Below, piece after piece: positions 1-31,049 of a stretch of DNA of 31,049 nt; positions within the stretch are counted from its first letter, which is position 1; every line of letters begins with the position of its first letter. The notes under the pieces are model-generated. The model saw only the letters and a program-made list of their open reading frames with translations. It was not told where the DNA came from and ran no database searches. Location of the stretch: the IMG/VR virus record IMGVR_UViG_3300031841_001076, positions 1 to 31,049 of that record, one strand, 5' to 3'. The position numbers and the translations under genes are program-made. This DNA is from a virus.

Positions 1-98
1 CTGATCCAATCCCTAGGGTCATGGAATCCTGCACTAATACCAGATATGCTTTTTGTCAATCCAGTTCTGAACTTTGTTAAGTCAAAAGGTTTTTGCAT
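1..98 (-). CDS. uvsX: Probable UvsX/RecA-like recombinase, N-terminus only (runs off the left edge)
   Basis: Only the first 32 codons are inside the window. The ATG at 98 is preceded by a strong Shine-Dalgarno (AAGGAGATATC) that overlaps the gp32 stop, so this start is convincing and the gene is co-transcribed with gp32. The visible protein starts MQKPFDLTKF and reaches a segment reading GFHDPRDWI. That resembles the stretch just before the RecA core in UvsX proteins of marine T4-like phages. The ATPase domain lies outside the window, so the call rests on a short N-terminal resemblance plus position directly after gp32, its partner in T4 recombination. Another replication or recombination protein is possible. 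Confidence 0.5.
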   Translation of the reverse strand, partial: MQKPFDLTKFRTGLTKSISGISAGFHDPRDWI

Positions 99-107
99 GA
101 TATCTCC

Positions 108-1130
108 TTATGATTGTCTGTTACGAATCATATTAAGAATGTCATCTGCTGACTTCTTGCCTGTGTCCTCTGCTGGAGCAGTTGCTACTGTTTCAGCCAC
201 TGGTGCTGGAGCAGGAGTTTCTACTGCTGGTGCAGTTGTTTCTGCTACTGCTGGTGCAGGTGCTGTTACAGGAGCCACACTCTCTGTTGCAGTTGCCTGT
301 ACAGTTTGAGCTGGTGCCACAGTTGATTGTGTCTGTGTTCCAACATCAAGTCCATAGGGTTTGTAAAAGTTACCCCATTTTGCTGGATCATACAGTTCTC
401 CATTTACACTTGCCTCAAACATTTCTGCAATCGCTTGTACACCTTCTGGTGTTGGTTTTGCAGGAAGGAAGTCGTTTAAGTTATACAAACCATGTGTATC
501 AATTGCCGCCAATTGTTCTTCTGTTAGAGCAGTTTCCTTTCTTGCCCATTTAGAAGTACTGTAGTCTGCATACTGTCCTTTTGTAGTTTTTGCTAATCTA
601 AAATCAGTACCTGCTACATAGTCTGTTGGAAGGTTTTCCATATCAGGATCCATGAGTGCTGATTTGATTATATTAAATATTTGCGGTCCAATTACAAAAC
701 GTCTGATTGGATTTTCAGGTGCCTCTTCATTTAGTGGATTTTCATTAACAAATCCCTGGAAGATGTAACTTCTTTTTTTCCAATATTTTCGTCCCATATC
801 CTCTAATGAAGGATCTTTAAACCAAGGTCTTACCTCAGTTAGTACTGGACATGTTTCACCAGCAAACATTTCCATACAAGGAACTTGTACTGTTGTTGGC
901 TTTTGTTCGCCTCCAACAATTCCTGGGAATGTTAATCTGATCATTTGTCGTTCAACCCAAAAGAACGTGTTATTTGGATCTGAGTCAGGCAAGAACCTTA
1001 ATACGGTGCTTGTGCCTTCATCGATGTTCCAAAACGGGTATATTGCTTTATCGCCTTGAGCGGGGGAACTACTGCCTGGTTTAGATTCCATTGATTGTAG
1101 TTTTGCTCTGATTTCTTGTAAAGATGCCAT
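108..1130 (-). CDS. gp32: gp32-like single-stranded DNA-binding protein
   Basis: The protein has 340 residues and corresponds to T4 gp32, which coats ssDNA during replication, recombination and repair. The start at 1130 is chosen over an upstream in-frame ATG at 1187 because AGGAGA lies just before it and the protein then begins MASLQEIRAKL, like the basic N-terminal B domain used for cooperativity. The OB-fold core covers about residues 30-215 and contains the pair C85 and C94-P95. T4 gp32 binds zinc through one His and three Cys; only two Cys are visible here, so that zinc site looks reduced or lost. Residues 230-315 are an Ala/Pro/Thr/Val-rich linker. The C-terminus (ADDILNMIRNRQS) is less acidic than in T4. 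A consensus sigma70 promoter at 1198-1226 and a late octamer at 1279-1286 suggest both early and late expression. Confidence 0.9.
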   Translation of the reverse strand: MASLQEIRAKLQSMESKPGSSSPAQGDKAIYPFWNIDEGTSTVLRFLPDSDPNNTFFWVERQMIRLTFPGIVGGEQKPTTVQVPCMEMFAGETCPVLTEVRPWFKDPSLEDMGRKYWKKRSYIFQGFVNENPLNEEAPENPIRRFVIGPQIFNIIKSALMDPDMENLPTDYVAGTDFRLAKTTKGQYADYSTSKWARKETALTEEQLAAIDTHGLYNLNDFLPAKPTPEGVQAIAEMFEASVNGELYDPAKWGNFYKPYGLDVGTQTQSTVAPAQTVQATATESVAPVTAPAPAVAETTAPAVETPAPAPVAETVATAPAEDTGKKSADDILNMIRNRQS

Positions 1131-1197
1131 AATGTTTTCTCCTTTTATGTGCCATGTTTCGCCGTACCTTCTGTGTTTAGGGTACAACTCTTTTTAT

Positions 1198-1226
1198 ATT
1201 ATAATGCCTTGATGTAAAAAAGTCAA
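1198..1226 (-). promoter_or_regulatory. Sigma70-type early promoter of gp32
   Basis: Read on the minus strand, TTGACT (1226-1221) and TATAAT (1203-1198) are separated by 17 bases, close to the consensus for the host housekeeping sigma factor. Transcription would start near 1190 and give a leader of about 60 nt. That leader carries a possible 5-bp hairpin, GTACC/GGTAC (1164-1185), upstream of the Shine-Dalgarno. Confidence 0.85.
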
Positions 1227-1278
1227 GTACTTTCTTACAACTATTGGAAATTAAATTACTTTATTTTTCCAACAAATT

Positions 1279-1286
1279 TATTTATC
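1279..1286 (-). promoter_or_regulatory. Candidate late promoter octamer upstream of gp32
   Basis: GATAAATA on the minus strand matches the late octamer found in front of the structural genes. It lies about 150 bases before the gp32 start and could give late gp32 transcription. It is far from the gene and the region is AT-rich, so a chance match is possible. Confidence 0.4.
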
Positions 1287-1300
1287 TGTAAACTAATATT

Positions 1301-3295
1301 CTAGTCTACAAAACGGTCTAAAAATGCTTCATATGACTCTGTAGCAGTCATTGGAACACTTTGTACATTGTGCTGACCTGCACTTAACAAACAACTTTTA
1401 ATTGCGCCATACTCGAATTGGCTAAGTTGTTCACCAGCATTAAGTCTACCACTAATGCTATGTAAGTAATTGCCTAAAGTTTCATCTTTAGCAGAATATC
1501 CTAGTTTACTAACCTGATGTCCAAGTTGTTGATTAAGAGATTCAAATTCTAAAAGATCATCTTCTTTAAGTAATTCTGATATATTATTAAAACTTTCTGA
1601 CTCAATTGCTGTAATAATTTTGTTTTCAAAACTATTTTTTCTACTTGCACTGGCTTTTAAACTATCCATTACATTTGCAACTTTATCGTCAAAATGTGTT
1701 TCAGTAAATTTGCTTTCTAAATCTAAGTCGTCTTGTAGTAATTCTACATTGTTATATGCTTTAACACTTTCTACTGCGTTAGCATATGATTTAACACCAC
1801 TTAGTCTAGTAAAACTTGTTTTAATTGTATTAATGTTTTCCATTGCCATAGTAACAAACTCTTCATTTGTTTCATTTACTAATTTTGCCTTTCTAACATA
1901 GTTTACAAATTCTTTTAATTTTTTAAACTCTCTTGACATTTCAGTAATTGCTTCACCTATTTCGTCAAAAGTTTCTCCGCCATTATGCAAATGTCTTGCC
2001 ATTGCTCTTGCGGCTGACAGATTGTTTTCTGCCATCTTAAATTTTTCTTCTCCACGTTGTATTAGGATACTGTGAATGTTTCTGCTTCTAGCACCACGTA
2101 CTTCTTCGTTTACATCTTTATTATGTCTAACAATTATTTTAACATTGTCTGCTAGTGGTTGATAACTGGATTTTCTGCTACCAGTCATTTTGCCTAAACT
2201 TGCTTCGTTGATATTGTCCATAATGGAAGTATTATAAGGTTCTTTATCTTGAACTTGGTCTAATACTAACTTTCTGGTACCGCCTTCTACAGACATACCC
2301 ATTTGTGCCAATTTATCTGTATAAGTTTTTAATACTTCTTGATAATGCATTCCGTTCTTATCTGCTAAATTTTGTGCTGTATAACCGCCTGTGCCTTGAT
2401 CGCCTCTCATTTGGATTATTGCATTTTTAAATAATTCAAATGCATCATTGGAATCCATTCCAGGTCTTATAGATTTCCATTGGAAGTTTCCAAAGTCTTT
2501 CATAGCCCAAGGTATTCCTGTTACTGCTTCTGGTAAAACTGATTTTGCCCATTCAACAAGTGCATCAAAATCATTAATATTAACTTCATCGAAATTTCTC
2601 ATATCTCTATCGTCTGTAGGCACTCTATCCAATATACCAGGTTGCATACGATCATCTGCCGCTCTTGTATTAGCAAGAGATATAAATGCTTTTGCGACTG
2701 CCTGGTTTATATCAGGTCCTATTTCTGGTCTGGCTGGACTAGCCTTTTCTGACTGCCATGCCCTTCTAAATACATCCTTAATAGTTGGGAACATTTTCTG
2801 GTGTACTGTTACTAAGTTAGCCATAACGTTAGCATAATCTTTCATATCTTGTTGAGAAAGAGTTTGGTCTGGACTTACTTCTTCGCCTGGCTGTCTAACC
2901 TCATTAACTTCTAATCCTGCAAGTTTTTTTAAAATATTCATATCTTCTGACATCTGAAATTCCTCTTTACTTTTTTTAGCAACATCTACTTTTTCACCTT
3001 TGGGTTTAATCTGTTTATCAAATACAGAATAGTCAAAATCTAACAAATAATCTTGTGCTAGTTCTTTTAACATGGGTCTAATCTTTTCTATACTTTCACC
3101 TGGAGTACCTGTTTTTAAACTTAAATGTTTTTCTAGTGGGTCAAGTCTAACTAATATGTTAGGGGACTCCACAGCAAAACGTGTTGCCTCCATAGGGTCA
3201 ATAACCAAATCTCCTTCTTTATTGTAACTGCTGACTTCGTATCCAAAGCCTTTTAGCAAGTTAAAGGTTTTTTCTGCTACTAATTTAATGTTCAT
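1301..3295 (-). CDS. Large protein of unknown function, late-expressed
   Basis: This 664-residue protein has no catalytic motif or domain that I recognise. The N-terminal 90 residues look like a compact alpha/beta unit. A charged, mostly helical body follows. Around residues 375-450 is a basic stretch rich in Arg and His (segments such as MTGSRKSSYQPL, VRGARSRNIHS, IQRGEEKFKMAENN). The last 200 residues are helical and acidic. The basic middle part gives an impression of a conserved phage protein. The start at 3295 is fixed by a late promoter octamer exactly 5 nt before the ATG, and no Shine-Dalgarno can fit. Position after the terminase genes and late control suggest a virion or assembly role, but this is inference. 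Confidence 0.75.
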   Translation of the reverse strand: MNIKLVAEKTFNLLKGFGYEVSSYNKEGDLVIDPMEATRFAVESPNILVRLDPLEKHLSLKTGTPGESIEKIRPMLKELAQDYLLDFDYSVFDKQIKPKGEKVDVAKKSKEEFQMSEDMNILKKLAGLEVNEVRQPGEEVSPDQTLSQQDMKDYANVMANLVTVHQKMFPTIKDVFRRAWQSEKASPARPEIGPDINQAVAKAFISLANTRAADDRMQPGILDRVPTDDRDMRNFDEVNINDFDALVEWAKSVLPEAVTGIPWAMKDFGNFQWKSIRPGMDSNDAFELFKNAIIQMRGDQGTGGYTAQNLADKNGMHYQEVLKTYTDKLAQMGMSVEGGTRKLVLDQVQDKEPYNTSIMDNINEASLGKMTGSRKSSYQPLADNVKIIVRHNKDVNEEVRGARSRNIHSILIQRGEEKFKMAENNLSAARAMARHLHNGGETFDEIGEAITEMSREFKKLKEFVNYVRKAKLVNETNEEFVTMAMENINTIKTSFTRLSGVKSYANAVESVKAYNNVELLQDDLDLESKFTETHFDDKVANVMDSLKASASRKNSFENKIITAIESESFNNISELLKEDDLLEFESLNQQLGHQVSKLGYSAKDETLGNYLHSISGRLNAGEQLSQFEYGAIKSCLLSAGQHNVQSVPMTATESYEAFLDRFVD

Positions 3296-3300
3296 ACGTC

Positions 3301-3308
3301 TATTTATC
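3301..3308 (-). promoter_or_regulatory. Late promoter octamer, 5 nt before an ATG
   Basis: GATAAATA on the minus strand, followed by GACGT and then the ATG of the 664-codon gene. If initiation follows T4 late-promoter spacing, the transcript would start at or next to the ATG. Confidence 0.8.
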
Positions 3309-3313
3309 TGATC

Positions 3314-3979
3314 TTACACTCTTACTGAAAGGTTGCTTAATACTTTTTGAACATTTTCCACTGTTGTTTCAACATTAATTACAATCCAATAACTCTGCAT
3401 ATCACCAGCATTAAACAAATAATGGGCCTTAGTGGTGTCTGTAAAGTAAACAAATCCGGTATCCCAATGTGTAATATCACCGTCTATCACAAAATTAAAG
3501 TATGGTGGATTAACATATTGTAAGGGTACAATAAGCCTAAAACTGTCAACGAAGGGTATTTTATGATCTCTATGAGGGGGGAAATACCCACCTGGGTCTA
3601 GTCTTAAAATATGTGATCTAAAAATACTATCACCAAATACATCTAAAATTTCTTTTAAGGGCGGATATTCTGCTACAGGTGTTCTCACACTAAAATCTTT
3701 TTCGTCATAATGTGTATTATTTTCCTGATTGTATTCTCTTAAACTATCAAGATCTGGTATGCCACTAACTCCACCATCTAAACTTGTAATACTAAGGCCA
3801 TACCTTTGTACTTGTTTTCTAGGATTATATTTCACAAATTTAAATTTACTGTATACCCAATCTAAGAAATCATCAGGGTCTAAATAGTAATTTGTTTTGC
3901 ATTGTTTTCCGTACAATGCTAAAGAATTTAATGCTGTAGTGTCTAGCAATAATTCGTTTACTGTTTTCTTCTTTTCCAT
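3314..3979 (-). CDS. 2-oxoglutarate/Fe(II) oxygenase-like protein (Asp/Asn hydroxylase-like fold)
   Basis: The 221-residue protein has an HxD pair at H136/D138 (PPHRDH) and a second histidine at H186 in KAHYLFN, arranged as in double-stranded beta-helix Fe(II) dioxygenases. The intervening strands (FRLIVPLQYV, then FNFVIDGD) fit that fold. The Arg usually found about 10 residues after the last His, which binds 2-oxoglutarate, is not visible; R148 may replace it, or the enzyme may be divergent. The gene is linked to gp17 by a TAATG stop/start overlap at 3979-3981, so it is translated with the terminase. The substrate cannot be read. Such genes are known in marine T4-like phages. Confidence 0.65.
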   Translation of the reverse strand: MEKKKTVNELLLDTTALNSLALYGKQCKTNYYLDPDDFLDWVYSKFKFVKYNPRKQVQRYGLSITSLDGGVSGIPDLDSLREYNQENNTHYDEKDFSVRTPVAEYPPLKEILDVFGDSIFRSHILRLDPGGYFPPHRDHKIPFVDSFRLIVPLQYVNPPYFNFVIDGDITHWDTGFVYFTDTTKAHYLFNAGDMQSYWIVINVETTVENVQKVLSNLSVRV

Positions 3980-5577
3980 TATAAAAGACCAATAGGCATT
4001 GGGTAATCTGTATCGTCTTCATATCCATTAGGGTCATTAGGATCTACACTTAAACTGCTATTAACTGCGTTGTATACATCGTCTTCAAACTGACTTATAT
4101 ACTCTGTCATTCTAATTGCTATAACTAATGCCATTACTAAATCATCTGTAGCACCTGGTTTTGCTTTAAAACTATTACCTGAGCTTACAAAGTTTTTTAA
4201 TTCACTTATAAGAGCTTTGCTTTTTAAATGTAACTTACCACTCTCAACTAATCTTTTTAATTGCAAACAGGCTTCCATTTTATTTTTGTGTGTGGTATGA
4301 TATCCTTTTCTGCCTTTTTTACCTTGTATACGTTTAGGCTCATGTAAAAAATCTCCTGGAAATGTTTCTTCTCCTGTGTCTCTGATAACCACAAGAGCCG
4401 CCTCACCAATAGTATTATTTTCCACTGTCCAATAAATTTGAGACAAGTTATTTGTTTGTTCTCTTATGTAATGCATTATTTCCAACATTACTTTAATTTG
4501 TTTTTCTACAGGAGACTTGTTATGATACCATTCTGCCACTTGTTCCATACTGGGTACTTCTAATACTTGTATTGCTGAATTATCTCCACCTGTGCCACTA
4601 CTAGGATCTAACGTAACTAAATATGTGCTGTCGTGTGTTGGTTGTTTATACCAACGTACATTGCCCATTTTTATTTTAGGCTCTACACCTTCCATATCAA
4701 CTAATTTTAGTGGGTCTATAAGTGTTTCATCATATATAATAAATTCACATTCGTGTTCACGCCTAAATCTTTCTTCACCTATTCTACCACGTTCTTCCGT
4801 CGCCCATGTGGCATCTCTATCAGGATGTTGATTCCAGGTTGCTAACATTGGTTTAAATCCGTTAACACCTAGTTCTTGTTCGTTGCCATGATCATCAAAT
4901 AGTTTATTTGCTTGACCCCAAATAGTTGCAAAAGTATCCTCATCACTGTTAGGTGTACTTGTAATTATACATTTACCACCTGTTGCTAGTGTAGGTGATA
5001 GTGAAGTCCAAAATTCACTTGCTATTCTGGGAGGTACAAATGCAAACTCGTCTAAGTATACTAACGTAAGCGACATACCCCTACCAGTGTTTTCTGTAGT
5101 GGTACTTGCTACTATTCTGCTACCATTATCAAAACTTATACTACCTTTGTTATATTCTGTAACACCTGCTCTGATATGATCAGGCACACTTTCGTATGCA
5201 TACCTAATACGTTGCATAATTTCCTGGGCACCTGCTTGTTTGTGAGCCGCAACCAATATTGTACTATCTGGTTGAAACATTGCATACCATAATAAATATC
5301 CTGCCGCCACAGTAGTTTTACCCATCTGTCTGCCCAGCATATTAATACTGTATCTGTAATTATTGTAATTGTGAATTAGTTCTAACTGATAACTAAATGG
5401 CTCGAAATCTATGCCACCTTTTGTAGGATGTTGTATTTTAACATGATTTGTCATAAAATACAGAGGACCTGTCTCTGCATTTGCACAGTTTTTAAAATCT
5501 TGTATAGTATCTGATGTATAGGCCGTTTTACTGTAGCCTTGTTTAACCAGACTGGTATCTGCTGTTCCTCTTGCCAT
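3979..5577 (-). CDS. gp17: Terminase large subunit (DNA packaging ATPase/nuclease)
   Basis: This 532-residue protein powers genome packaging through the portal and cuts the concatemer. The ATPase domain has a Walker A at about residues 81-88 (LGRQMGKT), a Walker B at 172-177 (LVYLDE) and a coupling motif STPN at 207-210. The nuclease domain has the RNase H-like acidic residues D324 (TLDPSSG), E386 (TVENN) and D478/D479 (GATDD), matching T4 gp17 D401, E458 and D542 in order and context. Length is a little shorter than T4 gp17 (610). The ATG at 5577 lies 5 nt after a CATAAATA late octamer, leaving no room for a Shine-Dalgarno. Its 3' end overlaps the oxygenase-like gene. Confidence 0.97.
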   Translation of the reverse strand: MARGTADTSLVKQGYSKTAYTSDTIQDFKNCANAETGPLYFMTNHVKIQHPTKGGIDFEPFSYQLELIHNYNNYRYSINMLGRQMGKTTVAAGYLLWYAMFQPDSTILVAAHKQAGAQEIMQRIRYAYESVPDHIRAGVTEYNKGSISFDNGSRIVASTTTENTGRGMSLTLVYLDEFAFVPPRIASEFWTSLSPTLATGGKCIITSTPNSDEDTFATIWGQANKLFDDHGNEQELGVNGFKPMLATWNQHPDRDATWATEERGRIGEERFRREHECEFIIYDETLIDPLKLVDMEGVEPKIKMGNVRWYKQPTHDSTYLVTLDPSSGTGGDNSAIQVLEVPSMEQVAEWYHNKSPVEKQIKVMLEIMHYIREQTNNLSQIYWTVENNTIGEAALVVIRDTGEETFPGDFLHEPKRIQGKKGRKGYHTTHKNKMEACLQLKRLVESGKLHLKSKALISELKNFVSSGNSFKAKPGATDDLVMALVIAIRMTEYISQFEDDVYNAVNSSLSVDPNDPNGYEDDTDYPMPIGLL

Positions 5578-5582
5578 ACTAC

Positions 5583-5590
5583 TATTTATG
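5583..5590 (-). promoter_or_regulatory. Late promoter octamer of gp17, 5 nt before the ATG
   Basis: CATAAATA on the minus strand, then GTAGT and the ATG of the large terminase gene. It lies in the 24-base gap after the 465-codon gene. Confidence 0.85.
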
Positions 5591-5601
5591 TAGGCTAGGG
5601 T

Positions 5602-6999
5602 TTAGGATATGCTTTTTTTAAGTTTGTCTTTGAGGTAATTTACTAGAACTTCTTTGTCTGTGGAGTAAGAAGCATCTTTTGGAGACAATACCATTACTTT
5701 ATCATCTTTAGGTAAGTCACCAGGTTTGCCACCACAATGAGGACATTCTGGACCGCAACCACATTCGCCGTCTACTACTTCGTTACCACAACAATCACAT
5801 GTTTCGCCATCTTCAACATGATCTTTTTCTATGTCGTCATGACCTTCATGATCATTGTCTTCTTTATCTGAATCTGGTTCATCTTTATACATGTCTTGTG
5901 GTAAAGTAAGTCCTGCAAGTTTAAGTACTTTTGCAAGTTCTTGCATATCTTCGCCACTTGCTTCTATACTTACTGAACCTTTATCTGTGCTTTTGTCTTG
6001 TCTAAAAGTAACTGTACCACTTGTTTCTTGGTCATCTGTTTTAATCTGCACAGGTGCAACTATTTCTGGTTGACCATATGCATCACTCATTGCTTCTACA
6101 ATTTCAGATAGACGTTTTAATTCATCTTTACCTTGTAACTCAACTGATTCTTTTTTATTCATATTACCGTCCTTGTTAATTGCATCTGCTTTATCTTGTT
6201 TTATTAATTTGCTTACTTCTTGTTGCTCTTCTCCAGATACTGTTGGTAGATTATTATCTACCCCATATTGCTTAATCTCTTCTGTTGAAGGGTCTGGAAT
6301 ATTTTCGGGGGATACTTCTTGTCCGTTGCTACTAGTTGCGTCTGCATTACCAACTGCGTCATCAGTACCTCGTGAAAGAGCTTTTTGTAAAGCCATTATT
6401 TGGTTATAACCTGTGAAACCTGATTTTAGAATAGAAACATATGGTGCTAAGAAAATTTTCAATGCAGGCATAAATCTTTTGTTTATACCTCTTTCATTTT
6501 GTATTTGTCTTAATGCCTGTCTCATCAAATTAACTAATGTATCATCTCCCATTACATTTGATAAAACGTTAATAGGTATTTCACCTGTTACTGTTTCTGG
6601 CTGTGCGTATGCTCCTTTAAATGCTGTACCAGTATCTACAGCATTATCTACAGCATTATCTACAGCAGTTTGATCAACAAATTCATTAAAATTAACATCT
6701 TTACTTTGTTGTAGTAATGAGGGATCAGGTTGCATATTAGGATTGCTTTGAAGCATTTCTTTCCTTGCTTTCTCAACCATAGAAGCAAATGTAGAAGCCA
6801 TTGAAAATTTATCTGATGCCATAAAGTCAAATAAGTCTAATTGCTTAGAGACATTTTTTGATGCTACATCAGTTCTTTTAGATATGTTATCATGCGATCT
6901 TTGTGCCACTTGAGCATTCTGACCTGTTGCTTTTGCAACTCTCATAGATTGGCTACTAGGAGCCTCCTCTATGCTGTTCAACATATCTCTAAGATTCAT
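5602..6999 (-). CDS. Unknown acidic protein with a C-terminal Cys-rich cluster
   Basis: The 465-residue protein is not recognised. It is largely helical and acidic, with Gln/Asn/Asp-rich segments that look disordered (about residues 85-120 and 215-275). Residues near 110-120 contain a short AVDN repeat made by a 12-bp tandem repeat in the DNA. Near the C-terminus (about 400-425) there are nine cysteines in CDCCGNE, GECGCGPEC and CPHCGG, which could hold one or two zinc ions. It starts through a TAATG overlap with the upstream 232-codon gene at 6999 and sits directly before gp17, so a packaging or head role is plausible but unproven. Confidence 0.75.
   Translation of the reverse strand: MNLRDMLNSIEEAPSSQSMRVAKATGQNAQVAQRSHDNISKRTDVASKNVSKQLDLFDFMASDKFSMASTFASMVEKARKEMLQSNPNMQPDPSLLQQSKDVNFNEFVDQTAVDNAVDNAVDTGTAFKGAYAQPETVTGEIPINVLSNVMGDDTLVNLMRQALRQIQNERGINKRFMPALKIFLAPYVSILKSGFTGYNQIMALQKALSRGTDDAVGNADATSSNGQEVSPENIPDPSTEEIKQYGVDNNLPTVSGEEQQEVSKLIKQDKADAINKDGNMNKKESVELQGKDELKRLSEIVEAMSDAYGQPEIVAPVQIKTDDQETSGTVTFRQDKSTDKGSVSIEASGEDMQELAKVLKLAGLTLPQDMYKDEPDSDKEDNDHEGHDDIEKDHVEDGETCDCCGNEVVDGECGCGPECPHCGGKPGDLPKDDKVMVLSPKDASYSTDKEVLVNYLKDKLKKSIS
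6634..6669. repeat. 12-bp tandem repeat, three copies, in a coding region
   Basis: ATCTACAGCATT occurs at 6634-6645 and 6646-6657, and a third copy with one mismatch at 6658-6669. It encodes an in-frame repeat of Ala-Val-Asp-Asn in the 465-residue protein. Because the unit is a multiple of three, slippage would change protein length without a frameshift. Confidence 0.9.
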
Positions 7000-7697
7000 T
7001 AGACAATACCTTTAAGCGATTGACTATGATTAGCAACTTGCTTCTGACTCTCTGTTCCTCTACCCATGTTAGGTAATCCGTGAATTTGAGCGCCAAGTTC
7101 TTCTAAATCTTTGCCCATTAATTGATCTTTGCTTGGATAATTACTAAAATATGAAGCACCTTTCTCTGCTTTAATTTCTTCTAAAGCCTTTAAGAATTCT
7201 TTATTATACTCTTCACCAAAATGTGATTTTGCAAAATCTACTTCTTCATTTTGCTTTTCGTAATGTGCTTGATCTTCATCATTAAGTACTGCATCTTCTT
7301 CACTAACTTGTCTGTCAATATCTGCTTTTGCTTTCTCTTCTGCCATTTCTGACTCTATTCTTCTAGGGTCTTTGACATTATATGCTAATACTCTTTCATG
7401 ATCTAAACCTAAATTTACAGCACACCATACTTCAAGTATTCTTTCGTTGACTGGGTATTTAAGTATAACATCTGTACTGCATACTTCTGATGTACACTGA
7501 GTACCTTTTACTCTGTAAAACTCAATTGGATTTTCTTCAATTGGTGTTCTTTTAAAAGGTGTTGCACTAACTAGATTGTATTTTGCTAGACATTTTTCCA
7601 GCATGTCCATATGTTCAGAACCACAGTCTGCGGCAAATTTAATTCTGTAGCCGTGTTCTTTGTTTAATGACTCTGCTATATAATTTTTAAGTTCCAT
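6999..7697 (-). CDS. Unknown protein in the packaging/head gene block
   Basis: The 232-residue protein is not recognised. Residues 1-110 look like a folded alpha/beta domain with several cysteines (KCLAKYN, GTQCTSEVCSTD, EVWCAVN). A highly charged helical middle (about 110-180) and a polar tail follow. The ATG at 7697 has a GGAG Shine-Dalgarno at about 7706-7711 and a late octamer at 7722-7729, so this gene has a proper leader. Its stop overlaps the next start (TAATG at 6999-7001), making a 232-codon/465-codon pair upstream of gp17. It probably belongs to the late assembly programme. Confidence 0.75.
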   Translation of the reverse strand: MELKNYIAESLNKEHGYRIKFAADCGSEHMDMLEKCLAKYNLVSATPFKRTPIEENPIEFYRVKGTQCTSEVCSTDVILKYPVNERILEVWCAVNLGLDHERVLAYNVKDPRRIESEMAEEKAKADIDRQVSEEDAVLNDEDQAHYEKQNEEVDFAKSHFGEEYNKEFLKALEEIKAEKGASYFSNYPSKDQLMGKDLEELGAQIHGLPNMGRGTESQKQVANHSQSLKGIV

Positions 7698-7721
7698 AAT
7701 TAATAACTCCGTTATAACACT

Positions 7722-7729
7722 TATTTATC
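7722..7729 (-). promoter_or_regulatory. Late promoter octamer with a conventional leader
   Basis: GATAAATA on the minus strand lies 24 nt before the ATG of the 232-codon gene, with a GGAG Shine-Dalgarno in between. It contrasts with the 5-nt spacing seen at many other late genes here. Confidence 0.75.
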
Positions 7730-7746
7730 ACTTTTTGATTTTTTCT

Positions 7747-7754
7747 GCTAAATA
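7747..7754 (+). promoter_or_regulatory. Late promoter octamer of the 59-codon gene, 5 nt before the ATG
   Basis: GCTAAATA on the plus strand, followed by AAAAC and an ATG. It lies back to back with the minus-strand late promoter at 7722-7729, so the two form a divergent promoter pair. Confidence 0.6.
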
Positions 7755-7759
7755 AAAAC

Positions 7760-7939
7760 ATGACTACATATACAAACACAGATAAAGAGCAAAAAATTTT
7801 AGTAAGAGAACCACAAAATCCTGCTGAGGGTGAGTATACATTAGACAATTTTGGTAATTTGGTAGTTTTTAAAAAAGGTAAATGGGTAGATATGACAAAA
7901 TTAACTGTCTCCACTTCCGCCTTTTATGATTTTGAGTAA
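7760..7939 (+). CDS. Small plus-strand protein (59 aa), convergent with gp16
   Basis: An ATG at 7760 opens a 59-codon frame ending with TAA at 7937-7939. The product starts MTTYTNTDKEQK, is polar, and contains a stretch reading GEYTLDNFGNLVVF then KKGKWVDM. That has the same flavour as the G-x-Y/W ... L-x-x-x-x-G-x-W-V units in the sheath, gp14-like and gp15-like proteins of this phage. The frame has a late octamer at exactly the 5-nt spacing used elsewhere and fills an otherwise empty 203-base gap. Its last 39 bases overlap the 3' end of gp16 on the other strand. It is probably real; the function is unknown, perhaps a small virion or decoration protein. Confidence 0.6.
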   Translation: MTTYTNTDKEQKILVREPQNPAEGEYTLDNFGNLVVFKKGKWVDMTKLTVSTSAFYDFE

Positions 7940-8380
7940 GTCATTTCTATCGAAAACTGTTGCTTGAACTGACTCTTCGTTTGGTCCTTTATCACTAAAC
8001 TTATCAATTCTTGCCTTCTTAAGCATTAAATCTATCTGCTGTAACTTGGCTTTTGTTTTGGCATCACTGGCATCTAAGGCTATCTTTAACATGTTACTTG
8101 CTTCTGCAAATACTTTACCAGCCGCCATATCACTAACGTTCATACCTAAACTCATTAGTTGTTCATAACTGTTTATAGCCTTCTTGGCTATATCATTCAT
8201 CTCAACTTCATGATCTTCTAATCCTTTAATTTCTTTAAATGCTAGATTAATTTTCTCACTAACAGTTAAGGCATCCTGAGTTTCCTCTATGACATCCTGA
8301 GTTTCCTCTACCGTAGGCACAATCTCAGTAACCTCTTCAATAGGCGGTAGATTAAATTCTTCTTCTAGTTTCTTTGTCAT
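7901..8380 (-). CDS. gp16: Terminase small subunit
   Basis: The 159-residue protein matches the T4 gp16 family in plan: an acidic variable N-terminus (residues 1-40), a central helical hairpin (about 45-125) and a charged C-terminus. The hairpin segments AINSYEQLMSLGMNVSD, KVFAEASNMLKIALDA and LQQIDLMLKKARID are typical of the oligomerising core of gp16 in marine T4-like phages. It recognises DNA and stimulates the gp17 ATPase. The N-terminus contains a duplicated EETQD segment from a 21-bp direct repeat. The ATG at 8380 is 5 nt from a perfect TATAAATA octamer. The gene lies two genes upstream of gp17 rather than adjacent as in T4. Confidence 0.85.
   Translation of the reverse strand: MTKKLEEEFNLPPIEEVTEIVPTVEETQDVIEETQDALTVSEKINLAFKEIKGLEDHEVEMNDIAKKAINSYEQLMSLGMNVSDMAAGKVFAEASNMLKIALDASDAKTKAKLQQIDLMLKKARIDKFSDKGPNEESVQATVFDRNDLLKIIKGGSGDS
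8272..8310. repeat. 21-bp period direct repeat in the gp16 N-terminal coding region
   Basis: An 18-base sequence beginning CATCCTGAGTTT occurs at 8272-8289 and again at 8293-8310. It encodes the duplicated acidic EETQDV/EETQDA segment, an in-frame duplication in a variable part of the protein. Confidence 0.85.
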
Positions 8381-8385
8381 ATTAG

Positions 8386-8393
8386 TATTTATA
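8386..8393 (-). promoter_or_regulatory. Perfect late promoter octamer (TATAAATA) of gp16
   Basis: TATAAATA on the minus strand, then CTAAT and the gp16 ATG. The octamer overlaps the 3' end of gp4: the TAA at 8391-8389 is the gp4 stop codon. Stop, promoter and next start therefore lie within 16 bases. Confidence 0.9.
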
Positions 8394-8862
8394 ACTTGCG
8401 TTTTTTAGCAACACGTTTTTTAGCCTTACGAGGTTTATTATTTCTAAAAATTTGGTCTTCATTTATAACTTTAAAACGTATTCCTTTACGAGAACACCAT
8501 TCTTGTGCGGCTGTCCACTTTGCGGCATTAAGATGTGTCTGTATTTTTTGTCCTTGGCTTCTGGCATTTTCCAAAGTAGTTTGATTACTAGGTTTTATTT
8601 CTACTAACTCTACATGTTGTACGCCGTCTTTATCAGTATACTGAACCATAAAATCTGGAACATAATTATGATATTTCCCATCAATAGGACTTCTATATGG
8701 TATTTTTACATTTTCACTTGCCCATTTAGTAATATTTGGGTGACTGTCGCACATTCGCATAAATGCAAGTTCCCAACTACTTCTATAGGTAGGTGCTTTT
8801 CCACCCACAAATTTAGATGTATTTTGTATATCGTATTTACCTGATGCGAATTTACTGGCCAT
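8389..8862 (-). CDS. gp4: Head completion protein, gp4-like nuclease
   Basis: The 157-residue protein resembles T4 gp4 (gp50), which finishes packaged heads before tail attachment. The N-terminus has the pattern GKY...SKFVGG followed by YRSSWELAFMR, with the acidic residue of RSSWE at about residue 30. The central segment VPDFMVQYTD ... VELVEIKPS gives the D...ExK pattern of PD-(D/E)xK-like nucleases. The C-terminus is very basic (RKAKKRVAKKRKL), which fits DNA contact. Start 8862 lies 5 nt after a CATAAATA octamer. The 3' end is shared with the gp16 promoter. Confidence 0.9.
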   Translation of the reverse strand: MASKFASGKYDIQNTSKFVGGKAPTYRSSWELAFMRMCDSHPNITKWASENVKIPYRSPIDGKYHNYVPDFMVQYTDKDGVQHVELVEIKPSNQTTLENARSQGQKIQTHLNAAKWTAAQEWCSRKGIRFKVINEDQIFRNNKPRKAKKRVAKKRKL

Positions 8863-8867
8863 ATTAC

Positions 8868-8875
8868 TATTTATG
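8868..8875 (-). promoter_or_regulatory. Late promoter octamer of gp4, 5 nt before the ATG
   Basis: CATAAATA on the minus strand, then GTAAT and the gp4 ATG. The TAA in the octamer (8873-8871) is also the stop codon of the upstream 144-codon gene. Confidence 0.85.
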
Positions 8876-9305
8876 GCTGTATGAGATCTGAAAGTTTACT
8901 GCGTGAATTTAACGTTGGTGTTTTTAAGTCAATTTTATTACCAGCAGGTCTGTATGCATTAATGGCCGCATAAGCATCTACTGTAAGTTTTAATGAATTT
9001 TGGTTCATTTCAAAATAGGTTGTAGGATGTAACCCTTGCACTTCTGCAACCTTTATAAGTACCCTTGACATAGCCCTTGCATTAGATTTTTTAAATCCTA
9101 TAGACTGTAATTTTGTTTCTATAACAGATAATGTACTAGGATCTATTGGAGTATCTTTTGGTGCGGCAATTTCTGATAATATTTCTGAACTTGCTTCAGG
9201 TAAGGGAAATTTTATACTTGCATTATCAATATAAGCCACAAGAGTATCTTGTACAATTTTGTATGATACTTCATTTCCAAATGTATTATACATTGATGTA
9301 GACAT
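8871..9305 (-). CDS. Unknown protein translationally coupled to ACP
   Basis: The 144-residue protein is not recognised. Residues 1-35 look like beta strands (VSYKIVQDTLVAYIDN). A helical middle includes IETKLQSIGFKKSNARAMSRVLIKVAEVQG, and the C-terminal third is polar and ends KLSDLIQP. The gene is the third of a chain of TAATG overlaps: tube-fold protein, ACP, then this gene. It therefore belongs to the late gp19 transcript. Its tight coupling makes it a candidate partner of the ACP or a small tail protein; neither can be shown from sequence. Confidence 0.7.
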   Translation of the reverse strand: MSTSMYNTFGNEVSYKIVQDTLVAYIDNASIKFPLPEASSEILSEIAAPKDTPIDPSTLSVIETKLQSIGFKKSNARAMSRVLIKVAEVQGLHPTTYFEMNQNSLKLTVDAYAAINAYRPAGNKIDLKTPTLNSRSKLSDLIQP

Positions 9306-9523
9306 TATGCATAGTCCTTAATATACTGCTTAATTGCTTTTACTGTGATTAATTCTTCTGCATCTTCGTCTGGTATTTCTAAATCATATTCTGTTTCAAA
9401 TGCCATCACAAGCTCAACTATATGTAATGAATCTCCACCTAAGTCATCAACTATGTGTGCATCATCTGTAACTTTATCGATATCTATATCTAAATAATCT
9501 GCTATAATTTTTTCTACTGACAT
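9305..9523 (-). CDS. acpP: Acyl carrier protein
   Basis: The 72-residue, strongly acidic protein has the full ACP pattern: helix I (VEKIIADYLDID), then DDLGGDSLHIVELVM with the phosphopantetheine-accepting serine at S32 in the DSL motif, and helices II-III ending VKAIKQYIKDYA. All key features of type II ACPs are present, so it should be loaded by a host holo-ACP synthase. In cells ACPs carry acyl chains for fatty acid, lipid A and other syntheses. Here it sits in a tail gene operon, with TAATG overlaps to the genes on both sides, so it is expected late and in fixed ratio with them. Its partner enzyme is not in the window. Confidence 0.93.
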   Translation of the reverse strand: MSVEKIIADYLDIDIDKVTDDAHIVDDLGGDSLHIVELVMAFETEYDLEIPDEDAEELITVKAIKQYIKDYA

Positions 9524-10728
9524 TATGAACCTTCTCCGCTTACACCTCTTTCTGGTGCTGTTTCTATTTCTTCTGGCTTCTTAGCCATGGCATTTATAGC
9601 CGATTGTGTAATACCTTTTAAAGCATAATTTTTTAATGCATCACCAACATGATTACCAGATAACTTGGCTAGTATAGCCGTGCTAAGTAAGTTCTTTCCA
9701 ACATTTTTAGTTGGGTCTGCAGAAAATGGTGTATCTATTTGGTCGTATGTTCCAACACTAGGTGATGTACCACCTGCTTTTTCTTTATCATTATCTGTTT
9801 CCGTTTTATCACTAGTAGTTGATGTTGCTGTAGGTTTTTCTTCATTCACAGGGGCAATTAATGGTTGTACTGTTCTACCTCTTGTACCAAATTGGTTATC
9901 ATGATTTCCCAAAAATTCCATATCCATTCCGTCATCAACTATACCTAAAGGTTTAACCATTACTTCATCACTAGCAAAGTCAAGTCCAACTACTTTCTCA
10001 AATCTATCTAAGTCAACTCCTGTTAAGTCAAAGTTAGCAATATCAAAAGTTGTAAAGTTTTCATAATCAAATTGTATATTAAATTCTACTAGGTCGTTTG
10101 CAGAATAATCTATATCGCCAAAAGTAAAACTATTAATAAGAGGACCAGTCATACTATATTGTACTCCTTTTCCTCCATGGTACAAAATAATATCTATACG
10201 TTCAAAAAACTGTTTAGTACGTTGTAGATTTAATCCTGCTTCGCCACTTTTAAATTGCGTACCGCCAAATGTTGAACCACCGTTTTCAAATTTAGAATCT
10301 GTATTCATATACACGTCTCTATCACCATCTGCATTTCTATTACGTGGATTCATATATAGATATGAGAAATATCTCATTAGTATTTGTAACCATTCATTAT
10401 TTAATGTATCAAATACCCTAATATCAACAGGTGAGTAGTCTAATCCTGTTGATACTATTTTCTTTTTGTTGTATTGATTTTTTATAATGTTTTTGAATGT
10501 TACGCCAGGAAGTGTAGCACTTCTAACTAAACTGGATATACTTGTTTTAAAAGTATGGCTTTCCATATCTAGAAAAGATGCCAAATCTCTGTTAAAAACA
10601 AAGTTTACATACCCTTCAAATTTTATACGTGGTGGGTTTACGTCAGGCCTAAACCTGTAATTATTACGGAAGTCCCTGGCGTAGAATTTGCTTTTGGTGT
10701 TTTTACCTAAAAATTTCAGAAATTCCAT
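9523..10728 (-). CDS. Tail-tube-fold protein, perhaps a baseplate tube initiator (gp54/gp48-like)
   Basis: The 401-residue protein has an N-terminal domain (about residues 30-255) that looks like the tail tube fold. It contains FEGYVNFVFNRD, a loop with SATLPGVTF, KNQYNKKKIVSTGLDYSPVDIRVFDT and NEWLQILMRYFSYLY. Residues 195-255 (NSFTFGDIDYSANDLVEFNI and on) resemble the end of tube domains. The C-terminal 150 residues are Thr/Ser/Asp-rich and low in complexity. T4 has three such proteins, gp19, gp48 and gp54; as gp19 is just upstream, this is more likely a baseplate-tube junction protein. The start at 10728 lies 23 nt after gp19 with GAGGT upstream and no late octamer, so it depends on the gp19 promoter. 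Confidence 0.65.
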   Translation of the reverse strand: MEFLKFLGKNTKSKFYARDFRNNYRFRPDVNPPRIKFEGYVNFVFNRDLASFLDMESHTFKTSISSLVRSATLPGVTFKNIIKNQYNKKKIVSTGLDYSPVDIRVFDTLNNEWLQILMRYFSYLYMNPRNRNADGDRDVYMNTDSKFENGGSTFGGTQFKSGEAGLNLQRTKQFFERIDIILYHGGKGVQYSMTGPLINSFTFGDIDYSANDLVEFNIQFDYENFTTFDIANFDLTGVDLDRFEKVVGLDFASDEVMVKPLGIVDDGMDMEFLGNHDNQFGTRGRTVQPLIAPVNEEKPTATSTTSDKTETDNDKEKAGGTSPSVGTYDQIDTPFSADPTKNVGKNLLSTAILAKLSGNHVGDALKNYALKGITQSAINAMAKKPEEIETAPERGVSGEGS

Positions 10729-10751
10729 ACCAGAGATACCTCAAGTTTATA

Positions 10752-11390
10752 TTAAACTCCGACTGTTGTACCGGTGTCTACTGTTTCAGGGAATGGGTTA
10801 CCTGCTACTGTTCTGCCGTTAATATCGTTATCACCTTCATAGTGAGTTGCGTTATCGTAACGTACCTGCATAGTTACTGTTACTTGGTCGTTTGTAGCAT
10901 AGTCGCCATCACTGTAATCGACGTTTGTTAGGAAACATCCTTCAAGGAACCAAACCTCTGTAGCACCAGCATTAACACCATCCAATACTTCAATTTGCAT
11001 ATCAAATTTGTAATCTGATCCTGCGGCTGGAGTAGTTTGTTGGAAATGGTTAACCTGTCTTTGGACTTGTGATCCAACTGATTTGGCTACTTGGTTAGTT
11101 ATATCGTCCCTTACTGTTACAGTAATTTGTTCCCAAGCATGTTTACCTTGTAGGTAACTTCTTGAGTTATAACTATCAATAATTATTTCTTCATAAGTAA
11201 TTTTAGGTCTAGTAACGTTTTGTACGTTTTGAGTCAATATTTTTGCCTCTGGTGAACCACCAAAGTTGTTTAAAAAACTAACCCTAAATCTATACTTGAG
11301 TTTCGGCATTAAAATACCGGACCCAGTTGCACCCGTTACCGGAACTCCAAACTTACTTTTGGTTTCGTTTGTTGCACTTGATACTGCCAT
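10752..11390 (-). CDS. gp19: Tail tube protein
   Basis: The 212-residue protein forms the inner tail tube. It shows the gp19 pattern: LKYRFRVSFLNNFG near residues 30-45, a strand pair RPKITYEEIIIDSYNS, then HAWEQITVTVRDD and a late pair FLTNVDYSDGDYATNDQVTVTMQVRYDNA. The length is somewhat above T4 gp19 (163 residues). The start at 11390 has a strong AGGAGAAC Shine-Dalgarno and a late octamer at 11422-11429, giving a leader of about 30 nt nearly identical around the start to that of gp18. The gene leads an operon with the tube-fold protein, ACP and the 144-codon gene. Confidence 0.92.
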   Translation of the reverse strand: MAVSSATNETKSKFGVPVTGATGSGILMPKLKYRFRVSFLNNFGGSPEAKILTQNVQNVTRPKITYEEIIIDSYNSRSYLQGKHAWEQITVTVRDDITNQVAKSVGSQVQRQVNHFQQTTPAAGSDYKFDMQIEVLDGVNAGATEVWFLEGCFLTNVDYSDGDYATNDQVTVTMQVRYDNATHYEGDNDINGRTVAGNPFPETVDTGTTVGV

Positions 11391-11421
11391 ATTGTTCTCC
11401 TAGAACTAAATTATATGCAAA

Positions 11422-11429
11422 TATTTATC
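11422..11429 (-). promoter_or_regulatory. Late promoter octamer of gp19, with a leader
   Basis: GATAAATA on the minus strand is 31 nt before the ATG. The transcript would carry a leader ending in AGGAGAACAAT before the start codon, as for the sheath gene. Confidence 0.85.
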
Positions 11430-11472
11430 ATTTCTAGCCAGATTTTATTAACAAGTGTTTTAATTTAGCCAC

Positions 11473-11498
11473 AAAAAAGGGCAACTAAATGCCCTTTT
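11473..11498 (-). terminator. Rho-independent terminator after the early unit
   Basis: Read on the minus strand, AAAAGGGCA and TGCCCTTTT form a 9-bp stem with a 6-nt loop, followed by a T run. It ends the 194-codon gene transcript and shields gp19. On the plus strand it would be only weakly terminator-like. Confidence 0.85.
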
Positions 11499-11512
11499 AA
11501 TATTGTCTTCCC

Positions 11513-12097
11513 CTATGCTGACTCTTTAATTCTGTTTATAGCAACATCTTCTTTAGAAATTTTATCAGTAATATCACTAAATCCATAGCCTTCAACAATA
11601 TAATATCTTGTTTCTTTTACTACGTCTTCTGCTCTCATTACTTCATAACCAATTTGTGGTACTTCAGCAATAATATCTCCTACTGATAATGAATGCATAT
11701 CTCTATATGTAACTACTTCACCATCTTTACGAGTAATTGTTTTCATATTGTAACCTGAAACATGTTTTTCAAAAACAATATCTTCTCCTGTGTCTTCATT
11801 TAAGTAGCATTGGTTAAGAATTGAGAACACTTCGTTTTTGCTAGTAACAGTATAGTCTATACTATCACCTTGTGTAAGTCCACAAAATCTGCCGTCTACT
11901 TCACATACTTTAGTGTAGTGTGAAAAGAATTCGGATTTAAAGTTAATTTTTCTGTCATCACCTCTGCCATGCATAGTTTCCATTTTTGCATGATATAGTG
12001 GATATTTTTTAGCGGCTCCTGTGTGTCCGCCTTCGTTTGAATTGACGTAATTGTGTATCTCGTCAGTTACTTTGATTTGATAAATGTCGTATTGCAT
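11513..12097 (-). CDS. Unknown protein, autonomous early transcription unit (moron-like)
   Basis: The 194-residue protein is not recognised. It is polar, with alternating strands and no membrane segments. Visible segments include MQYDIYQIKVTDEIHNYVN, GGHTGAAKKYPLYHAKM and CEVDGRFCGLTQGDSIDYTV. The start at 12097 has a GGTAGGAG Shine-Dalgarno. Unlike its neighbours it is driven by a consensus sigma70 promoter (12133-12160) and closed by its own terminator (11473-11498), with another terminator just upstream after gp18. It should be expressed early, out of step with the tail genes around it. An inserted early or host-takeover gene is the best inference; no enzymatic role is visible. Confidence 0.8.
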   Translation of the reverse strand: MQYDIYQIKVTDEIHNYVNSNEGGHTGAAKKYPLYHAKMETMHGRGDDRKINFKSEFFSHYTKVCEVDGRFCGLTQGDSIDYTVTSKNEVFSILNQCYLNEDTGEDIVFEKHVSGYNMKTITRKDGEVVTYRDMHSLSVGDIIAEVPQIGYEVMRAEDVVKETRYYIVEGYGFSDITDKISKEDVAINRIKESA

Positions 12098-12132
12098 AAA
12101 AACTCCTACCTTTTTATTTAAATTATAATACT

Positions 12133-12160
12133 ATTATAGCAAATATCTAGATATTGTCAA
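12133..12160 (-). promoter_or_regulatory. Consensus sigma70 promoter of the 194-codon gene
   Basis: TTGACA (12160-12155) and TATAAT (12138-12133) on the minus strand are both perfect, separated by 16 bases. Transcription would start near 12126 and give a leader of about 30 nt with a good Shine-Dalgarno. Confidence 0.92.
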
Positions 12161-12172
12161 GCCTTTATTCAT

Positions 12173-12199
12173 AAAAAAGGGCAGTAAAAACTGCCCTTT
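12173..12199 (-). terminator. Rho-independent terminator after the sheath gene
   Basis: On the minus strand AAAGGGCAG and CTGCCCTTT form a 9-bp stem with a 6-nt loop, followed by a T run. It ends gp18 transcription and insulates the early promoter just downstream. It is close in sequence to the terminator at 11473-11498. Confidence 0.9.
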
Positions 12200-12216
12200 A
12201 GTAAGTTTTATATAAC

Positions 12217-14967
12217 TTATGCTGTTGAGCCCAAAGTATTTTGGATTCTGATCGGTATGTAAATAAACTCTACTGCCTTCACTGGTTGTACAGCGATGTC
12301 AATGTATAGTTCGTTTCTATCGATTCTAGCCGCCGTGTTATTTGTTGTGTCACAAACTGTAACAAAATCAAATAGTCCACGTTGTTGTACTAACTGAGCT
12401 AGTAATCTGTCTACAACTACCTTAGCATTTGCTCTAGTAACTTCGTCATTTGGTTCAAACAAGAACGGTTTTACTGCATCATCAAGTTGTTCTCTGATGT
12501 AAATAACCAATCTTGAAACATTAACTCTATCCAATGCACTTGAAACTGAGTTAAGTGTTTTCTGTCCAAATACTGCAATTCCTCTTCCTGGGAAGTTTCC
12601 AATTGGATTAATTTTGTTAAGGTAAAGACTGTCTCTTTGTCCTTCACTTAAACTAACCGCTGTAAACTCACCTGTAGTTGCATCAAGGTATCCTGTAGAA
12701 GTTGCGTTGTTTACAACACCTCTTTGGAAACCTGCTGGTGCAAACCAAGGGAAAGCAACTGAGTCGTTAAATGCAATAGTTCTTAATGCCATATGTGACG
12801 CAGGAACCATAACTGTTGTACCGTCTAGGTTTGTTGATAAACCATGTGGGTAGTAAACAGCCGCCTGAGAAGAAGCACTAATAAGTCCATCATCTCCGTT
12901 CTCTGTTGCGTTACCGGCATTTGTTGCCCAATTTTGAGTGCTAGTTGCATCTGCGGCCAATCTCATTGGTGCATCTGCTATACAGAATACTGTATCTTTT
13001 CTGTTCACACTTAGATTTAGCATTTCATCTAAACACTCTGAATATCCTGGAGTGGCACAAATATTAAATCTATTTGTTTCATTAAGGATTTCTTGGTTAG
13101 CAACTAATTGTGATTGCATTGCTTTAACAATAACTTTACGTTGAGCTTTACGCATCATGTATGGTGTCCCATCTGCTTTATTGCCTGAATGATCTTTCCA
13201 TAAACCGTTTGTTGCGTCATACTGTTTAACGTTACCTACAGAAGCCATTTTGTTCCATGCTAACATACCACTTGGGTATAATGCCGCATTTGGAAGTCCA
13301 TTTGCTGTACTTAATAGTGATGCACTTGAACTACTTCTAAAGTCACCAAATAAGATACCATCGCTAGTTACTTGGTCTGTATTATCAACTAATACCCAAG
13401 CACTTGCGGCTGATCTTTTATAGATTTTAGGGAAGTTTTCTAAATCACTACTATCGATCCAAAGATCTCCAGTCGCTAATGCTGTACCGTCACTTTGTAA
13501 TGTTGGTGAGCTTGCCGCAAACTGTACGTCGTTTGAGTAAGTTGCCCATGTTCCAGCATTTTGATATAAAATATCAATATTAGTGTTAGCAACATTGTTG
13601 TCGTACCATAATGTACCTTCAACAGCCGCTCCAGTAATTGCATTATCAGATGCTTCATAACTTAAACTTGCAAAGTTACTGTAAGTACCTGCAGTAATAT
13701 TAATGTCTGCTGGTGTATAACCTGAAACATTACCTGCTGTAATTCCAATATCTTTTCCATCTGAAGTAGTAATTGTAACTTTACCTGAAACATTACTTGC
13801 ACTTGCTGTAGTTCCGTTTATTCCTGATGCACTATTAATGCTAGAAACAATTTCATCTACTGACACTGAACTTACGTTTGCACCTGTAAATGTTACTGGA
13901 ATATCTGTTGCACCATTAATACTTAAATTAATAGATACTTTACCAGCATGTGTACTAACGTCTATACCATCTGCTAAAGCAGTAGTACTTGCTACTGATA
14001 ATGTAGCACTTCCGTTATGTCTTTTTAAAGTAAACGATGCTTCTGCTCCGCCGTCTGCCCATAAATCACCAACTTTTGGTGATGTATAAGTGTTAGCATA
14101 AACAACGTTTGAGTTTTCTTCTGCAACAATAGTCTCAACACTAAATGAGCTAGATGCTGTAGAATATTCTTTTACAACAACGTTTGAACCATTGTTAGGT
14201 GTTGTTTCCTGAATAAAAATATCACCAGTTGTTAAAGCACCACCACCTGACTTAGATGTTGGTATTGATAAATGACTTGCAAATTGGAAGTCACCCGCAG
14301 AACCTGATACAGCACTTGTCCAATTACTTGAACCTATTTTGTACCATGCTCCTGATAGTTTTTCGTAAAAGTCAATAGTAGACTTTGTTGCACCTGTGTT
14401 AGTGTAGTAAGTTACGCAAAATTCTCCGTCTACGCCAAAAGCCGCTTTTGGATCACCATTTCCGTCTACTTCTGTAGCACCAGGTTTTTTCAATGTTTTT
14501 AACACCCATGCTGAGCTCTCATACCTTTTAAGACCCCATGAAGTTAAACTAGTGTCTAACCAATAGGCTCCGTTTGCAGGTGCTTTTGTAGGTGCTGTTG
14601 AACTTGCATTAAGTTCGTTAAGGTCAATGTCTGCTCTTAGTACATAGGCTCTGTTTGCGATACCTAAGAAACTATAAGCGGCCATTAAACCATATTCATT
14701 CTGTTCACTGCCATGTAAAGGTGTAGAACCACTTGTTTTAAAGACTGGATTACCAAAATTCTGTAGTAATTCTCTTTGTGAAGTGATTTGATACAACTTA
14801 CCGGCTGTTGCTGATGTAGTATATGCGGCTGTAGATGTTCCGTCTGGACCTTTTTTATCTTGTGCTGTTGCAATCACAATTAATGGGACTGAACCAGCAC
14901 CAGCGGCCGCGTAAAACGATTCGTCTGATACACTTATACTAACACCAGGGCTTGTTAATGTTGCCAT
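12217..14967 (-). CDS. gp18: Tail sheath protein with a large insertion of repeated modules
   Basis: The 916-residue protein is the contractile sheath subunit. The N-terminus (LTSPGVSISVSDESFY) and the C-terminal 300 residues (ending near QPVKAVEFIYIPIRIQNT) are typical of gp18. T4 gp18 has 659 residues; the extra length is between about residues 125 and 600. That region holds at least five related units of the form G-x-x-W/F ... Y-x-x-x-x-W-x: 132-157, 181-210, 248-275, 450-476 and 499-527, and a weaker one near 300-322. Between them is a Ser/Thr-rich stretch (320-430). Such units probably lie on the outer surface of the sheath. The gene has a late octamer, a 45-nt leader with AGGAGAAC, and a terminator. 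Confidence 0.95.
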   Translation of the reverse strand: MATLTSPGVSISVSDESFYAAAGAGSVPLIVIATAQDKKGPDGTSTAAYTTSATAGKLYQITSQRELLQNFGNPVFKTSGSTPLHGSEQNEYGLMAAYSFLGIANRAYVLRADIDLNELNASSTAPTKAPANGAYWLDTSLTSWGLKRYESSAWVLKTLKKPGATEVDGNGDPKAAFGVDGEFCVTYYTNTGATKSTIDFYEKLSGAWYKIGSSNWTSAVSGSAGDFQFASHLSIPTSKSGGGALTTGDIFIQETTPNNGSNVVVKEYSTASSSFSVETIVAEENSNVVYANTYTSPKVGDLWADGGAEASFTLKRHNGSATLSVASTTALADGIDVSTHAGKVSINLSINGATDIPVTFTGANVSSVSVDEIVSSINSASGINGTTASASNVSGKVTITTSDGKDIGITAGNVSGYTPADINITAGTYSNFASLSYEASDNAITGAAVEGTLWYDNNVANTNIDILYQNAGTWATYSNDVQFAASSPTLQSDGTALATGDLWIDSSDLENFPKIYKRSAASAWVLVDNTDQVTSDGILFGDFRSSSSASLLSTANGLPNAALYPSGMLAWNKMASVGNVKQYDATNGLWKDHSGNKADGTPYMMRKAQRKVIVKAMQSQLVANQEILNETNRFNICATPGYSECLDEMLNLSVNRKDTVFCIADAPMRLAADATSTQNWATNAGNATENGDDGLISASSQAAVYYPHGLSTNLDGTTVMVPASHMALRTIAFNDSVAFPWFAPAGFQRGVVNNATSTGYLDATTGEFTAVSLSEGQRDSLYLNKINPIGNFPGRGIAVFGQKTLNSVSSALDRVNVSRLVIYIREQLDDAVKPFLFEPNDEVTRANAKVVVDRLLAQLVQQRGLFDFVTVCDTTNNTAARIDRNELYIDIAVQPVKAVEFIYIPIRIQNTLGSTA

Positions 14968-15012
14968 GTTGTTCTCCTAAAATTTATATTAGTACTAATA
15001 ATATAGTAATAG

Positions 15013-15020
15013 TATTTATC
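15013..15020 (-). promoter_or_regulatory. Late promoter octamer of gp18, with a leader
   Basis: GATAAATA on the minus strand is 45 nt before the gp18 ATG. The leader contains a 14-bp palindrome (14987-15000, TATTAGTACTAATA) and then AGGAGAAC. Confidence 0.85.
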
Positions 15021-15050
15021 AGATTTGCGTATTTTAGTGTATTTACGAAT

Positions 15051-15070
15051 ATTAGGCTGTATTAGGCTGT
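15051..15070. repeat. Perfect 10-bp tandem repeat, two copies
   Basis: ATTAGGCTGT at 15051-15060 is repeated exactly at 15061-15070. It lies directly after the dNMP kinase stop and upstream of the gp18 promoter. No function is apparent; it looks like a recent slippage product. Confidence 0.9.
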
Positions 15071-15071
15071 A

Positions 15072-15734
15072 TTATACTAATTTAAGTGTCTGCTTAAACT
15101 CGCCTGTTTTCCAGTCTCTAATGTCTTCTACTTGCTTGGCTAGATCTTCGAGGGTTCCATTATTTTTAATAATGTAATCAACTGGGTAGCCTGCCCAATT
15201 CCATTCACTTTCATGAACATCTCTGTATTTGGTTGTCATTATCTTTCTGCTAACAACGTTATCGTGTGCCTGACTTGCTGTTCCAAACCATTCAGGTAGT
15301 TCACCACGTTGTACCCAGATAACAACTCCACCCATGTCTTTAATTAAATCCAGTTCATTTCTGAATCTGGCGTCACTTATAACAGTACATGGTGTGTTTT
15401 CCATTTGTTTTCTTATTCTGTATTCCAAACTGTTTAACCAAATATCCTGATCAAAATGATTTCTAAGTACTTCTGTACCTAATAATTGCAATGCTAGTCT
15501 GGGAGTAAAATTTGGCACACCTAATTTTTTAGTCCAAAATACATCAGGTGTTTCTCTGAAATCTCTGCTTTCTGTTGTATCACCTTCCAGCATAGATCTT
15601 TCCCAACCAAAAATACTGGAACATAAATCTTTTAAGGGGGCGGCGAAACTGTCATGGACACAACCTCGTTCTACAAACATATTGGCTACTGTATCTTTGC
15701 CACTGCCTATAAAACCGGTTATTCCTATTAACAT
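15072..15734 (-). CDS. gp1: Deoxynucleoside monophosphate kinase (T4 gp1 family)
   Basis: The 220-residue protein phosphorylates dNMPs to dNDPs for phage DNA synthesis. It opens with a P-loop, GFIGSGKDT at residues 7-15, the form used by this family. Further family-like segments are FAAPLKDLCSSIFGW, PRLALQLLGTEVLRNHFDQDIWLNSL and the DARFRNELDLIKDMGG motif. T4 gp1 has 241 residues, so length fits. It starts through a TAATG overlap with gp13, so a nucleotide-metabolism enzyme is coupled to a late neck gene and has no promoter of its own. Confidence 0.92.
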   Translation of the reverse strand: MLIGITGFIGSGKDTVANMFVERGCVHDSFAAPLKDLCSSIFGWERSMLEGDTTESRDFRETPDVFWTKKLGVPNFTPRLALQLLGTEVLRNHFDQDIWLNSLEYRIRKQMENTPCTVISDARFRNELDLIKDMGGVVIWVQRGELPEWFGTASQAHDNVVSRKIMTTKYRDVHESEWNWAGYPVDYIIKNNGTLEDLAKQVEDIRDWKTGEFKQTLKLV

Positions 15735-16495
15735 TATCCTATCACAAATCCTAGAGGCGTGTTGCCTTCTTCAAAATTATGTAGTCTTTCTTTAAGACCT
15801 TCTATTTCTGCCTGTCCTTCTGCCTTAAGAGCATCACCGTTAAGAGTAACAGTTCCACCGGCACCAGGCAAACCTGACACATATTTACTTCTTGCTTCAC
15901 CTAACATTAGTTTTGATTGTGCTAATGCGTATGCGGCCAACCATGGATTTGCTGATACATCTTTTAATAAAATGCTTTCAGGTATAAAGTTGTAAACACC
16001 TACAGCAATATCTTCTTCATGCCTTATGTTACGCATAATTTTTAAGTTTTTAGTATTTTTATTCCATATAAAATTATACTCACTTCCAAACACACGACCA
16101 ATAGTTTCTTTGTATTGTGCAAATGCATCAAATACTGCAAGTCCACCTATTTGTCCTGCTTGTAACATATACATATTGTTAAATGCTACATCAAATGGAT
16201 CAAAGTTAGTACCGCCACCACTGTTAGTGCCTATACCTCTACGGTATATACGCCTAACTTCCATCACTTCATCTGGTAATGTATAGTCTTGCTGTCCGTC
16301 AATAGTTTCTATAAAGATAATACTTTCTTCAACACTACCCGAACTAAGTTGTCTATATAGTGATAGAGCTTTATCTATTGCTACGTCGTAATGTTCTCTG
16401 TCTAATTCAACGTCTACTATGCCGTCAGCCAAACGAAGTTGTAACTCACGTATGAGATCTTCTCTACTACTAAATCCTATTGTATCTATTGCCAT
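15734..16495 (-). CDS. gp13: Neck protein gp13-like (head-tail connector)
   Basis: The 253-residue protein fits the gp13 family of marine T4-like phages. It has an N-terminal helical domain (SREDLIRELQLRLADGI, then DVAIDKALSLYRQLS), a strand QQDYTLPDEVMEVRRIYR, a central domain, and a C-terminal helix-loop with NPWLAAYALAQSKLMLGEARSKY and LPGAGGTVTLNGDAL. gp13 acts with gp14 in closing the filled head and joining the tail. The ATG at 16495 is 5 nt after a GATAAATA octamer. In T4, genes 13-14-15 are contiguous; here the gp14-like and gp15-like genes lie 8 kb away on the other strand. Confidence 0.8.
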   Translation of the reverse strand: MAIDTIGFSSREDLIRELQLRLADGIVDVELDREHYDVAIDKALSLYRQLSSGSVEESIIFIETIDGQQDYTLPDEVMEVRRIYRRGIGTNSGGGTNFDPFDVAFNNMYMLQAGQIGGLAVFDAFAQYKETIGRVFGSEYNFIWNKNTKNLKIMRNIRHEEDIAVGVYNFIPESILLKDVSANPWLAAYALAQSKLMLGEARSKYVSGLPGAGGTVTLNGDALKAEGQAEIEGLKERLHNFEEGNTPLGFVIG

Positions 16496-16500
16496 ACTAC

Positions 16501-16508
16501 TATTTATC
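16501..16508 (-). promoter_or_regulatory. Late promoter octamer of gp13, 5 nt before the ATG
   Basis: GATAAATA on the minus strand, then GTAGT and the gp13 ATG. GTAGT is the same spacer as at gp17 and at the 119-codon gene. Confidence 0.87.
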
Positions 16509-16518
16509 GTTTCCTGTA

Positions 16519-17676
16519 TTAAAATGCCTTAAGAATGATAGTATTATCATTAATTCTTCCGTTCATTTTAATTCCTGTAGTAGTAAGTTCCTCAAATGAT
16601 TTAGCAAATTTAGTTTTTGCTTTTCCTGTCCAATTACTAATTTGCTCTTTGGGTTTTCTTAAAGTTTTTTGTAAACTTGTTTCTTCATCAAAATCCTGTA
16701 TAGTTGTTCCTTTTACCATTAACCCTGAACCAGGTCTTGCTAAGTTTTTAGGATCTTTATTTATTGCATGATATACACCTAACTTTCTGGTTTTAGTATT
16801 GTATATCCAAAGTTCATTTGCATTAACAATATCTGTAGGATGAATACTTGCTATACCTAATTCACTGTCATTAATTTGATATTTTAATTTTTTAATAATA
16901 GAGTCTTTACTTCTTGCTTTAGGCTTACGAGCTTTTCTAGTAGTCGCTTTTGTTTGAATAGTGGTATCACATGCTGTATTAATCTTTTCAAAAAACTCTA
17001 GATACTCTTTTCGTTGCTTGGCTGATAAATGTGCATATCCTTCTTTAATATCAGGATCACTCCATTCTTTTACCTCTAATGCTTCTTTGTAAGCATTATC
17101 AAAATCGTCTTTTATAAGTTTGGCATGAGCGGCTTTAATTTCAGGTGTATATGAAATGATGTCTTTATAAGGTTCAAAGTCTTTTACAGTAATACTACCT
17201 TCTACTAAACAATCTAACTTATATTCCCAATCTGCACATAGATGTTCAACTTGCATTTTCATTCTATCCTGAATGCTAATAACTCGTTTATTAATCTTGG
17301 CTTTTTCCTTTTTTTCTGCTACAACACTTTTACCACGTTTAATCCATTCTTCTTTACGTTTAACTAAATGTTCCTTAATATTTTCAGGCATATAACCCAA
17401 CTTGTACTCTATAAACGTTGATATACCAGTAGCACTAAAGGCCCAGTCAGGATTTGCTAAAACAAATTTTTGTTCTTCTTTTGTCCACCCAGATGTATTT
17501 TTAATCCAATTTCTAACAGAAGCAACTAATTTCTTTTTAGGTATTTCCGTCCTAACAAAATATTCACATCTATGAAATGCGTCTGCTTGTTCTGTTAAAT
17601 CTGTAAGAGCCCTGTATACATTCCATTCAGGTTCTTTAGTTATATAGATGCTACGATTTTTTGTACGTTTTGCCAT
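16519..17676 (-). CDS. Unknown basic protein
   Basis: The 385-residue protein is very rich in lysine and is not recognised. It begins MAKRTKNRSIYITKEPEWN. A helical region with many basic residues (about 75-200) contains NKRVISIQDRMKMQVEHL. At about 243-260 there is a cluster TTRKARKPKARSKDSIIKKL that looks like a nucleic-acid-binding tail or linker. The final 110 residues look like a separate domain (ELWIYNTKTRKLGVYHAI ... IKMNGRINDNTI). It follows the 74-codon gene by 9 nt with only a weak Shine-Dalgarno and precedes gp13. A DNA- or RNA-binding role is an inference from charge only. Confidence 0.75.
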   Translation of the reverse strand: MAKRTKNRSIYITKEPEWNVYRALTDLTEQADAFHRCEYFVRTEIPKKKLVASVRNWIKNTSGWTKEEQKFVLANPDWAFSATGISTFIEYKLGYMPENIKEHLVKRKEEWIKRGKSVVAEKKEKAKINKRVISIQDRMKMQVEHLCADWEYKLDCLVEGSITVKDFEPYKDIISYTPEIKAAHAKLIKDDFDNAYKEALEVKEWSDPDIKEGYAHLSAKQRKEYLEFFEKINTACDTTIQTKATTRKARKPKARSKDSIIKKLKYQINDSELGIASIHPTDIVNANELWIYNTKTRKLGVYHAINKDPKNLARPGSGLMVKGTTIQDFDEETSLQKTLRKPKEQISNWTGKAKTKFAKSFEELTTTGIKMNGRINDNTIILKAF

Positions 17677-17685
17677 GTGTGTTAT

Positions 17686-17910
17686 TCAATCCTTAAATAT
17701 ATCTGGGTCTGGATTTGCGTATAGCAGTTGTATTGCTAATGGCCATTTTTTAAACCCTGTTATATCTTTTTTATCTTTAAGGACGTCTTTTTCCTTCAAG
17801 AACTGAACAATACTTATCATTCCGACAAATTTTCCTGCTTTTTCGCCTGCTTTGTACATGAAATAACTGTTTGCCAGTACGAATAGCAAAAATATAATTC
17901 CAAAGTCCAT
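17686..17910 (-). CDS. Small membrane protein of unknown function
   Basis: The 74-residue protein has one N-terminal hydrophobic segment (about residues 3-18, FGIIFLLFVLANSYFM) followed by a short glycine-containing stretch (AGEKAGKFVG) and a charged C-terminus ending DPDPDIFKD-like. A single-pass inner-membrane protein with a cytoplasmic tail is likely. The start at 17910 has an AGGAGATA Shine-Dalgarno and a region with both sigma70-like and late-like elements upstream. No lysis motif is evident. Confidence 0.75.
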   Translation of the reverse strand: MDFGIIFLLFVLANSYFMYKAGEKAGKFVGMISIVQFLKEKDVLKDKKDITGFKKWPLAIQLLYANPDPDIFKD

Positions 17911-17931
17911 ATTATCTCCTGTTAAAAATCT

Positions 17932-17960
17932 AGTTTAACAAAAGACTATTTATTTGTCAA
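17932..17960 (-). promoter_or_regulatory. Candidate mixed early/late promoter of the 74-codon gene
   Basis: On the minus strand TTGACA (17960-17955) is followed after 17 bases by TAAACT (17937-17932), a perfect -35 with a 4-of-6 match at -10. The spacer itself contains AATAAATA (17955-17948), a late-type octamer, about 37 nt before the ATG. Either or both may be used. Confidence 0.55.
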
Positions 17961-17966
17961 GAAAAA

Positions 17967-18923
17967 TTATTTGCCGCGACTGAAGTTTTTTCTCTGATTG
18001 TGAGGTATATTATTTTCTATAATGTTTTTCCAAACTTCTATAGTTTTATCTAACCCTTGACTAAGTTCTACTTTTGGAAACCATCCAAGTCTAGTAGTAA
18101 TTTTATGATTTGTGCTATTCAATAAATAAATTTCTCCAGGTCTTTTTGGTTTAGTATTCCAATTTACATGACCGTTCCAATCTAATTTATCAGCAATTAA
18201 TTTTACATAGTCCTTAATTTTAATTGCATTATCTGGACCTATGCAAAATATTTCTCCAGCACATTTTTCCGGATTTGTTATTACGGTTTCCCAAGCATCA
18301 AGTAAATCATCAATATAGATAAAGTTTCTGTATGGCTCACCATAACCTAAATTTATTTCATCTGGATTTTTTAACATTTGTGTAATAATTTGTTCTGTCA
18401 CAAAAAAGTCATTGTCTTTTCTACCATAAGCATTTGTTTGACGTATTGCTGTGAATGGCAAACCATAACTTCTGTGAGCATACTCTAAGTACTTTTCACA
18501 GCCATATTTTGCAACGGCGTAGGGGGCATTTGGATTTGGTGGTGTTGCTTCGTTAAATGCAATAATACCTTCTTCTTTTCCGTCTCTGATAATATCACTA
18601 ATAGGTTGCCAGCCATATACTTCCATTGTACTTGCAAACACAAAGTTTTTCAAGTTAGGTAAATCTTTTGCAATTTCTATTAAATTTACTGTACCAGTAT
18701 AATTAATATCACTAAATGTGATTTGTTCATAAAAACTTTGCTCTACTTCTGTTCTTGCCGCCAAATGTACAATAATTTCAGGATCAAATGTAGATATTTG
18801 CATAGCAACTTTTGAATGGTCTCTTAAATCTTCCGATAGAAAACCTAGCTCGTGTTTATCTTTTAATCTTTCCACCATGTGCTGACCTATAAAACCGTCC
18901 GCTCCTGTTATAAAAATTTTCAT
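17967..18923 (-). CDS. NAD-dependent sugar epimerase/dehydratase (extended SDR)
   Basis: The 318-residue protein is of the extended short-chain dehydrogenase family that acts on nucleotide sugars. The Rossmann motif GADGFIG (G7, G10, G13) is at the N-terminus, the catalytic YxxxK is Y135/K139 (APYAVAKYG), and S98/T99 in FASTMEVYG supplies the third residue. Substrate-domain segments RQTNAYG and NFIYIDDLLDAW are also typical. It could be a 4-epimerase or 4,6-dehydratase; sequence alone does not decide. It is the last gene of the metabolic cassette and overlaps the upstream oxygenase gene by 4 bases. Confidence 0.9.
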   Translation of the reverse strand: MKIFITGADGFIGQHMVERLKDKHELGFLSEDLRDHSKVAMQISTFDPEIIVHLAARTEVEQSFYEQITFSDINYTGTVNLIEIAKDLPNLKNFVFASTMEVYGWQPISDIIRDGKEEGIIAFNEATPPNPNAPYAVAKYGCEKYLEYAHRSYGLPFTAIRQTNAYGRKDNDFFVTEQIITQMLKNPDEINLGYGEPYRNFIYIDDLLDAWETVITNPEKCAGEIFCIGPDNAIKIKDYVKLIADKLDWNGHVNWNTKPKRPGEIYLLNSTNHKITTRLGWFPKVELSQGLDKTIEVWKNIIENNIPHNQRKNFSRGK

Positions 18924-19465
18924 ATTAAATCCTTTTCTTTTGCATACCCTGTGAGTTGCATTGTAAATCTAGGTTCATAACCTAAGTTAGCGACTGAATG
19001 AACTAAATTTGGTCTTATAATAGTAAAGTCTCCCTTTTTATAATCTAACCAACTTTCATTCTCTATTTCTATATAATGGCCCATTAATCTATCTTGTAAG
19101 AATAAATTTACTCTCACAGGTACCATTCCTTCTGTATCCATATCTTCTCGTTCTGCTTTTTTACGCATTTTATATAATGTATCAACATGCGGTGCTATAA
19201 ATCTACCTGGCATAAGTTTATTTACTGTAACTATACCATAATGAAGCCAATCACTAAAATGATCATATACACCATGAACCCAACTTGGGCAATCGTCCTC
19301 AAACACTTGCCATACCCAAGGTGCTTCATATGGGTAATCTGGTACTGCTACACCTTTGTCTTTCCAAAAACCGCCACTGTAAACAGTATTAGTATGCTCT
19401 GTAAACTTTAGCCTGTATAACATTTCTTCTGTTATATGGCTTATATCAACATGCCCTTTATACAT
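18920..19465 (-). CDS. Fe(II)/2-oxoglutarate oxygenase-like protein, paralogue A
   Basis: The 181-residue protein has H93/D95 (APHVDTL) and H156 (NLVHSVAN) as likely iron ligands, with R166 (EPRFTMQLTG) ten residues after the last His, the usual place for the Arg that binds 2-oxoglutarate. Order and spacing fit the Asp/Asn beta-hydroxylase type of beta-helix oxygenase. It is a tandem paralogue of the next gene upstream: both share PHxVD, a G-HYxE strand, W-K-GDF/EW and a late V/I-x-N-x-GxEP segment. It overlaps its neighbours by 8 and 4 bases within the cassette. The substrate is unknown, perhaps the product of the amidinotransferase or aminotransferase pathway. Confidence 0.75.
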   Translation of the reverse strand: MYKGHVDISHITEEMLYRLKFTEHTNTVYSGGFWKDKGVAVPDYPYEAPWVWQVFEDDCPSWVHGVYDHFSDWLHYGIVTVNKLMPGRFIAPHVDTLYKMRKKAEREDMDTEGMVPVRVNLFLQDRLMGHYIEIENESWLDYKKGDFTIIRPNLVHSVANLGYEPRFTMQLTGYAKEKDLI

Positions 19466-19952
19466 TTTTTAACACAGTTACTTGTGCAGAGTAAAATGGT
19501 TCTTCTCCCATATTACCTGCTATGTGCCAATCGTCTATGCCAAACTTTACCCATTCACCTGCTTTCCATTTTGTAAAAGGTTGATCGTGTACTTCATAAT
19601 AATGCCCACGTTTCCAATCTTCTAAAAATATCAAATATCGATAACTTTCACCTTCTCCATGTTCTTGTTTTAATTTAAAATGTTTATCAACATGATGTGG
19701 AATTGTTTGTCCAGGTTCTATGTTGATAACACTTACAACATGATGGTCAAAGTCTTGAGGTATCTTTTTGGCTAAGTCATGTACCCATTGAGGGGAAGTT
19801 TCAAACATCTGCCATATACTGCTATTATGTTTTGTATAATATTTTTCTACAGCAGGTGTTTGCTGATAACATTGGAAATAGTCGTCAAAGTTTAATTGAC
19901 TCATTTGCTCATGAGTTATTCCAAAGTTATCAATTTTTCCGTATTTAATCAC
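19458..19952 (-). CDS. Oxygenase-like protein, paralogue B, lacking the 2-oxoglutarate Arg
   Basis: The 164-residue protein aligns by eye with paralogue A. Iron ligands H87/D89 (PHHVDK) and H143 (DWHIAGN) are present. At the place of R166 in paralogue A the sequence reads EPFYSAQVTV, with Phe/Tyr instead of Arg. The enzyme may bind its co-substrate differently, or act as a non-catalytic partner of paralogue A. It overlaps the amidinotransferase gene by 8 bases and paralogue A by 8 bases, so the three are translated together. Confidence 0.7.
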   Translation of the reverse strand: MIKYGKIDNFGITHEQMSQLNFDDYFQCYQQTPAVEKYYTKHNSSIWQMFETSPQWVHDLAKKIPQDFDHHVVSVINIEPGQTIPHHVDKHFKLKQEHGEGESYRYLIFLEDWKRGHYYEVHDQPFTKWKAGEWVKFGIDDWHIAGNMGEEPFYSAQVTVLKNV

Positions 19953-21006
19953 AGTAACTTTCTAAAGTGCCTTTACGTCTTAAGTCTAATGTAGCACAAT
20001 GAATACCGCCAGACAACGTCATAGAGTGCCTAAACTGAACAGGTACACTATCTATACCATACTTGTCTAATTCTCGCATCAGAGGCTCTTGAGCTGAGTC
20101 TAAGACTACTGTATTCTCATCTACACTTAGTAGATTCATTCCAATGTACGGAGAACATGGTGGCATATATCCTTGCTCTGCAAGTTTACTTCCTTGTACT
20201 ACGCAATCATCAAACCAAATTTTATCCCATTTCTTAAACATTTCAGGACAATTATCAGGTGTTACCCTTGAACTGTTCATTAGTACTAGTCCTGGTCTAA
20301 GTGGAACAATAGTGCTATCAAAATGTGCAAAACTGTATAGTTCACTGTAATGCATTTTATAACCCATTGGCTCTAGTAATCTTTTAAGCCATTTGTAACC
20401 TTTCATGTTACCTGAATTACTTACTTGATATAATAAATCTTTTCCAACTCTCACAATATTTGGTGCATCAAAACATATCTCATGATCTAATAATGTTGGT
20501 TTGTCTTCAATGTCTTCAAATGTGTACATGTCATCATGTAAGTTTGGTTTAGGTGCTTGTAACCATAATGCACCATCTTCAAATGCTTCGTACATTATGT
20601 CTTCATATAATTTTGTTTCAAAATATCTTGCTCTTACAGGAGTAGGAGTTTCAATTAACATATCACCTAATGGTAATATTAAGTCTCTTGGGCACCAACT
20701 ATACCAGCCTTTTGTGTTCCAACCTTGACCAATGTCGTAATTTACATTGTCCCAATCAATAATTTTTGGTCTGCGTACTTTTACGCCCATTTTTGTTAGT
20801 GCATCTGCAAGTCCGTCCGCATCTTCATTTGCTTCGTCAATTACCCATTGCGGATAAGTGCCTTCTAATTTTTCTACATCTTCTTTTTTAAAATTTGCGT
20901 AACTGAAACTTCTTGCGGATATATCAGTTGCAATTCTGCTGTGGTGGGCATGTCCAACGATGATCTCTTCTAAAGGATCCCAATCGTTGTGGGAATTAAC
21001 TATCAT
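19945..21006 (-). CDS. Amidinotransferase (arginine:glycine / inosamine amidinotransferase family)
   Basis: The 353-residue protein moves the amidino group of arginine to an amine. The N-terminus NDWDPLEEIIVG is the family signature. The catalytic triad is visible: D180 in CFDAPNIV, H228 in SFAHFD and the nucleophile C337 in GGIHCATLDLRR. The spacings (48 and 109) are close to those of human AGAT (D254, H303, C407). The length matches StrB-type enzymes (about 350). The acceptor may be glycine, an amino sugar or an aminocyclitol; the neighbouring aminotransferase, epimerase and glycosyltransferase-like genes favour a sugar-like acceptor, as inference. The start has an AGGAGA Shine-Dalgarno and a late octamer at 21040-21047. 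Confidence 0.93.
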   Translation of the reverse strand: MIVNSHNDWDPLEEIIVGHAHHSRIATDISARSFSYANFKKEDVEKLEGTYPQWVIDEANEDADGLADALTKMGVKVRRPKIIDWDNVNYDIGQGWNTKGWYSWCPRDLILPLGDMLIETPTPVRARYFETKLYEDIMYEAFEDGALWLQAPKPNLHDDMYTFEDIEDKPTLLDHEICFDAPNIVRVGKDLLYQVSNSGNMKGYKWLKRLLEPMGYKMHYSELYSFAHFDSTIVPLRPGLVLMNSSRVTPDNCPEMFKKWDKIWFDDCVVQGSKLAEQGYMPPCSPYIGMNLLSVDENTVVLDSAQEPLMRELDKYGIDSVPVQFRHSMTLSGGIHCATLDLRRKGTLESYCD

Positions 21007-21039
21007 TATGTCTCCTGTGATGTGTTTAATATAACGTAC

Positions 21040-21047
21040 TATTTATT
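21040..21047 (-). promoter_or_regulatory. Late promoter octamer of the amidinotransferase-epimerase operon
   Basis: AATAAATA on the minus strand, 33 nt before the ATG at 21006, with AGGAGA in the leader. The four downstream genes overlap and should share this transcript. Confidence 0.75.
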
Positions 21048-21057
21048 ATATCTTAAA

Positions 21058-21933
21058 CTATCTGGCTAGCCATTCTGATACACAAACCCTGTAGTTTCCA
21101 TGTACACCTCTATTAAATTCGCTATGCCTTGTTTCATCACCTAAACCAAAAATTACTGTGTCTGTATATACCAATCCTTGTTGCTCACAGACATCTTCAT
21201 ATATGCTCCTATATTTTTCCCAATTATAATCAGGAGAAAAATTACGCATATATTCTACCCCTAAAGCCATGCTATATTTATTTTGCATTTTAACTTCGTT
21301 GAGCATACTAACACCATCATCTACATACTGTCTTGTAAATCTGATACCTACTCTGTGATTTTCTAATGTATAAAAAGGCTTACTTAGGCTACAGGTTACT
21401 TCTTCTATAGCAGGAAAATCATTCAAATCTATATGCATATTTTTACTGATACCCCAATATGCTAAGTCTAAACAAACTGGTATATCATGAACCTTACATA
21501 CTTGCATAATATGTTCGAAATCTGGATGTATTACACCATAATCACTAAAAGGCGCACTTATAATTAACGCATGTAATCCTATACCGTTCAAGGCTTCTTC
21601 TAAATGATGAGGATAATCAATATACTTAAAATCAACATGTTTTCCTAAACAAGCATGATATTGAAAATCTCCTGATAAACAAATTATTTGCCTGTCTTTA
21701 CTATGGCGTAGAATAAATTGATCAAATGTTTGACTAGTACCTTGTGTATAATCAGCATAGTTAAATTTTTCTAAACCCAATAAACTTTTACAAGAACTAA
21801 AGTTTAACCACTCCTTCCAGGTATCAGTATATTGTTGCATTGTAGGAATAACAATATCATTTTTATCTAAGTGAAAATGAAAATCTGTTAATTCTTTATT
21901 TTTAATTGGTCTTGCACCTCTAACTGCAGGCAT
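21058..21933 (-). CDS. PLP-dependent aminotransferase-like protein (fold type I), short
   Basis: The 291-residue protein has core marks of class I/II aminotransferases: D156 in PVCLDLAYWG (pairs with the PLP ring nitrogen), K185 in CSLSKPF (Schiff-base lysine) and R194 in NHRVGIRF (phosphate contact). Upstream, YTQGTSQTF and ICLSGDFQYH fit the N-terminal part of the PLP site. At 291 residues it is about 100 shorter than usual, mainly through a reduced C-terminal small domain, so it may be a minimal or specialised enzyme. The 5' end overlaps the glycosyltransferase-like gene by 14 bases. In this cassette it could supply the amine that the amidinotransferase modifies. Confidence 0.75.
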   Translation of the reverse strand: MPAVRGARPIKNKELTDFHFHLDKNDIVIPTMQQYTDTWKEWLNFSSCKSLLGLEKFNYADYTQGTSQTFDQFILRHSKDRQIICLSGDFQYHACLGKHVDFKYIDYPHHLEEALNGIGLHALIISAPFSDYGVIHPDFEHIMQVCKVHDIPVCLDLAYWGISKNMHIDLNDFPAIEEVTCSLSKPFYTLENHRVGIRFTRQYVDDGVSMLNEVKMQNKYSMALGVEYMRNFSPDYNWEKYRSIYEDVCEQQGLVYTDTVIFGLGDETRHSEFNRGVHGNYRVCVSEWLAR

Positions 21934-23287
21934 TTATAACCTCCTCAAAAAAATTATTATTACTTATTCGTCTAAATTTACCAGTTGTAATATTTTTATA
22001 ATTATGTGCTACATCATTTTTTAACAGTTCCATCATTCGTAAAAAATGAGTATCTGACATACTTCTAATACTGCTAATGGTATTAAAAAATCCTTGTACT
22101 CTTAATTTTAGTGTATCATGAGTATTAAAACTTATATCCCAAAATTTATCAAATGTTTTAAAATCTAGTTTTTGTAACTCTTCATACAATCCTTTACACC
22201 CTATAGTTATAAATGGCTTCTTAAAATACATAGGAAACATTTGTTTTTCATCTACATAACCATATCCGTAAGGCTCTCCTCCAGGTATTAACGCAATATG
22301 GCCTGTTTCATAAAGCCAAGGACCTGGTACTCCTCTATCGTTCAAAGTATCAAGATCTATAATATGTGGCCTACTATACAATACCTGTGTGATACCAGAC
22401 ATTTCCTTTTCTGTAAGTTTTTCATTTTTTAAAAGGTCATGCATAGCAGTTGCCATTAAATTAGTATGATATGGGTATTCCTCTTTGGTATTAGGATTAT
22501 CATATATCTTTGCTAAAAAACTAGGATTCATAGAGTAGTTCCTAGAGTATGTAACATCTTCTAATTTATTTCCTTTATGCTCAATGTAATACGAAATTAA
22601 AAGCCTATGACTTCTGCAATTTCTCATTGTTAGTAGAAATTTATTTTTTAAATCTTTATACTCATCCAACCCTTCAGGAGGTTCTATTTGGTTTAAATTT
22701 ACGTGAGTATTTTTGCTTAATATACTTGTAATATAATGTACTCTATCTAAATACCATAATTTATGTATTTTATGTACATTTTTACAATGTTTTAAATGCT
22801 TATCATAATTTCCAAAAAAGTCTTGTGTTTCTCCTGACCCACTAATTATAAATTGCACTTGGGGGAATAAACTTGATAATTTTACAAAATACATATTTGC
22901 ATCGAAAAAATATGGCTCTGTGCTTGTATAAACTAAAAATACTGTATTGGGTAGATTATAATTTACGCATTCTGCTATCTTTTCATCAATAAGTTTACCA
23001 AAATCTGACAAAGTAAATTTTTCACCTGCAGACTCATATGACAAAGGAAAACTTTGAAAGTCTATAGGAAATAAATTAATTGAATCTTTAGGGACATTGC
23101 CATCTAAATTATGTATTATATTAAAATTAAATTTTTCATTATCAATATTTCTACTGTCATTTAATTGGCATAGAACTTCTAAAGGAAGTGGCTCTCTCCC
23201 TAACCATCCTATTTCATTATGCTTTCTTACTACCTCGTCTTCAAACTGAAAGCCATTATGTAGATATATAATATTAATATTTTTCAT
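21920..23287 (-). CDS. Glycosyltransferase-like protein (exostosin/GT-B-like C-terminal motif)
   Basis: The 455-residue protein has no clear N-terminal domain, but two segments resemble a viral glycosyltransferase-like family: KFLLTMRNCRSHRLLISYY at about 216-234 and, at 348-384, a block beginning KQMFPMYFKKPFITIGCKG and continuing YEELQKLDFKTFDKFWD. The second corresponds to the nucleotide-sugar-binding region of exostosin-like enzymes. The start at 23287 lies only 9 nt after the encoded CCA of tRNA-Ser, with AAGGG next to the tRNA end as Shine-Dalgarno, so tRNA and gene share a transcript. Candidate acceptors are a virion protein or phage DNA; no evidence separates these. Confidence 0.55.
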   Translation of the reverse strand: MKNINIIYLHNGFQFEDEVVRKHNEIGWLGREPLPLEVLCQLNDSRNIDNEKFNFNIIHNLDGNVPKDSINLFPIDFQSFPLSYESAGEKFTLSDFGKLIDEKIAECVNYNLPNTVFLVYTSTEPYFFDANMYFVKLSSLFPQVQFIISGSGETQDFFGNYDKHLKHCKNVHKIHKLWYLDRVHYITSILSKNTHVNLNQIEPPEGLDEYKDLKNKFLLTMRNCRSHRLLISYYIEHKGNKLEDVTYSRNYSMNPSFLAKIYDNPNTKEEYPYHTNLMATAMHDLLKNEKLTEKEMSGITQVLYSRPHIIDLDTLNDRGVPGPWLYETGHIALIPGGEPYGYGYVDEKQMFPMYFKKPFITIGCKGLYEELQKLDFKTFDKFWDISFNTHDTLKLRVQGFFNTISSIRSMSDTHFLRMMELLKNDVAHNYKNITTGKFRRISNNNFFEEVINACS

Positions 23288-23296
23288 TTTAACCCT

Positions 23297-23386
23297 TGGC
23301 GGAAAGGGAGGGATTCGAACCCTCGGTACAGTTACCCGTACTCTTCCTTAGCAGGGAAGTGCTTTAAGCCGCTCAGCCACCTTTCC
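23297..23386 (-). tRNA. tRNA-Ser (anticodon GCU)
   Basis: On the minus strand the gene runs from 23386 to 23297. The 7-bp acceptor stem is GGAAAGG/CCTTTCC, the D arm is GCTGAGCGGCTTAAAGC, and the anticodon stem CTTCC/GGAAG encloses CTGCTAA with anticodon GCT. A long variable arm of the serine type is present (GAGTACGGGTAACTGTACC), then the T arm with GGTTCGAATCC, discriminator G and an encoded CCA. It reads AGU and AGC, codons common in this AT-rich phage. It is preceded by a late octamer and followed after 9 nt by a protein start. Confidence 0.97.
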
Positions 23387-23393
23387 TTTCCAC

Positions 23394-23401
23394 TATTTAT
23401 T
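23394..23401 (-). promoter_or_regulatory. Late-type octamer directly before tRNA-Ser
   Basis: AATAAATA on the minus strand ends 7 nt before the tRNA 5' end. With the same initiation distance as for the protein genes, the transcript would begin only one or two bases before the mature tRNA. A TATAAT hexamer at 23410-23405 offers an alternative sigma70 -10 but has no convincing -35. Confidence 0.65.
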
Positions 23402-23430
23402 AGTATTATATACAGTTATAATTTTTTACT

Positions 23431-23438
23431 GATAAATA
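23431..23438 (+). promoter_or_regulatory. Late promoter octamer of the radical SAM gene, 5 nt before the ATG
   Basis: GATAAATA on the plus strand, then TTGGT and the ATG at 23444. It is divergent from the tRNA promoter 30 bases away. Confidence 0.87.
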
Positions 23439-23443
23439 TTGGT

Positions 23444-24535
23444 ATGTATACGAACCACATAAACAACATACATGTTGAAGTCACAGATAGATGTAATGCT
23501 GAATGTCCAGTATGCCCAAGATCAATGAGTGGTGGCGAAACTTTTCCTTATACTAGAGATAAAGAATTATCAATAGATTACTTTAAATTAATTGGTGAGA
23601 AGTTCCTATCTAAAATTGATAATTGGAATTTTTGCGGAGTAAAAGGAGACCCTGCGTCAGCTCAGGATTTATTTGAGATTTTAGACTATATTTTACATTG
23701 TAACCCTGAAACCAGAATACTAATTAGAACAAATGGTGGTGCAAGAAATGAAAAATTTTGGAGTAAGGTAGGAAATTTATTTGTAGGTAAAGACTGTGAT
23801 GTAGTATGGAGTGTAGATGGATGGGAAGACACTAATCACATTTATAGAAAAAATGTAAAATGGAATAAACTGTTTAACAATCTAAATGCTTATATTAAAA
23901 CAGGTGCATCGTCCATGTGGGAGTTTAATTTATTTGCACATAATGAAGTAGACCTACCAAAAGTAAAAGAGTTTTGCAATTTACATAATATCTGTTTAGA
24001 TATTAGAGAGCCTTTTGGGTTTGATAAAGTTGGCGATATGTATAAAACTATAGGAGTATATAACAAAACAGGCGATGGTAGAACATCAAAATTAGCATAT
24101 ACCATAAAACCTTATGGAGTACCAGAAGATAAAATTGCTGACATACACCCTGAAACAAATGATATACAAGACTTTGCCCCTGGAGTATACGACTTACATC
24201 ATATGACATATCTTAAAACGTCTGGTACAACTGTAAAATGCCAATCTACTAGAGTAGGCATAGGTACAAAATCACACAGCCAGGAAATATATTTAGATTC
24301 TAATGGTATGATTTTCCCCTGTTGCTATACTGCTGGTAAATTTCATATGGGTGATGAGCAAATAAATGAAATGTATAGACCATTTAAAAAACAACTCACA
24401 GTAAGCAATGATCGTAGCATATACGATGTACTAAGTCTAGACCTTTTCACTAAAGTAATGCCACTAGGCATGGCAGGTAAATTAGATGACCCTGCTGGTT
24501 ACTGCATTACCTGTGTCCAACATTGTAAATTTTAA
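23444..24535 (+). CDS. Radical SAM enzyme with C-terminal SPASM-like cysteines
   Basis: The 363-residue protein has the radical SAM signature CxxxCxxC at C17, C21 and C24 (RCNAECPVCPRS), which binds the [4Fe-4S] cluster that cleaves S-adenosylmethionine. The barrel follows, with a glycine motif region near NFCGVKGDP and a strand RILIRTNGG. The C-terminal part has more cysteines (GMIFPCCYTAGKF and YCITCVQHCKF) as in SPASM/twitch domains, which hold auxiliary clusters and often modify peptides or sugars. A late octamer 5 nt before the ATG controls it. It diverges from the metabolic cassette and may act in the same pathway, or modify a virion peptide; the sequence does not say which. Confidence 0.88.
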   Translation: MYTNHINNIHVEVTDRCNAECPVCPRSMSGGETFPYTRDKELSIDYFKLIGEKFLSKIDNWNFCGVKGDPASAQDLFEILDYILHCNPETRILIRTNGGARNEKFWSKVGNLFVGKDCDVVWSVDGWEDTNHIYRKNVKWNKLFNNLNAYIKTGASSMWEFNLFAHNEVDLPKVKEFCNLHNICLDIREPFGFDKVGDMYKTIGVYNKTGDGRTSKLAYTIKPYGVPEDKIADIHPETNDIQDFAPGVYDLHHMTYLKTSGTTVKCQSTRVGIGTKSHSQEIYLDSNGMIFPCCYTAGKFHMGDEQINEMYRPFKKQLTVSNDRSIYDVLSLDLFTKVMPLGMAGKLDDPAGYCITCVQHCKF

Positions 24536-24553
24536 TCTAAGTTTTTAAAAACC

Positions 24554-24561
24554 GATAAATA
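24554..24561 (+). promoter_or_regulatory. Late promoter octamer of the gp14-like gene, 5 nt before the ATG
   Basis: GATAAATA on the plus strand, then GTAAC and the ATG at 24567. A 12-bp palindrome, GTTTTTAAAAAC (24541-24552), lies immediately upstream after the radical SAM stop. Confidence 0.87.
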
Positions 24562-24566
24562 GTAAC

Positions 24567-25637
24567 ATGCCTAGATTAAGTTTATGGAATCCAACGAAAA
24601 CAAATGATTACAGTTTCATTGATAGAATTGTGGGTGAGCATATCTTTGCTGGTGGAACTGGCGTTCATATACACAAATATATGGGTATCCAAGATACACC
24701 TAACAGCAACGACCCTACCAGACCAGGCAGTGGCTCAGGCACAAATAATGAAGTATTCATACAAGATTTATTATTTTTAGAAAATAGAGACAGAAAATAC
24801 AGTGAAGATATTTATGAATTACGTGGCCAATACAATTTAGGCGACAACGATTCATTTGATTTAACACAATTTGGTATGTTTTTGGCAAATGATACTTTGT
24901 TTATGAACTTTCATACAGAAAGTATGGTTGATGCCGTAGGTAGAAGACTTATGCCAGGCGATGTATTAGAACTACCACATTTAAGAGACGACCTTTTGTT
25001 GGGTAGTGATGAAGCAATAAACAGATTTTATGTTGTAACTGATGCTAGTAGGCCCGCAGAAGGATATGATCCACGTTGGTGGTCACACCTTTGGAGAGTT
25101 AAATTAGGTCCAATAACAGATTCACAAGAGTACAGAGATATTCTTGGTACAGGTGAGGAAGAAGACGATTTAAGAAATCTAATAAGCACCTATGCTAATG
25201 AGATAAAGATTAGTGACGCGATACTAGAACAAGCAGAACGTGATGTACCATTTGACCCACAATATAGAAAAACAGGTCATTTATATATGGATGATACTGT
25301 TCCAGATAAACCAGCACCAGGATTAGATTATGGTGGTGCTGATGGTAGTCCAGTAAACGGTTCAAGTATTGTTGGAAGTGGAGCAACGTTCCCAATAAGT
25401 GGAACGACTGACGGTGATTACTTCTTGAGAACAGACTTCAGCCCAAATAGATTATTTAAAAAATCAGGGACACGTTGGTTAAACGTAGGTTCAGATATGA
25501 CAGGTTCTTGGAGTGCCGCAAACAGAATACTTAAAGGGTTTATAAATAATGATTCAACCTTTACAGCAGATAACGGCGAAATAATGAAGGAAAAGGTTAA
25601 TTTAAGCAAAATTGTAAAGCCTAAAACGGATAACTAA
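24567..25637 (+). CDS. Neck protein gp14-like, with C-terminal surface-type modules
   Basis: The 356-residue protein fits the gp14 family in part: EVFIQDLLFLENRDRKYSED near 62-81, then FDLTQFGMFLANDTLFMNF, a segment PGDVLELPH, and INRFYVVTDA ... WSHLWRVKLGPITDSQEY. These parallel the EYGL/GDLI-type segments of T4-like neck proteins. The C-terminal third is an extension with two units of the kind found in the sheath (HLYMDD at about 238; GDYFLRTDFSPNRLFKKSG then RWLNVG, 283-308). Position two genes before the gp15-like gene supports a neck role. The start is 5 nt from a late octamer. A different structural role remains possible. Confidence 0.6.
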   Translation: MPRLSLWNPTKTNDYSFIDRIVGEHIFAGGTGVHIHKYMGIQDTPNSNDPTRPGSGSGTNNEVFIQDLLFLENRDRKYSEDIYELRGQYNLGDNDSFDLTQFGMFLANDTLFMNFHTESMVDAVGRRLMPGDVLELPHLRDDLLLGSDEAINRFYVVTDASRPAEGYDPRWWSHLWRVKLGPITDSQEYRDILGTGEEEDDLRNLISTYANEIKISDAILEQAERDVPFDPQYRKTGHLYMDDTVPDKPAPGLDYGGADGSPVNGSSIVGSGATFPISGTTDGDYFLRTDFSPNRLFKKSGTRWLNVGSDMTGSWSAANRILKGFINNDSTFTADNGEIMKEKVNLSKIVKPKTDN

Positions 25638-25638
25638 G

Positions 25639-25986
25639 ATGAGATTTAAAGAAGTAAACAATAAAAAAATACAAGAGAGCAAAGAAAAAATATCTAAATT
25701 AGAGGATAAAAAATCTGATCTAGAAAGTGCTTTAAGTAGTGCTAGGGAAATTACTAAAACAATTAAGTATGTTGATACTCATGTTGAGATAGTATCTAAA
25801 TTAAGTGGTGTAGCAGAAGACGTTGGACTTGAATTAGATGAATACCAAGAGCGTCAGGTTTTTGATGCTAAAAACAAATTAGAAAGTGCTATTTACGAAT
25901 TGGAGGAAGTATTTGAAGATGCAATTCGTAATATTTCTAATAAAATAGATGAATTAGAATACGATCTAGAATACGGCGAAGAATAA
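25639..25986 (+). CDS. Small coiled-coil protein
   Basis: The 115-residue protein is almost wholly charged and helical, with heptad-like Leu/Ile/Val spacing in two stretches: about residues 12-45 (ESKEKISKLEDKKSDLESAL) and 70-112 (KLESAIYELEEVFEDA). It ends in an acidic tail (EYGEE). It begins one base after the gp14-like stop and ends one base before the gp15-like start, so it is translated from the same message. It could be a small structural or assembly (chaperone) protein for the neck; this is inferred only from position. Confidence 0.7.
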   Translation: MRFKEVNNKKIQESKEKISKLEDKKSDLESALSSAREITKTIKYVDTHVEIVSKLSGVAEDVGLELDEYQERQVFDAKNKLESAIYELEEVFEDAIRNISNKIDELEYDLEYGEE

Positions 25987-25987
25987 A

Positions 25988-27340
25988 ATGGCAGGTAAAA
26001 ACTTAGATTACTGGTATGATGAACAGATAAAACGTTATCTTATTCAAATTATTAGAATCTTTTCAAATTTTCAAACAAGAGAGTACACTAAAAATGGTGT
26101 AAAATATAATCGTGTACCTGCAAGATATGGTGATGCTAATAGAATGGTGGCCTCCATAATGCGTAATAATTCAGAAAATATTATTAATAGTGCACCTTTT
26201 ATAAGTGTCACTATACAGAGTTTACAACCTGCAAGAGATAGAACACACGAACCGTTTTTGGTAGATACTACCCAGGTAGCAGAAAGAGAATTTAATAAAG
26301 AAACACAAACATATCTAAACGATCAGGGAAGTCTATTTACCACACAAAGATATATGCCAGTACCATATAACATGACTATACAAATGGATTTATGGTCAAA
26401 TAATACTGATACTAAACTACAAGTACTAGAACAAATTTTTGTATTGTTTAATCCTAGTATACAATTACAGTCTAATAGTAATCCGCTAGATTGGACTAGT
26501 GTATTTGAAGTTGAACTCACAGATATTGCTTGGAGTAATAGAAGTGTTCCTGTAGGCACAGATGATTCTATAGATATTTCTACATTAACATTTGCTGTAC
26601 CTATTTGGATAAGTCCTCCAGCAAAGGTTAAAAAACAATCAATTATACAAAGAATTATAGCAAATATACATAGTGTAAGCAGTATTTCAGATTTAGGATA
26701 CGATGAAGACTATGCAGACTTTTTTGGAGATATACAAGATACTGCTGAAGTTGTAGTCACACCTGGTATGTATAGTGTGAGAGTTAGTGGTGCTAGTGCA
26801 ATATTACTAAATGAACAAGGTGTTGAAGTAAAATGGAGTGACATAACCGAAATGCAGGGAGATGTCAGAACTACCAGTTTACTTAAACTTAATACTAGTA
26901 ACGACTCAAATAACTTTTTAGGAGAAGTAATTGGTACTATATCAGTAGATAGTACAAATCCTAATAATCTAATTTTTAATTTAGACGCAGACACTTTACC
27001 CACAGACACTATAAATGATGTTGACAAGATTATTGACCCTAGAGGAAATTACCCAGGAGATGGAACTTTAGAGGCCGCTTCAAACGGGCAAAGATATTTA
27101 ATTACAGAGGAATTGTCCTCTACAGGTTATCCAAACTGGAATATAGATGCTCAACCTAATGACATTATAGAATTTAATGGTAGCAATTGGGTAGTATCGT
27201 TCGATGCCAGCTCACAATCAGGAAATACCCATTATATGCACAACACATTTACATCCAAACAATATCAATGGACTGGTACTCAGTGGATAAGTAGTTATGA
27301 AGGAGAGTACAAACCAGGATATTGGAGGCTTGTATTGTAA
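25988..27340 (+). CDS. gp15: Tail sheath stabiliser / tail terminator gp15-like
   Basis: The 450-residue protein has an N-terminal domain (about 1-225) that follows T4 gp15. It includes DYWYDEQIKRYLIQIIRIFSNF, KYNRVPARYGDANRMVASI, a QRYMPVPYNMTIQMDLW strand, LQVLEQIFVLFNPSIQL and a terminal strand with FAVPIWISPPAKVKK. gp15 caps the finished tail and binds the neck. T4 gp15 has 272 residues; the extra 225 residues here form a C-terminal extension with a beta-rich part and two surface-type units (DIIEFNGSNWVVSF and YMHNTFTSKQYQWTGTQW). The gene ends in a TAATG overlap with the Nudix gene. Confidence 0.85.
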   Translation: MAGKNLDYWYDEQIKRYLIQIIRIFSNFQTREYTKNGVKYNRVPARYGDANRMVASIMRNNSENIINSAPFISVTIQSLQPARDRTHEPFLVDTTQVAEREFNKETQTYLNDQGSLFTTQRYMPVPYNMTIQMDLWSNNTDTKLQVLEQIFVLFNPSIQLQSNSNPLDWTSVFEVELTDIAWSNRSVPVGTDDSIDISTLTFAVPIWISPPAKVKKQSIIQRIIANIHSVSSISDLGYDEDYADFFGDIQDTAEVVVTPGMYSVRVSGASAILLNEQGVEVKWSDITEMQGDVRTTSLLKLNTSNDSNNFLGEVIGTISVDSTNPNNLIFNLDADTLPTDTINDVDKIIDPRGNYPGDGTLEAASNGQRYLITEELSSTGYPNWNIDAQPNDIIEFNGSNWVVSFDASSQSGNTHYMHNTFTSKQYQWTGTQWISSYEGEYKPGYWRLVL

Positions 27341-27768
27341 TGAAAACAACTGCGGCAGGAGTAGTATTCCTAGCCAAAGACACAGGAAGATGTATGTTGC
27401 AACTTAGAGAAGGCAACAAGCGATTTAATCATACCTGGGGTTTTTGGGGAGGAATAATAGAAAAAAATGAATCTCCTTATGAATGCATAAAAAGGGAATT
27501 ACTAGAAGAAATAGGTTTTGTTCCTGAAATGCAAAAGTTAAATCCTATAGACGTATATCAAAGTAAAGATAAAAACTTCTTTTATTATAGTTTTGTGTAC
27601 GTTGTAGATAATGAATTCCAACCACCAAAGTTAAACGGAGAAAGTGCCGGATATGCCTGGGTAGATATAGGGCAATGGCCTAAACCACTTCATAACGGTT
27701 CTAAAATCACATTATATAAAAATGGTGGTACAGAAAAACTGCATACTATTCTAGAAATAAATTCTTGA
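27340..27768 (+). CDS. Nudix hydrolase
   Basis: The 142-residue protein contains a perfect Nudix box at residues 38-60 (G38, E44, R52-E53-L54, E56-E57, G59), which binds the metal and cuts nucleoside diphosphate-X bonds. The family covers NTP, ADP-ribose, NAD, sugar-nucleotide and RNA-cap substrates; nothing here fixes the choice. The ATG at 27340 is chosen over an in-frame TTG at 27322 because GGAGG at 27324-27328 fits it and it forms a TAATG overlap with gp15. It is expressed with neck genes, that is late. It could clean up nucleotides or process a nucleotide sugar from the cassette. Confidence 0.93.
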   Translation: MKTTAAGVVFLAKDTGRCMLQLREGNKRFNHTWGFWGGIIEKNESPYECIKRELLEEIGFVPEMQKLNPIDVYQSKDKNFFYYSFVYVVDNEFQPPKLNGESAGYAWVDIGQWPKPLHNGSKITLYKNGGTEKLHTILEINS

Positions 27769-27774
27769 TAAATA
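27767..27774 (+). promoter_or_regulatory. Late promoter octamer, 6 nt before an ATG
   Basis: GATAAATA on the plus strand, then TTCGTT and the ATG at 27781. The TGA stop of the Nudix gene (27766-27768) runs into the octamer. Confidence 0.82.
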
Positions 27775-27780
27775 TTCGTT

Positions 27781-28413
27781 ATGAGCAAAGGCGAAATAAT
27801 CGATTTTGTTGTTTTGCGGATAACAACCGAGCTTGACAAGTTTCAAAGAACTAAAACTATTCCACATACACTACTTGAAGGTGCTATAGAAATAGACGAA
27901 ATTAAAAATGTCTATTATGAGAAGTTGTCTGCAAAATATCAAAAAATATTTGATAAACTCTTAAAAGAGTATCATCAGAATATTGGCGAAAATATCGACT
28001 CCTTAAAAAAAGCGATGAAAAAAGACTATGCCAGAGTAGTTAAAAATATGGCTACAGAACATGATAGTTTTAGATTTAAACAAGTCTTAAATTCATACAG
28101 ACGCGGAATTAATCCTGTTAGAGCATTATTTTATCAAACCAGAGACGTCTTAAGACGATATAATCCAGATCATCCTTATCATTATTGGCTTATAGATTTA
28201 GTGACTGATCTAGAATACAATAATATTTTAAGAGATGCCTTAAAAAAAGATGTTAATAATTTAGAACGTATGATAAAAAGATATTATTTTCCTTTAGTAA
28301 ATCATGGTGATGGAATACCTTTAGAATTGTTTCATGCCAAACAACAACTAAAAGATTTTAGACATTACTATATGTTTTTTAGAAATTTAAATGATTGGCA
28401 ACCAGACGAGTAA
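27781..28413 (+). CDS. Unknown helical protein
   Basis: The 210-residue protein is not recognised. It is rich in Lys, Arg, Tyr and long helices (EKLSAKYQKIFDKLLKEYHQ; DYARVVKNMATEHDSFRFKQ) and has a Tyr/His/Pro-containing middle (RRYNPDHPYHYWLIDLVTD). No signal peptide or membrane segment is visible. It has its own late octamer and ends directly against the 3' end of the minus-strand 119-codon gene (28413/28414) with no intergenic base, so transcription from the two strands must overlap. Confidence 0.7.
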   Translation: MSKGEIIDFVVLRITTELDKFQRTKTIPHTLLEGAIEIDEIKNVYYEKLSAKYQKIFDKLLKEYHQNIGENIDSLKKAMKKDYARVVKNMATEHDSFRFKQVLNSYRRGINPVRALFYQTRDVLRRYNPDHPYHYWLIDLVTDLEYNNILRDALKKDVNNLERMIKRYYFPLVNHGDGIPLELFHAKQQLKDFRHYYMFFRNLNDWQPDE

Positions 28414-28773
28414 TTAATAAATTTTTCTTATTTGAAAATCAAAAGGTTCAACCGTTCTAATTTCAAATAATCTACCTTCCATATCTTTTCCTTTAATATG
28501 TTTAGGTGTTTTCTTTGTTATTTTCTTTAACAGGTATCTTTTACTGGTTCTTGTGGTTGTGATATTACCATCTTTGTCTTTGACTGCATCTTTTAAATAC
28601 CAAACGGTTAATTCATATTCTTCATAAATAATTTTAAACCAAAGTTTTAGAATTGCTCTCCATATCTTTATAGATAGATCAATTATAAATCTTCCAGCAA
28701 CTTTAGTTTTTTGCCATAACCATGCTAATGCAGATTTGCTTTTTTGTGCTATGTTGTGTAAAAAGTTTTTCAT
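28414..28773 (-). CDS. Small basic protein with an amphipathic N-terminus
   Basis: The 119-residue protein starts at 28773, where the ATG follows CTAAATA by 5 nt; an upstream in-frame start at 28800 would lie inside the cyclase gene. Residues 10-50 are Trp-, Leu- and Lys-rich (SALAWLWQKTK, then IKIWRAILKLWFKIIYEEY), like an amphipathic membrane-surface helix. The C-terminal part looks like a small beta domain (KDGNITTTRTSKRYLLKKI ... GRLFEIRTVEPFDFQ). It is not recognised; membrane association near the cyclase that precedes it is a guess. Confidence 0.7.
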   Translation of the reverse strand: MKNFLHNIAQKSKSALAWLWQKTKVAGRFIIDLSIKIWRAILKLWFKIIYEEYELTVWYLKDAVKDKDGNITTTRTSKRYLLKKITKKTPKHIKGKDMEGRLFEIRTVEPFDFQIRKIY

Positions 28774-28777
28774 ACTA

Positions 28778-30847
28778 CTATTTAGTTGTTTTGCGTTCAA
28801 CTCCGTCCCATTCGCCTTTAGGCATAGGTTGTTTGATTCTTACTGCATAGAGATCTGCAAGGGTATCGTTCCATTTATGATCTTTAATTATTTCTAGTTG
28901 ATTAGAACACTCTGCCCATGCTCTGTTTTGATATGCATCAACCATTCTGTTTACGACTCTTGCATACTTATGATCTTGTAATATAGTATAAATTGTTACA
29001 GGTGCTGTTTGTCCTTTAACTGCAATTTTATCCAGCATTACTAAATTTTCCGGCGTTGTTATTTGTTTTAGTGTATGCTCTGTAAACATAAAGAACACAC
29101 CATACTCTTTTGTTTGTGCTTCTAAACGTGCCGCTAAGTTTACACTATCACCTAATACGGTGTAATCAAAACGTTGGTTACTACCCATGTTACCTACTAC
29201 CGCATCGCCTGTGTTAATACCTATACCAACACCTAATTCCATTAAGCCATCTGCTTTAAGTTCTTTATTGAGAGTTGCTAATTCTGTTTCCATTTCCTGT
29301 GCTGTTTCTATTGCCAACTGAGCATGGTTATCAACATCAAGTGGAGCATTCCATATCGCCATTAAGGCATCACCTATATACTTGTCTATTGTGCCTTCTT
29401 TACGCATAACTAAATCAGTCATTGGAGTCATATATCTGTTTATGAGTTTACCTAAACCTTGTGGGTCTGTTTTAAACTGTTCCGATATGGGAGTAAATCC
29501 ACGAATGTCTGAGAACAAATATGTCATTGTTCTTGTGTCACCACCTAAACGTAATAGGCTTGGATCTTTTTGTAACTTTTTAACCATTGCTGGTGCAAGG
29601 TAATGTTCAAATTGTTTCTTAATTTGTTCACGTAATTTAAACTGTTTATAAAAGTTATTAAATGCCGCCTGTGTAAAAACTAAAAAGCCACTTAGAACAG
29701 GAAATGTTGCGTCTACTAGTACTAAACTACCTGTGTATTGTCTTACACTATAATATGCTATACCGCCTAAAATCGCTAAGGCAATAGGTGCCGTTAGTAG
29801 TAAAGGTAATCTATATACTGCTAAAGCAACTAAAGTCATTACTAGAAGTGCTGTCAGAAGCTCGTAGAACGCGGCTAACTGGCTTCTTGTTATATTACTA
29901 CCACTTATAAAGTTCTGTAGCATATGAGCTTGTATCTCTTGTGGATATAAGTTTCCTCTAGGTGTAGGTACAGGGTTTGCTATACCTTCTGCTGTAACAC
30001 CCACTATCACCATTTTACCTGCTAAATCTGGTATACTGTCTGCTCCTGTATATTCTATAGTCTCAAAACTATTATTAAAACGTATATATGCTGTGCCGTC
30101 TGGTTGAGTAATAATAGGTTCGAATCCTTTTACAGCAACTTCCTGTATTCCTATTTCACTTGTTTTAACTATATAACTTTTATTACCTGTTTTAACTCTC
30201 AACATTTCTACAGCAAAAGAGGGGTATATTTTTTCACCCACAGTAATTGCTAATGGGTATGTTCTTGTTTGATTGTCTGGCTGTGGTGCAGAAGCATTTA
30301 CTCCTTTTCCATTTGCCATTGATTCTAATATAGGAACATTGGTAACCAAGTTGGGCCATTTTAACAAATAATCTTTTGCTGGTACAGGACCAATTGTGCC
30401 TGTGCCTATATGAGGTCCAGATGTTTTTATACCTTTTACACTAGGTGTTTGGCTTAGTACATTGTAGTTAATCGGATTTCTTCTTGCTCCAGGAACATTA
30501 ACTTTATTTTGTTCTAAAAAACTAGCAAAAGTAGGGTCTCCTCCAAAACGATCTTCTTCTGGAAACATAATAGTCCAACCCACAACTCCACTATTTTTAC
30601 TTGCAACATCTACAATTAGTTGAGCATAATACTGCCTGGGGAAAGGATATTGGCCGTAAGTTGCTAGAGTGTTTTCGCCAAAGTTAAGTAGTACAACATC
30701 ATCGCTTTGTACTAATTCATCTAATTGTTGGTAACTGTCAAAAACTTGACCACGTAAACTTTGTAATGGCGTAGGGTCAACTACCCTTAGTGCGAGTAAT
30801 AATGCTATAGATAGTACTACTGCGTACCCGCTGTATAACCATTTCAT
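28778..30847 (-). CDS. Membrane-bound class III adenylate cyclase with CHASE2 sensor domain
   Basis: The 689-residue protein has an N-terminal membrane segment (about 4-21), a periplasmic CHASE2-type sensor (about 25-315, with VVLLNFGENTLATYGQYPFP and AGKMVIVGVTAEGIANP), three membrane segments (about 327-345, 348-367, 374-393) and a class III cyclase domain (about 430-620). All catalytic residues are present: metal-binding D447 (FSDIRGF) and D493 (YIGDALMAIW), adenine-selecting K489 and D561 (FDYTVLGDS), and transition-state N570 and R574 (NLAARLE). It should make cAMP from ATP. A GATAAATA octamer 5 nt before the ATG puts it under late control. Such a sensor-cyclase is a bacterial-style gene and unexpected in a phage. 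Confidence 0.95.
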   Translation of the reverse strand: MKWLYSGYAVVLSIALLLALRVVDPTPLQSLRGQVFDSYQQLDELVQSDDVVLLNFGENTLATYGQYPFPRQYYAQLIVDVASKNSGVVGWTIMFPEEDRFGGDPTFASFLEQNKVNVPGARRNPINYNVLSQTPSVKGIKTSGPHIGTGTIGPVPAKDYLLKWPNLVTNVPILESMANGKGVNASAPQPDNQTRTYPLAITVGEKIYPSFAVEMLRVKTGNKSYIVKTSEIGIQEVAVKGFEPIITQPDGTAYIRFNNSFETIEYTGADSIPDLAGKMVIVGVTAEGIANPVPTPRGNLYPQEIQAHMLQNFISGSNITRSQLAAFYELLTALLVMTLVALAVYRLPLLLTAPIALAILGGIAYYSVRQYTGSLVLVDATFPVLSGFLVFTQAAFNNFYKQFKLREQIKKQFEHYLAPAMVKKLQKDPSLLRLGGDTRTMTYLFSDIRGFTPISEQFKTDPQGLGKLINRYMTPMTDLVMRKEGTIDKYIGDALMAIWNAPLDVDNHAQLAIETAQEMETELATLNKELKADGLMELGVGIGINTGDAVVGNMGSNQRFDYTVLGDSVNLAARLEAQTKEYGVFFMFTEHTLKQITTPENLVMLDKIAVKGQTAPVTIYTILQDHKYARVVNRMVDAYQNRAWAECSNQLEIIKDHKWNDTLADLYAVRIKQPMPKGEWDGVERKTTK
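28779..28786 (-). promoter_or_regulatory. Late promoter-like octamer, 5 nt before an ATG
   Basis: ACTAAATA on the minus strand, then GTAGT and the ATG at 28773. It lies in the last codons of the cyclase gene and overlaps its TAG stop. The match to NATAAATA is imperfect at the second position, but the spacer is the same as at gp17 and gp13. Confidence 0.6.
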
Positions 30848-30852
30848 ACCGA

Positions 30853-30860
30853 TATTTATC
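30853..30860 (-). promoter_or_regulatory. Late promoter octamer of the cyclase gene, 5 nt before the ATG
   Basis: GATAAATA on the minus strand, then TCGGT and the cyclase ATG. The TAA within the octamer (30858-30856) is also the stop of the upstream partial reading frame. Confidence 0.87.
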
Positions 30861-31049
30861 GTTTATTACAAGTGTCTTTGGCCTGATTAAGCAATCTAAA
30901 ATTATTCGCAACTACTATAGAATATAACATATTAGTATCGTTTAATTCTTCCGGTGATACAGTTTTATAATAATCGTTATACAATAAGCCAGGCAGAAGC
31001 AATACACTTTTTGTTAAAACTATTCTTGTGTTACTTGGATGTTCTGTAT
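30856..31049 (-). CDS. 3' end of an unrecognised gene (runs off the right edge)
   Basis: An open frame of about 63 codons enters from the right edge and ends with the TAA that forms part of the cyclase promoter. The visible product contains TRIVLTKSVLLLPGLLYND, SPEELNDTNMLYSIVVANN and the end FRLLNQAKDTCNKR. It is not recognised. The other minus-strand frames are interrupted or look less protein-like. The stop embedded in a late octamer, as at gp4 and at the 144-codon gene, supports this frame. Confidence 0.55.
   Translation of the reverse strand, partial: TEHPSNTRIVLTKSVLLLPGLLYNDYYKTVSPEELNDTNMLYSIVVANNFRLLNQAKDTCNKR

Follow-up and report, generated by a model that had tools for sequence, protein, structure and literature searches.

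Phage modules that combine an amidinotransferase with radical SAM enzymes are already known. Campylobacter phages CP220 and CPt10 carry modules, reported in 2010 (PMC2853527), in which an amidinotransferase accompanies five radical SAM genes, and a comparable arrangement is found in Synechococcus phage S-SCSM2R (PQ898602.1). The cassette described here (genes A to G) lies within a 31,049-nucleotide stretch of viral DNA (IMG/VR record IMGVR_UViG_3300031841_001076; the window); built around a five-gene core (E, D, C, B, and A), it is a variant of this kind of module. Given the CP220/CPt10 precedent, the statement in a sequence-only reading of the window that no such phage system had been described was too strong.

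Like the cassette, the CP220/CPt10 module is a phage-borne exchangeable block, harboring several radical SAM genes, nucleotide-diphospho-sugar transferase-type genes, and an amidinotransferase (29% to D). Unlike the cassette, it has no homologue of E, as a profile search of Campylobacter phages returned none, and no homologue of B/C or A in the stretch examined. Its amidinotransferase lacks both the StrB-type flap and an arginine aligned to Arg322 of AGAT, and CP220/CPt10 belong to a different lineage from the cassette carriers. In S-SCSM2R, the amidinotransferase (38.5% to D) overlaps a B/C-type oxygenase (8.8e-17 to B), and the surroundings contain five annotated glycosyltransferases, a radical SAM gene, and a DegT-type gene annotated as 3-amino-5-hydroxybenzoic acid synthase; no E or A homologue is present in the cluster. 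The combination of amidinotransferase, radical SAM, and glycosyltransferase or sugar-transfer genes is therefore also present in two phage groups unrelated to the cassette carriers.

The closest solved structure to D is StrB1 of streptomycin biosynthesis (1BWD), with an identical catalytic triad and a similar flap. Unlike StrB1, D falls in its own clade, and no streptomycin-type aminocyclitol pathway is found here. In position, the cassette interval is the counterpart of the hyperplastic g15–g18 region of cyanomyoviruses (Millard 2009, cited in PMC2984593); in both, the space between the sheath gene and gp15-type genes is occupied by auxiliary genes that vary. The cassette differs in having a fixed five-gene core, maintained throughout the lineage, and in being biosynthetic rather than devoted to photosynthesis or carbon metabolism.

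The locus and its constant core

The window covers part of the genome of a jumbo myovirus, to which Pseudomonas phage PA5oct is a distant relative, and the cassette is sited between the sheath (gp18) and gp15-type stabilizer genes. The gene layout of the sequence-only reading, six minus-strand genes and a divergent radical SAM gene, was confirmed for all seven ORFs (Table 1). Neighboring genes overlap by 4 bp (A/B), 8 bp (B/C and C/D), and 14 bp (E/F), and a 51-bp gap separates D from E. The tRNA-Ser(GCU) between F and G had been overlooked. Single-sequence matches to Pfam, PHROGs, and NCBIfam did not reveal what D, E, and F do; therefore, profile and fold comparison were used for these three.

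Table 1. Features of the cassette and its borders, in window coordinates
Feature	Position	Strand	Basis
Flank gene g16519 (phrog_11903), cassette border	16519..17676	-	PHROGs match
A, extended SDR, nucleotide-sugar 4,6-dehydratase/epimerase-like, core	17967..18923	-	Pfam, motifs, phage homologues
B, AspH-like/cupin 2OG-Fe(II)-type oxygenase, core	18920..19465	-	Triad, weak Pfam, paralogue of C
C, AspH-like/cupin 2OG-Fe(II)-type oxygenase, core	19458..19952	-	Triad, weak Asp_Arg_Hydrox
D, StrB-type L-arginine:X amidinotransferase, core	19945..21006	-	PDB profile search, catalytic residues, flap
Late promoter core of T4 type (ATAAATA), 40 bp upstream of D	21040..21046	-	Motif, kept in relatives
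E, small fold-type-I (class I/II-like) PLP enzyme, core	21058..21933	-	AlphaFold and Foldseek, motifs
F, GT-B-like putative glycosyltransferase, accessory	21920..23287	-	AlphaFold and Foldseek
tRNA-Ser(GCU)	23297..23386	-	ARAGORN
Late promoter core of T4 type (ATAAATA), upstream of tRNA-Ser/F	23394..23400	-	Motif
Late promoter core of T4 type (ATAAATA), -12 of G	23432..23438	+	Motif, orthologues
G, radical SAM protein, SPASM/twitch-like, accessory	23444..24535	+	Radical_SAM, NF033640, Cys motif
Flank gene g24567 (phrog_11591), virion structural protein, other border	24567..25637	+	PHROGs match

The core order E, D, C, B, A is constant in relatives. E-D-(C/B)-A is present, with no splitting or reordering, in all 41 loci that were fetched through D or E and have both flanks. 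Because such loci are biased for occupancy, the count was redone on loci fetched through the flank gene, and among those offering 4.5 kb or more of space, E and D were present in 31 of 31. B or C is absent in a few relatives, but the two are never absent together. One relative (L234) has a clean empty site in which all five core genes are absent and the flanks lie 330 bp apart. The dN/dS values (about 0.03–0.2) point to strong purifying selection and, together with the core co-occurrence, argue that the cassette is not a product of chance. Outside the core, F (20 of 41 loci), G (21 of 41), and X1–X4 come and go, and B12-radical SAM, GT-like, and radical SAM genes are variable add-ons in relatives. 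The proposal that all seven genes form one set recurring in related phage genomes thus holds for E, D, C/B, and A, while F and G, each in about half of the loci, are add-ons. These comparisons support the core genes as a pathway-like unit that phages acquire or lose as a whole.

The variability of F, G, and X1–X4, at a site whose cyanomyovirus counterpart is known to be hyperplastic (PMC2984593), could instead mean that the genes are unrelated auxiliary passengers of a hypervariable insertion site, every one of them contributing to a host pathway of its own. Such an origin is difficult to reconcile with the intactness of E-D-(C/B)-A in 41 loci, the translational overlaps, and the block-wise absence in L234. 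It is quite improbable as a general explanation, being largely refuted for the core and possible for F and G.

Enzymes of the core

The PDB profile search with D returned StrB1 (338 bits) ahead of AGAT (250), HsvA (246), and SxtG (236), the match to StrB1 (1bwd) spanning profile positions 3–345 with an E-value of 5e-100. The catalytic residues D180, H228, and C337, previously noted as intact, are invariant, the Campylobacter and Synechococcus phage homologues included. The acceptor flap is LYSFA or LYSYA in 76 of 76 sequences, compared with LYAST in Streptomyces StrB1, NPM in AGAT, and xxPM in the AGAT-like group (reference flaps of AGAT, AmtA, and CyrA as given in PMC4887976). The best bacterial matches are Streptomyces StrB1-type proteins (43–45%), and the phage sequences form a clade of their own within the StrB-like group of the tree, alongside StrB1 and other StrB-like clades in no firm branching order, and apart from the xPM-flap group. 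Profile comparison and flap both favor StrB1 over AGAT, supporting the StrB type suggested earlier for D, with a predicted StrB-like acceptor. Listing the genomic context of bacterial StrB-like genes yielded no single clear pathway. D is so conserved among these phages (80–99%) that its product must matter to them.

Two known routes were considered for D and rejected. GAMT is enriched in ocean viruses (PMC11360552), but a creatine pathway is disfavored by the flap, which is not AGAT-like, and by the cassette, in which no GAMT-like gene was recognized. Archaeosine-type or 7-deazaguanine amidination is disfavored because the 250-kb contig of a relative contains no QueC and D belongs to the AGAT/StrB family, not the ArcS type.

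The predicted structure of E (AlphaFold pLDDT 86.8) matches class I/II PLP enzymes in a Foldseek search of the PDB (best 6.6e-11). D156 and K185, which had been read as intact, do not vary among 26 representatives, and 72 of 72 sequences retain DxAYW, SLSKxF..RVG, and NxRVC as motifs. Fold, PLP-binding DxAY, lysine, and an arginine motif near the C-terminus that resembles an amino-acid carboxylate binder all agree with fold type I, class I/II; the reaction is predicted, and "aminotransferase" is a fold assignment only. Known sugar and inosamine aminotransferases belong to the DegT family. Among 26 E members, none matches Pfam DegT and two weakly match Aminotran_1_2; a search of six related contigs turned up no DegT gene. 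Owing to this fold and the missing DegT gene, the StrB-type sequence of aminotransferase then amidinotransferase in the sequence-only reading is not borne out, although its amidinotransferase half is StrB-like.

A matches Pfam GDP_Man_Dehyd (1.9e-42) and Epimerase (8.8e-41), and its STMEVYG motif occurs in 65 of 65 orthologues. T99 and E101 of the TxE element and Y135 and K139 of YxxxK are invariant, the latter two as anticipated, with methionine at position 100 versus the usual aspartate or serine; no NCBIfam equivalog cut-off is reached. The nearest phage homologues are mostly annotated as dTDP-glucose 4,6-dehydratase. The "epimerase" of the earlier reading is a nucleotide-sugar-type SDR, probably better read as dehydratase-type. 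B and C are paralogues (hhalign 99.7%) with the conserved HxD…H triads expected of two oxygenases: B also conserves the +10 arginine and weakly matches Asp_Arg_Hydrox and Cupin_2, and C has invariant H87, D89, and H143. The Asp_Arg_Hydrox matches are weak in both (6e-4 for B and 5e-3 for C).

These assignments also accommodate a product of another kind, either a small amino acid bearing a guanidino group or a guanidino metabolite able to diffuse, for which D would make a guanidino compound, B/C would hydroxylate it, and E would modify or cyclize it, giving an inhibitor, a signal, or a group attached later. Amino acids are the usual substrates of AspH-like oxygenases, pairs of 2OG oxygenases and class I PLP enzymes in the capreomycidine and enduracididine pathways offer a model, and E combines its class I/II-like character and carboxylate-binder-like arginine motif with Foldseek matches to GntC (8fft) and the desaturase Plu4 (7n79), the latter being its sole sequence-profile match (E-value 0.072). 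However, fold-search scores are similar throughout the class I PLP enzymes and do not single out GntC and Plu4. The nucleotide-sugar SDR in the invariant core, the GT-like add-ons, and a D flap unlike that of glycine- and lysine-using enzymes further render this outcome rather unlikely.

Accessory genes and late promoters

The predicted structure of F (AlphaFold pLDDT 87) matches VldE (1.4e-5) and T4 BGT (2.7e-4) in Foldseek with probability 1.00 but TM-scores of only 0.3–0.4, and its profile has no sequence match in the PDB. The predicted GT-B-like fold, at this low TM, is compatible with the earlier glycosyltransferase-like label. F is almost always accompanied by tRNA-Ser(GCU), and the accessory GT-like X4 has its C-terminal part in common with F. 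G matches Radical_SAM (5.3e-4) and the NF033640 twitch model (1.6e-11), with the CxxxCxxC motif (C17, C21, and C24) and a C-terminal cysteine invariant in 22 representatives; its profile likewise has no sequence match in the PDB.

T4-type late promoter motifs precede D, the tRNA-Ser/F unit, and G, and in many relatives also E. ATAAATA occurs at most 50 bp upstream of D in 58 of 73 relatives, with none on the opposite strand, and at -12 of G in 21 of 34 orthologues. Judged by these motifs, the cassette is apparently switched on late in infection.

Late expression and the structural neighborhood would suit a virion target, and the target could be protein side chains modified by AspH-like hydroxylation, radical SAM chemistry, and amidination. 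B/C are AspH-like, and several of the SPASM/twitch radical SAM proteins that G resembles take part in peptide maturation. Yet A and F indicate sugars, G is absent in half of the loci, and no conserved small precursor peptide was found in the cassette; X0, the commonest small ORF (74–81 aa), starts like a membrane anchor and is missing in several loci. Modification of a protein or peptide is thus unlikely.

The same promoters bear on the idea that the product is a DNA (or tRNA) base, hypermodified with a guanidino or glycosyl group so as to protect phage DNA. The T4 β-glucosyltransferase among the structural neighbors of F would fit, as would the GTP cyclohydrolase I and QueE-like radical SAM genes of the 250-kb relative. 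However, the late promoters of D, F, and G are at odds with the early or middle expression usual for DNA-precursor genes; F is dispensable and the 250-kb contig has no QueC, making a modified base very improbable.

A proposed guanidino-glycan route

The favored, though tentative, reading, put at somewhat short of an even chance, is that the cassette of this PA5oct-related jumbo myovirus lineage supplies a late amidino (guanidino) building block, which accessory enzymes attach and tailor on a virion glycan or, less likely, the infected-cell surface, in line with the guanidino-sugar proposal of the sequence-only reading. Its support comes from the core co-occurrence, the empty site, the StrB-like D, the sugar context (A, F, X4, S-SCSM2R, and CP220), the late promoters, and the gp18/gp15 position. 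D would use arginine as amidino donor, the receiving amine belonging to a bulky, StrB-like acceptor, a step with fair support. More speculatively, A may supply or process the nucleotide-sugar part, E may install or prepare the nitrogen on an amino- or keto-acid-type substrate, and B and C may hydroxylate the intermediate, while F could transfer the product and G could modify it by radical chemistry. Where F is absent, in half of the loci, another enzyme must perform the transfer.

The guanidino-sugar logic is weakened by E not being DegT and by the 250-kb relative, in which no NDP-sugar pyrophosphorylase, DegT, or GT2 gene was found; without the pyrophosphorylase and GT2, sugar precursors would be host-derived. 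The low TM-scores of F and the ability of AspH-like oxygenases to use amino acids and peptides also speak against a glycan. It is conceivable, though doubtful, that this phage lineage evolved its own late route to a guanidino-glycan, placing a positively charged group on a virion or cell-surface sugar through a constant core and swappable customizing enzymes.

The literature searched contains no description of viral glycans or virion proteins that bear guanidino groups, and such a route, if true, would add a chemically new class to the known surface modifications of viruses. Through its strong charge, the sugar could alter host attachment, recognition by defenses, or superinfection. With L234 as a natural relative lacking the block, comparison of phages that are otherwise alike offers, in principle, a test of its function. 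The recurrence of amidinotransferase, radical SAM, and sugar-transfer genes in three unrelated phage groups hints at a general, unexplored phage chemistry.

A tblastn search of isolated phages gave no homologue of E, B, or F, and psbA, as a host indicator, was absent from the contigs tested. A 3.7-kb contig (L102) in a Synechococcus lacustris assembly carries E-D-C-B. As that assembly holds no sheath gene and E is absent from 291 other cyanobacterial genomes, it gives only a weak host hint and is probably a stray phage contig.

Conservation and position of the cassette

All seven genes described by the sequence-only reading are found at the coordinates it gave, and the IMG/VR record that carries them is a linear fragment. 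Recognizable window genes encode a tail sheath (phrog_10581), tail tube, terminase, head-tail adaptor, and gp15-type sheath stabilizer. The closest matches to the sheath and to g24567, the virion structural protein bordering the cassette, come from jumbo phages (roughly 37-43%), among them PA5oct, Paride, Atu_ph07, and SCTP-2. The cassette lies between sheath-side genes on one side and g24567/gp15 on the other, a position that matches the g15-g18 hyperplastic region of cyanomyoviruses described in PMC2984593.

Gene maps were drawn from 84 non-redundant IMG/VR loci. In all 41 loci with both flanks, the PLP enzyme (E), the amidinotransferase (D), the nucleotide-sugar-type SDR (A), and at least one of the AspH-like oxygenases (B and C) occur in constant order, whereas the putative glycosyltransferase (F) and the radical SAM protein (G) are present in 20/41 and 21/41, respectively. 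The proposal of a single seven-gene set thus holds for the core E-D-(C/B)-A but not for F and G. As D or E had served to retrieve these loci, a second count used loci retrieved through g24567: E and D occur in 31/31 with 4.5 kb or more of sequence towards the cassette, and all five core families occur in 22 of the 23 spanning both flanks. The remaining one, L234, is a natural empty site, with no core family and flanks 330 bp apart. A few relatives have a single B/C gene on the gene maps; the two are paralogous, and where one is missing, tblastn matches to both may be cross-matches. Identity across loci is 80-99% for D and 73-94% for A, and the seven genes have dN/dS values of 0.03-0.2. The core is therefore selected and inherited as a block, with F and G as add-ons. 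Further add-ons are X1, a B12-binding radical SAM protein (28 loci); X2; X3, sulfotransferase-like by eye only and without a Pfam match; the GT-like X4; and a second F copy between E and D.

In the window, a tRNA-Ser separates F and G. This tRNA accompanies F beside G in 19/40 relatives scanned and is missing wherever that position has no F, the exception being L046, which has F without the tRNA. The tRNA is a possible marker of an insertion unit. A 3.7-kb contig (L102) with E-D-C-B sits inside a Synechococcus lacustris genome assembly and is probably a stray phage contig.

Enzymes of the cassette

D scores best against the StrB1 profile (338 bits vs 250 for AGAT, 246 for HsvA, and 236 for SxtG) and forms its own clade inside the StrB-like group, its nearest bacterial proteins being Streptomyces StrB1 types (43-45%). 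R247, retained in this phage lineage, aligns with AGAT Arg322, a residue with a role in arginine donor use, and is consistent with arginine as the donor of D. The flap preceding the catalytic His, whose roles in amidinotransferases are taken from PMC4887976, reads LYSFA/LYSYA in D, LYAST in Streptomyces StrB1, and xxPM in the AGAT-like group. Amidino transfer is likely to proceed onto a bulky acceptor.

The AlphaFold model of E (pLDDT 86.8) has a class I/II PLP fold, and a single viral protein, A0A6J5KXV0, is close to it in fold (TM 0.80). Its PLP motifs are retained in 72/72, and an NxRVC near the C-terminus appears to resemble the Arg with which class I aminotransferases bind the carboxylate. 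B and C are AspH-like by weak matches, with conserved triads. A, an extended SDR, has STMEVYG in 65/65. In this motif the Glu is typical of 4,6-dehydratases, and the adjoining position, usually Asp/Ser, is Met. The earlier observation of intact catalytic residues in D, E, and A is borne out. F has a GT-B-like predicted fold with low TM-scores, and G is a radical SAM protein with twitch/SPASM-like matches.

Late promoter motifs

The T4 late promoter core, ATAAATA, is found at most 50 bp upstream on the coding strand of 13/31 window genes (opposite strand, 1; shuffles, 1.4), with no enrichment over the whole window (23 vs 21.6). It precedes D in 58/73 relatives and E in 31/72, as well as the tRNA-Ser/F unit and G, suggesting late expression of the cassette.

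At several genes (see table), ATAAATA stands exactly at -12 from the start codon, where a T4-type late promoter would start the transcript at the A of ATG; leaderless late mRNAs are predicted for them. Among relatives, this spacing recurs at g15734 (55/55), g24567 (47/59), and g27781 (35/46). One such gene encodes a putative phage-coded sensor cyclase with its own late promoter; conservation of the protein is 79-98% in most near relatives and falls to 34-39% in a few.

Coordinates of features in the window and in the 250-kb relative G001
Source	Coordinates	Feature	ATAAATA at -12 (5' end)
Window	1301-3295		yes
Window	3979-5577		yes
Window	7901-8380		yes
Window	8389-8862		yes
Window	15734-16495	g15734	yes
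Window	17967-24535	Genes A-G (A-F minus strand, G divergent)	
Window	23297-23386	tRNA-Ser(GCU)	
Window	23444-24535	G	yes
Window	24567-25637 (+)	g24567	yes
Window	28778-30847	689-aa protein, CHASE2 sensor and class III adenylate/guanylate cyclase domains (Pfam 2e-32, 6e-19)	yes
G001	L190:6077-19415	Second large cluster	
G001	L191:13053-15126	GTP cyclohydrolase I (1.5e-37) and QueE-like radical SAM gene; QueC not found on the G001 contig	
G001	L186:8694-11538	Three neighbouring signal-peptide-like proteins; curlin-like repeats visible by eye in two of them	

Possible product and related clusters

The cassette is conserved and dispensable, its catalytic residues are intact, and several of its genes carry late promoter motifs. 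The Synechococcus phage S-SCSM2R resembles the window in combining an amidinotransferase, a B/C-type oxygenase, and a radical SAM gene in a sugar-transfer setting: the first two overlap, and the surrounding cluster includes five annotated glycosyltransferases and a DegT-type gene. In CP220-type Campylobacter phages, an amidinotransferase lies amid radical SAM and sugar-transferase-like genes, in a block described in 2010 as an exchangeable module (PMC2853527). Both clusters lend independent support. A sugar or glycan context for the cassette is more likely than not. A guanidino-amino-acid product instead of a sugar is a less likely alternative, kept in view by the class I/II PLP family of E and by the absence of DegT, pyrophosphorylase, and GT2 genes from the contigs tested, an absence that is weak evidence since the set is metagenomic.

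G001 adds to the independent support: outside the cassette it encodes more F-like and radical SAM genes, together with a second SDR of the nucleotide-sugar type. At least three proteins of its second large cluster match the G radical SAM profile, and an F-like gene is also present there. The neighbours of these radical SAM proteins have similar Cys-rich starts, and NeuB-like, UDP-sugar-dehydrogenase-like, and carbamoyltransferase-like genes are discernible by eye.

Follow-up and report, generated by a model that had tools for sequence, protein, structure and literature searches.

A predicted CHASE2 receptor adenylate cyclase associated with a curli cassette in a PA5oct-like phage lineage

Background

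What would a phage gain from a membrane receptor that makes cyclic AMP? The question is raised by a gene lying at one end of a viral record of 31,049 bases (the whole stretch analyzed here, called the window). The initial annotation, made from the sequence alone, described this gene as a complete CHASE2-adenylate cyclase under a late promoter and suggested that raised cAMP could redirect host carbon metabolism, that CHASE2 could sense envelope state or osmolarity, or that nucleotide-signal defence could be disturbed.

Curli genes of phages have been described without discussion of the cyclase (PMC7029224, PMC9004378), no clumping being seen (PMC9004378), and a pelagiphage curli cassette including cyclase and FecR was described in 2022 (PMC9599517). 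The combination of cyclase and curli genes is thus already known from pelagiphages. In the literature on phage curli genes we found no phage with demonstrated secretion of curli-like fibres from infected cells, and a literature search found no report of curli genes in PA5oct-like phages. New here is the PA5oct-like lineage as a carrier of the cyclase-curli cassette; the spacing of the late octamer is one of two additions to the published cassette.

Results and Discussion

The cyclase gene and its product

The cyclase ORF is complete and intact in the ORF listing and runs on the minus strand from 30847 to 28778 (Table 1), a strand left unstated in the initial annotation. Pfam recognizes CHASE2 (2.2e-32) followed by Guanylate_cyc (6.1e-19) within the single protein, and hydropathy analysis marked hydrophobic segments at residues 2-28, 322-368 and 372-393. 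The helices of an AlphaFold2 model (mean pLDDT 84.6, pTM 0.63) agree with the hydropathy, and both give the order of one transmembrane helix, an alpha/beta domain, three transmembrane helices and the catalytic domain. The protein has therefore the receptor-type topology, with one transmembrane helix before and three after CHASE2, and the description of a complete phage-encoded CHASE2-cyclase was borne out.

Table 1. Positions of the cyclase gene, its domains and its flanking features in the window
Feature	Position	Strand	Basis or remark
CHASE2 receptor adenylate cyclase gene, 689 aa	28778..30847	-	ATG at 30847, stop TAG 28780-28778
N-terminal membrane helix, residues 2-28	30764..30844	-	Hydropathy; helices 2-5 and 7-23 of the model
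CHASE2 domain, predicted periplasmic, residues 17-340	29828..30799	-	Pfam PF05226, 2.2e-32
Three membrane helices, residues 322-393	29669..29884	-	Hydropathy; model helices 325-346, 349-374 and 381-413
Class III (IIIb) cyclase catalytic domain, residues 440-622	28982..29530	-	Pfam PF00211, 6.1e-19
Late-promoter octamer GATAAATA	30853..30860	-	5 nt from the cyclase ATG; shares bases with the upstream gene's stop codon
3' end of upstream gene, cut by the contig end	30856..31047	-	Counterpart in relative L001 is a 170-aa gene preceding the cyclase
Downstream gene, 119 aa	28414..28773	-	ORF listed from 28800, likely start ATG 28773; CTAAATA variant 5 nt before ATG

Over residues 9-688, practically its whole length, the protein matches PHROG 35576, a family of unknown function, and by this match it is a member of a recorded phage protein family. 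A viral structure library gave a single full-length match to the model, an uncultured Caudovirales protein (TM 0.89). When the whole model was used in a fold search, the PDB matches listed were all cyclases and were uninformative about CHASE2.

All six key catalytic residues claimed by the initial annotation were found: D447 and D493 (metal), K489 and T563 (purine), and N570 and R574 (transition state). They are identical in the window and in its 45 complete close relatives. A Thr as the purine partner of Lys is characteristic of class IIIb, an ATP-type group of class III cyclases. Since T563 aligns with the Thr of CyaC, the window cyclase can be assigned to class IIIb, and K489 and T563 indicate ATP as the probable substrate and 3',5'-cAMP as the product. 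By sequence and by fold (target-normalised TM-score about 0.8) the catalytic domain matches those of CyaC (1wc0/1wc1), Pseudomonas aeruginosa CyaB (3r5g) and Cya2 (2w01), the matched chains of which have no CHASE2 part, unlike the window protein. CyaC and CyaB carry Thr at the purine position as the window protein does, whereas Cya2 (2w01) is a guanylyl cyclase in which the purine Lys, kept as K489 in the window, is absent.

The more distant relatives L068-L081 have Ser at position 563. The cyclase of the cultured phage Melnitz (L082, 12001-14049) has Asp at this position and the transition-state Asn 570 replaced by Ser, and may be impaired. A C-terminal tail ending in W(D/N)GV is kept in the window lineage and in Melnitz and is absent from L068-L080 and HTVC008M; the motif is also visible in the alignment with bacterial cyclases.

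Relatives and selection

Relatives of the cyclase, the best 98% identical, are encoded on 171 viral stretches from many metagenomes. For the 46 complete sequences the median pairwise dN/dS was 0.110 across the gene and fell to 0.069 in the catalytic domain, the most constrained part, as expected of a gene that is under purifying selection and not decaying. A 210-aa gene on the opposite strand lies downstream of the cyclase throughout L001-L066. Matches labelled as Acinetobacter phage covered the catalytic domain alone, amid the ordinary chromosome genes mfd, hscA and iscS, and were discarded; one of these records (L083, Acinetobacter phage MD-2021a), with the same three genes around the cyclase, looks like host sequence filed as phage.

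A late octamer at a fixed distance from the start codon

The start context of the cyclase reads GATAAATA-TCGGT-ATG. In the window ATAAATA lies exactly 5 nt before an ATG 8 times, against a mean of 0.30 at other spacings, and all 8 cases open ORFs of at least 60 aa (minus strand 30859, 16507, 8874, 8392, 5589 and 3307; plus strand 23432 and 24555). An octamer of the T4 late-promoter type, near TATAAATA, therefore precedes genes of the window beyond chance expectation. The same spacing is enriched in the 250-kb contig G001 (27 against a mean of 1.93 elsewhere) and in HTVC008M (8 against 0.91), whereas in a 40-kb late region of T4 the octamer-ATG spacing peaks at 27-28 nt and a 40-kb region of PA5oct showed no 5-nt peak.

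Before the cyclase both octamer and spacing are kept in 46 of 46 sequences, 43 of them exact and 3 with one mismatch, even where the sequence or genes further upstream differ. The octamer is exact before the Melnitz cyclase and has one mismatch in HTVC008M; none was found before the cyclases of L068-L080. Thus the octamer noticed in the initial annotation is both present and conserved, and since TerL and several other genes of the window, predicted to be structural, carry it as well, the cyclase probably belongs to the late programme of the phage, as had been proposed.

Transcription from T4 late promoters starts about 5 nt past the octamer. Combined with this rule, the 5-nt spacing suggests by analogy that the cyclase message starts at the ATG, that is, that it would be a leaderless late message. 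Such a spacing may also bear on why late promoters could not be found in pelagimyophages by an earlier study (PMC7029224).

The curli cassette

The window ends about 0.2 kb upstream of the cyclase, before any curli genes would be reached. Every relative with enough upstream DNA carries CsgF, CsgG, a curlin repeat protein, FecR and a second curlin repeat protein, then the cyclase; in the window's lineage smaller genes, up to several of them, can separate curlin 2 from the cyclase. In L039 Pfam detected CsgG (4.1e-48), CsgF (2.9e-11) and FecR (9.7e-11); the first curlin repeat was below the Pfam cut-off and the second curlin-type protein had no Pfam match. CsgF, CsgG, curlin and FecR lie upstream on the same strand in the near relatives L067, L010 and L039, and L067, whose cyclase fragment is 96% identical to that of the window, has the full series. 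Judged from these relatives, the window cyclase is most probably the last gene of a curli cassette (type VIII secretion) that is carried by the phage and includes FecR.

The gene order and domain architecture are those of the pelagiphage cassette (PMC9599517; HTVC008M AGE60353.1, Melnitz QZI94833.1), in which the cyclase is annotated. The window cyclase is 37% identical to that of HTVC008M and 35% to that of Melnitz. The window differs from the pelagiphages in its PA5oct-like affiliation and, in its lineage, in the extra genes between curlin 2 and the cyclase; it also keeps the transition-state Asn lost in Melnitz.

The octamer stands before curlin 2 in 10 of 15 members of the window lineage, as it does before the cyclase. 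No 5-nt octamer precedes csgF, csgG or fecR in this lineage, suggesting that its cassette genes may not all be expressed together; csgF of HTVC008M does have the octamer.

Phage lineage and probable movement of the cassette

The window shares its head-tail module with Pseudomonas phage PA5oct (Arenbergviridae, 287 kb), with 58% identity in TerL and 44% in the sheath protein, against 32% in TerL to HTVC008M. Its nearest large relative is G001 (TerL 81%). On these similarities the window phage, a marine phage of giant type, is assigned to a PA5oct-like lineage. Among its other genes, an acyl-carrier-like protein (PP-binding, 9.7e-13) is encoded at 9305-9523 (minus strand) inside the head-tail cluster, and a NUDIX hydrolase gene at 27322-27768 (plus strand) lies beside the tail sheath stabiliser, convergent with the cyclase. 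A block of metabolic-type genes at 17967-23287 (minus strand) stands among structural genes and includes an NAD-dependent epimerase; other proteins encoded there resemble, by eye, dioxygenases, an amidinotransferase and an aminotransferase, none of which Pfam matched at 0.001. The Rfam search found a single tRNA and nothing else.

The phage G007 is HTVC008M-like, with 68 shared proteins and identities to HTVC008M of 43% in TerL and 54% in the sheath protein, compared with 31% and 26% to G001. Its cassette proteins are nearer to those of G001 than to those of HTVC008M (CsgG 60 against 48%, FecR 50 against 34%, CsgF 52 against 37%), indicating lateral movement of the cassette. CsgF, CsgG and FecR, perhaps with the cyclase, thus appear to have moved between the PA5oct-like lineage and pelagimyophages. 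Lateral transfer between phage families, in either direction, is the simplest reading of these identities, unequal rates being the alternative. The cyclase alone would support such movement weakly: that of G007 is 44% identical to G001 and 43% to HTVC008M, and in the cyclase tree L068-L080 and the window lineage join before HTVC008M and Melnitz (SH-aLRT 93).

Bacterial relatives of the cyclase

A quick-search tree with midpoint rooting, in which the 77 nearest bacterial rows were included, set all 20 phage rows apart at a branch with SH-aLRT 100; the window cyclase groups there with the other phage cyclases, those of HTVC008M and Melnitz among them. Identity to the nearest bacterial cyclases, most of which are alphaproteobacterial, is about 35%, and the CHASE2 cyclases at the bacterial loci were about 27-38% identical. 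The tree that the initial annotation had called for, in search of the donor lineage, therefore gave a single phage group with mostly alphaproteobacterial neighbours and resolved no finer donor lineage.

FecR was found, as in the phage cassette, near the CHASE2 cyclase in 31 of 80 bacterial loci; in 19 of them it was directly adjacent, within 151 bp. Unlike in the phages, csgG or csgF stood beside the cyclase in none of the 80, and a CsgG match was absent from 12 of the 13 genomes examined that have such cyclase loci. A search of 289 genomes from the class to which G014 belongs gave three loci with CsgF above the cut-off, and neither FecR nor a cyclase lay within about 10 kb of any of them. A single bacterial donor operon holding both cyclase and curli genes was therefore rejected, none being found intact in these loci and genomes, in line with the statement that the cyclase does not occur within bacterial curli operons (PMC9599517). 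Since FecR occurs near bacterial cyclases and CsgG/CsgF stands beside none of them in these loci, the cassette looks as though two modules of bacterial origin, the FecR-CHASE2 pair and the curli genes, had come together in phages.

Possible function of the cyclase

We consider the chances about even that the protein is a late-expressed membrane receptor cyclase of the curli cassette, which monitors the envelope or curli export through CHASE2 and FecR and makes cAMP. A T4-type late promoter of its own would drive expression of the cyclase late in infection, probably giving a leaderless message; periplasmic CHASE2 and periplasmic FecR would read the envelope state or the curli export of the infected cell; the cytoplasmic domain would dimerise and convert ATP to cAMP, and this would act on a host cAMP receptor. 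The intact domains and catalytic residues, purifying selection, cassette linkage in relatives and the late motif give this reading its basis at the level of sequence. The production of cAMP, the periplasmic sensing of curli or envelope state, the FecR-CHASE2 partnership in the phage and the host effector are what we infer from it.

Support for the sensing half comes by analogy from bacteria, where FecR lies near CHASE2 cyclases in the loci counted above. The CHASE2-cyclases CyaD1, CyaD2 and CyaK of Sinorhizobium meliloti are alike in domain architecture, and CyaD1 without CHASE2 makes cAMP constitutively (PMC5498481). In the BiofilmReg operon of Burkholderia, which is tied to biofilm, a periplasmic FecR stands by a CHASE2 membrane sensor as it does here, although the output there is a histidine kinase instead of a cyclase and no curli genes are reported in the operon, unlike the phage cassette (PMC5192318).

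An active cyclase might instead raise cAMP to adjust host metabolism by way of a host regulator of the CRP family, with no functional tie to the curli genes. Its intact and strongly conserved catalytic residues, its own late octamer and the genes that separate it from curlin 2 in the window's lineage would fit this, but wherever a relative extends far enough upstream the cyclase is linked to the curli/FecR cassette, which argues against independence, and metabolic reprogramming would be less useful late in infection; we regard it as unlikely. The redirection of carbon metabolism proposed in the initial annotation drew no support from any result, and eight related phage records, including one of 250 kb, yielded no cNMP-binding protein (PF00027). 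Nor did any result favour the sensing of osmolarity through CHASE2.

The substitution of the transition-state Asn in Melnitz, which has the same cassette, suggests that catalysis may not be needed in every phage, and the protein could act mainly at the membrane as a partner of, or scaffold for, the FecR/curli machinery, with cyclase activity secondary or being lost in some lineages. The six residues are, however, invariant in the window lineage and the catalytic domain is the part with the lowest dN/dS, and such a role seems quite improbable for the protein.

It is highly improbable that the product floods or confuses a nucleotide-signal defence of the host, for which no result spoke: in its favour stands only that the protein, if active, would make a cyclic nucleotide. 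K489 and T563, which indicate ATP as substrate and hence 3',5'-cAMP, count against it, as do the late timing of the gene, its membrane sensor and its place among secretion genes. The chance that the gene is an assembly chimera, a host fragment joined to a phage contig, is negligible despite its position at the contig end and its bacterial architecture, and the chimera was ruled out by the 45 complete relatives with dN/dS of 0.11, by relatives with identities of up to 98% that occur on many viral contigs (one of 250 kb) from many metagenomes and share the same phage neighbours downstream, and by isolated phages bearing the same cassette.

Conclusions

The fullest form of the receptor reading is a PA5oct-like marine lineage in which FecR and the CHASE2 cyclase would act as a feedback sensor on the phage's own curli export, cAMP would be made only late, messages would be leaderless from a T4-type promoter fixed so that transcription starts at the start codon, and the block would be traded between distant phage families. 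Taken whole, this proposal is tentative and we hold it to be somewhat unlikely. With the octamer lying exactly 5 nt from the ATG, leaderless late translation can be put to the test. The window's lineage combines a signalling enzyme with a secretion system, of which we found no earlier report in these phages, and if the cyclase is active, the cultured phages HTVC008M and Melnitz would allow one to ask what a virus gains from cAMP and curli in an ocean bacterium.
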